Assembly (NCBI GenBank): GCA_027334165.1
Contig: DAHWXM010000001.1
Span: 1-49,439 of the forward strand
Direction of reading: 5' to 3'
Length of the DNA stretch: 49,439 nt
From: Microcaldota archaeon
GTDB taxonomy: Archaea; Micrarchaeota; Micrarchaeia; Micrarchaeales; CABMGC01
Shown here: positions 1 through 49,439 of the stretch, one piece after another
Numbering within the stretch: position 1 is the first letter of the stretch
Layout: each line of letters begins with the position of its first letter
Notes under the pieces: generated by a model
Databases searched by the model: none
The model's input: the letters and a program-made list of their open reading frames with translations, nothing else
Told to the model about the DNA's origin: nothing
Translations under genes and position numbers: made by a program

Positions 1-1
1 A

Positions 2-586
2 AACGCGGGGCTGTCCACGACGTCGACTTCATTCTCGATAACCCCAGGAAATTACTACTACTGCGCATCAGTGACGGATTCCTCCTCGTCTCAGCAGACG
101 TCCAGTTCGGGGTCTGGCGTCTCTTCCACTACGTCAACCTCACTTTCCACAACATCGACCACATCAACTTCAACGTCAACTTCAACCTCTACAACCTCGA
201 CATCATCCTCGACCACCGTGTCTACGCTAACATCCACGTCATCCACTTCATCAACTTCCACAACCGTCACTACCGTGATAACAAACGCAGCCACAAACGG
301 CGCAACTAACGGCGCGACCAATAGTGCAACTAACGCCGCCACAAATTCGGCAACTAACTCTGCGACCAACGGTGCAACCAACGGTGCCAGTTCGGTCACA
401 CGCGTAACTACTGTCACAAACGCAGCCACAAACAGCGCGACCAACAGCGCAACAAACTCCGGAACAAATGCGGCAACGAACGGCGCCACCACTGCGTGCA
501 ATACGTGCATATACTCCGGCGGCGCGTACTGCTGTCAATCCTGTTCCACTGGTCAGGGTATTTGCAGTGCAGAATGCCAGTGCTAA
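2..586 (+). CDS. Ser/Thr-rich, Cys-ended surface protein (5' end outside window)
   Basis: The reading frame is open from the left edge, so the true start lies upstream and only the C-terminal 194 residues are visible. It begins with a short beta-like stretch (PGNYYYCAS), then a long Ser/Thr tract of about 60 residues, then many ATNG/ATNS-type tetrapeptide repeats (roughly positions 270-490), and ends in a compact tail with eight cysteines (ACNTC, YCCQSC, ICSAEC). Low-complexity stalk plus a disulfide-rich knob is typical of secreted archaeal surface or adhesin-like proteins. A GTG at 71 could be read as a start, but nothing supports it. It is followed after 11 bases by another envelope protein. 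No specific function can be assigned. Confidence 0.7.
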   Translation, partial: NAGLSTTSTSFSITPGNYYYCASVTDSSSSQQTSSSGSGVSSTTSTSLSTTSTTSTSTSTSTSTTSTSSSTTVSTLTSTSSTSSTSTTVTTVITNAATNGATNGATNSATNAATNSATNSATNGATNGASSVTRVTTVTNAATNSATNSATNSGTNAATNGATTACNTCIYSGGAYCCQSCSTGQGICSAECQC

Positions 587-597
587 TGGGTTAAAAC

Positions 598-1407
598 ATG
601 GATACCTCGACAACTAATAATGTGCCTGCGTCCTCAATGGGCAACAATATGCGTCTTGTAATGGTATCGGTAGCACTCGTCGTCATAATAGTCGCCGCGG
701 TCACATATTTACTGCCAACCCGGCCTCAAGCTCCTGCCACGCGGCCCACCACTGTCCCGCTTTCCAATGCGCCAGCTCACGCGTGGCAGAGCGCATTTGT
801 GAATAATTCCTCTCCTCTTGACGCATTTCTCACAAACATAATGATAAAGCCTAATGCCACTTTCTACACCATGCCTAGCAATCTATCATTCCAAACTTTT
901 GTGTCAGATCCTTCAAAGTACCAAAACAACACGTGCCATGGCACATACCTTATGAAATCTGCAACACAACCCGTGGCTGGAAGAAACCAGTCAGACTTGT
1001 CTGCACTTGATCCCGGCTTCCCATACGTGCAGTCTGTGGCTGTATACACGCGGAACACCACTGCAACCAGTGGAGTGACAAACGGCAGTGACCTGTGCTC
1101 GCCAGATTACGGCCCACTGATCGCCCCCGCGCTTATGAATTCTACCTACGGCACGTTCATGCTTGGGGGCTCCACGGTGCACACGTACTTCATACCCAAT
1201 ATGACTGCCGGGGAGCTTAGCAGCCTTGGCTACTATCCAACGCCAGGCTCTGGAGTCTACTGGTATTTCTCAACTGTTGTGTATGACAACTACGAGATGC
1301 AGTTCAGCTCGATAGGCAGCTACGCGCACAGGAACATGTCCTCTCTCTCAGCGGAGGCCGAGGGGCTTGCGAAGACATTCGTTTCTTCCGCATCCGGCAG
1401 CTCGTGA
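598..1407 (+). CDS. N-terminally anchored extracellular protein, unknown function
   Basis: This 269-residue protein has one hydrophobic helix at about residues 19-40 after a short polar N-terminus, then a Pro/Thr linker and a soluble domain of about 200 residues rich in N-x-S/T sequons (for example NNSS, NNT, NMT, NMS). The layout predicts a type II membrane anchor with the glycosylated domain outside. Three cysteines are in the outer domain. It sits 11 bases after the Cys-tailed surface protein and before two more membrane proteins on the same strand, so it probably belongs to one envelope cluster. I do not recognise the family. Confidence 0.75.
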   Translation: MDTSTTNNVPASSMGNNMRLVMVSVALVVIIVAAVTYLLPTRPQAPATRPTTVPLSNAPAHAWQSAFVNNSSPLDAFLTNIMIKPNATFYTMPSNLSFQTFVSDPSKYQNNTCHGTYLMKSATQPVAGRNQSDLSALDPGFPYVQSVAVYTRNTTATSGVTNGSDLCSPDYGPLIAPALMNSTYGTFMLGGSTVHTYFIPNMTAGELSSLGYYPTPGSGVYWYFSTVVYDNYEMQFSSIGSYAHRNMSSLSAEAEGLAKTFVSSASGSS

Positions 1408-1464
1408 TGCCGCCAATTCCTAGATATATTTAAATACGTTCATTTCCAATATCGATTGATTTTA

Positions 1465-3552
1465 ATGGATGAAAGGACGACCTCATTCATTGCAATTACT
1501 CTCGCGATTCTCACATCCGGCATGCTAAGCGCCGCTCCCATTCCTTCTGCCTCTTCCCTGGGCATGCTACATTCCTACTCGGTGCCAAACGCCATAATAG
1601 ACCATCTGTCGCAGGCAAACATAACGTACGGCACAGGGAACTATGCTGCACTTTACAACAACGGCGTCCTGAGCTTCGTCATAAACGAGTCTAGCGGCAC
1701 GTTCGTTACCGGGACCAACAACATATACAACGTAATCAGCGCTTACACGGTGAACCAGAGCTACTCGCAGAGCAACTTCTCCGCCCTCGCCACACAGATG
1801 CAGAAGTACCAAAAATCGTCCGCGGCGCCGCTTGCGGATTGTCTGCAGGAAACCGGGCTTAACACTGGCGCAACGTGCACGCTTGGAAACGTCTGTGAAT
1901 CTTGCAGGAACGTGCCTGTCTGTTCCAAGGTGCTCAATGCGGTCGGGGGCCCGGCCACACCATTCGGCTACGGAGTTATGCAGTTCGAAGGCAATTACAC
2001 CTCACTGCAGAATGCATATTCGAGCTTCTTTGCAGCGGTCAACAGTATAAATTCATCAAACGTTGGCTCGTCAATGTCTCAAATAAGTGCATCTGTGCAG
2101 AGCATATCCCAAATATCCTCCACGATGGGCGAGAACCCAATATTCCCGCCGACCCAGTCCGCGTCGTTCCAGAGTTGCACCGGCGCGGGCAGCGCGTCAA
2201 CCTCGAACGTGCCGCTCAGTGGAGGAGTTCCATGGTACTGCAATGCACTTGGCTTCTGCCAGACACTGACGTACAACACCACGATAATAAACAATATTAA
2301 TTCCGAGATATCATCGCTGAATGCGCTTCCGTTCAGCAGACAGCAGATTGAGGCGATAGCCGCATCGGCAAATTCAACGGAAAACACCTACATAACCCCG
2401 ATAATAGCAAAGGAGAAAGGCACCGTCCTTGCAGGAATACTGAATTCGACACTCAGCGGATACTCATCGATAGTGAACGGCTCTAAGGCCCTGCTCGGAC
2501 ACATAAACAACGCCACGCTCTCACAGGAGCTCGCAAGGCTTGAGAGCAATTACACAAAACTAACCGGAAATTACGCGAGCATAAACCTTACCGCTTACAA
2601 TTCACTGCTGGCCGGCCAGTTCGGGAACGTTTCCAGCCTCTACTCCGGCCTCAACACGTCCTACTCCTCGTTGTTATCAGAGGCTCAGAACAACACGGGC
2701 AGCATACTGGGCCTAGAGTTGAAGTCTAATTCGGAGAGTCCATCCCTCGCATCACTCGCGTTCACGCAGCTTCAGATAAACAAAGAGCTATCCGGGAGTG
2801 TCTCCAACCTAACACAGCTTAAGCACAGACTCGACGCGGTCAAACTCGCGATAAACGGCATGGGAGTTACAGAGAACCCTGTCAGTGCCATATCAAGGTA
2901 TCTTGGCTCAGCAATAGCCGTAGCTGTGGCGGGGGCGTTTCACCTGCCGTACCAGTCGAATGTGGCAGCCGCTCCGATATTCGCCTCTATGCCATCGATA
3001 GTGCTCTTTGTGCTGTCGCTGCTTTTCGTCATTGGATCATACTCATCGGCAAGGCGTCACAGCAAGCAGTCATCCCTGCTCGCAGGCAAGGCCAAGAAGG
3101 AGAAGGGCAGAGGGAAACTGTGGCTTGCAATGGCAGTATTCCTGATATACATGGTCGGGTCCCTGTGGCTGTCATACGGGAACAACGTTAGCGCCCCGGC
3201 ATCGGCAGTGAGTTCTGCTGTTGCATCGGCCCACACCGTGGCAATAGTCCTGAATGGCACCCAGACTTCGGGAATGCTCCAATGCACCTCGACGCTTGCT
3301 TCCAGGCTGTCATCGATGAACAAAACGGTCGTCAGGGCAGACCTGATTGGCGACAAGTGCACTTCGGGCAGCACAGTGGAAACCACCGATGCGTGTCTTA
3401 ACGGATACGCGCTTCATGGCGTCCCTATAGTTATGCTAACCAATTCATCGGCAAGCGGGATAAGCCTGTACTCGTTCTTTGGAACCATGGTGTCCTCGAG
3501 CGGTAATTCTACGGCGCTGGCGAGGTGCTTGTCTAACACAGTCATAGGTTGA
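1465..3552 (+). CDS. Large secreted/multi-pass membrane protein, unknown
   Basis: This protein of 695 residues starts with a signal-like hydrophobic stretch (residues 5-22). It has a long, sequon-rich, largely helical outer region with cysteine pairs near residues 125-160 and 235-265, then three hydrophobic segments between about residues 465 and 570, the last two separated by a very basic loop (SARRHSKQ, GKAKKEKGRGK). It ends with a C-terminal domain of about 120 residues with four cysteines. A TATA-like element (atatatttaaata, about 1424-1436) predicts transcription from about 1457, so the ATG at 1465 is preferred over a TTG at 1456. The family is not recognised; a role in envelope assembly is only suggested by the neighbours. 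Confidence 0.75.
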   Translation: MDERTTSFIAITLAILTSGMLSAAPIPSASSLGMLHSYSVPNAIIDHLSQANITYGTGNYAALYNNGVLSFVINESSGTFVTGTNNIYNVISAYTVNQSYSQSNFSALATQMQKYQKSSAAPLADCLQETGLNTGATCTLGNVCESCRNVPVCSKVLNAVGGPATPFGYGVMQFEGNYTSLQNAYSSFFAAVNSINSSNVGSSMSQISASVQSISQISSTMGENPIFPPTQSASFQSCTGAGSASTSNVPLSGGVPWYCNALGFCQTLTYNTTIINNINSEISSLNALPFSRQQIEAIAASANSTENTYITPIIAKEKGTVLAGILNSTLSGYSSIVNGSKALLGHINNATLSQELARLESNYTKLTGNYASINLTAYNSLLAGQFGNVSSLYSGLNTSYSSLLSEAQNNTGSILGLELKSNSESPSLASLAFTQLQINKELSGSVSNLTQLKHRLDAVKLAINGMGVTENPVSAISRYLGSAIAVAVAGAFHLPYQSNVAAAPIFASMPSIVLFVLSLLFVIGSYSSARRHSKQSSLLAGKAKKEKGRGKLWLAMAVFLIYMVGSLWLSYGNNVSAPASAVSSAVASAHTVAIVLNGTQTSGMLQCTSTLASRLSSMNKTVVRADLIGDKCTSGSTVETTDACLNGYALHGVPIVMLTNSSASGISLYSFFGTMVSSSGNSTALARCLSNTVIG

Positions 3553-3558
3553 TGCTAC

Positions 3559-4155
3559 ATGGCAGACACAAAGGATAACATAAATGTCAGACGGCAGTCA
3601 AAGACCCCGCGGACGACAGCAAAACCGCAGAAGCTAACGGCCGAGCAGAAGGCAAGGGATGCCGAAGAGGCGAAGAGGCGCTCGACGTACCTTGCAATAG
3701 CGGTGATAATAGCGGTGATGCTTGTTGTAGGATACGTGCTCCTTGAGTTGCTACCATCACTGTCCGGCGTTTCATTCCAAACGTTCAAGCAGAACTTCAA
3801 TGCGGCACCTAGAATCGCGATAGCCGTCACCTACGTCAACGAATCATCCTACGTTTCCGAGGTTCCATGCTTTACAAATATGCTCGAGATAATAGGCAGG
3901 ACAAGGAACGCAAGCACGATAGACATGCTGATCATGAACAAGACCACTTGCACTTACTCTCCGAGCGGCCTGGGCCGCAGCGTGAACATCAAGACCGCAA
4001 ACGCAAGCTCGTGCCTCGGGATAGCAAATTCCGAGCCCAGTGTATTCCTGAACTTCACCGCTGAGAACTTCACAACTATAACTCCGTACCACATGTACGT
4101 TTCCGGAAATGGACAGTACTTTGCAAAGTGCAACATAGCAGCGGAGTTTGGATGA
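3559..4155 (+). CDS. Single-pass membrane protein, unknown
   Basis: The protein has 198 residues. Its N-terminal 45 residues are very polar and basic (cytoplasmic), one transmembrane helix follows at about residues 46-66, and the outer domain of about 130 residues has four cysteines and many sequons (NES, NAS, NKT, NFT). It starts 6 bases after the preceding membrane protein and is likely cotranscribed with it. The paired even-numbered cysteines suggest disulfides outside the cell. No family was recognised. Confidence 0.72.
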   Translation: MADTKDNINVRRQSKTPRTTAKPQKLTAEQKARDAEEAKRRSTYLAIAVIIAVMLVVGYVLLELLPSLSGVSFQTFKQNFNAAPRIAIAVTYVNESSYVSEVPCFTNMLEIIGRTRNASTIDMLIMNKTTCTYSPSGLGRSVNIKTANASSCLGIANSEPSVFLNFTAENFTTITPYHMYVSGNGQYFAKCNIAAEFG

Positions 4156-4236
4156 CCTGATGACACATCCGCTCATCGGTGCCTCGCCCGATTGAGGTCG
4201 CCATTATTAAACTTTGCAACAAACAACTCTTTTGTT

Positions 4237-5211
4237 ATGGATGACAACACCGAGTCCCAATCCACAATTGAATGTCCGAAACTTTTGGGAAAAGTTTCAC
4301 CAAAAGCCCAGAGCACCATGGAGTACCTGATGACGTACGGCTGGGCCATACTGGCCATAGCCTTAGTCCTGGGCGTACTGTACTCTCTTGGCGTATTCAA
4401 TCCGGAGAACTTCGCACCGAAGGCGCAGCCCGGCTCGTGTCAGGTGTACAGACCGAACGGCCCGGAAACTACCTCATTCATAAATCTGGCTGGCTCCTGC
4501 ACGGATGAGATACCGCAGTATGTGGCTGTATTCAACGGCCCCACTGGCGGGTGCTGCGGCGGTTCGCATACAAACTACATAATCGTGGGCAACCAGCCCG
4601 TCTACAACGACATCAAAAGCAACATCACTGTCGTCGGATGGGTCATGCTGAATCCTACGACATCCTCCGACACGGGCAACTATAATTACATTGTCTCTAA
4701 CGATAGAGACTGCTGCGGCACTTATTACGGATATGCTCTCTGGATGGCAGGCACGGTGCCACATTTCAGGATATGGAACGGGTCTGAGCACAGTGTCGCT
4801 TCATCCATAAGCCTGCAGTCGGGAATCTGGTACCAGATAGCAGCGACATTCAATGGCTCGGATCTGAAAATATACGTTGATGGGAAATCCGAAGGCACTT
4901 CCGCATACTCCGGAGAGATAAGCCAACCAGCAAACTTCTCCATGAAGATCGGCATGCTCGGCGTCGGACCTCCGTACGGAATAAACGGTTACATGGCCAA
5001 CATTCAGATATACAACCGTTCATTCGGCGCCAATGCGGTGCAGTCCTTGTATGATGAAGGCATTGGCGGAAATCCCACATTCCTGAACAACCTTGTCGGA
5101 TGGTGGCCCCTTAATGGAAATGCGAACGACTCGAGCGGCAACAACGGCAATGGGACCACAGTAAATGTGGGCTTCTCAGGCTCATGGCAGAGTGGGTACA
5201 CGCCACCCTGA
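4237..5211 (+). CDS. Class III signal pilin-like protein with LamG domain (paralogue 1)
   Basis: Residues 24-55 hold a class III (type IV pilin-like) signal: a charged leader ending KA, then QSTMEYLMTYGWA and a long hydrophobic helix, so a pilin peptidase of the FlaK/EppA kind would be expected to cut before the Gln. Next comes a block shared with the other paralogues (NPENFAPKAQPGSCQVYRPNGP), then a laminin-G/concanavalin-like domain (SGIWYQIAATFNG, IYVDGKSEG, ANIQIYNRS) and the conserved end WWPLNGNANDSSGNNGNG. The ATG at 4237 is preferred to a TTG at 4192 because a TATA-like attattaaac lies near 4203. It is likely a surface filament subunit or adhesin that binds glycans. Confidence 0.85.
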   Translation: MDDNTESQSTIECPKLLGKVSPKAQSTMEYLMTYGWAILAIALVLGVLYSLGVFNPENFAPKAQPGSCQVYRPNGPETTSFINLAGSCTDEIPQYVAVFNGPTGGCCGGSHTNYIIVGNQPVYNDIKSNITVVGWVMLNPTTSSDTGNYNYIVSNDRDCCGTYYGYALWMAGTVPHFRIWNGSEHSVASSISLQSGIWYQIAATFNGSDLKIYVDGKSEGTSAYSGEISQPANFSMKIGMLGVGPPYGINGYMANIQIYNRSFGANAVQSLYDEGIGGNPTFLNNLVGWWPLNGNANDSSGNNGNGTTVNVGFSGSWQSGYTPP

Positions 5212-5215
5212 TGGG

Positions 5216-6127
5216 ATGAGTATGGGATCAAAACTCCAATCAGCAATGGAATATCTCATGACGTACGGCTGGGCCATACTCGTGATCGCGGTGGTGCTTG
5301 GCGTTCTGTATTCCTTGGGCGTATTCAATCCGCAGAACTTCGCACCGAAGGCGCAGCCCGGCTCGTGTCAGGTCTTTCGGCCGAATGGACCCGGGACGAA
5401 TTACGATCTGAATCTTGAGGGAACGTGCAATGGGGAATTGCCGCAGTATGTCGGCAGCTTTCAGAACCCCCAAGTTACGTGCACCTCCACTGGGCAGTAC
5501 ATAAAGGATACCTCGCCTACACCGTCAAGGATGGACTCGTTCACGCTCGCCTTCTGGGCATACCCGTTGCAGGGCCCTAATGCAGGAACTATTTTGCACT
5601 TGGACAGCAGCGGGTATGAAGCATGTGGGGGCAGCAATGGGGACTACTTTACCATGAATCCAGATGCATTGAACTTGCGGCTCTTCTACTCTGGCGGAAG
5701 CTACTGCGCCGCAATTCCAATAAGCTTGAAATCCCTATCCTTTTTTGCAGTTATCGTGAATGGCACATCTGACCAGTATGCGGTCTACGAGAACGGCGCG
5801 ACCATACAACCGAGTACCGCTATAGGCGGCAATCCCTCCCTCGGAACCATCACAGATATCAACATAGGGGATTTTGAGCCTAACTGCGGCGATACGTACA
5901 AAGGCTATTTGGCTGACGTGCAAGTTTACAACGCATCTCTATCCGCGAATGATATAAGATTCCTTTACATGGGGGGTGTAGGAGATGCACCGGCAACGCT
6001 ACAAAACCTTGTTGCATGGTACCCTCTGAACGGAAACGCAAACGACTACTCCGGAAATAACAACAACGCGGTATCATCTAACGTAATGTATACGGGGTCG
6101 TGGACTGGTCTGTATTCCGCACCATGA
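5216..6127 (+). CDS. Class III signal pilin-like protein with LamG domain (paralogue 2)
   Basis: This 303-residue paralogue follows the previous one after 4 bases, so both are probably made from one transcript. The class III motif is KLQSAMEYLMTYGWA, followed by the shared helix and NPQNFAPKAQPGSCQVFRPNGP. The central LamG-like region (about residues 100-240) differs strongly from paralogue 1 and carries extra cysteines, while the end (LVAWYPLNGNANDYSGNNNN) is conserved again. A second ATG lies two codons inside at 5222. Its short leader, just 8-9 residues before the Gln, is normal for pilin peptidase substrates. Role as in paralogue 1; ligand unknown. Confidence 0.85.
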   Translation: MSMGSKLQSAMEYLMTYGWAILVIAVVLGVLYSLGVFNPQNFAPKAQPGSCQVFRPNGPGTNYDLNLEGTCNGELPQYVGSFQNPQVTCTSTGQYIKDTSPTPSRMDSFTLAFWAYPLQGPNAGTILHLDSSGYEACGGSNGDYFTMNPDALNLRLFYSGGSYCAAIPISLKSLSFFAVIVNGTSDQYAVYENGATIQPSTAIGGNPSLGTITDINIGDFEPNCGDTYKGYLADVQVYNASLSANDIRFLYMGGVGDAPATLQNLVAWYPLNGNANDYSGNNNNAVSSNVMYTGSWTGLYSAP

Positions 6128-6146
6128 CTGCCACAACTTCGCAGGA

Positions 6147-6614
6147 TCATAAGAGCCGGGATACCTCCTCTACGGCATTCACGGTTTCCTGTGTCCTCTG
6201 GACAACAGTGAACTTGCCCTCTCCGAGAACTGTGTCAAGTCTTCTTCCGATCTCGAGCGTCTTCTTCATGGTGACGGTGTAGCTCTTCTCGCATTTCTTG
6301 AACTCGTCGAGGCGTATGAAGTACCATCCGTCACGTGAGATCTTCCAAGCAATGAATGTCGGAAAGGAGGTGTTTCTCTCCCATTCAAGGAGCTTCTCGA
6401 ACTGCTCGTAGTCAAGGCTCAGGCTGCTCTTGTCCCAAGCTTTGCACTCGATGCAGAATGCCTCCCTGTCCTTGAGCGCTATTATGTCTGGCCCAAGCGC
6501 GTTGACTCCGCTGCCAGCGCTCCTTATCACGGAATAGCCCCTGCCGTACAGCGTATTGAGCAGCTCCCTCTCGCTTCTCGCACCCTTGATGTACCTGTGC
6601 ACAGCGTCGCCCAT
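6147..6614 (-). CDS. hjc: Holliday junction resolvase Hjc
   Basis: This 155-residue nuclease resolves four-way DNA junctions in recombination and repair. It has the archaeal Hjc pattern: KGARSERELL (catalytic Glu15), then ALGPDII (Asp43) and FCIECKAW (Glu56, Lys58), matching the E-D-ExK metal-binding core, and a C-terminal GWYFIRLDEF strand typical of the family. The frame is open further upstream, but homology begins at the ATG at 6614, and a TATA-like element on this strand (tatttaata, about 6634-6642) places a leaderless start there. The C-terminal 40 residues extend beyond typical Hjc (about 120-135 residues). The gene lies opposite to and between two LamG pilin-like paralogues. Confidence 0.93.
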   Translation of the reverse strand: MGDAVHRYIKGARSERELLNTLYGRGYSVIRSAGSGVNALGPDIIALKDREAFCIECKAWDKSSLSLDYEQFEKLLEWERNTSFPTFIAWKISRDGWYFIRLDEFKKCEKSYTVTMKKTLEIGRRLDTVLGEGKFTVVQRTQETVNAVEEVSRLL

Positions 6615-6856
6615 ACTATCTTGGAATAATCCTATTAAATACCCCTGCCACGCCAACGTTCCAGCACCATAAACATCAGGAGCAGCATAACCCGGCATCC
6701 CGAGCAAATGTTCTGTGCACGGGTCACTATCCTTCGCATGCCGTGTCACAAGCCAAAGAGGATTTATAAAAATGACCTTTGCAATGCCACGCGTGTCCTG
6801 CCACACCTTGCGATCTAACGGTTATATGCTTTTTACAGGAATGCTATCTGAGATAA

Positions 6857-7768
6857 ATGCATCGGTTAGCCTTACAATCCGCGATGGAGTACCTGATGAC
6901 GTACGGCTGGGCAATACTCGTGATCGCAGTGGTGCTTGGCGTTCTGTATTCCTTGGGAGTATTCAATCCGGAGAACTTCGCACCGAAGGCGCAGCCGGGC
7001 TCGTGCCAGGTGTACAGGCCGAACGGCCCGGAAACCACCTCATTCATAAACTTAGTAGGCACATGCATCAACGAAGCGCCACAGTATGTTGCACAGTTCG
7101 ACAATCCCATAGGCGCTCCGTCCGGAGAGAGCACCTCGCACATAATCGCAAACAGCAATTTCAACGATCCTAACAGTCCGGGATTTACGATAACGCTGTG
7201 GTACGAAATCAACACACCGCAGGTCGGCACGCAATACATAGACAACATGGTATCAATACCTGGATACACGGGCCTAGAGTTCATAAGCGTCGGCAACAAC
7301 CAGGCACAGATATTCCTGCACCGATGCTACACGGACGTTGGCGGACTGACGGAGCCATACTCAACGTTCTTCAATGGCCAATGGCATTTCATAGGCGTAT
7401 CGTACAATCCCTCAAACAACACCTACCTGTTCATGCTCGATAACCTGTCCGGCACAGTTGTCGATTCCGGGCCGTTCGGCATGAGTTCTGGATCCATAAC
7501 AATAGGGGGTCCGAGTGGGTGCGTGTACGACGAACCTTTCAACGGAAAGCTATCCGACATACAAGTTTACAACACCACACTGGGCACAAACTCCATACGC
7601 GCCATATACAACGAAGGCATCGGTGGTGCGCCTATCCAGCTCCAGGGCCTGTCTGACTGGTGGCCTCTCAACGGAAATGCAAACGACTATTCAGGAAACA
7701 ACAACAACGGCGTTGCGACAAACGTCACGTTCACCGGGGCATGGGAGGGCGGTTACTCTGCCCCGTAG
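6857..7768 (+). CDS. Class III signal pilin-like protein with LamG domain (paralogue 3)
   Basis: This 303-residue protein is built like paralogues 1 and 2: a very short leader (MHRLAL) before QSAMEYLMTYGWA, the hydrophobic assembly helix, the conserved NPENFAPKAQPGSCQVYRPNGP block, a LamG-like domain (FTITLWYEI, WHFIGVSYNPSNN, LSDIQVYNTT) and the closing WWPLNGNANDYSGNNNNG. Its 5' block is nearly identical at DNA level to paralogue 1, down to the PNGPETTSFINL stretch. A TATA-like ggttatatgc near 6820-6830 gives it its own promoter. It is a likely extracellular filament or adhesin subunit. Confidence 0.86.
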   Translation: MHRLALQSAMEYLMTYGWAILVIAVVLGVLYSLGVFNPENFAPKAQPGSCQVYRPNGPETTSFINLVGTCINEAPQYVAQFDNPIGAPSGESTSHIIANSNFNDPNSPGFTITLWYEINTPQVGTQYIDNMVSIPGYTGLEFISVGNNQAQIFLHRCYTDVGGLTEPYSTFFNGQWHFIGVSYNPSNNTYLFMLDNLSGTVVDSGPFGMSSGSITIGGPSGCVYDEPFNGKLSDIQVYNTTLGTNSIRAIYNEGIGGAPIQLQGLSDWWPLNGNANDYSGNNNNGVATNVTFTGAWEGGYSAP

Positions 7769-8038
7769 CGGCCACAACTGACGCCTGCCATGAAAGGGTG
7801 TCAGGCACCGGGCTCCATGCACAAACCGGGCCGTACAATAAGGTTAATAAGCTTTTTATAACCATATCTTATCAGGAAATAGCTGCGTTATGCAAGTGAC
7901 GGCATGAGCATGAATCATTATATTGATTTTGAATTCTCAGGTATGCGTTCGGTTGTTTTGAGCCTGAGCTCTGGCCAGATTTCGGTATAGGCAAGCTGTT
8001 TCTCAGTGATATCTGTGCAGGAGAAGAGTTTGGACGGA

Positions 8039-8371
8039 ATGAGGGAGAGGCTCTCAACGATCCTTTTTGAGCTAAAGAATGGCGTTGTGGTAGTGGAAGG
8101 CAAGCACGATGTTGCAGTGATGGAACGATTGGGCATATGCACATCCACGTACGAGCGCGTCATGCGGGGCGGGCTCACGGTTCCCGAAGGCGCTAAAGTA
8201 TTCATTCTGACCGATGACGATCGCAGAGGATCGGAGAAGGCGGACGCCGTTTCGGGCTTCCTTTCTGGGAGCCTGGGGCCGTGCAGGCTCGACAGGGAGA
8301 CGGGGTTGCGCCTACTGAACCTGTGCAATGCGACTTCTGTAGAGCAGGTATCGAAACCAATAGAAAAATAA
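8039..8371 (+). CDS. Small stand-alone Toprim domain protein
   Basis: The protein is about 110 residues and almost entirely a Toprim fold: VVVVEGKHDVAVMERLG carries the conserved Glu, and VFILTDDDRRGSEKADAV carries the DxD metal-binding acidic cluster. This resembles the archaeal small Toprim family related to RNase M5 and primases (UPF0292-like), with unknown substrate. The ATG at 8039 is chosen since homology starts just after; in-frame GTG codons at 8006 and 8018 remain possible. It ends 13 bases before dnaG, whose own Toprim domain makes this a two-Toprim operon. Confidence 0.8.
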   Translation: MRERLSTILFELKNGVVVVEGKHDVAVMERLGICTSTYERVMRGGLTVPEGAKVFILTDDDRRGSEKADAVSGFLSGSLGPCRLDRETGLRLLNLCNATSVEQVSKPIEK

Positions 8372-8384
8372 TGGAGGGATCTTG

Positions 8385-9731
8385 ATGGCAAAGACTTATC
8401 TGGAAATTGTAAAGTACATGGTAGAAGCGAAGTTTACTATAGACGGGAACGTTGACAAGCCGGACATAATCGGAGCAGTATTCGGTCAGACCGAAGGCCT
8501 GCTCGGCAACGAGCTCGACCTTCGAGAGCTTCAGAAGAACGGCAAGATAGGAAGGATAGAGATAGAGCTGCAGCCTGCTGGAAACAGGACGCACGGCAAG
8601 CTCTTCCTTCCGGCATCGCTCGACCGGATTGAAACGTGCATACTTGCAGCCGCGGTCGAAGCTGTCGACCGCGTCGGACCTTATGAGGCAGAGTTCCACG
8701 TGGAGAAGGTTGAGGATACGCGATCTGAGAAGAGGAGGAAGATCCTCGACAGGGCGAAAGACTTAGTCCGCATACTGCTGAACACGGAGATACCTGACAG
8801 CAAGGAGATAGCCGAGATGGTGCAGTCAGATGTGCGTGCAAGCGAGATAGCGGCGTACGGGCCTGAGAAGCTACCCGCTGGTCCGGACATAGCCAAGAGC
8901 GATGAGATAATCATAGTGGAGGGCCGGGCCGACGTGCTTAACCTTCTGAGGAACGACATCACCAACGCAATCGCGGTTGGGGGTGCAACCAATAACATAC
9001 CAAAGTCCATAATCGACCTCTGCGGACAGAAAGAGGCGACCATCTTCGTCGATGGCGATCGCGGCGGCGATCTCATAATGCGCTCGCTCATGAACGTTGC
9101 GGACATAGACTTCGTCACGAAGGCGCCTGATGGAAAGGAGGTGGAGGATCTGACGCGCAAGGAGATAATAAAATCGCTGCGCGCTAAGACCCCTGTGGAC
9201 CAGACGAAGAAACAAAGGCCGCAGCCGCCGGCACAGCAGAGGCCTTTCGATAGGCCGCAGCCGGCACCTGTTCAGCCACAGCGGAGAGTGCAACCACTGC
9301 CGGAGCAGCACGAAGCGGCTCCAATTCAACCGCGCGCATCAGAGCCTGCAGAGAGGGAGGCGATACCAAAGATAGAGTCTCAGTCCATAACCGAGAAGCA
9401 AGCGCAACAAACGGATCAGCCCGCGCTCCAGTCGATAGTACTTACGGAGCTGACAAATGGGCTTTCCGAGCTCGCGGGCACGCTGCGCAGCAGGCTTTAC
9501 GATTCCACCGGAAACGTGGTAAAGGAGATGCCGATACGCGAGCTCCTGACAGAGGTGCAGGACTCAAACGGAGTCTATGCGATAGTGCTCGACGGTGTCA
9601 TAACGCAGCGGCTCGTGGAATTGGCCATGCAGAAGGGCATAAAGGCCATATATGGGAATAGGGCAAACCAGTTCCAGAGAAGGGACAAGAGCATGATGCT
9701 CTACACGAAAGAGCAGGGAATGCTGCAGTGA
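8385..9731 (+). CDS. dnaG: DnaG-like primase / archaeal exosome-associated DnaG
   Basis: This 448-residue archaeal DnaG has the archaeal N-terminal domain (residues 1-165), a Toprim domain with IIIVEGRADV (Glu179) and FVDGDRGGD (Asp223, Asp225, Asp229), and then a Pro/Gln-rich linker (about 265-345) and a helical C-terminal part. In other archaea the protein binds the RNA exosome as a poly(A)-preferring adaptor and can synthesise primers in vitro. The start at 8385 follows a ggagg ribosome-binding site (8373-8377); a TTG one codon upstream is unlikely. It is translationally close to the small Toprim gene before it. Confidence 0.93.
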   Translation: MAKTYLEIVKYMVEAKFTIDGNVDKPDIIGAVFGQTEGLLGNELDLRELQKNGKIGRIEIELQPAGNRTHGKLFLPASLDRIETCILAAAVEAVDRVGPYEAEFHVEKVEDTRSEKRRKILDRAKDLVRILLNTEIPDSKEIAEMVQSDVRASEIAAYGPEKLPAGPDIAKSDEIIIVEGRADVLNLLRNDITNAIAVGGATNNIPKSIIDLCGQKEATIFVDGDRGGDLIMRSLMNVADIDFVTKAPDGKEVEDLTRKEIIKSLRAKTPVDQTKKQRPQPPAQQRPFDRPQPAPVQPQRRVQPLPEQHEAAPIQPRASEPAEREAIPKIESQSITEKQAQQTDQPALQSIVLTELTNGLSELAGTLRSRLYDSTGNVVKEMPIRELLTEVQDSNGVYAIVLDGVITQRLVELAMQKGIKAIYGNRANQFQRRDKSMMLYTKEQGMLQ

Positions 9732-9787
9732 TCCGCGGGACGCTGCTCGGCGTTTTCCGGATCCGGGGCGTGCGTCAGCTGTGACGT

Positions 9788-11023
9788 TCACGATGTCGAG
9801 CTGACAATCCCGAACCCCGCAAATTCGCCCTTGGTGTACACCAGGAACCGCCCAAGCTCCTGAAACCTGCCGAAAGGCTCCACGCACATTGGCCTGTCCA
9901 GGGCTATCTCAGCATCAGCCGCATTAAGGTACAGTCTGTCCGTCCTGTGCATCGCCGACCCCGTGCTCGCGTCTATAACGCCGGTTATCCTTATTTTTGC
10001 ATGTACCCGTGCGCCGTTGATTGCCACATCCGCTTCGTTGATTCTGGAAAGTTCGGCCGAAAAGAACAGCCTGGCTCTGAACATACTGACAGAATCAACT
10101 TCGGTCCTCTTCTTGTAAATCACAACGCCATCGTCATCTTCGTACGCCGCAGCTGCGTCATCCTTCAATCCTATCGCTACATTGCCATGCACTGCGGTGC
10201 TCTTCCTTCTCCTGCTTCCTGCGAACAGCGAGGCCACAACAGAATAGTTTCCGCTCGGCAGCAGTTTCACGCTATCATTGACGTGAACGCTGCCGCTTGC
10301 AACGCGGCCAAGAAGCAGCGTCCTCTTCCCCTGTTGCATGCTCCCCTGTACCATTATCCTTAGCTCATCCATGGCATCGCCCGCACGCGATGCTGAGGGC
10401 TCTGCAAGGGCGTCAAGGAGCGTCGGTCCCTTGTACCATGTCATCTCGCGTGCCCTGCCCTTGAGGTTCTTGGACCTGTACGCGGAGATCGGTATAAACT
10501 CCGCGTCCCATTGTCCGGAAACCCTTTCTAAGAACGCATCGAGCTCCTTCCTAATGCCGTCAAAGCTAGATTTGGCATAACCAACGGTGTCCATCTTGTT
10601 TATTGCGACTATGAATCTGCGTATGCCAAGCATTGCGGCTATGAACGCATGTCTTTTTGTCTGCGCCGTTATCCTCTCACCTCTCCTGGCGGAAACCACC
10701 AGCAGAGCAACGTCTGCATACGACGCGCTGTTTATCATGTTCCTGACGAGCTCCTCGTGCCCAGGAACGTCTATGAACTCCAATATTGCGCCTTCGTGCT
10801 CAACCTGCGCCCTGGTGGAGTCTATTGTGAGCCCGCCATTCCTTTCCTCCTCAAAGCTGTCAAGCAGCATTGCCGGTTCGAATCTCCCGGCTACCGCGCT
10901 AGCCCCAATAGCCTCCTCAATCCGTTCCTTGGACGCACTGCCCGTGGCTATGAGAAGGTTGCCTATAAGTGTAGACTTCCCATGGTCTTTGTGTCCCAGA
11001 AGCACTATTCTCTTCGTAATCAC
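9788..11023 (-). CDS. cysN: Sulfate adenylyltransferase GTPase subunit CysN
   Basis: This 411-residue translation-factor-like GTPase has G1 GHKDHGKS (10-17), the switch I region with GLTIDS (64-69), G3 DVPGH (85-89), G4 NKMD (142-145) and two beta-barrel domains after about residue 220. This is the pattern of CysN, which couples GTP hydrolysis to APS formation by CysD. Length and the lack of a C-terminal kinase show that it is not fused to CysC. It lies 28 bases after cysD on the same strand, which separates it from EF-1A. The switch I wording departs from the usual GITIDV, which is modest family variation. It is likely cytoplasmic and cotranscribed with cysD. Confidence 0.88.
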   Translation of the reverse strand: MITKRIVLLGHKDHGKSTLIGNLLIATGSASKERIEEAIGASAVAGRFEPAMLLDSFEEERNGGLTIDSTRAQVEHEGAILEFIDVPGHEELVRNMINSASYADVALLVVSARRGERITAQTKRHAFIAAMLGIRRFIVAINKMDTVGYAKSSFDGIRKELDAFLERVSGQWDAEFIPISAYRSKNLKGRAREMTWYKGPTLLDALAEPSASRAGDAMDELRIMVQGSMQQGKRTLLLGRVASGSVHVNDSVKLLPSGNYSVVASLFAGSRRRKSTAVHGNVAIGLKDDAAAAYEDDDGVVIYKKRTEVDSVSMFRARLFFSAELSRINEADVAINGARVHAKIRITGVIDASTGSAMHRTDRLYLNAADAEIALDRPMCVEPFGRFQELGRFLVYTKGEFAGFGIVSSTS

Positions 11024-11051
11024 AGGCCAACACCCCAGTGCCGTTTGTTCG

Positions 11052-11834
11052 TTACATGTATCCGAGGGCCCTCAGTTTCTCCATTACGTACTTTTTCTCC
11101 TTGTCCTGTTCCCGTCCTGCCCTCTCCTCAGTGCGCGTATTTCCCAGCTCCCTTATTATTCCGTCTATGCTCTTCGCTCCGGATCTTATCGGAGAAGTGC
11201 AGTGCGTGCATCCAAGGCTCCTGTACCTTTTCCCTCCCGAAGAATAATAAAGCGGGTTAATCGGCACCTTGTTCCTTTTAGTATAGTTCCACACGTCTAT
11301 CTCGTTCCAATCGAGCAGCGGATGTATGCGCATGTGCCCCCCATCCTTCGCCTTCGAGTAGCCGTCCCACATTTCAGTCTTCTGGTTCTTGTAGTCCCAT
11401 CTGAAATTCCTGTCTCTCTCCGACACGTACCTCTCCTTGGCGCGTATCCCGTGCTCATCCCTTCTTATCGAAACTATTAGGGCATCGAAGCCGTGCTCGT
11501 CCATAAGCCTCTTCAGTGCCTCTGTCTTGTTCGATCCGCAGCACGAGAACCCGGACATCTCCGGTTTTATCTCGCTCTCCGCAATCAGCAGTTTGAGCCC
11601 CCATTTTCTTGCGACTTCGTCCCTGAACGCGTAACTCTCGGGGAAGTCTATTCCGTTGTCGATGTGTATAACCGGGAATGGCACCCTTCCAAGGAATGCC
11701 TTCCTGGCGACAGCCAGCATCGCTGTGCTGTCCTTGCCCATGCTCCAAAGCGCAGCTACGTTGTCAAACCGCGATAACGCCGCGCGAAGTATGTATGCGC
11801 TGCGCTCTTCGAGCTGTGCCAGATCCTGTTGCAT
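11052..11834 (-). CDS. cysD: Sulfate adenylyltransferase subunit CysD (PP-loop)
   Basis: CysD makes adenylyl sulfate (APS) and pyrophosphate from ATP and sulfate. The 260-residue protein has the PP-loop SMGKDS (31-36), FPVIHIDNGIDFPE, RRDEHGIRAKER, FRWDYKNQKTEMW, RIHPLLDWNEIDVWNY and a C-terminal RYRSLGCTHCTSPI with TRTEERAGR, all lining up with CysD and not with PAPS reductase CysH. It is shorter than bacterial CysD (about 300). It starts 7 bases after an unknown small gene and is followed by cysN. Together with galU and the SQD1 homologue nearby it suggests sulfate activation for a sulfonated sugar. Confidence 0.88.
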   Translation of the reverse strand: MQQDLAQLEERSAYILRAALSRFDNVAALWSMGKDSTAMLAVARKAFLGRVPFPVIHIDNGIDFPESYAFRDEVARKWGLKLLIAESEIKPEMSGFSCCGSNKTEALKRLMDEHGFDALIVSIRRDEHGIRAKERYVSERDRNFRWDYKNQKTEMWDGYSKAKDGGHMRIHPLLDWNEIDVWNYTKRNKVPINPLYYSSGGKRYRSLGCTHCTSPIRSGAKSIDGIIRELGNTRTEERAGREQDKEKKYVMEKLRALGYM

Positions 11835-11841
11835 ATTTGTG

Positions 11842-12126
11842 TCACCTAATAATTTTCAGGCCCTTGAGATAAGCCATGGCGCCGCGCAGCCTCTTCCCAT
11901 CCGTCTCGAATATCGGCACCGCGCATATGCGCCTGCCGCTTTCTGAGAAAAGTTCGGCGTATGAGCCGCGAAGGTCGTCACTGCCCTCGAACCTGTCCTT
12001 GGCATAAACTATTCTGTATCTGCGTATCCCACCGCGCTTCATTGCAGTGCAGAACGCCTTCCAATTCTTTGCGCACGGCTCCTTGCCAAGTCTCCCTGCA
12101 AGACCCTCCACGGCATCGTTTCCCAT
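11842..12126 (-). CDS. Small unknown protein leading the cysD-cysN operon
   Basis: This 94-residue basic protein is the first gene of the cysD-cysN operon, 7 bases before cysD. It has three cysteines (18, 26 and 68), a region RRYRIVYAKDRFEGSDDLRGSYAELF and a strand-like RRICAVPIF. I do not recognise a family. Tight linkage suggests a partner or regulator of sulfate activation, but that rests on position alone. The region to galU (12127-12214) must hold divergent promoters. Confidence 0.65.
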   Translation of the reverse strand: MGNDAVEGLAGRLGKEPCAKNWKAFCTAMKRGGIRRYRIVYAKDRFEGSDDLRGSYAELFSESGRRICAVPIFETDGKRLRGAMAYLKGLKIIR

Positions 12127-12214
12127 GAAAGCACCAATTATCTCCGGATTAAACTATTGATGTGAACCATTAATAAGCGTGCGCAACGATGTAGAGTACA
12201 AGACGCGTGGTTCC

Positions 12215-12997
12215 ATGAAACTCACAAAAGCGGTAATAACCGCAGCGGGAAGGGGATCGAGGATGTGGGAGATAACCAAGGTGCTTCCAAAGGCGCTGAT
12301 ACCTGTTTACGGCGTTTCGAATCGCGCGAAGGTGCTTATACCCATTATAGACCTTTCGATGGGCTCGCTAAGCAAGGCGGGTATCAAGGAATTCTGCATA
12401 GTTGCTGGGGACAGGCACGACGTCCTCGAGGAACACCTGAAGGGCAGCACGCTTGGCAAGGTGTCTTTCGAATCGCAGCGGGAGCCAAAAGGATTCGGTG
12501 CCGCTGTGCTTGAGGCAGAGAAATTTGCCGGAAAGGATCCATTCGTCCTGAACACCGATGACATAGCCATGACATTGGGCTATGACGTGATAGTCAAGTT
12601 GTTCGAGAAGCTCGATGCAGATGCCGTGTTCTTCATGCGCGAGGTTGGAAATCCAAAACGGTATGGGGTAGTAGAAGGCACGGAGGAGGATGGCTTCATG
12701 GGGCACAGGGTATTCAGGGTAACCGGGGTTGAGGAAAAGCCCGACGACCCGAAGAGCAACATGGTGATAGTCGGCCTTTATGCGTTCTCCCACAGGATAT
12801 TCAAGGCCCTTAAGGATTCGCAACACTCCGGTCCGCTTGAGCTGACAGCCGGTATAGCGCGCCTTATAAAGGCGGGTGCGAACGTGCACGGCATACTCCT
12901 AACCGATGAGGTACCGCTCAATGTCGGCGACCCAGACAGCTACTTCAAAGCCCTTTCATACACATATGAGAAGGCCGAAAAGGCGCTCAAGCTGTAA
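12215..12997 (+). CDS. galU: UTP-glucose-1-phosphate uridylyltransferase (GalU type)
   Basis: This nucleotidyltransferase of 260 residues would make UDP-glucose from UTP and glucose-1-phosphate. It carries ITAAGRGSRMWEITKVLPKALIPV at residues 8-31 (nucleotide loop plus catalytic Lys), QREPKGFGAAVLEAE (uridine-binding region), FVLNTDDI (metal-binding Asp) and the closing VGDPDSYFKAL typical of GalU. The ATG at 12215 is preferred because the family starts about there; a GTG at 12179 would add 12 residues. It is divergent from the cysD operon and close to an SQD1 homologue that needs UDP-glucose. Another sugar-nucleotide specificity cannot be excluded. Confidence 0.82.
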   Translation: MKLTKAVITAAGRGSRMWEITKVLPKALIPVYGVSNRAKVLIPIIDLSMGSLSKAGIKEFCIVAGDRHDVLEEHLKGSTLGKVSFESQREPKGFGAAVLEAEKFAGKDPFVLNTDDIAMTLGYDVIVKLFEKLDADAVFFMREVGNPKRYGVVEGTEEDGFMGHRVFRVTGVEEKPDDPKSNMVIVGLYAFSHRIFKALKDSQHSGPLELTAGIARLIKAGANVHGILLTDEVPLNVGDPDSYFKALSYTYEKAEKALKL

Positions 12998-13011
12998 CTC
13001 ATGCATCGTGT

Positions 13012-13773
13012 TCATGCCACTACAATATAGTTGACCACGAACGCGGCAGCAAAGCCAGCTAGTATTCCAAGATACGTGAGCCACACCAGCCCGTCACGTT
13101 CCCTCTTCTCCCTGCTCATGCTCTTGTTAATGTTGATGTGGAACAGCACGAGCACTACGTAGAGTATTGCTGCACTTGCCAGTGCGTCGAAGAGCACTAT
13201 GAACGCGTTGGAGAAGAAGTTTATGCCTATCAGCGTGCCTATTACAGTGGGAAGCCCTCCGAGTAGGAACGCACCGACCAGGAAGCGCTTCTCCATCTTT
13301 CCGGTGCCTACGAACGGTACGGCTATCGGAAAACCCTCCGTGACGTTCTGCATAGAGAATCCTATTATGGAGACTACATACACCGGAAGGAGGCCCGCCG
13401 CTCCTGCGGAACCGAAAACCAGCCCCTCGGTAAGGTTCTGGAACCCTATTCCGATGGCTGCAAGCATTGATGTGCGCTTCGGATTCTCTTCCGGATCCCT
13501 GCTCCCCTTAGGGAGAACGAAGAAAGAGAACGCTAGCACAAAAGCGGCTATGAACAGCAATTCCATGGGGTCCGTTATCGTGTTGCTGCCGAATATGCCT
13601 GAGACATCACCGTATATGTCCACCATAAGGAACACGAGTATGCCTATCGCGAATGAGTTGTACAACAACATGCGCTTCAGATCCATACCCCTGGTGAATA
13701 CTACCGGCATGGAGAGGAACACTGAGAGCCCGATTACAAAAGAGAGAGCTATGGTTACGTAGTCGCTTATCAT
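13012..13773 (-). CDS. ZIP-family metal transporter with Gln-for-His substitutions
   Basis: This 253-residue integral membrane protein has about eight hydrophobic segments. The two signature helices of ZIP (zinc/iron permease) proteins are present as GIGFQNLTEGLVFG (residues 108-121) and GFSMQNVTEGFPIA (138-151), keeping the N-x-x-E-G cores but with Gln where the metal-binding His normally stands in both. Metal specificity may therefore differ or be lost. A clear TATA-like element on this strand (ttatttaaatta, about 13807-13819) gives a short leader before the ATG at 13773. It is convergent with galU (14 bases between the genes). Confidence 0.82.
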   Translation of the reverse strand: MISDYVTIALSFVIGLSVFLSMPVVFTRGMDLKRMLLYNSFAIGILVFLMVDIYGDVSGIFGSNTITDPMELLFIAAFVLAFSFFVLPKGSRDPEENPKRTSMLAAIGIGFQNLTEGLVFGSAGAAGLLPVYVVSIIGFSMQNVTEGFPIAVPFVGTGKMEKRFLVGAFLLGGLPTVIGTLIGINFFSNAFIVLFDALASAAILYVVLVLFHININKSMSREKRERDGLVWLTYLGILAGFAAAFVVNYIVVA

Positions 13774-13885
13774 GCAATCCTTTTATAACCGAGTTATACT
13801 GCACGCTAATTTAAATAACAGACACCGTAGATGCCACAGCCGCGGCTCCCTATCCTGTATTGGGATGCCACGCGTCCCTCCTTAG

Positions 13886-15046
13886 TCAATCCTTCCATCT
13901 GACTTCCGGCATTATTGCATCCTTGTACTCCGCGAGCCTGCTCTTATGCTTCTGCAAGTCCTTGAGTATGACCCCCATCTCGTCCCGTATGTTCCTCGTG
14001 GGCGACTTCAGGCCGAGCGCCGGGAGTATGTCGTGCACCGGCTTATAGTAGTGTTCGTTCGCTTCGACCCTCGGATTGTCAACCTCACCTATCTCGACGC
14101 TCATGCCGTTCTTTGACGCAACTTCCTTCGCTATGAGCGCGAGCTCTCTGACGCTGTACACCTCGGTGAACTGGTTTACAACCCTGTACTCACCGTCATT
14201 CGGCCTGTTCTCTATAAGCAACCGAAGCGACTCCATGCTGTCCTCCAGGGACAGGAATGCCCTGGTCTGTCCTCCCTTTCCGTACTGTGTCAGTGGCATG
14301 CCAAGCACCGATTCCACGCAGTATCTGTTGAATACAGTTCCCCATACTCCATCAAAGTCGAACCTCGTGAAGAGCCTGTCATCGGTTATTTCCTTCGTTC
14401 TTGTGCCGTACACCGGACCCTGCATTATGTCCGTGGTGGTTATGCCCCACACCTTGTTCGCAAACAGGAGATTGTTGGTGTCATGCACCTTTGACCAGTG
14501 GTACCACGAGCCCGCCCATTTCGGCACCACTATCCTGTCGCTCTTTCCCCCTATCTGCGCATCAACAAATGCCGATTCCGGTATGTCAAAGTTTGGAGTT
14601 CCATACTCTCCCATCGTGCCCATCTTTACCACGTGCACCTTCGGGTTTGCCTTCTTGACCGCGTATATCAGATTAAGCGTTCCTGACAGGTTGTTCCTCA
14701 TCGTGAAGTTCGCGTGCTTGACGTCTATCATCGAGTAAGGCGCTGATCGCTGCTCTGCAAAATGGACAACCGTATCGGGCTTGAATTTCCTTATCGCCTT
14801 GTTGAGCACCGAGTACTTTGTTATGTCACCTATTATGAAATCGAGGTCCTTTCCCATTATGTCGCGGACGGCGTGCACTCTCTCCTCGGGACTCGGTATT
14901 GGCAGGGCGCTCGCGGATCCGACCTCCTCCACTGCCTTCCTGGTATAGAGATTATCTATCCCTGCTACCTCATGCCCCCTTGCCAGAAGCCTGAGTGCAA
15001 GCGGCCATCCCAGGTATCCGTCCATTCCAAGAATCAAGACTCTCAT
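13886..15046 (-). CDS. sqd1: UDP-sulfoquinovose synthase (SQD1/Agl3 type)
   Basis: The 386-residue protein is an extended SDR enzyme closely resembling plant SQD1 and Sulfolobus Agl3, which join UDP-glucose and sulfite to give UDP-sulfoquinovose. Visible signatures are the NAD loop GMDGYLGW (7-14), VVHFAEQRSAPYSM (93-106), KMGTMGEYGTPN (141-152, with the active-site Thr144), YHWSK (Tyr182, Lys186), YGKGGQTRAFLSLEDS and NPRVEANEHYY. The SAPYSM and GGQTR stretches are specific to this family within the SDRs. Neighbouring galU and cysD/cysN supply related steps. The product probably goes into surface N-glycans, as Agl3's does; a sulfolipid is the alternative. Confidence 0.92.
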   Translation of the reverse strand: MRVLILGMDGYLGWPLALRLLARGHEVAGIDNLYTRKAVEEVGSASALPIPSPEERVHAVRDIMGKDLDFIIGDITKYSVLNKAIRKFKPDTVVHFAEQRSAPYSMIDVKHANFTMRNNLSGTLNLIYAVKKANPKVHVVKMGTMGEYGTPNFDIPESAFVDAQIGGKSDRIVVPKWAGSWYHWSKVHDTNNLLFANKVWGITTTDIMQGPVYGTRTKEITDDRLFTRFDFDGVWGTVFNRYCVESVLGMPLTQYGKGGQTRAFLSLEDSMESLRLLIENRPNDGEYRVVNQFTEVYSVRELALIAKEVASKNGMSVEIGEVDNPRVEANEHYYKPVHDILPALGLKSPTRNIRDEMGVILKDLQKHKSRLAEYKDAIMPEVRWKD

Positions 15047-15123
15047 TTTAACACCGTAAGAACCGTATCTCTATGCAAGAAGCAATTTTTAATGGTTTGC
15101 TACAGACACCGCGGAGATGCACA

Positions 15124-15870
15124 TCATCTGCCGTCCTTCACGATCACAGCGGCGTATTCCCCATCGGTGTGGTAGTTCCTGGAGAGGAAGAATTTCTTGA
15201 CGCGCCATCCTGTGCCTTCAAGCAGTTCTCTCATCTCATCTCTGGATACGTAAAGATAGTCGAACCAATCAGTCGAATACTGCATGAACCTGATCCTCAG
15301 TTTTAGTTGCCCTCCCATCCTGCCTTTCTTAATATTTTCTTTGTGATATCTAAAGTGGACAGGATTATCTGTTATGTACGGGTCTCTGGTTTCTGTCACT
15401 ATCAACCCTGTAGCTGTGGTAATTCTGTACATCTGTTTCAGCAACCTTCTCGCTTTCTCCAAGCTGCCAAAAAGTCCAAAGTTGTTCCCCAGCATCACTA
15501 CGCTTCCAAATGTTCCTTCCTTGAAGGATCCAATCCCTTCGATTGGCATAATCTTCACATCCTTCACTCCACGCTGCTTGCAGACGCGTATTGACAATGG
15601 GGAGTTGTCTATGCCGAAGTATGGTTGCCCTTTTTCCTGCATGTACCTTCCAACCCTTCCCGCGCCGCAGCCTATGTCCAGCACTCTGCCATTTGCGTGC
15701 TTTATTGCATCCTTATCGTGCCTGTCCCAATCCTTGTACGTTGCAAAAGCTTCTTTGAAGCCTGCATCAACGTTGACGTAGCCATCGCTTCGTTCAACAA
15801 CGCTGAAGCTGGTAAGTCCTTTCATGTAATTCCAATAGGTGTGCCCATACGCATCCTTGTTTGAGTCCAT
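15124..15870 (-). CDS. Class I SAM-dependent methyltransferase
   Basis: This 248-residue enzyme has the Rossmann motif I VLDIGCGAGRVGRYMQ (about 63-78), motif II PYFGIDNSPLSIRVC and a post-II segment FGSVVMLGNNFGLFG, typical of small-molecule class I methyltransferases. The substrate is not evident. The position just upstream of the UDP-sulfoquinovose synthase on the same strand (77 bases) suggests sugar or glycan methylation, but this is inference. A TATA-like element on this strand (tttaaatac reversed, about 15908-15919) predicts a start close to the ATG at 15870. Confidence 0.85.
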   Translation of the reverse strand: MDSNKDAYGHTYWNYMKGLTSFSVVERSDGYVNVDAGFKEAFATYKDWDRHDKDAIKHANGRVLDIGCGAGRVGRYMQEKGQPYFGIDNSPLSIRVCKQRGVKDVKIMPIEGIGSFKEGTFGSVVMLGNNFGLFGSLEKARRLLKQMYRITTATGLIVTETRDPYITDNPVHFRYHKENIKKGRMGGQLKLRIRFMQYSTDWFDYLYVSRDEMRELLEGTGWRVKKFFLSRNYHTDGEYAAVIVKDGR

Positions 15871-16206
15871 ATTATGGCCTTGTATCCGCTTTTTCTTAGC
15901 ATATTATGTATTTAAATTCGGTATTCTGTAATAAAATCGACGATTACATCCAATCAGTCGCGTATTAAAACATGTGCATGTGGCACAGGTCACATATTGT
16001 GTAATAGCGCGGCTAATACATGTCAACTACTAATACCTTGCTTTTCCTTAACATAACTTTTTAAATATGCAAGTTCAAGTATCGAATGTCAAGGTAAGTT
16101 TAGCATAAACTGGTGTTAAAATGACAAGCGCGTATTAGATAATGTATTCCTTCGATTGTTATTATCTTCATTTTCTTTTTGCCATTTGCTTTCATTTAAA
16201 GTTTTT
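15871..16206. other. A+T-rich intergenic stretch between methyltransferase and regulator
   Basis: This stretch holds the promoter of the methyltransferase near 15910, a plus-strand TATA-like tttttaaatatg at about 16058-16068 with no sizeable reading frame after it, a short hairpin (agttta/taaact, 16097-16111), and the motif taacataac (16049-16057), which recurs at the promoter of the neighbouring regulator. A small RNA starting near 16090 is possible but has no further support. No protein gene was seen. Confidence 0.5.
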
Positions 16207-17613
16207 TCATTCGTAAGGGATCAATTTTACGGGTTCTATTTTTTTGAGACCAACCAGTAGACGGTATGCCCTTGAATATGTGTTGTCAAAACGTCTGTAG
16301 CACAATTCACCAGTCAGAACGTCCGTCACCACCAATGTTTTAATTACGTTACCAGGGAGCTCTTCATTTATTCCGTAAGCAATCTTATTTAGTTCTCCAT
16401 CTTCAAAAAGAGGCAGAAATACTATTGAACCTACCTGCCCTCCAATGTTTCCAAATACGCTGTACCTATTTACTATGTCTCCGTATTGAATTTCATCGAG
16501 AAGTAGCCTGTATCTATTCTCTTTTATACTTTTAAAATCTATATCTATTATCCAGATTACTCCTATATATTTTACCGGCAAGCGTGACAGCGATATCGTT
16601 GATCTTATAATAATGCCTTTTTTATGCAGCTCATTATAAAGATACCTGGAAGCCCCTTCGGTAAAAGAGTGCATTTCATCTATTGCAGTAAAACCTATTG
16701 CACTGTTCGAATTTAATTCCTTAATTAGTAGGAATTCCCTATGCCTAATCTGATTGTCCTTGGGTTTTTGTGCTTCTTTACTCCGATGCCAAATCCTCTC
16801 TTTAAGGATGTTTTCTATGAACGACTCCTTTATCGGCATATAATGATACGTTGTTGCAAACTCTGTCAAAGTGATATATGCCCTATATTTACCCCACGCA
16901 TCTTTTAATCTAAATTTTAAAAGGTCGTCCTGTGCTTTAAGTGCTCCTTCATCCACAAAATACATTATAACGTCATATTCTCCCTTGGTCATAACTGCAA
17001 ACTGGATCCTGTCCTCCCCTTTCACCAGTTCTTTTAATTCTTCTGCCGTTGGGGCTTGACCATCAAATTTAATTAGAAGTATGTATGGGGTGTATCCTAA
17101 TTTCTCGATGTCGACCTCCAGAATGTACTTTATGCCCAGCTTATCCTCTAGGTACTTTATCCTGGAGTAAACAGTCTGCTCGCTCAGCCCAACTATCTTT
17201 GACATGCGTGATATCGGCATGCGCGCGTTCATGCTGAGCGCCATAAGTATTTTAAGGTCCGTGTCCTTTAGATTCGGTTTTTCCTGCTGTACCGACGATA
17301 TTATCTCCGAACGCTTTTTCTCCTCTTCTGTCTTGGTGTGCCAGACAACTTCGCCGCCATGCTCTGCTATGAGCTCACTTGCCCTGTCGATGTCGAGGGT
17401 CCCAGGCGCCTTCTTCTTTACATACTCCCCCTGTCCAGTTATCCGGCCAAGATACTCGGACTTGAGTTTTCGCTTGTGGGTTTCCTTTATCCACAGACCC
17501 CTATCCCTGTACACATAGTACCTGCCATTGATCCTTCTCAGTGTCACGTTAAAGGGGTACTCCCTCTTGACCTGCGCGTATGCCGCCGAAATCTCCTTCG
17601 GAAGGTGCTTCAT
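16207..17613 (-). CDS. Tandem Lrp/AsnC-like transcription regulator with extra N-terminal domain
   Basis: This 468-residue protein has an N-terminal basic domain (NGRYYVYRDRGLWIKE, SEYLGRITGQGEYVKKK) recalling the small DNA-binding starts of some transposases. An Lrp-type helix-turn-helix follows (LKDTDLKILMALSMNARMPI, SRMSKIVGLSEQTVYSRIKY) with a first ligand-binding-like half, then a second winged-helix/Lrp-like half from about residue 300 (REFLLIKELNSNSAIGF). Standard Lrp proteins are about 150 residues, so this is a duplicated, extended form. The ATG at 17613 is chosen over 17625 because the TATA-like element near 17642 predicts transcription from about 17616. Base composition is more A+T-rich than its neighbours. 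Targets are unknown. Confidence 0.75.
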   Translation of the reverse strand: MKHLPKEISAAYAQVKREYPFNVTLRRINGRYYVYRDRGLWIKETHKRKLKSEYLGRITGQGEYVKKKAPGTLDIDRASELIAEHGGEVVWHTKTEEEKKRSEIISSVQQEKPNLKDTDLKILMALSMNARMPISRMSKIVGLSEQTVYSRIKYLEDKLGIKYILEVDIEKLGYTPYILLIKFDGQAPTAEELKELVKGEDRIQFAVMTKGEYDVIMYFVDEGALKAQDDLLKFRLKDAWGKYRAYITLTEFATTYHYMPIKESFIENILKERIWHRSKEAQKPKDNQIRHREFLLIKELNSNSAIGFTAIDEMHSFTEGASRYLYNELHKKGIIIRSTISLSRLPVKYIGVIWIIDIDFKSIKENRYRLLLDEIQYGDIVNRYSVFGNIGGQVGSIVFLPLFEDGELNKIAYGINEELPGNVIKTLVVTDVLTGELCYRRFDNTYSRAYRLLVGLKKIEPVKLIPYE

Positions 17614-17720
17614 GTTACATAACATAACATTAAAGCTTTAAAATATTTGTTATAACTGCGCTCTTTAACATAGAAAAATATTGAATTTATTAATATTTTA
17701 GCTTTAAATTTATGTTATAT
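17614..17720 (-). promoter_or_regulatory. Structured promoter of the Lrp-like regulator with repeated motif
   Basis: A TATA-like atattttaaag (reverse strand, centred near 17642) precedes the regulator. The 9-mer taacataac (17620-17628) lies between the TATA box and the start codon and is repeated exactly at 16049-16057 beyond the other end of the gene; an inverted near-copy, ttatgttat, lies at 17710-17718. The 9-mer agctttaaa is also repeated directly (17634-17642 and 17700-17708). The arrangement suggests operators for autoregulation, which is inference. Confidence 0.5.
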
Positions 17721-17946
17721 CTCGTAAAATCCAAAACCCATCACTATACCATTAAATAAGGGGCAATCCCTATACATGCTCAAGGGGAATAGGGATGTGG
17801 ATGCCATTATCAGCTCCGTACTTATTTATCTCGGTCAATCTGAGACGGAACCCCACCCGTTATTCTGCGGACAATAATGCGTAAAGCACCCTCCCCCTCC
17901 TATAATTATAAAAATAAAAGGTCTTGGCTTGGCAATACAAAAGTGG
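17721..17946. other. Intergenic stretch with an 8-bp hairpin
   Basis: The only structure seen is a perfect inverted repeat, atccctat (17766-17773) and atagggat (17789-17796), with a 15-base loop. A TATA-like ttataaaa (17906-17913) points at the small reading frame that begins at 17947. No protein gene was found between 17721 and 17946. Confidence 0.45.
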
Positions 17947-18048
17947 ATGCTGAATCACATACGGCGTTCGGATGTCGCTGCGGAGGATAGACCAGTTAAG
18001 TTCGTCCAGGAGAGCGAGAATGTCTGGAGGATCGTATACGCGGACTGA
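17947..18048 (+). CDS. Possible 33-residue small protein
   Basis: A reading frame from ATG 17947 to TGA 18046-18048 encodes 33 residues (MLNHIRRSDVAAE start, ending VWRIVYAD). Its support is the TATA-like ttataaaa about 35 bases before the ATG, which fits a near-leaderless archaeal transcript, and the following zinc-finger gene on the same strand. There is no recognised domain. It may instead be a leader of that transcript. Confidence 0.35.
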   Translation: MLNHIRRSDVAAEDRPVKFVQESENVWRIVYAD

Positions 18049-18095
18049 CCTCTCCGCAATTCATAATGTTTACGCTGGGTTAACAGGGGTATGGA

Positions 18096-18263
18096 ATGGG
18101 AATAATGACGCGGCTATTCGGGAATTCAAGGAGCGAGGAGGGCAAGTACCTGTGTTGGATGTGCAATGAGTCATACGTGCAACCTGGTAGGTTCCTCGAA
18201 CATATACGCGCCTGCCGGCAGAGGAAGGAAGGCACCGCAAAGGCTACGGCGACCCTAAAGTGA
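18096..18263 (+). CDS. 55-residue C2HC zinc-finger protein
   Basis: A short frame from ATG 18096 (or 18105) to TGA 18261 encodes a 55-residue basic protein with one zinc-finger-like unit: C20-x2-C23, then H37-x2-C40, within YLCWMCNESY and FLEHIRAC. Spacing resembles single C2H2/C2HC fingers found in small archaeal DNA- or RNA-binding proteins. The stop at 18081 just upstream and the Cys/His spacing make it a real gene candidate despite its length. It sits between the Lrp-like regulator and a small RAM-like protein, so it may be a small transcription factor. Confidence 0.65.
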   Translation: MGIMTRLFGNSRSEEGKYLCWMCNESYVQPGRFLEHIRACRQRKEGTAKATATLK

Positions 18264-18295
18264 TCCTGTCGCAATCTTGATACTGGTGTGGATAC

Positions 18296-18598
18296 ATGGG
18301 GAAGAGAAATCTATCGAAGAACAGCTCCGGCCATCTCTATTTTTTCGTTAGGCCTGGAGAGGGCAGGAATGTTCATAGAACTGCAACGAAGCTAGTTGGA
18401 CTGGCAAATGTCAGGAGCGTTGAGATAACGGAAGGCGAGTTTGGCTTCGTGTTGAAGGCCGGACGGATAGACGGGGCCAGAGCTACCCGGCTTGCGAGAA
18501 GCATAAGTCGCACCGCAGGGGGTGGCATTTCAACTGCGGTATGTCACTGCAGGTATGAGAGGAGGCAAGTCGTGGCCGGACAGGTGCGCCGCAAGTAA
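18296..18598 (+). CDS. Small protein resembling an Lrp/RAM ligand-binding domain
   Basis: This 100-residue basic protein has a predicted beta-alpha-beta-beta-alpha-beta layout: GHLYFFVRPGE, then a helix, then LANVRSVEITEGEFGFVLKAG. That recalls the stand-alone RAM (Lrp effector) domain, in which the loop after the second strand contains a Gly-Glu/Asp-x-Asp-like turn. The last part is rich in Arg, with two cysteines (VCHC). It is 32 bases after the zinc-finger gene. Assignment rests on pattern only; the alternative is an unrelated ferredoxin-like fold. Confidence 0.55.
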   Translation: MGKRNLSKNSSGHLYFFVRPGEGRNVHRTATKLVGLANVRSVEITEGEFGFVLKAGRIDGARATRLARSISRTAGGGISTAVCHCRYERRQVVAGQVRRK

Positions 18599-18657
18599 TA
18601 TAATGCTGGGATAAGCAGTCTCAAATGGGCACGCTTTACGCGTGTCTTGGTCTGACA

Positions 18658-19617
18658 ATGGATAACTTCGCTGACAGGCTGCTTGCAGCGACGCTGGACA
18701 AGGGCAACCCGTGCATAGTCGGTCTGGACCCGCGAATCAATGAAATGCCGCTATTCGTGAATCCTGGGAAATCCGTTGCTGCAGAGCGAGACGAGGCCGC
18801 TTACTACAGCATCATGGCGTTCCACAAGTGTGTCATAGATACGGCTGCAAGTCTCGTTCCTGGGGTGAAGCTGCAGAGCGCATTCTTCGAACAGTATGGT
18901 CTGGGAGGCATGCACGCGTTTTACGATACGATGAGGTACGCCAGGAATGCCGGATTGATAGTGATAGCTGATGCAAAGAGAGGCGACATCGGCTCCACCG
19001 CGGCGGCGTACGCAAGCGCGTTCTTGGGAGAGACAGAAATAAACGGCGATACTTGGAGCACCATTGATGCGGACTGTCTTACGGTGTCGCCGTATCTGGG
19101 CATCGATAGTTTGATGCCCTTCGTGGACGAATGCGCCGCGCGAGGCCGTGGCATATTCGTCCTGGCAAAAACTTCTAACAAGGGTTCTGCAGACATACAG
19201 GATCTGCGGCTGGAGTCGGGCGAAAGGGTGTACGAGCGCGTGGCAGCCATGATAAACGTGCTGTCAGAACAAGCGGTGGGGAAAGAAGGGTACTCGTCCA
19301 TCGGTGCAGTGGTTGGGGCAACATTTCCGGAAGAGGCGAGAAAACTGCGTGAACTTATGCCAAAGTCTATACTTCTTGTCCCTGGATACGGGACGCAGGG
19401 CGGTACCGCGGAGAACGCAGCGCTATGCTTTGACAAGAACGGCACCGGTGCTGTGGTGAGTGCATCCAGAAGCATAACGTACGATTTCGAGTCGAGAAGC
19501 GTGAGCGAGACGAGATGCATGTCGGAGATAAGGAGAAGGACAGAAGCAATGATAACCGACATAAACGCTGCGATTAGCTATTCAAGGGGGACACAGCCAG
19601 AATATGCCGAAGACTGA
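18658..19617 (+). CDS. pyrF: Orotidine 5'-phosphate decarboxylase (type 2)
   Basis: OMP decarboxylase catalyses the last step of UMP synthesis. The 319-residue protein has NPCIVGLDPR near the start, PGVKLQSAFFEQYG, the catalytic ADAKRGDIGSTA (Asp-x-Lys-x-x-Asp), ADCLTVSPYLG, SSIGAVVGATFPEE and LLVPGYGTQGG, which is the longer type 2 (subfamily 2) form and not the 210-residue form common in archaea. The ATG at 18658 matches the family's usual start (MDNFADRLL); an ATG at 18625 would add 11 residues and fits a TATA-like taatataat near 18600. UMP feeds the UDP-sugars made nearby. Confidence 0.9.
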   Translation: MDNFADRLLAATLDKGNPCIVGLDPRINEMPLFVNPGKSVAAERDEAAYYSIMAFHKCVIDTAASLVPGVKLQSAFFEQYGLGGMHAFYDTMRYARNAGLIVIADAKRGDIGSTAAAYASAFLGETEINGDTWSTIDADCLTVSPYLGIDSLMPFVDECAARGRGIFVLAKTSNKGSADIQDLRLESGERVYERVAAMINVLSEQAVGKEGYSSIGAVVGATFPEEARKLRELMPKSILLVPGYGTQGGTAENAALCFDKNGTGAVVSASRSITYDFESRSVSETRCMSEIRRRTEAMITDINAAISYSRGTQPEYAED

Positions 19618-19706
19618 AATCGTACGGCACCGCGAGCATTTTTATACATGCTAAGGCATTATTATTACCGTGGCGGCATTCCCGTCCGATTTCGCGGTGA
19701 AACAGT

Positions 19707-20711
19707 GTGCCAACTACCATAAGATCGAGGGCTCCGTTCAGAGTCAGCTTCGCAGGTGGATTCACAGATCTGCGCGAGTACTACGAGCCTTACGGCGGAA
19801 GCGTGATAGAGGCCGCGATAAACTTCTACTCCTACGTGACGATACGCGAGCGCCATGACGACGCGATAACGGTGAGGCACGACCTGCTGAACATAGCGGA
19901 ACGCGGCTCGCTTGGGAAGCTGGAGAGCATAAGCCCTTTCTACTCGAAGATCATAGAGCACTTTTCTCCGAAGAGCGGCTTTGACATGATACTAAACATG
20001 GATCTAGGCTACGGTTCCGGACTCGGCTCTTCATCGGCATCGATCGTTGCGCTGATAGGCGCATTCAACGAATGGATGGGGCATGGCATGAACAACTACC
20101 AGATAGCAGAGCTGGCCCATAACATGGAACGCAATGCACTGAGCATTTACGCAGGGAAGCAGGATCCGTACTCCAGCACGTTCGGCGGCTTCAACTACAT
20201 CGAGTTCTCTAAGGATGAGGTCGTGGTCAATAGCATGAAACTGGACGAGGACGTACTGCGCGAGCTGCAGTTCCGTACCATACTCACTAACACGGGGATA
20301 AGCAGGCACTCTGGAAACTACGTCAAGGCGCTGATAGACAGGATAAACGCGAGTGACGCCGCGGTGCTGGAAAACCTGGGACACATCCGGGAGTCCGCGA
20401 AAGAATTGAAGGACAGGATATACAAGGGAAACCTTGCAGAAATCGGAAGCCTGTTGGACAAGGAGTGGGGTTACAAGCGCAAGCTAATAGACGGAATGTC
20501 AAACAGCAAGGTGGACGATATATTCACGATAGCAAGCGCCAACGGGGCCGAGGGCGGAAAGCTTCTCGGTGGCGGTGGAGGAGGGCACATACTGTTCATA
20601 GTGAATGACGCAAGCAAGTACCGGCTGATGCGCGCCATGTCTCAGCACGGCCTGAACGTGTACACCCCTGACTTTGCGGCTCCTGGGGTTTACGCTTGGC
20701 ATGCGCACTGA
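19707..20711 (+). CDS. hddA: GHMP kinase, D-glycero-D-manno-heptose-7-phosphate kinase type
   Basis: The 334-residue sugar kinase has the HddA/Fst14-like layout: RAPFRVSFAGGFTDLREYY at the start, the GHMP ATP loop LGYGSGLGSSSASIVALIGAF (about 94-114), YAGKQDPYSSTFGGFNYIEF, and the C-terminal KLLGGGGGGHILF. The GTG start at 19707 is supported by ggtga at 19696-19700. Enzymes of this group phosphorylate heptose-7-phosphate at C1 for nucleotide-activated heptose used in surface glycans; other sugar kinases share the fold, so the substrate is likely but not certain. A glycosyltransferase follows. Confidence 0.82.
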   Translation: MPTTIRSRAPFRVSFAGGFTDLREYYEPYGGSVIEAAINFYSYVTIRERHDDAITVRHDLLNIAERGSLGKLESISPFYSKIIEHFSPKSGFDMILNMDLGYGSGLGSSSASIVALIGAFNEWMGHGMNNYQIAELAHNMERNALSIYAGKQDPYSSTFGGFNYIEFSKDEVVVNSMKLDEDVLRELQFRTILTNTGISRHSGNYVKALIDRINASDAAVLENLGHIRESAKELKDRIYKGNLAEIGSLLDKEWGYKRKLIDGMSNSKVDDIFTIASANGAEGGKLLGGGGGGHILFIVNDASKYRLMRAMSQHGLNVYTPDFAAPGVYAWHAH

Positions 20712-20808
20712 CTCAGGAAGAAAGCCTTAAAAGGAACGTCTGCGGTGTATTTATCAGCCGAATTGCCATTTAACTCATACTGGTGAGGCCATCAAGCGAA
20801 TACTCTTC

Positions 20809-21876
20809 ATGGAGTCCGGTTCCTTCAAGGTTGTCGGAGGCGCAGCCATAGACACTTACATGATGTACAACGGCCTGCAGCATGCCCACAAGTACCAGGC
20901 GGACTTGTACGAGGACACTTCCAAGCTGGGCGTTACCGGAGCCAAGACCGTCTCGCGCGAGGACGCGCTTTCCAAGAGTTATGACATAGTCATATTGAAC
21001 TCGATACGCGATGTTCCGCTGGCATTGCTGTACCGGGAAAGGCACCCTCTCGCAAAATTCATGTACATAGACCGCGGCAACGTCATAACTAATTTCAGGA
21101 AGGCGGGTATGAAGCGCCTGCTTCCAAAGATGATGCTACGCTACAAGTACCTGCTGCAGCTCAAGACATTTCTGAACCAGTACGTTGCGATAACCGCGGA
21201 ACAGTACGAGATGGCAAAGGATTTCTTTGACACCGTAAAAACAGAGCTGCATTACATAAACATCGCGCCCCACAAGGAATTCAGAAGCCTCGGGCTCGAC
21301 AGGAGCGACGGTTGCGCCATAGTCGTCGGCAGGCTTGATGAGAGGCAGAAGAAGATGTCATTCCTCTTTCGAGGCATCACGCGTGTGGTTTCAGAGCATC
21401 CGGAGCTCAAGAATCAACTACTGCTCAGGGTGGTTGGGACCGGCCCCGACGAGAACAGATACAAGTCCATGGTCAATTCGTTGGGCATATCCACGAACGT
21501 GGTATTCGATGGATTTGTCCGTGGCGAGCCGCTCGTCACAAAGTACAACACCGCGCGGTTTCTTGTGTCAACTTCCGAATGGGAGAGCCCTGGAAGAAGT
21601 TTCCTGGAGGCTATGGCATGCGCCCTGCCAGTGCTGCTGAACACTAAGAACAATGCGATACTTAATTACTCGCCGGTGGAGAATGTGGTGAGGGACGGAT
21701 ACAATGGCGTGGTGTACGCTTACAATGACCTGGAGGACTTCGCAGAGAAATTCTATACGTTGTGTCACAGGCCGGCACTGGCCCGTAAACTTGGCGAACG
21801 CGCCCATTCATACATAAAGAAATTCAGTTTCGAGCACACACTTAAGGAGTATGAATCTATACTGGACACCATGTAA
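20809..21876 (+). CDS. Glycosyltransferase family 4-like
   Basis: The protein of about 355 residues has the two-Rossmann GT-B fold. The C-terminal half carries CAIVVGRLDERQKKMSFLFRGI, LLLRVVGTGPDENRY, TNVVFDGFV and the E-x7-E signature ESPGRSFLEAMACALPVLL. It probably transfers a sugar to a lipid carrier or glycan at the membrane. The start is uncertain: the ATG at 20809 gives MESGSFKVVGG, but the frame IKRILF directly upstream looks like native N-terminus, and a ggtgag site (20782-20787) sits in front of an ATC at 20791. It follows the sugar kinase gene. Confidence 0.85.
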   Translation: MESGSFKVVGGAAIDTYMMYNGLQHAHKYQADLYEDTSKLGVTGAKTVSREDALSKSYDIVILNSIRDVPLALLYRERHPLAKFMYIDRGNVITNFRKAGMKRLLPKMMLRYKYLLQLKTFLNQYVAITAEQYEMAKDFFDTVKTELHYINIAPHKEFRSLGLDRSDGCAIVVGRLDERQKKMSFLFRGITRVVSEHPELKNQLLLRVVGTGPDENRYKSMVNSLGISTNVVFDGFVRGEPLVTKYNTARFLVSTSEWESPGRSFLEAMACALPVLLNTKNNAILNYSPVENVVRDGYNGVVYAYNDLEDFAEKFYTLCHRPALARKLGERAHSYIKKFSFEHTLKEYESILDTM

Positions 21877-21906
21877 ACAGAGCGACAAGTCCGACAACAG
21901 GCGCAA

Positions 21907-23157
21907 CTACTTTATCACTATCCTGTCCGAGATCTCTATTATCCTATCAACGCTGTACGTCACTGGGTTGCCGAAGCTTGTGTTCACGGTGAACCTGCCA
22001 GCATTAACGTTTATTCCCGCTACTTTGCCTATGAGTGCGCCGAGCTCGTTGACCACGAGCTTGTCCTTTATCCTTTTGTGCCTGAGCACTCTCCTCCTGA
22101 GAAATCCCGTGAATATGGATATGCATATGCCTATCGCTATCGCGACAATGGTGAAGAACAGAAGCTGCCCGAAGTAGATCTGCCCTATTATCCAGGCAAC
22201 GAAGGAGAGGGACAGCACCCAGAAGATCACAGACGAGCCGATGTACATGCCGTACTTGAAGTTCCTGAATATGTAACGCGTATCCCTGGCATCAAGTATC
22301 CTTCCGACAAGGTAGAATATGAGTATCAGTGGAACTAGTATCAGGAAGCCCTCTATGGCCGCAGCGTAACCACCCATCTCGTTGCCCGTGGCCCTGTATT
22401 GCGAGACATAGCTGCCGTTCGCTATGAACAGCGCGGCTATCATGAACACTATCGACACAAGATAGAAGACGAAGCTCATCCTGTCTATGCTGAAGCCGAA
22501 GCCCCTGAAAGAGTTGATGAATGCGTCCTCAAGCCCGAAGCCCTTTATCAGAAGATACACGCCTATTATCGCAGCAGGAGGCTCCCAACCTACGCCGGCG
22601 ATGTAGCTTAGCGCGAAAAGAAGTATGAGAACTGCAGGAAGGCCGAACACAATCCTTGCATAGTGCGGCTCCTTCAGTTTTTCAAGAATGGTGAAGTAGG
22701 TGTTCTCAAGCCCCTCCGCCTGCTTGATCGATATTATCCTCACGCTGCTGACCTTTACCCTGGACTCTACTATGGGTAGCACGCGCTGGTCGCTCGCCCC
22801 GTCTGTCACGAAAACGCAGGAATCGGCGTGGTACTGCTCAAGGACGAGCTCAAGCTGCCTCGATATCTCCATGTCCGCATTGTAGCCTTCATCCTCTGAG
22901 CCTGTTATTGTAGCAACGTTTACCAGGTACCCTTTCCCGAACATCTCGTCGTAGAGCCGCACCGCCTCGAACATCGTGTTTGAGTCTGAATCCTGTGGAT
23001 CCGCTAGTGCGAGCTGCGTGGCGCCGTTGAGGTTCTGCACCTTCCCGATCAGTGGGCCGCTTATTTTGGTCTTCCTGTAAAGGTCGTTGTCTATGTCTAC
23101 CGCAAGGATAAGGATTCTCTCCTCCCTGTTCTTTAGAGTTAGCCCGCCCGCAGCCAT
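21907..23157 (-). CDS. DUF373 family membrane protein
   Basis: This archaea-specific protein has 416 residues. The soluble N-terminal half shows the DUF373 pattern ILILAVDIDNDLYRKTKISGPLIG, ATQLALADPQDSDSNTMFEAV and CVFVTDGASDQRVLPI. About seven membrane helices follow (170-370) and a short cytoplasmic tail domain ends the protein. Function is unknown in the whole family. A TATA-like element (attataaac reversed, near 23182) predicts a leaderless transcript at the ATG 23157. It is convergent with the glycosyltransferase gene. Confidence 0.9.
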   Translation of the reverse strand: MAAGGLTLKNREERILILAVDIDNDLYRKTKISGPLIGKVQNLNGATQLALADPQDSDSNTMFEAVRLYDEMFGKGYLVNVATITGSEDEGYNADMEISRQLELVLEQYHADSCVFVTDGASDQRVLPIVESRVKVSSVRIISIKQAEGLENTYFTILEKLKEPHYARIVFGLPAVLILLFALSYIAGVGWEPPAAIIGVYLLIKGFGLEDAFINSFRGFGFSIDRMSFVFYLVSIVFMIAALFIANGSYVSQYRATGNEMGGYAAAIEGFLILVPLILIFYLVGRILDARDTRYIFRNFKYGMYIGSSVIFWVLSLSFVAWIIGQIYFGQLLFFTIVAIAIGICISIFTGFLRRRVLRHKRIKDKLVVNELGALIGKVAGINVNAGRFTVNTSFGNPVTYSVDRIIEISDRIVIK

Positions 23158-23309
23158 GATTTATAATGGCAAGGAAGAGTTTATAATCTTTGGTGGCTCA
23201 TTCTAATGCTGCCGTTTCCGTCTGCTGTTGTGCCGCACAACCCCTCTCTCGCGCGCACTCCAAAAGCCGCGAAAAGGTATTTATTCTGCCGTGCAAACAT
23301 ACTACACAT

Positions 23310-23430
23310 GCCAGGGTGGCAGAATCCGGTAACGCGCCGGTCTTGAGTTTTGCTCAAGAGCTGATTTCGTGATGCAAACAGGCCAACCGGTGCCCGCAAG
23401 GGCTTTAGGGTTCAAATCCCTACCCTGGCG
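23310..23430 (+). tRNA. tRNA-Ser(UGA) with 37-base anticodon-loop intron
   Basis: The 7-bp acceptor stem is gccaggg (23310-23316) with ccctggc (23423-23429), and G73 at 23430 fits archaeal tRNA-Ser. The T arm is taggg-ttcaaat-cccta (23406-23422). The long variable arm gccc-gcaa-gggc (23392-23403) marks a class II tRNA. The anticodon stem ccggt (23337-23341) pairs with accgg (23386-23390), giving anticodon TGA at 23344-23346. The intron would be 23348-23384, at the usual archaeal 37/38 site; its exact ends may shift by a base or two. CCA is not encoded. A TATA-like tatttatt lies near 23281. Confidence 0.88.
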
Positions 23431-23628
23431 TACTTCTTTCGGTTCTACCTGTCATCCTCTGTAGCATGCTGCGTCAATCCTTGCATAATCTGTCCAAGAT
23501 GCTGCTCTGCCATCTGCGCCTGTCGCATGCGTGCCGGTTTTCAAATCAAAATCACAAACTTCGCCAGCGATTCCGCCATTCTACCAAAATTTTAAAAGCC
23601 AAGCGTTCCGTATCATTGCGGTAATTCC

Positions 23629-24159
23629 ATGGTAATTTCGATTAGGGTTTCAAGGCGTGAGACTACTGATGTGTTTCTGTCTAATGCGCGGGTTGCCGCG
23701 GCGGAAGCCCCAAAGATCGTACCCGCGGGATTCAGGTTGGCAACGCTGGAGGAACTTTCCCTTAGGTACGAATTCAATTCTGATTTCAGAAGGGAATTGT
23801 TTCGCAAAGGGCCCGCCTGGATATCCCTGAATGCGCTAAACGACTTCGGCTGCAATGAGATAGAAAAAAGTGGAAAGCACGTTGCGGTGTCTTACTACCG
23901 ATTTCTCCGGCTCAATCACGGCCAGCGGTCATTTCACGATGTTGGAAATGGCAACGTCTTTGTTGGTGTGACAAACCGCGGGGGGCTTAAGTGGCTATCC
24001 GTTGATGTAGAAAAGGCATTGTCCGATACCAAACGGCTGCTTCGCGCTGCCTATGTCGGCAGTGGCGAGGAAAACGCCGCGCAGCAAAACACGAACATCG
24101 GCGCAATAAATTCCGAGAGCCTTCTGCCAAACGCGGCAAAGGGCGCGCTTAGGGAATGA
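23629..24159 (+). CDS. Unknown soluble protein
   Basis: This 176-residue protein has no signal or membrane segment. The only notable stretches are VPAGFRLATLEELSLRYEF and KHVAVSYYRFLRLNHGQRSFHDVGNGNVFVGVTN, which suggest a compact alpha/beta domain. A TATA-like aaattttaaaag (about 23587-23598) fits transcription just before the ATG at 23629. The last 40 residues are polar (Gln/Asn-rich) and probably flexible. No family was recognised. Confidence 0.65.
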   Translation: MVISIRVSRRETTDVFLSNARVAAAEAPKIVPAGFRLATLEELSLRYEFNSDFRRELFRKGPAWISLNALNDFGCNEIEKSGKHVAVSYYRFLRLNHGQRSFHDVGNGNVFVGVTNRGGLKWLSVDVEKALSDTKRLLRAAYVGSGEENAAQQNTNIGAINSESLLPNAAKGALRE

Positions 24160-24194
24160 AACGCTGAATATATACTCGCGCAGCAATACTTTCG

Positions 24195-24313
24195 ATGGCA
24201 GAATGCGCCATTCCAACTGTTTTTGGTCCAAATCCTTACAATGGCGCGGGGCACTTGTCATAATGGACAACGTCAGGGATGCAAAAGCACTCGGAGAACT
24301 TAGGAGGCAATGA
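24195..24313 (+). other. Two possible overlapping mini-reading frames
   Basis: A TATA-like aatatata (24167-24174) stands about 24 bases before ATG 24195, which opens a 22-residue frame (MAECAIPTVFGPNPYNGAG start) ending in taatg, where the stop overlaps the ATG of a 16-residue frame (to 24313). Promoter spacing is good, but the peptides are unrecognised and this may be a leader or small RNA. Confidence 0.25.
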
Positions 24314-24362
24314 TCCGCGCCTCCGGCGATACATTCATAACGCTTAATTCTGAATCTAGTTC

Positions 24363-25115
24363 ATGAATAAGATGCGCCTTTCCGGAAATAAGATCCTAAT
24401 AACGGGCGGAGCCACCGGCATAGGCTTTGCGATAGCTAGGGCATTCCATAGTCTTGGCAATGACATACTGATATGCGGCAGGCGCAAGGATCGCTTGGAC
24501 GAAGCAACAAAGTTCCTTCCAGGAACAAAGTCGTTTCGGTGCGACATATCCTCACCTGAGGACAGGAGCCGCATGTACGCGTTCATGGCCGACCGATTCG
24601 GCGAGATCAACATTCTCGTCAATAACGCCGGGATACAGCGGCCTGCCGATTTCCTCACGGGCGAGGATGGCATGAAGTACTTCCACGAAGAGATAAGTAC
24701 AAATCTTGAAGCTCAGCTGTGCATGCTGGCGCATTTCGTGCCTATGCTGTCTAAGAAAAGCCCGGCTGCCGTAGTTAACGTATCATCTGGACTGGGATTC
24801 GTGCCACTCTCACGCTTCCCGGTGTATTCAGCAACCAAGGCGGCGATACATTCGCTGACACTGTCATTGCGCCATCAGTTGAAGGGCACTGATATCGGTG
24901 TGTTTGAGCTGATACCACCTACAGTGTATGACACCGAATTGAAGGGCAAGACTCTGGACAAGACCGACTGGATGTCCTCTTCATCGGATGTCGCAGCCGC
25001 GCTCGTGCACGGCATGGAAACAGGAGAAAGCGAGATAGCCGTCGGAGCAGCGAGAAGATGGAACAGGGCGTCCAGAGACGAACTCGACAGCATATTCGAT
25101 GAGATAAACCGATGA
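24363..25115 (+). CDS. Short-chain dehydrogenase/reductase (DltE-like)
   Basis: The 250-residue SDR has the NAD(P) loop TGGATGIG (about 15-22), CDISSPEDR, NNAG (about 88-91), the catalytic Ser in NVSSGLGF and the Tyr-x3-Lys in YSATK. The overall pattern is of the DltE-type group of classical SDRs, whose substrates are mostly unknown. ICGRR after the second strand favours NADPH. It overlaps no neighbour and is followed after 12 bases by a DUF998 membrane protein, so the two may form a transcript. Confidence 0.85.
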   Translation: MNKMRLSGNKILITGGATGIGFAIARAFHSLGNDILICGRRKDRLDEATKFLPGTKSFRCDISSPEDRSRMYAFMADRFGEINILVNNAGIQRPADFLTGEDGMKYFHEEISTNLEAQLCMLAHFVPMLSKKSPAAVVNVSSGLGFVPLSRFPVYSATKAAIHSLTLSLRHQLKGTDIGVFELIPPTVYDTELKGKTLDKTDWMSSSSDVAAALVHGMETGESEIAVGAARRWNRASRDELDSIFDEINR

Positions 25116-25127
25116 GGTTCATAGCGC

Positions 25128-25682
25128 ATGAAACGCGGCACATACTGGATTGGCGGCGCACTGCTTCTCGTCGGAGCGCTGCAATTCATACTAAGTCTTG
25201 CCATTGCAGAGTCATTGCGTCGCGGGTACAGCATCTCTTCAAACTACCTGAGCGACCTTGGTGTGGGCCATCTGGCAGTGCTGTTCAATGCGTCAGTGGC
25301 AATGTTGGGCGCGTTCGCAATCCTGGGTGCCTACTTTCTTTTCCGATCAAGCAAGGTCCACACGCTTCCCTACCTGATAGCCGTGTCCGGATTCGGCGCG
25401 CTCGGCGTCGGCCTCTTTCCCGAGACCATCGGCCTGCCGCATCTATGCTTCTCCATAATCGCGTTCGTCTTCGGATTTCTGTCAGCCATTTATAATGGAG
25501 TAATCGAAAAAGGCGCCTTTCGATACTTCTCGCTGGCACTCGGGGCGGTATCATGTGTGGCGTTGGCCTTGTCTGGTTCTGGAACGTACCTGGGGCTTGG
25601 GCAAGGCGGGATTGAGCGCCTTGTAGCGTATCCAATTCTATTGTGGATGATTGCATTCGGAGCAAAGAGCATGTCGCGGTAG
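25128..25682 (+). CDS. DUF998 family membrane protein
   Basis: This 184-residue protein has about six transmembrane helices. The motifs SISSNYLSDLG, LFNASVAMLGAFAI, GVGLFPE and the later FSIIAFVFGFLSA match the DUF998 family of small archaeal and bacterial membrane proteins of unknown function. The short space after the SDR gene suggests cotranscription. The conserved polar residues in the first loop (SNYLSDLG) are the family hallmark. Confidence 0.8.
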   Translation: MKRGTYWIGGALLLVGALQFILSLAIAESLRRGYSISSNYLSDLGVGHLAVLFNASVAMLGAFAILGAYFLFRSSKVHTLPYLIAVSGFGALGVGLFPETIGLPHLCFSIIAFVFGFLSAIYNGVIEKGAFRYFSLALGAVSCVALALSGSGTYLGLGQGGIERLVAYPILLWMIAFGAKSMSR

Positions 25683-25715
25683 CCCACCCGCGCTAACCCT
25701 CGCACTACATCTCAG

Positions 25716-26492
25716 TCATTTCGCCATCCACCCTCCATCTACTGGTAGCGTGTGGCCTGTCACGTAAGACGACGCGTCAGAGGCGAGGTACACTGCTGCT
25801 CCCTTCAGCTCATCTGTGTTTCCTGGCCTGCCCAACGGAGTCCTGGAATTTATGTAACTCATCATTTCCTTGTCACGCAGTGCCTCTTCCGTCATTTCGC
25901 TCGGGAAGAACCCCGGCGCTATGGCATTGACACGTATGCCACTGGCAGCGTACTCAACGGCAAGCGCCCTGGTCAGGTTCACCACCGCACCCTTGCTTGC
26001 ATAGTATGGTGCAGCGGGAAATATGTCGCCGCACATTCCGTATATGGATGCAATATTTATTATGCTGCCCCTGACCTTTTTCGATATCATGTCCTTTATT
26101 GCATGCCTTGCGCACAGGAATGATCCAGTGAGGTTCACCGAGATCACGTTGTCCCAATCTCCCTTGGATATCTCCGTTGAGGTGCCTTGTGCCGCAACAC
26201 CGGCGTTATTTATGAGTATGTCAATCTTGCCGAATGCATCATCCGCTGCCTTGACCATTCGCACTATGTCCTCCTCCTGGGATATGTCCGCCTTCAATGG
26301 CAGTATGCGCCTGCCTGTGGCCTTCGATATCACTTCGGCATTCCTTACCAACTTCTCCTCTCTCCTTGCAACTATCAGAACGTCTGCACCGGCCTCCGCA
26401 AGCGCTTCAGTAAATGCGACTCCGAGGCCGCATGACACTCCAGTCACTATCGCGCTCCTGCCCTTCAGGCCGAATTTGTCCAGGATACCCAT
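25716..26492 (-). CDS. Short-chain dehydrogenase/reductase (FabG/gluconate dehydrogenase-like)
   Basis: This 258-residue classical SDR has TGVSCGLG (about 18-25) as cofactor loop, LKADISQEEDI, NNAGVAAQG, the catalytic Ser in NIASIYG, YYASK (Tyr, Lys) and the C-terminal GHTLPVDGGW. ARREEK after the second strand suggests NADPH. The sequence is closest in style to 3-oxoacyl-ACP reductases and gluconate/glucose dehydrogenases; since archaea lack a standard fatty acid synthase, a sugar or polyol substrate is more likely. It is convergent with the DUF998 gene. Confidence 0.85.
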   Translation of the reverse strand: MGILDKFGLKGRSAIVTGVSCGLGVAFTEALAEAGADVLIVARREEKLVRNAEVISKATGRRILPLKADISQEEDIVRMVKAADDAFGKIDILINNAGVAAQGTSTEISKGDWDNVISVNLTGSFLCARHAIKDMISKKVRGSIINIASIYGMCGDIFPAAPYYASKGAVVNLTRALAVEYAASGIRVNAIAPGFFPSEMTEEALRDKEMMSYINSRTPLGRPGNTDELKGAAVYLASDASSYVTGHTLPVDGGWMAK

Positions 26493-26623
26493 GCAATCAC
26501 ATTTTGCATAGCACAGTACGGCTTTAAATACTCGTAAGGCACAATCCGCCAGCCCAAGGCGCCTTTTAAGCCAAACGCCGTATTCGTCTTTTGTCTTACA
26601 TCAAAACGTCATTTAAGAACAGG

Positions 26624-28030
26624 ATGCCGCAATCCTATTCAGAAGGCCAATGTGGTAATATGATAGTGCTGAATAAGGACATGTCCAAGGGCTTGGATAA
26701 ACTGCTTAAGGGAGAGGTAAAGCCGCATGCGCTTGCGAAGGAGTTGGGTATTTCAGAAGCGGAAGCGGTGGGCATAAGGCGTGTATATCTCTACGAAACG
26801 CGCGGCCTTGACCTTGACGGTTTCCTCCCTTTTGAAGGGGTGGACTATGATGATGCCGCGAAGCGCGGACTCACCAATGCCTTGGGACACATGGGCGGTG
26901 GTCCAATACTCAGTTTCTTCGAAGCCGCAAACCTGCTTAAGGACGGCAGCGCCGAGGCCAACAGTAAGCGGCCTTTCTTCTACGCCACTACAGAAGGTTT
27001 CATGGGACCGGGGCTCATGCGCGGAGTGTCTGCGGTAGAGAAGAGCGGGGGCGTAACTGTAGAGATACTTGACGATAAGATGACAAGGAGCGTAGGCATA
27101 GTGACGCCAGGAGCCGAGTACACAAAGGCGATAGAGGTTTTTGCCAACAGCTCCGAAGGTTTTGCGTTTCTCGAGAGTGTTTACAATAGGGTTTCAAGCC
27201 ACAGTCAACTGCGCGATGTAGAGGTACACACTACAGATGATGGCAATGCCATAGCGCTGGTATTTATAGCGCCAACCGGCGCCGCTATGGGGATGAACAT
27301 GCTTACTGAAGGTGCCAACGGCGCAGTCAAGGCCATGCTCAAGGAGCGCATAATCCCGATGCTTAACGGCATGGGCATCTATGCCGATGAAGACACGTTC
27401 GGCGTGATAGCGAGCGGGAATCTCTGCACTGACAAGAAGGTATCACGCATAAACAACGAACGCGGAAGAGGTCTTACGCTTAGGATATCGGCCAACATAT
27501 CGGAAAGCATCATAACCGGCGTGCTTAAAGCTACACCCGACGGCATGGAAATGGTTGGAAAGTACAAGAACAACTTGTTTTCCGATATCGGAGGTGTCAT
27601 GGGCAGGAACTCTGCGATAGCCAACCCTGTTTCTGCAATGTTTCTCGCATACGGACAGGACACTGCACAGGTGGTGGGCCCTTCGGCCGGGAATGTCAGC
27701 GTTACGATGAACGGGGACAAGTCACTCACTGTCACCGTGGACATACCGGTGCTCGAGGTAGCGACGATAGGGGGCGGAACATTCCTGCCATTGCCGCGCG
27801 CATTGCTGACAGCTACCGGGGTGTACGGTAGGGACGATCACGAGGGTGTATCAAAGCGCCTGTTCGGGAGCTATCTCGGCGCGATAGTCACAGGATACGA
27901 GGTGAACGCTCTGGCCGCACTGAGTACGGACCACCTCACATCTGCGCACAGGAATGCTCTCGAAGCAAACAGGAGCGGTAACGGTGCAGCGCAGCGTGCG
28001 TCAGACCTGGCTTCAGAAAAGAGGCAGTGA
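26624..28030 (+). CDS. hmgA: 3-hydroxy-3-methylglutaryl-CoA reductase
   Basis: HMG-CoA reductase makes mevalonate for archaeal isoprenoid lipids. The catalytic set is present: Glu in ATTEGFMGPG, Lys in ASGNLCTDKK, Asp in AYGQDTAQ and the C-terminal His in LTSAHRNALEANR. GGGTFLPLPR is also conserved. The usual GDAMGMNM loop reads GAAMGMNM, so the NADPH-contacting Asp is replaced by Ala. The N-terminus is uncertain: ATG 26624 is the first ATG, ATG 26660 is equally possible, and TTG 26591 is less likely. It is soluble, with no membrane anchor, as in other archaea. Confidence 0.9.
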   Translation: MPQSYSEGQCGNMIVLNKDMSKGLDKLLKGEVKPHALAKELGISEAEAVGIRRVYLYETRGLDLDGFLPFEGVDYDDAAKRGLTNALGHMGGGPILSFFEAANLLKDGSAEANSKRPFFYATTEGFMGPGLMRGVSAVEKSGGVTVEILDDKMTRSVGIVTPGAEYTKAIEVFANSSEGFAFLESVYNRVSSHSQLRDVEVHTTDDGNAIALVFIAPTGAAMGMNMLTEGANGAVKAMLKERIIPMLNGMGIYADEDTFGVIASGNLCTDKKVSRINNERGRGLTLRISANISESIITGVLKATPDGMEMVGKYKNNLFSDIGGVMGRNSAIANPVSAMFLAYGQDTAQVVGPSAGNVSVTMNGDKSLTVTVDIPVLEVATIGGGTFLPLPRALLTATGVYGRDDHEGVSKRLFGSYLGAIVTGYEVNALAALSTDHLTSAHRNALEANRSGNGAAQRASDLASEKRQ

Positions 28031-28149
28031 CGTTACTTGTGCATGACTTATAATGCACTTCAGCGAAGACGCCGCTCACCTATAAATTGGTTAGTGCGCG
28101 ATCCTTATCATGCCGAGTGCGGATCGCATTGCGGCACGTGCGTATCGCA

Positions 28150-29166
28150 ATGGAATATAGGGAAAGGGTCGCTGCCATCTTCATGATCCTAGCCGCGCTC
28201 AACGTCTCAGCATGGATCGCACTATTCTCCTTATCGTCTAAGTACTCACTGTTCCTTAGCTTGGGCACGCTGGCATACCTTCTTGGATTGCGGCACGCGC
28301 TCGACGCCGACCACATCGCCGCAATAGACAATGCCACGAGAAAACTGGCGCAAAACGGTGGCAGGCCTGCCGGGACGGGTCTTTTCTTCTCCCTTGGGCA
28401 CTCCACCGTGGTGGTGCTGCTCTCCATAGCCATAGTCGTTGCCGGAGCTTACGCGACGTCTACGATACCATCGGTGCGAGCCATAGGCAGCATAGCCGGT
28501 ACCGGTGTATCCGCCCTATTCCTATATGCGATAGGTGCGTTCAACCTGCTTATACTGATAGACATATACAAGGCGGCCCGGGCAAGCAAGTCTGAATCAT
28601 GGGACATCGCAAAAATGGACGACATGCTGGCCAAGAGGGGCTTCATGAATAGGATTCTCGGAAGCAGGCTGGATTTCATATCCAAGAGTTGGCACATGTA
28701 TCCTGTGGGGTTCCTGTTCGGACTGGGGTTTGATACCGCATCGGAGATAGGCCTTCTGGCCATAACGGCCGGCGCGGCATCCGCCATACCGACGGCGTAC
28801 GTGCTCGTGCTGCCGGTGCTCTTCACCGCTGGCATGACCCTTCTCGATACCTTGGATGGCATGCTTATGCTGTCCGCATACTCATGGTCTATGAAAAACC
28901 CGGCGAGCAAGGTGTACTACAACCTTCTCCTGACCGGCGCATCGGTTGTCGTGGCATTTGTCATAGGCAGCATTGAGCTCTCTAATCTCATAGGCGCCGA
29001 GGCCGCGGGATGGTTCGGTTCGCTGAGCCTAGGCGCCTCGCGCTTGCCCTCTCTCCCGGCGTTGTTAGTCGCATTTGCAGCCACGGTGTGCGTCGCAGCC
29101 GCGTATCTCGTACTACATCTCTGCAAGTCGCGTCGCGATGGCAGACCGCGAGCGAAACATATTTAA
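28150..29166 (+). CDS. Nickel/cobalt transporter (NiCoT family)
   Basis: This integral membrane permease of about 338 residues is in the HoxN/NixA family. The signature RHALDADHIAAIDN (the His-x4-Asp-His metal-selecting motif in helix II) is complete, as are LFFSLGHSTVV, the GFLFGLGFDTASEI motif and LFTAGMTLLDTLDG. About eight helices are predicted. The ATG at 28150 is preferred; the frame is open upstream but unrelated to the family. A TATA-like cctataaattgg is near 28080-28090. It would import Ni2+ or Co2+; the metal cannot be told from sequence. Confidence 0.9.
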   Translation: MEYRERVAAIFMILAALNVSAWIALFSLSSKYSLFLSLGTLAYLLGLRHALDADHIAAIDNATRKLAQNGGRPAGTGLFFSLGHSTVVVLLSIAIVVAGAYATSTIPSVRAIGSIAGTGVSALFLYAIGAFNLLILIDIYKAARASKSESWDIAKMDDMLAKRGFMNRILGSRLDFISKSWHMYPVGFLFGLGFDTASEIGLLAITAGAASAIPTAYVLVLPVLFTAGMTLLDTLDGMLMLSAYSWSMKNPASKVYYNLLLTGASVVVAFVIGSIELSNLIGAEAAGWFGSLSLGASRLPSLPALLVAFAATVCVAAAYLVLHLCKSRRDGRPRAKHI

Positions 29167-29202
29167 TTCAGTGCTGTTTACGTTTAGTAAATAGGGGTAT
29201 AA

Positions 29203-30801
29203 ATGGAGAAAATGGGCATAATTGCGATAACACTCGCGATAATACTTATTGTGGCAATAGTGCTGTTCATCGGCACCGGCACGGCACCTCAGCCAACGCA
29301 ACCTATAACAGGCGCCACAAGCCCGTTGGCGGTGCAGCTCACTGACCCTCCACAGGTGCCCAACGGGACATCTGCTCTTGTCATAGGATACTCGTCACTG
29401 CAGGTGCACGCTGCAAATCCTGCTGGGCAATCCGCATGGCTTGAATCCAACGGCAGCGGAACCATAGATCTGCTGTCGCTGCTCAACTTCTCGCAGACGA
29501 TAGGGGCGGTTGCTCTCCCAGTCAACTCTACCGTGGATTCTGTTAGGTTCAACATAACATCCGCAAAGATAACGATAAACGGAACAACATACAACGTAAC
29601 CGTACCAAGCGGCACGGTGCAGGCGAATCTGAAGGGCACAGGCCTTTCAGCGAACAACAGTGCCGTCATGCTATCACTGTCTCCGACCATCGTAAGCATA
29701 CTAACCGCAAACTCTACTGTTTTCGTGATGGTGCCTTCGGTGCGCGCGGTAGTAGTGCCACAAGGGACAACACAGGCCACGGTTGCGGTAGGGTACAAGA
29801 CCCAGCTCTCCGTCCAGGCGCATGCAGAACTGGAGCGCTCGAAGCCCAACGTTTCCATAGCGCCTGATGCCTCGCTGTCGTACGCCAACAACTCCACCGA
29901 GATGCGCGTTACCGTTTCCGACAACTCTAACAGGAGCGTGACGCTAAACCACATCGTGATATACGGCAATATATCGACACAGCTGAACAACACCTTCATA
30001 TACAACAACACTATCCGTATAGAAGCCGAATTGCGCGACAGACTGCAGGGCATTCCGTCATGCAATCTCACAAACGCCATAACTAACGTGTCTTCCGCGC
30101 CAATGATCCCCGCGTCTACATCGGGTCTGAATTCCACGCTCGGTGGCAATTCTACCTCTAACGTGCAGATCCGTGCACCAGAAGGGATCGTCGGAGCTGA
30201 CATTCACGCAAGCGAGAAGGGCGGCAATGGCACGGGTTCGAATGTTACTGCTGGCGCAGATCTTGGAAGAAATGCGACTTCCGACACCGGAAGTAATGCG
30301 ACTGCCAATGCGACAGCGCGCGGCGAATCAAACACTGAGAAGGGCAATGTAAATGAATCCTCCAACACGGCCGTAAATGCTACTGCAGGAGAGCATGAAT
30401 TCGGAGACATAAACGCCACGTATTCTCACAACTTCAACATCAGCATAAACAGCAGCGTGTGCTCCTCCGATGGCCTTCTTGCTTTCAGGAACAGGCTCAA
30501 CGCAAGGCTCATGAACATAACCGCTGAGATGGAGCATGAGCAGGCAAGGTACAAGCTTATAACGCTCTTCATCGGCAAGAACGGCACAATCTCGATACCG
30601 TCAACGGTCGAAGACGTTGCTGACACCGCAGGGATTGGATACACGATACCAGCGGGCGGCTCGGCAACGTTCACATTCGGTGGAGAGTTGCGCATGGGGC
30701 AGAGCGGCCTCACGGTGCACCCTACGACTGGAGAGACCTACAGGATAGCGGTGTCAGGTGAGAATGACGCTTATGCGAGCATAAACGTCACCGCTTCTTG
30801 A
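29203..30801 (+). CDS. DUF4382 domain surface protein with Asn/Thr-rich stalk
   Basis: This 532-residue secreted or anchored protein has an N-terminal helix (residues 5-25), a short Pro/Thr linker and a DUF4382 domain (about 42-180: LAVQLTDPPQVPNGTSALVIGYSSLQVH, GTIDLLSLLNF, VRFNITSAKITIN). Beta-like domains follow, then a low-complexity stretch rich in Gly, Asn, Thr and Glu with many sequons (about 345-405), and a C-terminal beta domain. The number of N-x-S/T sites suggests heavy glycosylation. A TATA-like atatttaattc is near 29159. Function of DUF4382 is unknown. Confidence 0.8.
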   Translation: MEKMGIIAITLAIILIVAIVLFIGTGTAPQPTQPITGATSPLAVQLTDPPQVPNGTSALVIGYSSLQVHAANPAGQSAWLESNGSGTIDLLSLLNFSQTIGAVALPVNSTVDSVRFNITSAKITINGTTYNVTVPSGTVQANLKGTGLSANNSAVMLSLSPTIVSILTANSTVFVMVPSVRAVVVPQGTTQATVAVGYKTQLSVQAHAELERSKPNVSIAPDASLSYANNSTEMRVTVSDNSNRSVTLNHIVIYGNISTQLNNTFIYNNTIRIEAELRDRLQGIPSCNLTNAITNVSSAPMIPASTSGLNSTLGGNSTSNVQIRAPEGIVGADIHASEKGGNGTGSNVTAGADLGRNATSDTGSNATANATARGESNTEKGNVNESSNTAVNATAGEHEFGDINATYSHNFNISINSSVCSSDGLLAFRNRLNARLMNITAEMEHEQARYKLITLFIGKNGTISIPSTVEDVADTAGIGYTIPAGGSATFTFGGELRMGQSGLTVHPTTGETYRIAVSGENDAYASINVTAS

Positions 30802-30852
30802 TGCGGTTACTTCGCCGTTGGCTCGCGTTGGGTTTCACCGCTACTGTGCATT

Positions 30853-31374
30853 TTATGTCTTGTGCAGACGCTGGCGCCCACGCGTGTCCATCCGCATTTT
30901 CCCACCAGCAAGCCTGGCCTTTATTACCGAGCTCTTGTACACGCTGGGGTCTGCATATTTATTTATCCTGACCACCTTGGCGTCAAGCCCGTTTCTGAGG
31001 ATCCACTCCCGAAGCTCGTTCTCTCCTGCCTGCTGGTCATAGCCCAGCACCACTACACCCGGTTTCAGCTTCTTGAGTATGTCGAACCTTGAGGTCTTGT
31101 CGCGTATTCTGTTGCCAAGGACTGCCTTGTCCACGATACGCAGCGCGGCTACCATGCCCAGCCGGTCACGTTCGCCGAATACCGGGGCAGAGCCCTTCAT
31201 CATCTCAATGCTCTTATCCCTGGCCACAACAACAACAAGCATGTCACCCTGCTTTCTCGCCTCTTTGAGGTACAGCAAGTGTCCAGGGTGCAGAACGTCG
31301 AAGGAACCAAAAGCCAATACTATCTTTGCCAAGGCCAAAACCCGTATGCATTGCGCGCGCCGGGCCGTACGCAA
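30853..31374 (-). CDS. ribL: Archaeal FAD synthase (RibL-type nucleotidyltransferase)
   Basis: The archaeal FAD synthase adenylylates FMN. The cytidylyltransferase-like fold is shown by LAFGSFDVLHPGHLLYLKEARKQGD (HxGH motif), VVVVARDKSIE, GERDRLGMVAALR and VVVLGYDQ, as in RibL from methanogens. The N-terminus is uncertain: family members begin right at AKIVLAFGSFD, so a TTG at 31332 may be the real start, while ATG 31374 adds 14 residues. A shared TATA-rich region (31420-31432) separates it from the ribosomal block on the other strand. Confidence 0.87.
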   Translation of the reverse strand: MRTARRAQCIRVLALAKIVLAFGSFDVLHPGHLLYLKEARKQGDMLVVVVARDKSIEMMKGSAPVFGERDRLGMVAALRIVDKAVLGNRIRDKTSRFDILKKLKPGVVVLGYDQQAGENELREWILRNGLDAKVVRINKYADPSVYKSSVIKARLAGGKMRMDTRGRQRLHKT

Positions 31375-31419
31375 CCATAGGCTACGCGGCTCCGCGGCGG
31401 TTCTAAGAAAGGCTTATAA

Positions 31420-31549
31420 ATATATAAACAGATACTTATGCGCTGATGTGCATCAGTCCAGTGGTCCGTCCTGACCGCGGGGCACAGCCCGGAAGCGAAA
31501 GAGTTAAATATACAAATAGCTATAAAAATCTCTGTCGTAGAACGATATC
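31420..31549 (+). promoter_or_regulatory. Promoter region of the ribosomal protein operon
   Basis: Two TATA-like elements face the operon: cttataaatata (about 31420-31431), which can also serve ribL in the other direction, and ctataaaaa (31520-31528), about 25 bases before ATG 31550, predicting a leaderless transcript. Between them is a G+C-rich stretch starting with the near-palindrome ctgatgtgcatcag. Confidence 0.6.
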
Positions 31550-31852
31550 ATGGTATACGACAACAAAAATGTAGTGCTTAATGAATTAATCGGTCTTAAG
31601 GTCATGGTCCTGGAGTCTCTGGACAAGAGACAAAAGGGGCTCAAGGGTCGGGTGGTCGACGAATCGAAGAACACCCTTCTCATAGAGACTGAAAAGGGCA
31701 GGAAAAGGGTTGTAAAGAAGATCTCCGTCTTCAGGTTTTATCCTGGCAGGAAATCCTTCAGGGTTGACGGGAACGAGATCAACTTCAGACCTTTCGAGCG
31801 GACCGAGAAAGCCATTAAGTTTTACAGGATAAGAAAAAAGGAAAACAAATGA
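31550..31852 (+). CDS. rnp1: RNase P protein component 1 (Rpp29/Pop4)
   Basis: Archaeal RNase P subunit Rpp29 supports 5' maturation of tRNAs together with Rpp21 and the RNA subunit. The 100-residue protein shows the Sm-like core: ELIGLKVMVLES, LKGRVVDESKNTLLIET and RVVKKISVFRFYP, with a basic tail. The site, directly before uS17, is the usual place of this gene in archaeal ribosomal operons. Here it is the first gene, since the genes that normally precede it (uL22, uS3, uL29) are replaced by ribL on the other strand. Confidence 0.92.
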   Translation: MVYDNKNVVLNELIGLKVMVLESLDKRQKGLKGRVVDESKNTLLIETEKGRKRVVKKISVFRFYPGRKSFRVDGNEINFRPFERTEKAIKFYRIRKKENK

Positions 31853-31865
31853 TGATGTTGATCGC

Positions 31866-32150
31866 ATGGAGTGCAATGACGAAAGATGCCCTGTCCACCA
31901 CGGCATAATGCCGAGAGGCATACAGCTCACAGGAGTTGTCGTGAGCGACAAGGCCAAGAAGACCGTGATCGTCGAGATGGACTCTGCGAGGTACATGTAC
32001 AAGTACGAGAGATATCTCAGAAAGAGATCAAGAATTCCGGCGCACAACCCCGAGTGCATCGGGGCGAAGACCGGGAACATAGTCAACATTTCAGAGACGA
32101 GGAGGCTGAGCAAGACAAAGGCATTCGTCGTTACAAAGATAGTCAAATGA
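31866..32150 (+). CDS. rps17: 30S ribosomal protein uS17
   Basis: uS17 (94 residues) binds 16S rRNA in the small subunit. It is recognised by CNDERCPVHHG at the start (archaeal form with a Cys pair), RGIQLTGVVVSDKAKKTVIVEMD, HNPECIGAKTGNIVNISETRRLSKTKAFVV. It follows rnp1 by 13 bases in the operon. Confidence 0.96.
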   Translation: MECNDERCPVHHGIMPRGIQLTGVVVSDKAKKTVIVEMDSARYMYKYERYLRKRSRIPAHNPECIGAKTGNIVNISETRRLSKTKAFVVTKIVK

Positions 32151-32159
32151 GTTGTTTTT

Positions 32160-32564
32160 ATGGTAAAAGGAGTAGCTTCAAAGATTACAAAGACACTCGT
32201 CCCGGGATCCGTGTTCGTGTCCGCTGACAACAGCGGCGCATACATGTACAAGATGATCCACATAATAGGCAAGACCGGAGGAAAGCACGGGCGGTTGTCC
32301 GCAGCAGGCGTTGGCGATACGGTCTCAGCCAGCGTGATAAAGGGCAGTGCTACGTACCTTAAGAAGCCGGTTCGCGTCATAATAATAAGGCAGAAGGCCC
32401 TCATAAGACGCTCCAATGGCATGCGCGTTAGATTCGAAGACAATGCGGGCATGATGGTCACCGAGGAGAATCTACCTGTCGGCACGGAGGTCAAGGGTGC
32501 CATGGCGCGAGAGGTAGTAGAGAGGTTCGTAAAGGTGGCGGGAATCGCCTCAAGGATAATCTGA
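32160..32564 (+). CDS. rpl14: 50S ribosomal protein uL14
   Basis: uL14 (134 residues) lies at the subunit interface of the large subunit. VPGSVFVSADNSGA, GDTVSASVIKG, KKPVRVIIIRQKALIRRSNG and RFEDNAGMMVTEE are diagnostic. The gene is 9 bases after uS17. Confidence 0.96.
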   Translation: MVKGVASKITKTLVPGSVFVSADNSGAYMYKMIHIIGKTGGKHGRLSAAGVGDTVSASVIKGSATYLKKPVRVIIIRQKALIRRSNGMRVRFEDNAGMMVTEENLPVGTEVKGAMAREVVERFVKVAGIASRII

Positions 32565-32573
32565 GTGATATTC

Positions 32574-32957
32574 ATGATAGAGAGCAGCCAGCCTAGAAAG
32601 GAAAGAAAGTATCGTTTCACCGCGCCGATGCACGCCAGACAGAAATTCGTGCACGCTCACGTCTCCAAGGAACTGGCGACGAAGCTCGGCATAAAGTCAA
32701 GGAGCATAAGCATGCGAAAGGGTGATACAGTAAAGGTGTTCGCCGGAACGCAGAAGGGAAAGACGGGAAAGGTGTCATCGATAAACCTCAAAACAGGACG
32801 CGTGGTCGTTGACGGAATAACAAGGAAGAACGCCAAGGGCAAGGAACTCCCTGTAGCGATATACTCATCAAACCTCTATCTGGTCGACATAGACACATCA
32901 GACAAGCTCAGGAACAGCAAAATAGAGAGTCTCAAGAATCAGAAGCCGGTGGCATAA
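32574..32957 (+). CDS. rpl24: 50S ribosomal protein uL24
   Basis: uL24 (127 residues) is an assembly protein of the large subunit with a KOW motif: ISMRKGDTVKVFAGTQKGKTGKV followed by VVVDGITRKNAKGKELPVAIYSSNLYLV. The ATG at 32574 is preferred to a GTG at 32565 next to the uL14 stop. Its stop overlaps the ATG of eS4 by one base. Confidence 0.95.
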   Translation: MIESSQPRKERKYRFTAPMHARQKFVHAHVSKELATKLGIKSRSISMRKGDTVKVFAGTQKGKTGKVSSINLKTGRVVVDGITRKNAKGKELPVAIYSSNLYLVDIDTSDKLRNSKIESLKNQKPVA

Positions 32958-33634
32958 TGTCAAGAAAAGGAAATAGTAGGCACATAAACAGGTTCGCTGC
33001 GAGCAAATACCTAAAAATAAACAGGAAAGTGTCGCAGTACGTTGCAAAGCCCGACGCAGGGCGCTACACTCTCGGGAACAGCATGGCACTCATAACGCTG
33101 CTCAAGGAGAAACTTGGCGTTTCTACGAACTCAAAGGAGGCCAGGTATCTCATCAAGGGCGGCAACATATCCGTAAACGGCAAGACCGTCAGGATCGAGC
33201 GCTACCCCGTCGGCTTCGGAGACATAATCACGATAGTGCCTATAAACAAGTCTTACAGGATAGGCGTCGCCAAGAAGGGCGTCATATCTACGGAAGAGCA
33301 CGCAAAGGAAAAGGGCCGCACGATGAAGGTCATAGGCAAATACGTGGGTTCCAAGAACACCACGATGCTTCGCCTGTACGATGGCACAGTGGTAAAGGGT
33401 AAGGAAGGCGTCAAGGTTAACGATTCGGTAGTGCTCGACGGCAACGCCATAAAGTCAATTATAAAGATGCAGAAGGGCGCGAAGTGCTATGTTATCAAGG
33501 GCACGCATGCGTCTGAGAGCGGTATCATACTTGACATAATAAGCGGCACCGCCACAAGGGCACCCATAGTGCAGGTTGAGGGTGCATCGAAGTTCCAGAC
33601 GCTGCTCGACAATGTGATGGTAACGGGAGAATGA
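32957..33634 (+). CDS. rps4e: 30S ribosomal protein eS4
   Basis: eS4 (225 residues) is an archaeal/eukaryotic small-subunit protein. It has an S4-type RNA-binding segment (TNSKEARYLIKGGNISVNGKTV) and a KOW-like segment near the C-terminus (AKCYVIKGTHASESGIILDI). The ATG overlaps the last base of the uL24 stop codon, indicating translational coupling. Confidence 0.95.
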   Translation: MSRKGNSRHINRFAASKYLKINRKVSQYVAKPDAGRYTLGNSMALITLLKEKLGVSTNSKEARYLIKGGNISVNGKTVRIERYPVGFGDIITIVPINKSYRIGVAKKGVISTEEHAKEKGRTMKVIGKYVGSKNTTMLRLYDGTVVKGKEGVKVNDSVVLDGNAIKSIIKMQKGAKCYVIKGTHASESGIILDIISGTATRAPIVQVEGASKFQTLLDNVMVTGE

Positions 33635-33636
33635 TC

Positions 33637-34182
33637 ATGGCTAACGCTGAAAACTCCAAATCAAAAAAGAATCCAATGCGGGAGCTACGCCTGGAGAAGG
33701 TCGTGGTCAACATCGGCATAGGAGATAACGAAAACATGTATCCAAACGCGAAGGCTCTTCTGCAGAAACTCACAGGAAAGGAGGCCGTGCCAACGCACTC
33801 GAAGCGCAGGGAACCGGAGCTCAAGATAAGAAAGGGCCAGGTGATAGGGGCCATGGTCACGCTGCGTGGCAACGATGCAAAGGACATGCTCAAGAGGGCT
33901 CTCGATGCAAACAACAACACCGTAAAGGAAAGCGCGGTGGCAAACAACTCGCTCAATTTCGGAGTCAATGAGTACATATACTTCTCAGGAGTCAAGTACG
34001 ACCCCAAGATAGGGATGCTTGGTCTTAACGTGAACGCCGCCTTCGGAAGAAGGGGCAAGCGCGTCGAGCTTAGGAGAAGGAAGGCCGGATCCGTGGGGCT
34101 GAACCACAGGAACATAGAGCCGGACGAGCTTAGGGGCTTCATAACGGAGAAGTTCGGCGCAAAATTCGTAGGAAAAGAGTGA
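33637..34182 (+). CDS. rpl5: 50S ribosomal protein uL5
   Basis: uL5 (181 residues) binds 5S rRNA. NPMRELRLEKVVVNIGIGD, AVPTHSKRREPELKIRKGQVIGAMVTLRG and LNFGVNEYIYFSGVKYDPKIGMLGLNV identify it. An ATG at 33631 overlaps the eS4 stop; the ATG at 33637 (after tgatc) is taken because the same tgatcatg junction recurs before eL32 and eL19. Confidence 0.95.
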   Translation: MANAENSKSKKNPMRELRLEKVVVNIGIGDNENMYPNAKALLQKLTGKEAVPTHSKRREPELKIRKGQVIGAMVTLRGNDAKDMLKRALDANNNTVKESAVANNSLNFGVNEYIYFSGVKYDPKIGMLGLNVNAAFGRRGKRVELRRRKAGSVGLNHRNIEPDELRGFITEKFGAKFVGKE

Positions 34183-34189
34183 TGATCGC

Positions 34190-34348
34190 ATGAAAATGAA
34201 ATACGAGCTCAAGTATCGCGGAAAGAATATGAGGAAGTGCAGGATGTGCGGCACTTCCAGGGCACTCATACGCTCGTACAACCTGTACATATGCAGGAGG
34301 TGCTTCAGGGAAGTGGCCCCGAGCATAGGTTTTGACAAATACAGATGA
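34190..34348 (+). CDS. rps14: 30S ribosomal protein uS14, zinc-binding
   Basis: This short gene encodes 52 residues of uS14. The zinc ribbon is complete: C17-x2-C20 in KCRMCG and C35-x2-C38 in ICRRCF, with the family end REVAPSIGFDKYR. It fills the expected place between uL5 and uS8, 7 bases after uL5 and 4 before the uS8 ATG. Confidence 0.95.
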   Translation: MKMKYELKYRGKNMRKCRMCGTSRALIRSYNLYICRRCFREVAPSIGFDKYR

Positions 34349-34352
34349 TATT

Positions 34353-34736
34353 ATGGTAGACGTTCTTGCAGACACAATAAACAAGATAAAGGTTTATGAG
34401 GCCAAAGGCTTTTACGAGTGCCAGGTGCCCTCTACGAAGCTGATACGCTCCGTGCTCGAGGTAATGAAGGCCAACAACTACGTGAGCGCGTTCGAAGAGA
34501 TCAAGGAAGGCAAGTTTACGGTCCTGAAGGTCACACTTTCCAAGCGCATAAACGACATCGGTGTAATAAAACCGCGGTACGCCGTCACCATGGGTGACTT
34601 CCAGAAGTATGAGGAGAGATACATACCAAGCGTAAATTTCGGCATACTGATACTCTCCACGTCAGACGGTGTAATGACTAACAAGGAGGCAAAACAGAAG
34701 CGCATCGGGGGTAGGCTCCTCGCATACGTGTATTGA
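34353..34736 (+). CDS. rps8: 30S ribosomal protein uS8
   Basis: uS8 (127 residues) binds helix 21 of 16S rRNA. DVLADTINKIKVYE at the start, IGVIKPRYAVTMGDFQKYEERYIPS and the C-terminal ILSTSDGVMTNKEAKQKRIGGRLLAYVY are diagnostic. The ATG at 34353 fits the family start; seven upstream codons in frame overlap uS14. Confidence 0.96.
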   Translation: MVDVLADTINKIKVYEAKGFYECQVPSTKLIRSVLEVMKANNYVSAFEEIKEGKFTVLKVTLSKRINDIGVIKPRYAVTMGDFQKYEERYIPSVNFGILILSTSDGVMTNKEAKQKRIGGRLLAYVY

Positions 34737-34748
34737 ACGGAGATGCTT

Positions 34749-35273
34749 ATGAGCGAAATCGAAATCATTGACGGAGTTGCCGTTACGGTCAACGGAGATA
34801 CGCTTACCATAAAGGGCAAGCGCGGATCCACCACAAAGACGATAGACACAAGGCTGCTCGCGGTTAAGGTCGAGGGCAAGAAGGTCACCGTGTCGGGTGC
34901 TAGCAACAAGAAGCTCCAGAAGAAAGCCGTTCTCGCGGAGCAGGCGTTCGGCACCGAGGTACGCGACTCGATACACACGGTAAACGAGGGCATAGAGCGC
35001 AAGATGACTGTAGTGTTCGCTCACTTTCCGATGTCAATAGAGGTCAAGGGCAAGAACGTCATAATAAAGAACATCTTCGGGGAGAAGGTACCGCGCAATG
35101 CGGTAATAGTTGGCGACTCGAAGGTGGAAGTCAAGGGACAGGATGTCAAGGTCACGGGCGTAGACAAGTATGATGTCGGGCAAACGATGGCCAACATAAA
35201 GATCGCGTGCAAGTCCCGCGGTCAGGACACCCGCGTGTTCCAAGACGGAATATACCCTGCCAGGGAGGAATGA
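34749..35273 (+). CDS. rpl6: 50S ribosomal protein uL6
   Basis: uL6 (174 residues) has the two-repeat fold: VAVTVNGDTLTIKGKRGSTTK in the first and SIEVKGKNVIIKNIFGEKVPRNA in the second, plus the C-terminal SRGQDTRVFQDGIYPAREE. The start at 34749 is supported by ggag at 34739-34742; an ATG at 34743 is too close to that site. Its stop overlaps the tgatcatg junction with eL32. Confidence 0.95.
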   Translation: MSEIEIIDGVAVTVNGDTLTIKGKRGSTTKTIDTRLLAVKVEGKKVTVSGASNKKLQKKAVLAEQAFGTEVRDSIHTVNEGIERKMTVVFAHFPMSIEVKGKNVIIKNIFGEKVPRNAVIVGDSKVEVKGQDVKVTGVDKYDVGQTMANIKIACKSRGQDTRVFQDGIYPAREE

Positions 35274-35275
35274 TC

Positions 35276-35629
35276 ATGGAGAAGAAAAGACATCCAAAGT
35301 TCTCGGTTCCAAATTTCGGTCTAAAGACTCGCAAGCGGGTCAAGGACAGATGGAGGATGCCGAGGGGAATAGACAGCAAGAAGCGCGTAAAGAAGAAGGA
35401 ATTGGGCGCCTCTCCCAGCATAGGCTACAAGAACAGTCCGGAGATCCGTCATGCGAGGCCGGACGGTGCTTTTGAGGTGCTGGTGCACAACGAGGCGGAG
35501 ATGCTCGCCGCAGTGAAGGCAAAGGATGGCAGGGCAGTGAGGTTCGCACACGCACTCTCCAGCAGGAAGAGGGCATTGCTCCAGAACACCGCGGACAAGA
35601 ACGGGATACGCATAGTAAACAGGATATGA
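35276..35629 (+). CDS. rpl32e: 50S ribosomal protein eL32
   Basis: eL32 (117 residues) is recognised by KKRHPKFSVPNFGLKTRKRVKDRWRMPRGIDSKKRVK and SIGYKNSPEIRHARPDG. The ATG at 35276 has a good ribosome-binding site, gggagg (35263-35268). Compared with many archaeal eL32 proteins the N-terminal extension is missing and the core starts at once. Confidence 0.94.
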   Translation: MEKKRHPKFSVPNFGLKTRKRVKDRWRMPRGIDSKKRVKKKELGASPSIGYKNSPEIRHARPDGAFEVLVHNEAEMLAAVKAKDGRAVRFAHALSSRKRALLQNTADKNGIRIVNRI

Positions 35630-35639
35630 GGTTTTGATC

Positions 35640-36131
35640 ATGACTATAAAGTTCACTAAGAGGGTCGCAAGCCAGCTGCTCAGTCGCGGCGTCCATGCGA
35701 TAAGGGTAAATCCCTCCGCATTCGAGGAGGCCTCTAAGGCCATAACACGCGAGGACGTGCGCAGGCTTATAAGTGCGGGCAGCATCTTCGCCCTCAAGGA
35801 GAAGCACAATGTCAGTGCAAGGTCAAAATTGCTAAAGCAGAAGAGAGCGGAGGGAAGGAGCAGGGGCACGGGCTCCAGGCGCGGAACCAGGAAGGCCCGC
35901 GCTGGTACTGGCTGGGAGAAGAAGGTGCGCTCGCAAAGGTTCCTCCTTAAGAGGCTCAAGGAGATGGGCAAGCTGGACACCGTGATGTTCAACAAGATGT
36001 ACGGGCTCGTAAAGGGCAATACCTATTCGAGCAAGGCGGCAATGCTGCTCCACCTAAAGGAGGAGGGCGTGACGCTTTCCGAGCAGGAGATGTCCAAGAT
36101 AAACGAGGCCTTCAAGGCACAGTACAAGTGA
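35640..36131 (+). CDS. rpl19e: 50S ribosomal protein eL19
   Basis: eL19 (163 residues) has FTKRVASQLLSRGVHAIRVNP, AITREDVRRLISAGSIFALKEKHNVSARSK, the basic GRSRGTGSRRGTRKAR block and a long C-terminal helix. The ATG at 35640 is used; a TTG at 35634 in the tgatcatg junction is unlikely. It lies between eL32 and uL18 as in other archaea. Confidence 0.95.
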   Translation: MTIKFTKRVASQLLSRGVHAIRVNPSAFEEASKAITREDVRRLISAGSIFALKEKHNVSARSKLLKQKRAEGRSRGTGSRRGTRKARAGTGWEKKVRSQRFLLKRLKEMGKLDTVMFNKMYGLVKGNTYSSKAAMLLHLKEEGVTLSEQEMSKINEAFKAQYK

Positions 36132-36136
36132 GTTAG

Positions 36137-36718
36137 ATGAGAAAGATAATCAAGGACATGAAATTCAGGCGCAGGAGAGAGGCCAAGACCGACTACAAAA
36201 GCCGGCTGGCCATCGTCAGCGGCGGCCTTGACAGGATAGTCATACGCAAGACCTCAAGGACACTCGTTAGTCAAGTTTCAAGGTACAGCGAGAAAGGGGA
36301 CGTGACGCTCGCGCAGGCGAATTCAAGTGAGCTGGCTGCGTTCAAGTGGCCCGCCCGCTCGAACAGACCGACAGCTTATCTACTCGGCCTGTTGCTTGCG
36401 AAGAAGATAAAGGCGGACGGAAAGTTCAAGGATGGCGAGTTCGTGCTCGACATAGGGCTGAGTGCGCCGGTCAAGAATTCCATACCATTCGTTTTCGCAA
36501 AGGGGTGCGTCGACGGAGGCATGAACCTGCGGAATGGCATCAAAATCGAGGAGAACGTATATAACTGTTCAGATTCAAAATACGCTAAAGAGCTCAAGGA
36601 AAAAGACCCTGAGAAGTACCAGAAGCAGTACTCAGAATACATCAAGGCAGGGGTTGATGCCACTGCGCTCGGGTCGATTTTCAAGCAGGCAAAGGAGTTG
36701 ATATTGAATGCCAGGTAA
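36137..36718 (+). CDS. rpl18: 50S ribosomal protein uL18
   Basis: uL18 (193 residues) contacts 5S rRNA. MKFRRRREAKTDYKSRLAIVSGG, RIVIRKTSRTLVSQVSRYSEKGD, RPTAYLLGLLLAKK and FVFAKGCVDGGMNLRNG are diagnostic of the longer archaeal form. The end of the gene overlaps the start of uS5 by 11 bases. Confidence 0.95.
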   Translation: MRKIIKDMKFRRRREAKTDYKSRLAIVSGGLDRIVIRKTSRTLVSQVSRYSEKGDVTLAQANSSELAAFKWPARSNRPTAYLLGLLLAKKIKADGKFKDGEFVLDIGLSAPVKNSIPFVFAKGCVDGGMNLRNGIKIEENVYNCSDSKYAKELKEKDPEKYQKQYSEYIKAGVDATALGSIFKQAKELILNAR

Positions 36719-37385
36719 ATTTAGATTTAGAAGGGAGAGGCGCGAAGAGGAGCACGAGGACACGCTAAGCACGTGGGAGCCTAAGACAAGGATAGGCCAG
36801 CAGGTAAAGAACGGCAAGATAATTTCTCTCGAGCAGATATTCGCTACCGGCAAGCCGGTAAAGGAAACGGAGATAATAGATACACTCATACCGAACCTTG
36901 AGGACAACGTCCTAGAGATCGCTTCGGTCCAAAGAATGACAAAGAACAACAGGAAGCAGAAGTATAGGGCCACAGTTGTTGTGGGAGACAGGAACGGGCA
37001 CATAGGCCTTGGAGTCGGAAAGGACGTTGAAGCAAGGCCAGCAATAGACTCCGGCATAAAGGACGCGAAGAAGCACATGCTATCGATAAACCTCGGTTGC
37101 GGCTCCCAGGAGTGCAACTGCAGCTCCGCCCACAGCCTCCCACTCAAGCTCAGCGCGAAGTGCGGAAGTGCGTACGTCATACTCAAGCCTGCTCCAAAGG
37201 GAGTCGGCATAGTCGCAAGCGGCACTGTCAAGAGCGTGTTGGAGCTTGCAGGCGTTAAGGACGTCTGGACCTTCTCAAGAGGAAGGACCCGCGACGTTTA
37301 CAACGTCGCGCTCGCTACGTACAAGGCCCTCGGCCAACTCTACGAACTGAAGAACATAGAGGCACTGCAGTCTAAGAAGCAATGA
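36708..37385 (+). CDS. rps5: 30S ribosomal protein uS5
   Basis: uS5 (225 residues) contributes to decoding accuracy. WEPKTRIGQQVKNGKI at the start, RMTKNNRKQKYRATVVVGDRNGHIGLGVGKDVEA (core RNA-binding), GCGSQECNC and the C-terminal PKGVGIVASGTVKSVLELAGVKDVWTFSRGRTRDVYN identify it. It is the last ribosomal gene; uL30, uL15 and secY, which normally follow, are absent. Confidence 0.96.
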   Translation: MPGKFRFRRERREEEHEDTLSTWEPKTRIGQQVKNGKIISLEQIFATGKPVKETEIIDTLIPNLEDNVLEIASVQRMTKNNRKQKYRATVVVGDRNGHIGLGVGKDVEARPAIDSGIKDAKKHMLSINLGCGSQECNCSSAHSLPLKLSAKCGSAYVILKPAPKGVGIVASGTVKSVLELAGVKDVWTFSRGRTRDVYNVALATYKALGQLYELKNIEALQSKKQ

Positions 37386-37441
37386 TGCCGTGCAGCATTT
37401 GAGTTTGTCGCATAGCCGTGGCTACGCCTCAATACGATTTT

Positions 37442-37460
37442 CGGCCACCCGTGGTGGCCG
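37442..37460. terminator. Hairpin between convergent uS5 and LUD genes
   Basis: A perfect 8-bp stem, cggccacc (37442-37449) and ggtggccg (37453-37460), with a 3-base loop stands between two convergent genes. A smaller tagcc-gt-ggcta stem is just upstream near 37410-37422. It could end transcription from both sides. Archaeal termination relies mainly on U-tracts, which are not obvious here, so the role is tentative. Confidence 0.4.
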
Positions 37461-37473
37461 TGAGCCTCCCGAT

Positions 37474-38082
37474 TCAGAATCCGAACTTCTCCTTTACGAA
37501 GATTACCTTGGTCCTTCCTGGCACTATCTCCTTGCTTATTATCAGTATCTTCGCTATCACGCTGCCGAAGCCGAAGGTCTTTTTCATCCTCGCGTCCTCT
37601 AGCGGAAAAATGTACTTTTCTATCCTCTCGAACGCAGAATCGAGGTTCTTCACGACTTTTTGCGTCCCTATCACGAGCACGAGATGGTCCGCACCATAGG
37701 CGTATGATCCTATCTGGCTTCCGGAGGCAGATGCCACAACGAGCTGCCCTTGCTCCGTGACCGCATGAACGCTGCCTATCGCGTACGCATGTCCCAGCAC
37801 GCTCTTCCTGTAAGCGTCGCGCTCCGCCTTGTCGCTCACTCCCATTATCTTCTTTCTAAGCGACTTGTATCTGCTTCCCTCAAGGAGCTCCTTCGTCACT
37901 CCTATCTCGTCCATTGTGGTTGAGGAGGCCTCCATTATCTCGCTGGCCTCAGGTATCAGTTCATAGAGCTTTTCCTTCGCCTCCGCGCCGCTGTTCACCA
38001 CGAAAGACTCTATGCCGTTCTTTGCAAGTATGTCAACTATGCTCTGCACCTTTTCTTCATCCGCCAGTTTGTCGAATTCCAT
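37474..38082 (-). CDS. LUD domain protein (LutC/YkgG-like)
   Basis: This 202-residue protein has the LUD (lactate-utilisation) fold: NGIESFVVNSGAEAKEKLYELIPEASEIMEASSTT at the start, YAIGSVHAVTEQGQLVVASASGSQIGSYAYGADHLVLVIGTQKVV and a C-terminal ARMKKTFG. In bacteria LutB and LutC form iron-sulfur lactate oxidase complexes; here the gene stands alone with no LutA/LutB nearby, so the role may be different. It is cytoplasmic and convergent with uS5. Confidence 0.85.
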   Translation of the reverse strand: MEFDKLADEEKVQSIVDILAKNGIESFVVNSGAEAKEKLYELIPEASEIMEASSTTMDEIGVTKELLEGSRYKSLRKKIMGVSDKAERDAYRKSVLGHAYAIGSVHAVTEQGQLVVASASGSQIGSYAYGADHLVLVIGTQKVVKNLDSAFERIEKYIFPLEDARMKKTFGFGSVIAKILIISKEIVPGRTKVIFVKEKFGF

Positions 38083-38219
38083 AACATCAACGTTTATGAT
38101 TACTCCCTGAAATTATTTAAACGTATAGGATATCCAATATGAACCAAATTCGGCTCGTACAAACAATCCCAACACATTAATATACTCTATGCGGGCACAC
38201 TGTATTAACTGGTGGTTGT

Positions 38220-38579
38220 ATGGCAGCAAAACGCGAGAAGGTGCGGTACAAGAAGATACTATTCGGCGAGCCTGCCGTCTTCTTCATACCCGCGATGAAG
38301 ATCAACGACCCCAAGAACAAGGCAAAGGCGGACCGATTGCACGACTTCCTGATAAAGGAGTTTGGGGGGTACACTTCTGAGAGAGGAAACATACTCGGAT
38401 ACTGGCGAAAGAAAGCCAGCACCGACTACACAGAGCACGTCAAGTACATAGTCGCGTTCAAGACTCCTTCAAAGCTGTCCCTGCTCGAGCAGTTCATCGC
38501 CGAACTCGCAAAGGACCTGAAGGAGCAGGCCATATACATGGAGACGGGAAAAAACTCCTGGCTCATATACACCGAATAA
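38220..38579 (+). CDS. Small unknown protein upstream of MazG
   Basis: This 119-residue, Lys-rich soluble protein starts YKKILFGEPAVFFIPAMK and has a central FGGYTSERGNILGYWRKK followed by EHVKYIVAFKTPSKLSLLEQFIAEL. The pattern faintly recalls small enzymes of the DUF3574 kind, but this is weak. A TATA-like aatatactc near 38178-38190 gives it a promoter, and the MazG gene follows after 21 bases, so a joint role in nucleotide clean-up is possible. Confidence 0.65.
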   Translation: MAAKREKVRYKKILFGEPAVFFIPAMKINDPKNKAKADRLHDFLIKEFGGYTSERGNILGYWRKKASTDYTEHVKYIVAFKTPSKLSLLEQFIAELAKDLKEQAIYMETGKNSWLIYTE

Positions 38580-38600
38580 GAATTGTAGGGGTGTGCGATC

Positions 38601-38966
38601 ATGTCTGACAAAAAAACCACCATAGAAGAGCTCAAGGGAATGGTCAAGAAGTTCAACAAGGAGCGCGATTGGGACCAGTTTCACACCCCCAAGGACATGG
38701 CCATGGCAATAGCGGCAGAGGCAGCCGAGGTTGTGGAGATATTCCTGTACAAGACCAATAGCGAAACCGAGGATTTCTTCAAGGACGGGAGAAAGCGCGT
38801 CGAGATAGAGGACGAGCTTTCCGATGTGTTCTGGGCCGTGCTGATGATGTGCGAGAAGTATGACATCGACCTGTCAGACGCACTTAAGGAGAAGATGCGC
38901 AAATCCTCCATAAAGTACCCTATAGAGAAGGCACGCGGCTCTAACAAAAAATACACCGAGCTGTAA
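38601..38966 (+). CDS. MazG-like nucleotide pyrophosphohydrolase
   Basis: This 121-residue all-alpha NTP pyrophosphohydrolase of the RS21-C6/iMazG kind has ERDWDQFHTPKDMAMAIAAEAAEVVE with the ExxE metal site and VEIEDELSDVFWAVLMMCEKYDID with the matching ExxD. The end SIKYPIEKARGSNKKY is typical of the group acting on dCTP or modified dNTPs. It likely removes damaged or noncanonical nucleotides. Confidence 0.9.
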   Translation: MSDKKTTIEELKGMVKKFNKERDWDQFHTPKDMAMAIAAEAAEVVEIFLYKTNSETEDFFKDGRKRVEIEDELSDVFWAVLMMCEKYDIDLSDALKEKMRKSSIKYPIEKARGSNKKYTEL

Positions 38967-39028
38967 TTCCTCTCCTATGCGGGTTCTAAATGACCCATAT
39001 TCTTAAACCCTTCCTGTCAATCAGTATC

Positions 39029-40015
39029 ATGCTCAGGGGAATCCATCGGTCGGGTAAGAGACATCACAAGAAGATAGTCGAATCCCAGAGCACGCTCGAG
39101 TATTTCATAACGTACGGCTGGGCAATACTTGTGATTGCGATAGTCCTGGCCATTCTCTTCAGCTTAAATTTTTTCTCGCCTAACATACGTGCGCTCCCTG
39201 GTTCCTGCCAAGTGATAAGGCCTCTTGGCCCTTACAATCCCACAGACATGGCCATCCAAGGAGAATGCACCGGCCTGTTGCCCGAGTATGCATCCTCATT
39301 TGGCACACTGTCGGTCGGAACCTACGGCAGTGGAAAGGGATACGGTGGCGTCTCGTACCCAAAGTACGTCCTGCTTCCTAACCTCACGATAAACGGTGCC
39401 TTCAGTAGCGGTCTCCCGACAGGCGCGCCGGGATTCACCATAACCGCATGGATATACTGGTACGGCACAAACAAGGCGCCATGCCAGGGGATCTTCGGCA
39501 GTAACCCAAGCCCCAGCTCCGGAATAGCGCTGTACGGCTACGGTGGAAACAGCGGTGCGTGCGGAGTCATCTGGATAAACGGTTCCTACGTAAAATGGGG
39601 AGCGTCAAACAACTCGTTCGCAAGGAACCGATGGGTCTTCGTGTCAGCTACGTACAACCAGAGCAACGGAACAGCTGCGGTGTACGCGAATAACATCCTT
39701 TTCTCAGCGGCCACGCAGTCGCCGCACTCCTTTCAGACCACGAATTCCTTCTCCCTTGGAGCAACTATATTCCCCAACGGTGACGTATACCCATTCAATG
39801 GCACGCTTGCAAACGTGCAACTGTACAACACGCCTCTGACAAGCCAGGAGCTCGCTGCACTCTACAATGAAGGCATTGGTGGCGCCCCGGTCAGGCTTCA
39901 GAACCTGGTAGGCTGGTGGCCCATGAACGGCAATGCAAACGACTACAGCGGCAACAACAACGACGGCATCGCAACCAACGTGTCGTTCTACTACTCGTAT
40001 CCGACTGTGTCCTAG
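39029..40015 (+). CDS. Class III signal pilin-like protein with LamG domain (paralogue 4)
   Basis: This 328-residue member is the most distant of the four. Its leader is long and basic (HRSGKRHHKKIVES) before QSTLEYFITYGWA; the helix AILVIAIVLAILFSLNFF and LPGSCQVIRPLGP follow. The LamG-like domain contains FTITAWIYWYG, RWVFVSATYNQSNG and LANVQLYNTP, and the closing GWWPMNGNANDYSGNNNDG is conserved. The ATG at 39029 fits a TATA-like attcttaaacc near 38999; an ATG at 38990 would add 13 residues. It is the last high-G+C gene before the A+T-rich island. Confidence 0.83.
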   Translation: MLRGIHRSGKRHHKKIVESQSTLEYFITYGWAILVIAIVLAILFSLNFFSPNIRALPGSCQVIRPLGPYNPTDMAIQGECTGLLPEYASSFGTLSVGTYGSGKGYGGVSYPKYVLLPNLTINGAFSSGLPTGAPGFTITAWIYWYGTNKAPCQGIFGSNPSPSSGIALYGYGGNSGACGVIWINGSYVKWGASNNSFARNRWVFVSATYNQSNGTAAVYANNILFSAATQSPHSFQTTNSFSLGATIFPNGDVYPFNGTLANVQLYNTPLTSQELAALYNEGIGGAPVRLQNLVGWWPMNGNANDYSGNNNDGIATNVSFYYSYPTVS

Positions 40016-40215
40016 GGTTTCACGAAATCTGAGTGCGAGTTGGCATCATTACGACTTATACGAACACAATTGTAAGTAATAGAGAAGTCATGCCAAATGG
40101 CCAGCGTGTTTTTGGTACCACCATAAGACACAGTCAGGATCTAAAAGCGTTGTAGGATAAATCCTTTTCTGTCGGAATATTCATATTTTTGTCGGATTAA
40201 TACCTAATCGTGAAA

Positions 40216-40602
40216 ATGTACGCCGAACTGTTGGAGGAACTGAAGAAGATATCCAAGACTAAAGTGAAGACGCACAGGTCAGGTCCTACAGGCATAGGGA
40301 AGACTTTGTAGGACCTATTGGACATTAAGGAGAACAATATACCAATGTCTGACGGAGAGGATATAGAGCTCAAATCAGCCAGAAAGAACTCCACGAGCAT
40401 GCTGACTCTTTTTACAAAGTCGCCACTTCCAAAGGGCTCTAACACCTTACTCTTGCAGAATTATGGATACCCTTCTGAGGATAAGACTCACAACAGGTTG
40501 GAAACGACACTCAGTGCTGTAAAGTTCAATACCATTAAGGGCAAATCAGGGCTTAAGGTAGAATTAACAGACGATAAGATAAAGCCGAAGAATGGAAAGT
40601 AG
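40216..40602 (+). pseudogene. Decayed MvaI/BcnI-type restriction endonuclease
   Basis: The frame from ATG 40216 reads VKTHRSGPTGIGKTL, then TAG (40309-40311), then DLLDIKENNIP, IELKSARK and SMLTLFTKSPLPKGSNT, then TLSAVKFNTIKGKSGLKVEL. This is the MvaI/BcnI restriction-enzyme pattern, in which GKTL is normally followed by Glu-Asp, so a single base change (GAG to TAG) explains the stop. The ELK catalytic segment is intact. The frame ends early at 40602. No matching DNA methyltransferase is in the window. The upstream fragment is 31 codons. Confidence 0.75.
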
Positions 40603-40802
40603 ACGTCGTAGTACTCACCAGAGATGGATTTAGTTTTACAAATGCAATACCTTTTGTAATGCTTTTTACGATAAGAGATCCAGATGGAATGGCTCCAGTG
40701 TATAATGATGTTGTAAATGAATTGAGAATAAATGGCATACTCTCTTCTGAAATAACTTTGAGAACGCCTGTCAGAGAAAAGCTAAGGGGAGTTAACACAT
40801 AG
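40603..40802 (+). pseudogene. Frame-shifted downstream fragment, unidentified
   Basis: Just where the restriction-enzyme frame ends, a second frame (shifted by one base) runs open to TAG 40800-40802, reading EEWKVDVVVLTRDGFSFTN then LFTIRDPDGMAPVYNDV and ending LRTPVREKLRGVNT. It has no good start codon, so it is either the frame-shifted C-terminus of the same enzyme or the remnant of another gene. I could not recognise it as part of the MvaI family. Confidence 0.45.
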
Positions 40803-40804
40803 TA

Positions 40805-41743
40805 TTACAGTAATAGTATCGCTTTAGTCTTAAGCATATTATTTAGCTCTACGTGTAAAAATTTCCTAGATAACTCCCACACTTTTATGCCGTACTTAAA
40901 TTCCTTTTCGTATGTTTCTGTAGTTATATCGCCATGAGAGATGTCATCTCTTAACTTATTTTCTTCTCTTAGTTCAGTGGCATCTAACTTTTCTTCTGGG
41001 AACATGTTTCCAAAACATATAATTATTTTATCACGTGCACCAAGTACTTTTGCCTTTTCATTAGCGCATGGGTCATTATTATCTATAGTTTTGGCTTTCT
41101 CAGTTAAATAGGCATTTATTATATCTGGTCGAGCTTTCTTTAACCGCTTAATTTCTTGATCGGCTATAATTTCTAGTATGCGCCATCTACAAATATATGA
41201 ATCCAGAAGGTCCTCTGTCCATATAGCAGACCCATAAAGATTTATACAGATGTCTAATATTGTTTCTGATTGAATATTTTCAAGCATCATAATAGCATTA
41301 GAATAGCCTCCTTTAAACCAATCGTCTATCTGGCCTTGAGTTTTTTCCCATATAGGTTCCAATAGATAGGGATAATATCCTGCATCTCCATCATCACCCA
41401 ACGAATGATATATAGCAAAATCCTTGCCATAGGTCCTCCATAATATTGGTATTCTATACCTAAAAATTGATGCTAAATAGTTTCTGATACGTCTTGCATT
41501 ATAATAAGTAATGTCTGTTAATTTTACCCTATTTTCAGTAGGTACCGTAAGTTCTGTTAGATACGCAAAGGTTGGAAATAGTATTTCCCTCACTTCGCCA
41601 GAAGGGGTCTGCATATGGCGAGGTTCAAGTTTTGATAATGCAGTTAGACAATACTTTCCTGGTCCATATTTCGATACCTTCTCATCTTGTACTTTCCAGA
41701 GCGCTTTACGTTCTTCGTTGGTCATTAATCCGATATAAGACAT
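40805..41743 (-). CDS. HEPN-motif protein (Apea-like), possible RNase or defence factor
   Basis: This 312-residue, A+T-rich gene encodes a helical protein whose C-terminal part has ELREENKLRDDISHGDI. R265-x4-H270 is the catalytic motif of HEPN ribonucleases, and the helix before and after (LRDDISHG, then EKEFKYGIKVWELSRKFLHV) resembles the Apea-like HEPN group. The N-terminal 200 residues are unrecognised. HEPN proteins are common in toxin-antitoxin and antiviral systems; no obvious partner nucleotidyltransferase (MNT) is adjacent. The gene lies tail to tail with the broken restriction enzyme. Confidence 0.6.
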   Translation of the reverse strand: MSYIGLMTNEERKALWKVQDEKVSKYGPGKYCLTALSKLEPRHMQTPSGEVREILFPTFAYLTELTVPTENRVKLTDITYYNARRIRNYLASIFRYRIPILWRTYGKDFAIYHSLGDDGDAGYYPYLLEPIWEKTQGQIDDWFKGGYSNAIMMLENIQSETILDICINLYGSAIWTEDLLDSYICRWRILEIIADQEIKRLKKARPDIINAYLTEKAKTIDNNDPCANEKAKVLGARDKIIICFGNMFPEEKLDATELREENKLRDDISHGDITTETYEKEFKYGIKVWELSRKFLHVELNNMLKTKAILLL

Positions 41744-41838
41744 GATTGGCTATGATTTGTTAAATTGATATGCCTGTCTGCAAATTCGCCATTCTGTAGG
41801 TAAATTCAGATTTTACCGACAAAGCAGGATCTAAAGAG

Positions 41839-42117
41839 CTATTTGAGATAGTCGTAGACACCCTCTCTGCTTTTAAAAAACAACAATAAAATCTCCGGGT
41901 CGTTTCTCTCTATGTGGTATACTAATCGCTTATTGCCAATTCTTATGGAATATGTGTCTTTTGTATGGCGAAGCGCCTTTCCTATGAAATTCTTTTCTGT
42001 GAAAGTGCACGCTTTAATCTGCCCTACCGCGTCGCAAATGTGCTTTAATTCCTCTTTAGTGGTTTTCCTGTAGTCCCTGTCAAATTCACCTGTGGAAAAC
42101 GCCTCCATTTCCCCCAC
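41839..42117 (-). CDS. RelE/ParE-superfamily toxin
   Basis: This 92-residue basic protein has the RelE/ParE fold order: a first helix pair (FDRDYRKTTKEELKHICDAVGQI), KALRHTKDTYSIRIGNKRLVYHIERNDPEILLLFF and a C-terminal REGVYDYLK. The RIGNKRLVYHI strand is characteristic. It begins directly after the antitoxin stop codon. RelE-type toxins cut mRNA on the ribosome, ParE-type ones poison gyrase; the short form with a C-terminal Tyr fits the RelE group better. Confidence 0.85.
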   Translation of the reverse strand: MGEMEAFSTGEFDRDYRKTTKEELKHICDAVGQIKACTFTEKNFIGKALRHTKDTYSIRIGNKRLVYHIERNDPEILLLFFKSREGVYDYLK

Positions 42118-42339
42118 CTATCTGAATTTGTGAACTTTCTCTTTTCCTTTGGATATGTCGTTAAGCATCTTGCCTGCAGCAACTGCGTATAAATCATCAT
42201 CCGTCAGGCCATGCATCTGATCAAATTCGAAGAGCGCAAGCCTAACCGCTTCCGTTTTTGTTTTTGCATAGTTCTCTTCAACCATGCGGTTTATCACCTT
42301 TTCAACGTAACCCTTTACTTCTATGTTGATGTTGGCCAT
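42118..42339 (-). CDS. Ribbon-helix-helix antitoxin
   Basis: The 73-residue protein starts with a ribbon-helix-helix segment (ANINIEVKGYVEKVINRMVEENYAKTKTEAVRLALFEF), which would bind DNA as a dimer, and its C-terminal part (DDLYAVAAGKMLNDISKGKEKVHKF) would wrap the toxin. It is directly upstream of the RelE-like gene with no spacer, as expected for an autoregulated toxin-antitoxin operon. The A+T-rich stretch just upstream (42345-42380) holds the promoter. Confidence 0.83.
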   Translation of the reverse strand: MANINIEVKGYVEKVINRMVEENYAKTKTEAVRLALFEFDQMHGLTDDDLYAVAAGKMLNDISKGKEKVHKFR

Positions 42340-42481
42340 CCTAACACTTATAATATATTATTATAAAAAAAAGTATAAATATATATGCTTGGCACACGTG
42401 CACATAACTCTCAGAATCAATGATAAGTTCTCATGGCCTATTTATAACTTTGGATTCCTACTATCATTAAAACGTGGGAAA

Positions 42482-42886
42482 ATGGACATAGATAACTTCT
42501 TAGGTGCCAGAGAAAAGCTATTAGTCCAATATGGGAATTATTACGCAACCGATAGAAGACTCATAAGATATACTTCCGATATTTTTGGAGAAAATATGAA
42601 GGACATGTACTACGCTCACATAAATTCAATACAATTTACTTCCCAAAGGAACTTGTTAGTATTATCGATCGGAATCATGCTCCTAATTTTTGGAATTTAC
42701 TTGTACATATTCTTCATTCTTGGCCTTATAGGCATAATTATGGGCTTACTTTTCAGAAAAACTGTTTATACGCTAATTGCAAGTAGCGGAGAGAAATGGC
42801 GAATAGACCTGGGCAGGAATCCAAATTCAAACCCACGCGCCAAGAAATTTATCTCCACAATGAGAGAGCATATCAAAGGCCAATAA
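42482..42886 (+). CDS. PH-like (bPH) membrane protein
   Basis: The ATG at 42482 gives a 134-residue protein. The N-terminal DNFLGAREKLLVQYGNYYATDRRLIRY resembles the first strands of bacterial/archaeal PH domains (bPH), and a pair of membrane helices (about 58-100) interrupts it, as in YdbS-like proteins, before the last strand TLIASSGEKWRIDLG. A TATA-like atttataac near 42440-42448 supports this start and not the longer frame upstream, which overlaps the antitoxin. Function unknown. Confidence 0.7.
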   Translation: MDIDNFLGAREKLLVQYGNYYATDRRLIRYTSDIFGENMKDMYYAHINSIQFTSQRNLLVLSIGIMLLIFGIYLYIFFILGLIGIIMGLLFRKTVYTLIASSGEKWRIDLGRNPNSNPRAKKFISTMREHIKGQ

Positions 42887-42898
42887 TTTTCGGAAGAA

Positions 42899-44413
42899 GT
42901 GTCCAAAAAATCTGGAATTACGGATAATATGGGAAAGACTAAATCCAAAGAAAATCTATCTGGTCTGTGGGTCGGGATAATAATGGCACTGGTCGGCATT
43001 GCCGGGCTAATTCTTTTTACAATGCCATCGAACCAATTAGGAAATCAAAGCAAACCATATAATGCAAGTTTAGGTTATCAAGGAAGCGGGTATTATGCTT
43101 CTAATTCTCATAAATTTTACGCCATGAATATCAGCCAATTTAATCAAAATGTAGGTACGTTGAACAGCGCTTCTACTGTACCAACTACATCTCTCTACTA
43201 TACAACTACTCAGCCAACAACATCAATTTTTTATAATATCACTCAAACTTGCCAAGCTGGATATATTTATGGAAGTGATGGGCTGTGTCATTCTGAATGC
43301 GGTACATCCAGAACATATTGCACTACCGGCAGTTATTGCTATAACAATCAATGTGTTACATGTCAATCTGGTTATGTTTTAGGTAGTGATGGATTATGTC
43401 ATCAAACATGTGAAAGCTCTACAAAGTATTGTACTGGTTCAAATTCCTACTGCTACAACAATCAATGTGTTTCATGTTCCAATGGGGATTACTTAGGAAC
43501 TAATGGGCATTGCTATCCATATACTGGTAATACTACATCTACCACAATCCCTTACACTACTACAATAAATCCATTGCCTACTACTTCACAACAAAGTTCA
43601 CATGGCATACAAAACAATAATTTTACATTCACCTTCACCTTGCTTAACGGAACTGAAGACAAATGGGAATTTCCAATAACAACTTACAATTATTATGTTG
43701 CGGAGCCTAGAATTTTACCTATATTGCATTTCAATATTAGTGATAAAGAGTATGGCTATCCGGATTATCGTGGTGTAATTACTCCACGTTTCTTTGCTAA
43801 TGTGACACCTGAGTTAACCAAAAGACATAATGCTCAGCAATTCGTAAACGAAGTTGTAAATCTCAAAAATCAACTAACGACATATAGCATAGTCTTCGAG
43901 AATCAATCTATTTATCCGGCAGAAATATTGGGTTCTGGTCAAGGGGATTGTAAGGATATCGGTGTGTTGATGGCGAGTATACTAGAAACTGGAAACATAG
44001 AAGCTAACTACGGTATGCAAATAGAATTTGTTTATGTCAATGCGTCAAATTTAGACTCACAAAACCAGATACCAAATCATCTAATTTTGTATATAAAATT
44101 TGCTAATGGTACCAGTGAATTTGTTGATACGACTGACGTACTTCAATCGGACAATTTCGTATCAGGAGCTATTTATGGCTGGTATGAAAATCTAACTTGC
44201 ACTATGAATGGATGTAAGACTCAAACTTTATGCAACGGTGCTTATTGCGATGGTGTTTATTACTATACAAGCGAGGATCACTATAATTACTGTACAAACT
44301 CTGAAGATGTTATAGGCGCAGATAACTATTGTCATGAATCTTGTGGCAAAGTATGGGGCTACTATTGCAGCAGCGGTTACTCTTGCGATTATCAAGGCTA
44401 TTGTGCTACTTAG
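42899..44413 (+). CDS. Membrane-anchored transglutaminase-like protein with Cys-rich repeats
   Basis: The 504-residue protein has one N-terminal membrane helix (22-42). Two and a half Cys-rich repeats follow (about 118-207), each with GSDGLCH, YCYNNQC and YC-type cores, then a Thr/Pro linker. The transglutaminase-like core has GSGQGDCKDIGVLMAS (Cys351), IPNHLILYI (His394) and FVDTTD (Asp410), an intact Cys-His-Asp triad. A last Cys-rich part resembles the first repeats. Start is GTG 42899 or ATG 42929. It would act outside the cell, cross-linking or cleaving amide bonds; substrate unknown. Confidence 0.78.
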   Translation: MSKKSGITDNMGKTKSKENLSGLWVGIIMALVGIAGLILFTMPSNQLGNQSKPYNASLGYQGSGYYASNSHKFYAMNISQFNQNVGTLNSASTVPTTSLYYTTTQPTTSIFYNITQTCQAGYIYGSDGLCHSECGTSRTYCTTGSYCYNNQCVTCQSGYVLGSDGLCHQTCESSTKYCTGSNSYCYNNQCVSCSNGDYLGTNGHCYPYTGNTTSTTIPYTTTINPLPTTSQQSSHGIQNNNFTFTFTLLNGTEDKWEFPITTYNYYVAEPRILPILHFNISDKEYGYPDYRGVITPRFFANVTPELTKRHNAQQFVNEVVNLKNQLTTYSIVFENQSIYPAEILGSGQGDCKDIGVLMASILETGNIEANYGMQIEFVYVNASNLDSQNQIPNHLILYIKFANGTSEFVDTTDVLQSDNFVSGAIYGWYENLTCTMNGCKTQTLCNGAYCDGVYYYTSEDHYNYCTNSEDVIGADNYCHESCGKVWGYYCSSGYSCDYQGYCAT

Positions 44414-44551
44414 GATAGCGTTGGCGTATCATGATCGATAAAAATTCTTAAGAATCCGATAGAGCAGTAGATCAGTTACTAAAATGGTATCGTAATCAGA
44501 AGATAGAGAAAGGTAGAGATAATCTAATGTTTAAAGCTATTAGAGGTTTAA

Positions 44552-44827
44552 GACCCTTTAGAGAAGGGCGTCGTATTAGAGATTGGCAGATTAACTTACA
44601 AAGGCGAGTCAGTAAATGTCTATCTTCCAAAACGTGTATGCGAAGCTCTTAAATTAGACCGAGATAGAGATTCCGCTCTTGTAATAGTACCGGTTGATAA
44701 ACATAGTTTCTTATTAGTCAAAGATTCAGCTGTAATTAAAAAGCTCAAACCTAAAATATTGACTCTAAGAAGAAAGGCAGAAAAGTTAAAGAAGTATGGT
44801 CTCGGGCCACATTATGCAAAATCTTAA
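44552..44827 (+). pseudogene. AbrB-like fragment without start codon
   Basis: Between two genes lies an open frame after a TAA at 44549 with no ATG, GTG or TTG. Its product reads VVLEIGRLTYKGESVNVYLPKRVCEALKLDRDRDSALVIVPVDK, the swapped-hairpin AbrB/SpoVT pattern, followed by a helical tail to TAA 44825-44827. A neighbouring frame (from about 44465) seems to have lost its other part: RAVDQLLKWYRNQKIEKGRDN. A frameshifted, decayed regulator is the simplest reading. The remaining bases from 44414 hold nothing else. Confidence 0.45.
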
Positions 44828-44862
44828 CAGTTTTTGCATTCAAATTATGTATGGAGGAGTAT

Positions 44863-45456
44863 ATGGTAAATTTAACTGATGAACAAAAGAAAGATTATTT
44901 AAATGGGACTTTTTACTATGAAACTACAGAGCTATTTAATGGCTTGCAGTTCCTTAGATACAATAACAAACTGTTAAAAAACAATGAAATTGACACTGCA
45001 GTTTTCACAATAAACAACAACATAGCAATAGAGCATATATTGTTACATTCACGTGCCTTCGACGAATTTTTTTATAAAGGAATATCAAAACAAAATAAAG
45101 GGATACAACAAAAAGACAACTTAAATGTGAGAGCTGTCGATTACATTTCAGACTGGAAAGGAATACGCAAACCAAAGTCAATTGTAATGCTTGAAAAGTG
45201 GACAAATATACAAATACATCATATGGATTGGAGACGGCTGATCGTCGAATATAAAGATAAGGAGTGGGATTTAACTACGCTAGTAAAAGATCTTTTAATT
45301 ATAATAGATAGTTTTCTTGATAAAATAGACAAAAAATATCATGGAGACAATACTAAGGCTCTCAAAAGTAAGCTTAACAGATATATTGCTATAACAATAA
45401 AGGAAGAGTTAATTTTCAAGTCGGTTAAGACAGGAACCTCGGTAACCTTTGTATAA
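44863..45456 (+). CDS. Unknown A+T-rich island protein
   Basis: This 197-residue soluble protein is helical, with a segment FTINNNIAIEHILLHSRAFDEFFY and a later WDLTTLVKDLLIIIDSFLDKIDKKYHG. The His and the helix-rich fold faintly recall HEPN-like or four-helix proteins, but without a clear motif. The ATG at 44863 is preferred because ggaggag (44853-44859) is a good ribosome-binding site; ATG 44851 lies inside that site. Codon use is strongly A+T-rich. Confidence 0.65.
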   Translation: MVNLTDEQKKDYLNGTFYYETTELFNGLQFLRYNNKLLKNNEIDTAVFTINNNIAIEHILLHSRAFDEFFYKGISKQNKGIQQKDNLNVRAVDYISDWKGIRKPKSIVMLEKWTNIQIHHMDWRRLIVEYKDKEWDLTTLVKDLLIIIDSFLDKIDKKYHGDNTKALKSKLNRYIAITIKEELIFKSVKTGTSVTFV

Positions 45457-45478
45457 TAAACAACCTGTGAGTGTTTGA

Positions 45479-46981
45479 ATGTCGTATGAAATACCTATTT
45501 TTGGTGTTTGGACAGTATTCATAATGCTGATCCTTAGTTTTATTATTACTAGGACCTATTTTACTCTTAATAATAAAGAAGAAAGACGAGAGTGGGAGAC
45601 ATTATCAGAGACTGAAAAGTTGTTTTATTTTGTGTTAATTGGGGGCTTGGTCTTTCTATTTGGCAGCATACTTATACTGAGTAACTTTTCTTTTTTTACA
45701 ACATCGCCGTATAACTCTTTAGTTTATCTGAAAGAAATCAATCACTTACTATCATATTTTTTCAATATAAATTCATATAATTCAATCACGGGGATTTTAT
45801 TAAATTTCTTGGCCCTTTACTTAATGCTTCCATCATTATCACTTTTAATTGGAGCGTTAATGGCAAAAGCTGTTAAAAAAGAACAACAGTTAAGTTTTTC
45901 AACTATAATCTTCTATATCCTTCTTCCATTAATAATAATACTTATCGTAGACAACGTATTGTTTTTTACTATTAGGACCTCAGGAGTTTATTATTTGGAC
46001 AGAAATATAGCCTCATCCTATATTGTAATTGCAGATATCTTGGCTGCGGCAGTAATTACTGCTAATATTTACTTATTTGCAAGACAAAATGGATATTATG
46101 GGTATAATCTGACTAAATTTTTGATAACTATTAAAGATGGAATTGATTTTAAATCGCCATTTCCTTACCCATATCTATTATGTTTCATTGTAATCGGAGC
46201 GTTCTCTGGATTTGGTTACTTTGTTTCATTTTATCAATATCCTTACATAGCTAACCACGCACTAAGTTTTAATTACACGTCACTAAATGGTACGTACTCC
46301 TTGGTAGATAATGTTTCGTCCGCATATGAACTTGCTAATAATTATATATTGAAGATAGCTCTTAGGTATACCTCGGGGAGCCCAGTCCAGATAGCAATCA
46401 TTCCGCTTAATTACTCACTTAATGATAGCAATCTTGTGGCAGGCTTATTTCCACAAAGGACAAGTCTGATAGGTATAGGAACTTCATCTTACATTACCTA
46501 TGACTTCTATTGCTATAATGACACAGATGGAAATGTTACCATAAATAGTAATTGTAATGCAAAAGAAAGCAGATATCTAGTTGTGGATAATATTGGGACG
46601 AATACTACCTATTTGCCCAAGTATGATGCGCTTGAGTTCCTCGTTTCGTCTCCAATTATTAATTCCTCCTTTTATAATATCTCAAAATCAGCAACGTGCA
46701 ATATGACGTTGTGTAATGTTACATTGACGTTTAATTCTCACAATTCTTTATTTACTTTAGATAATTTTACAGTATTATTTCCTTTCAATAACTATTCATC
46801 TCTAAATTTGTCGATGCACCCAGGACATTGTAGCGATATAAATGGTACACAATATTGTTCGTTGTCTCCTATCGATATTGGTCAGACGGTTTTGCTTACC
46901 CGCAATTCCATAACAATAAATAAACTTGTTATTCCTCAAAATAACGTAGTGACCCTTGATTTACACGCAAGTACGCACTAG
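45479..46981 (+). CDS. Multi-pass membrane protein with extracellular domain, unknown
   Basis: This 500-residue protein has about six membrane helices in the first 265 residues (at roughly 8-28, 50-70, 95-125, 140-165, 180-205 and 235-255). A C-terminal outer region of about 235 residues is rich in sequons (NYT, NGT, NDS, NIS, NMT) and has several cysteines in pairs. It begins 22 bases after the preceding gene. No family was recognised; it is plausibly an envelope component brought in with the island. Confidence 0.65.
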   Translation: MSYEIPIFGVWTVFIMLILSFIITRTYFTLNNKEERREWETLSETEKLFYFVLIGGLVFLFGSILILSNFSFFTTSPYNSLVYLKEINHLLSYFFNINSYNSITGILLNFLALYLMLPSLSLLIGALMAKAVKKEQQLSFSTIIFYILLPLIIILIVDNVLFFTIRTSGVYYLDRNIASSYIVIADILAAAVITANIYLFARQNGYYGYNLTKFLITIKDGIDFKSPFPYPYLLCFIVIGAFSGFGYFVSFYQYPYIANHALSFNYTSLNGTYSLVDNVSSAYELANNYILKIALRYTSGSPVQIAIIPLNYSLNDSNLVAGLFPQRTSLIGIGTSSYITYDFYCYNDTDGNVTINSNCNAKESRYLVVDNIGTNTTYLPKYDALEFLVSSPIINSSFYNISKSATCNMTLCNVTLTFNSHNSLFTLDNFTVLFPFNNYSSLNLSMHPGHCSDINGTQYCSLSPIDIGQTVLLTRNSITINKLVIPQNNVVTLDLHASTH

Positions 46982-46986
46982 CCCAA

Positions 46987-47214
46987 TTATCCTATATCTT
47001 TCCAGTTAGTTTTTAAAATCCAAAACAAAAGAACAAATATTGCAATCCCACATAATGAGAAGATAAAGGCCAGGACATTTCTGACCAAAACATTTGATGG
47101 CTGTACTAAGGTGTAACTTATCGCAAAGAAACTAATTGCCACACCGCCAAGTCATATTATGATGGCGAGCATACTAAACTTGAGATTTGGATCTACGACC
47201 TTTTTCTTTGGCAT
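46987..47214 (-). pseudogene. Small two-helix membrane protein with an in-frame TGA
   Basis: On the reverse strand from ATG 47214, a frame reads MPKKKVVDPNLKFSMLAIII, then TGA (47152-47154), then LGGVAISFFAISYTLVQPS, RNVLAFIFSLCGIAIF and ends at TAA 46987-46989. Without the TGA it would be a 75-residue protein with two membrane helices, the first of which would span the stop. The stop is in place of what is most simply a Gly codon (GGA). TGA is a normal stop in the neighbouring genes, so this is probably a nonsense mutation. Confidence 0.55.
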
Positions 47215-47290
47215 TATATCAAATATAATCGGCCATTAAAGTATAAAAATGTTCAAAATCGGGATTCTGTATATAACCCCAAAGCGCAAA

Positions 47291-47364
47291 CGGGGGGCCT
47301 GGGATTTGAACCCAAGTCTCCAAGTCCCGAACCTGGAAGCCTAACCAAGCTAGCCGAGCCCCCC
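47291..47364 (-). tRNA. tRNA-Pro(CGG)
   Basis: Read on the reverse strand, the acceptor stem is ggggggc (47364-47358) with gcccccc (47298-47292). The anticodon stem-loop is ccagg-ttcgggA-cttgg with anticodon CGG, and the T arm is ttggg-ttcaaat-cccag. N73 would be G (47291), which is unusual to my knowledge for tRNA-Pro. No intron and no encoded CCA. Its 3' end borders the A+T-rich island. Confidence 0.9.
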
Positions 47365-47374
47365 TTTCTATCAT

Positions 47375-48481
47375 TCAGAGTATTGCTGCACCGTTTTTAG
47401 TGACGACCACATCATCTTCGATCCTAGCGCCGCCGAACCCCTCTATGTAGATGCCAGGCTCTACTGAGGTAACGGTGCCTGCCTTGAGCCTGAATTTCGC
47501 GCCGGGCCAGAGCCCAGGGCCGTCGTGGACCTCTATGCCGACAGAGTGCCCTAATGCATGTGTGAATTTACCCTTATATATACCACCGTTGGCCCTCTCT
47601 ATGTGCTCCTGCGCCACCATGTGCGGCTTGTTGGCCAACACCCCTTCCTTTATTGACTTTATGGCGAGAGACTGCGCCTCCTTGACGGTGCTTATAACCG
47701 CCATCTTTTTGTCGTAGTCCGGTATCGTCTTCCTGTCGCTTCCGAAGAGGAACGTCCTTGTGACGTCAGAACAGTAATTGTCCACCTTCGCGCCAACGTC
47801 CATCAGCACGAAATCTCCGTACTTCAGTTTAGTGTTGTCTGGCATGTGGTGCGGGAGCGCGGCGTTCTTGCCGAAGCAGACTATGGTGCTGAACGCGGTT
47901 CCGTCCGCACCAAGCGTGCGTATGGCGTTCTCGAAGATCGCGGCAAGTTCCTTCTCGGTCATGCCCTCCCTGAGGGACTTTCTCGCAATCTCTATCGCCT
48001 TCTTGGTGATGGTGCTTCCCTTCCTTATCCTTGCGATCTCGGCATCGCTTTTGACGAGTCTGACAGCGGTGAAGGCGTCAGAAACGCTGGTCAGTTTTTT
48101 GGGCGCGTACCTCTTTTTAATCCTGAGATAGTAGCCGTACGGAAGGAAATCCGCGTTTATGCCTATCGCCTTTCCTGAAATCTTCCTTTTCAAAAGGTCC
48201 AGCTTGGTCTTGGAGTCTACGTTTACTACCGTCATACCCTTTGGCTTCTGCGCCATCGCGGTGCCATACTCCAGCGGCGAGGTGAAGAGCGTCACTGTGC
48301 CATTCCTTCTTTCGAGCAGAAGCATGCTGGATTCGAATATCCCGCTCGTGAAGTCGGTCATGTATACGAAATTAGGGTCTTCGCTGTTCGTGTTTACAAG
48401 GAGTATGGCATTCAAACCAATGGCTTCCTTGCGCGCGAATACTCCGTGAAGCCTGTCTTTCTGCACTTTTCTGCCGATCAT
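47375..48481 (-). CDS. pepQ: Xaa-Pro dipeptidase/aminopeptidase (M24B)
   Basis: The 368-residue M24 metallopeptidase releases N-terminal residues before proline or cleaves Xaa-Pro dipeptides. After a creatinase-like N-terminal domain (1-125) the pita-bread domain shows all five metal ligands: VLMDVGA (Asp), YCSDVTRTF (Asp), THALGHSVGIEVHDGPG (His), VTSVEPGIYIEG (Glu) and GARIEDDVVV (Glu). Length fits archaeal PepQ. The start at 48481 faces the divergent NreA gene across 58 bases. Confidence 0.92.
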   Translation of the reverse strand: MIGRKVQKDRLHGVFARKEAIGLNAILLVNTNSEDPNFVYMTDFTSGIFESSMLLLERRNGTVTLFTSPLEYGTAMAQKPKGMTVVNVDSKTKLDLLKRKISGKAIGINADFLPYGYYLRIKKRYAPKKLTSVSDAFTAVRLVKSDAEIARIRKGSTITKKAIEIARKSLREGMTEKELAAIFENAIRTLGADGTAFSTIVCFGKNAALPHHMPDNTKLKYGDFVLMDVGAKVDNYCSDVTRTFLFGSDRKTIPDYDKKMAVISTVKEAQSLAIKSIKEGVLANKPHMVAQEHIERANGGIYKGKFTHALGHSVGIEVHDGPGLWPGAKFRLKAGTVTSVEPGIYIEGFGGARIEDDVVVTKNGAAIL

Positions 48482-48539
48482 TCATTCAGCCCTGTAAGGT
48501 ATATAATCCTGCGAAGATAAATAGCTTCAGGGGGTGCGG

Positions 48540-49439
48540 ATGGAGACGGCGAACCTTGTAGTGAAGAGGACTACTTCAGTTTACCACAACATGCAGGATC
48601 CATACCTGCTAAAATACTACTACAAGTCCCAGGTGCTCAACAGGCTCCAGAGCAACGAGGTCACGGGCTCCTCGCCTCCTGACATATTCATAGGCAGATT
48701 CGGGTACCCGCACGTGTACATCGGGCCGCTGGTGCCTCCGGAAACGGGCGACACATCGATAATGGGAATGCCGGAGCAGTGGGTGGGCATGAGCATACCG
48801 AAGATCGTCGAAATGCGGTCCATGCTCGTGCGCGGAATGTACCGCACCAAGATCACCAACGCGGACAACGGCCGCATAGAGGAGATGATAAAGGAGCTGG
48901 CGCTGGCAGACAAGTACGGGTCCGTGGAGGAGAAGCTCTCCAAGAGGCCGTCACTCGGAATGCGGCTGGACGAGAACAGCCAGCCGTACGGCCCGAGCGC
49001 GGTCATGAAGGACATGGCGCTCGGCAACATAAAGGCCAATAAGGACATAGAGAAGGCGTACAGCGACACCGCGATGACCGCTACGAATGCCATAGTGGAA
49101 CTCTACAACAAGGGCACTCCCGTTTCCAAGATTCAGAAATCCCTGTCTGCCGGCATCCTGGGGGTCTCTTCCAGGAGGAAATTCGTGCCGACCCGATGGA
49201 GTATAACCGCTGTAGACGACACGCTCTCGAAGAACAGGCTGCTCACAGTCAAGGAGAATCAGCCAATCGACTCAATAAGGCTCTATCTCAACACGGCGCT
49301 TGACAACAGGTGGGCCATACTCATGGTGCCCGGAAGTTGGGAGTACGAGCTTGTCGAAGCGTGGTATCCAAACACCACGTGGAATAGGGAGGGCGCGGAG
49401 ATAGCAATCTATTCATCGTACGAACCATTCGATGGTCGC
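48540..49439 (+). CDS. nreA: NreA DNA repair protein (3' end outside window)
   Basis: The frame is open from ATG 48540 to the right edge (300 codons), so the gene is truncated. It matches the archaeal NreA family involved in DNA repair and PCNA binding: GSSPPDIFIGRFGYPHVYIGPLVPPE, a GDTS and PEQWVG segment, RSMLVRGMYR, LGMRLDENSQPYGPSAVMKD, and later SSRRKFVPTRWSITAVDDTLS. A gggggtg stretch (48530-48536) serves as ribosome-binding site. The PIP-box normally near the C-terminus is beyond the window. Confidence 0.93.
   Translation, partial: METANLVVKRTTSVYHNMQDPYLLKYYYKSQVLNRLQSNEVTGSSPPDIFIGRFGYPHVYIGPLVPPETGDTSIMGMPEQWVGMSIPKIVEMRSMLVRGMYRTKITNADNGRIEEMIKELALADKYGSVEEKLSKRPSLGMRLDENSQPYGPSAVMKDMALGNIKANKDIEKAYSDTAMTATNAIVELYNKGTPVSKIQKSLSAGILGVSSRRKFVPTRWSITAVDDTLSKNRLLTVKENQPIDSIRLYLNTALDNRWAILMVPGSWEYELVEAWYPNTTWNREGAEIAIYSSYEPFDGR

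Follow-up and report, generated by a model that had tools for sequence, protein, structure and literature searches.

We found that a micrarchaeal locus joins a gene for an SQD1/Agl3 protein, judged by its sequence a genuine UDP-sulfoquinovose synthase orthologue, to a cassette predicted to encode a CysDN-type ATP sulfurylase, and that the proximity of the two is not accidental. The reading that we prefer, with a probability of about one half, is that the locus is a surface-glycan island in which SQD1 and CysDN are neighbors because APS made by CysDN is the source of sulfite for SQD1, by way of an unfamiliar type of reductase.

Genes of the locus

The genes lie in the window, that is, the whole stretch of 49,439 nucleotides that was analyzed, which belongs to a draft genome (G000, 83% complete). 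The initial annotation had assigned this DNA to a probable micrarchaeon, and the relatives that we found are Micrarchaeota. All genes that it had named are long open frames with family matches at the coordinates given here:

9788..11023 (-), cysN: EF-Tu-superfamily GTPase (PF00009), predicted subunit of CysDN ATP sulfurylase
11052..11834 (-), cysD: predicted PP-loop catalytic subunit of ATP sulfurylase, four-cysteine type
11199..11210 (-), codons of CysD Cys209-Cys212 (GCTHCT), aligned with the CxxC ligand pair of APS reductases
11538..11543 (-), codons of CysD Cys98-Cys99, aligned with the CC ligand pair of APS reductases
11842..12126 (-), orf94: conserved protein of 94 aa, first gene in the orf94-cysD-cysN cassette
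12179..12997 (+), sugar-1-phosphate nucleotidyltransferase of the RmlA/GalU/AglF type (PF00483, 114 bits); likely ATG start at 12215
13012..13773 (-), ZIP/ZupT-like membrane transporter (weak ZupT match, E=9.5e-7)
13886..15046 (-), SQD1/Agl3, predicted UDP-sulfoquinovose synthase (NF041015, PDB matches, catalytic residues)
14489..14503 (-), codons of SQD1 Tyr182-Lys186, the YxxxK catalytic motif (Agl3 mutagenesis in PMC4388408)
15124..15870 (-), SAM-dependent methyltransferase upstream of SQD1 (PF08241, E=2e-9)
19707..20711 (+), flanking GHMP sugar kinase, HddA-like (NF049969, 227 against 600 bits)
20809..21876 (+), flanking GT4-family glycosyltransferase (PF00534, E=6e-22)

The SQD1 protein passed the equivalog model NF041015 (644.1 bits against a cut-off of 575, spanning residues 1-385), and its top PDB match was SQD1 (1qrr/1i24, E about 1e-105). 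In Agl3 numbering, it conserves H95, T144, M145, E147, Y148, S180, Y182, and K186; the residues that matter in Agl3, including the Glu-Tyr pair, are known from mutagenesis (PMC4388408). The cofactor motif GxxGxxG is formed by G7, G10, and G13 in the sequence MRVLILGMDGYLGW. Because the equivalog model, the PDB comparison, and the key residues of Agl3 agree, the strong SQD1/Agl3 homologue of the initial annotation can be read as an orthologue. The window protein is like Agl3 of Sulfolobus acidocaldarius (Saci0423) in enzyme family, catalytic residues, and numbering (PMC4388408), but its gene, for an enzyme of predicted activity, comes from a DPANN archaeon with a reduced genome and has the genes for CysDN ATP sulfurylase and for a nucleotidyltransferase as neighbors. 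It also aligns over its full length with Arabidopsis SQD1 and has the Thr/YxxxK triad in common with it; whereas the plant enzyme serves sulfolipid, the context in the window suggests an archaeal glycan or glycolipid. The open-access literature that we searched gave no account of a micrarchaeal UDP-sulfoquinovose synthase, which is weak evidence, as subscription papers lie mostly outside it.

CysD passed the model NF003587 (285 bits against a cut-off of 195) but not the narrower TIGR02039 (215 against 397). Its PP-loop, SMGKDS, is at residues 31-36, and CysD 1zun_A was the top PDB match both of its profile (E=2e-71) and of its AF2 model (E=3e-18). For CysN, the CysN models gave 204-211 bits, under their cut-offs of 336-715, and the EF-1alpha model scored slightly higher (228 bits). 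However, a separate canonical EF-1alpha (669 bits) is encoded on contig 11 of the same genome, and in a tree the window CysN groups with the CysNs of other CysDN loci, apart from EF-1alpha (support 92/100). We thus rejected EF-1alpha as the identity of this gene, and both CysD and CysN are present as first proposed. Micrarchaeal CysNs are fast-evolving, and a CysN-cluster gene was found in nearly all CysD loci of our cross-phylum survey. The protein of orf94, a gene that had been overlooked, gave a confident AF2 model (pLDDT 87) with no fold match in the PDB; its gene sits upstream of cysD in most Micrarchaeota loci, and orf94-cysD-cysN makes up the core unit. Homology supports the cassette as a putative CysDN-type ATP sulfurylase, which would convert sulfate to APS. 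The CysDN of Pseudomonas syringae (1zun) and E. coli CysD/CysN have in common with it the PP-loop, the RRDE..RAKER and C-terminal regions, and an adjacent CysN. The best fold match is 1zun; the window CysD is shorter and is without the loop preceding the C-terminal part.

The gene first described as a GalU-type pyrophosphorylase does encode a nucleotidyltransferase, but its identity as GalU did not hold: the RmlA, AglF, and Arch_GlmU models (110-118 bits) fit better than GalU (90.9 bits, against an equivalog cut-off of 326.8), all of them below their cut-offs, and the best PDB matches were thymidylyltransferases. It lies on the strand opposite to SQD1, CysD, and CysN, a homologue is convergent to SQD1 in many SQD1 loci, and it is the putative supplier of nucleotide sugar for the cluster. 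Between it and SQD1 is the ZIP-like transporter, absent from the initial annotation and seen in the window locus alone among the loci mapped. The methyltransferase in the cluster and the glycosyltransferase further on were both recovered; the heptose-type sugar kinase proved to be an HddA-like GHMP kinase that falls short of the HddA equivalog cut-off. Elsewhere, the window genome encodes an AglB/STT3-type homologue, so that a search for an oligosaccharyltransferase was positive.

SQD1 and CysDN are neighbors across a micrarchaeal family

We analyzed 301 genomes of the phylum, of which 79 make up the window's own family (f1). CysD was found in 132 of the 301 genomes and SQD1 in 27; within the family the numbers were 67 and 16 of 79. 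Both genes were present in 18 genomes, and in 12 of these they were only 0.9-4.0 kb apart, against about 1% expected per genome of such a size. The nominal probability of this linkage is 1e-19 (1e-11 by genus), values that overstate independence because the genomes are related. All 12 linked genomes belong to f1 and span seven genera, i.e., every f1 genus with both genes. The window and G175 have SQD1 upstream of cysD, most of the other genomes have it downstream, and in G122 and G156 it is inverted. Because gene orders were rearranged and yet the neighborhood was kept or re-formed, selection appears to act on the proximity of CysDN and SQD1. In the sister family f2, five genomes have both genes, none in close linkage: two carry them on one contig at distances of 24 and 226 kb, and the other three on separate contigs.

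Neighbors of CysDN suggest a role in glycan decoration

In most relatives the cassette comes without SQD1. This, together with the excess of CysD over SQD1 in the family, indicates that CysDN serves more than sulfoquinovose. A PF01663 phosphodiesterase-family gene was present in 21 mapped micrarchaeal loci, and among CysD loci across phyla the PF01663 cluster was found in 42 of 80 and sulfatase-family genes in 26; alkaline-phosphatase-superfamily genes (PF01663, PF00884) are recurrent neighbors of CysDN in Micrarchaeota and in other phyla. A GT4 homologue was found in 21 mapped loci. TauE transporters occur in nine CysDN loci; none of this type was found in the window genome. These data suggest that CysDN has, in such organisms, the general role of adding sulfate or sulfonate to glycans, and SQD1 and CysDN may be linked through a shared use in glycan building instead of a flux from APS to sulfite.

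It is possible, though we do not expect it, that the locus holds two parallel branches. In that case CysDN would provide APS for sulfate esters on glycans, possibly formed by the alkaline-phosphatase-superfamily enzymes encoded nearby in relatives, SQD1 would work on sulfite from the host or the environment, and the genes would be clustered since both branches decorate the glycan. Either branch does occur without the other. Most relatives have CysDN but not SQD1. Conversely, SQD1 is present in three f2 genomes that are nearly complete (G257, G258, and G260) and have no PF01507 protein at all and no sulfate-activation genes; their sulfite must therefore come from elsewhere, e.g., from the host or the environment. 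The recurrence of PF01663 and sulfatase-family genes beside CysD is consistent with parallel branches as well, and so are two further loci: in a planctomycete (L178), a CysN-CysC fusion comes after a four-cysteine CysD, and on a plasmid, CysNC comes after a related CysD, with a sulfotransferase gene nearby. However, APS kinase was not found in the 79 family genomes, which gave only weak P-loop-type matches of at most 23 bits, and we know of no APS-dependent sulfotransferase, which counts against this alternative. Moreover, three genomes in which SQD1 is linked to CysDN, those of the window, G175, and G147, have no PF01663 gene; its absence from the window genome led us to reject the idea that the partner sought there is of the alkaline-phosphatase superfamily. 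Sulfite reductase was not found in the 79 family genomes either. Because neither it nor APS kinase was found, cysteine reduction and PAPS sulfation by known routes are unlikely sinks.

CysD carries the cluster cysteines of APS reductases

In APS reductases, the cysteines of a CC and a CxxC pair hold a 4Fe-4S cluster. A profile alignment placed Cys98-Cys99 and GCTHCT (209-212) of the window CysD exactly on the ECC and GCxxCT (GCapCT) of the APS reductase 7lhr. Cys98-Cys99 and C209 are invariant in the 31 aligned Micrarchaeota CysDs and C212 is kept in 30 of 31, so that 30 of 31 have all four. All four are also present in 70 of 73 CysDs from many phyla, taken from a survey of 84,980 species genomes with search patterns that contained none of the four cysteines. 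The carriers include Omnitrophota, Planctomycetota, Deltaproteobacteria, Dehalococcoidia, Methanoperedens, Methanothrix, ANME-1, Woesearchaeota, and others, and this form of CysD is widespread in anaerobes; with such a range, we rejected the idea that it is a micrarchaeal speciality. E. coli CysD has only the first cysteine of the CxxC pair. In a tree with CysH as the outgroup, E. coli-type CysDs without the cluster cysteines nest inside the four-cysteine set (support 89/98), with a root made uncertain by the long CysH branches. Read most simply, the cluster-bearing CysD would be the older form, and E. coli-type CysD would have lost the cluster. We infer that the cysteines bind Fe-S and not zinc. 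No title or abstract in the open-access literature dealt with an iron-sulfur CysD (CysD, 4Fe-4S, APS reductase).

These cysteines raise the question of whether a four-cysteine CysD with a presumed 4Fe-4S site makes APS and also reduces it, alone or with a partner thiol protein, and delivers sulfite to SQD1. The almost invariant alignment with the cluster ligands argues for this, and the window CysD is both linked to SQD1 and the only PF01507 protein of its genome. We nevertheless consider it improbable. The window CysD has no C-terminal ECGxH catalytic cysteine (its tail is VMEKLRALGYM) and no further conserved cysteine, and the shared C-terminal tail had no significant match among solved structures. 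Its positions CC and GCxxCT match those of assimilatory APS reductases (2goy, Mycobacterium 7lhr, and the plasmid CysH of Thermus and Cytobacillus), but unlike these it is without the ECGxH nucleophile, its fold and sequence are those of CysD overall, and APS-reductase and CysH-family models score it far under their cut-offs. In addition, the four-cysteine CysD of L178 comes with an APS kinase fusion, and SQD1 is lacking in most of the family genomes that have a four-cysteine CysD. The L178 neighborhood and the absent catalytic cysteine would fit ATP sulfurylase better than a reductase. A Skermanella plasmid CysD was rejected as proof that a four-cysteine CysD feeds APS kinase, since it is without the cysteines; L178 is valid in this respect. 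That an iron-sulfur CysDN of ancestral type alone turns sulfate into sulfite for SQD1, with no separate APS reductase, is accordingly something we doubt strongly.

No known enzyme for the APS-to-sulfite step was found in the family

That no gene of the locus accounts for the step from APS to sulfite had been noted at the outset, and the gap extends beyond the locus. A PF01507 search of the window genome (83% complete) returned CysD as the only protein and no CysH-type reductase. In the 79 family genomes the same search gave essentially CysD orthologues plus weak matches of ~30 bits, mostly proteins of ~515 aa; each of the 19 high-quality family genomes (completeness of 90% or more) gave a PF01507 match, and nearly every strong match was CysD. 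Nothing scored above the AprA cut-off in the 79 genomes, and the weak N-terminal matches look like other FAD proteins. Although the draft state of the window genome leaves 17% in which a conventional APS or PAPS reductase might lie, this is very unlikely because such enzymes are absent across the 79 family genomes, 19 of high quality and 16 carrying SQD1.

The family thus differs from known settings of CysDN. In contrast to the E. coli-type setting, it yielded neither CysC nor CysH nor a sulfite reductase. ANME CysDN (PMC6286981) is also archaeal, and members from ANME-1 and Methanoperedens fall in the same four-cysteine set, but in ANME it is accompanied by genes for APS/PAPS reductases and sulfite reductases (PMC6286981). 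A 2025 survey reported sat-type genes in CPR and DPANN genomes, with incomplete sulfur pathways (PMC12153355).

Discussion

The surface-glycan island that we prefer as an explanation would work as follows. By homology, CysDN would convert sulfate to APS, and SQD1/Agl3 would make UDP-sulfoquinovose from UDP-glucose and sulfite. An enzyme outside the known reductase types would convert APS to the sulfite that SQD1 uses, and glycosyltransferases and AglB, again by homology, would place the sulfonated sugar on glycoproteins or lipids. A second use of APS in glycan decoration, independent of sulfoquinovose, may exist, as most relatives keep CysDN without SQD1. Against this explanation stand the lack of a known APS reductase, the rarity of SQD1 relative to CysD, the presence of SQD1 without CysD in G257, G258, and G260, and the unlinked genes of f2.

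The initial annotation had proposed that this archaeon uses external sulfate to make its own sulfonated surface glycan, without reliance on a host for it. The glycan part is supported by the SQD1 orthologue, the non-random linkage, and AglB/STT3, and own sulfoquinovose synthesis in the window archaeon is likely; the claim of host independence is not, since no known sulfite-forming enzyme was found, and an own supply of sulfite is unproven. The three f2 genomes argue against general independence from host sulfite, and it is unlikely that the claim holds for all SQD1 carriers.

The widespread four-cysteine CysD bears on the divergence of ATP sulfurylase and APS reductase, and a bifunctional CysDN, if true, would lead in few steps from sulfate to a sulfonated sugar. 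The step from APS to sulfite is now a defined pathway gap. DPANN archaea are thought to take most metabolites from their hosts. A sulfate-activation cassette in almost every genome of the family, coupled in some to SQD1, points to a sulfonated or sulfated surface of their own. An S-layer is present in a cultured micrarchaeon (PMC8975820), and such a sulfonated or sulfated surface would be the layer that touches the host.

Genes adjoining CysDN

PF01663 alkaline-phosphatase-superfamily genes recurred beside CysDN, both in Micrarchaeota and across many further phyla; their products are candidate APS-using or glycan-modifying enzymes. Examples at CysD loci from other genomes (L-numbers) are:

L082, 15798-17303: PF01663 gene
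L049, 1933-2634: PF01663 gene
L187, 8042-8749: PF01663 gene

Additional genes were also seen between cysD and cysN. One distant micrarchaeal relative carries a HIT-domain gene there (L047, 8465-8908), and some HIT proteins hydrolyze APS; in the micrarchaeal genome G119, a LAGLIDADG homing-endonuclease ORF (L033, 10305-11126) separates the two genes. The micrarchaeal orf94-cysD-cysN cassette was also found in a record titled Thermoplasmatales archaeon (L122, contig JACWAH010000024.1; CysD identity, 68%); either this genome is wrongly labelled or the cassette was transferred into a host lineage.

Other features of the window

16207-17625: HTH_AsnC-type protein, 472 aa, upstream of the methyltransferase gene
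4192-7768 and 38990-40015: a set of four surface-protein paralogues, three of them close together
40001-48000: AT-rich stretch with several large ORFs

The HTH_AsnC-type gene sits in an AT-rich pocket (GC 0.40) and could encode a regulator of the CysDN-SQD1 cluster. Judged by sequence, the four surface proteins appear to combine a pilin-like start (QSxxEYLxTYGWAI) with a LamG-like body. The stretch at 40001-48000, with a GC content of 0.33-0.42 vs. about 0.52 elsewhere, is possibly an island.

A C-terminal tail shared by CysD and a small protein

Just upstream of the cassette, many genomes carry a gene for a small protein of 70-110 aa, as at L109 (5454-5684), L051 (10689-10910) and many further loci; in the window, no such gene lies beside orf94. 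The small protein gave no Pfam match, and our reading of its sequence suggests a MetJ/Arc/CopG-like protein. The C-terminal tail xLxxLGY was present in all 73 CysDs and in 30 of 31 small upstream proteins, and in only 1 of 561 other ORFs neighbouring CysD, a set that leaves out CysN and phosphatase-superfamily clusters. Among the proteins encoded near CysDN, a few of the sulfatase/phosphodiesterase family also end in this LxxLGY tail, as does one Haloarcula PAPS-reductase-family protein:

L146, 7976-9415: LxxLGY-tailed protein
L149, 7482-9074: LxxLGY-tailed protein
L182, 7750-9195: LxxLGY-tailed protein
L219, 199-1179: LxxLGY-tailed protein

The xLxxLGY motif may be a common docking tail, through which the small protein, acting as a regulator, may compete with CysD.
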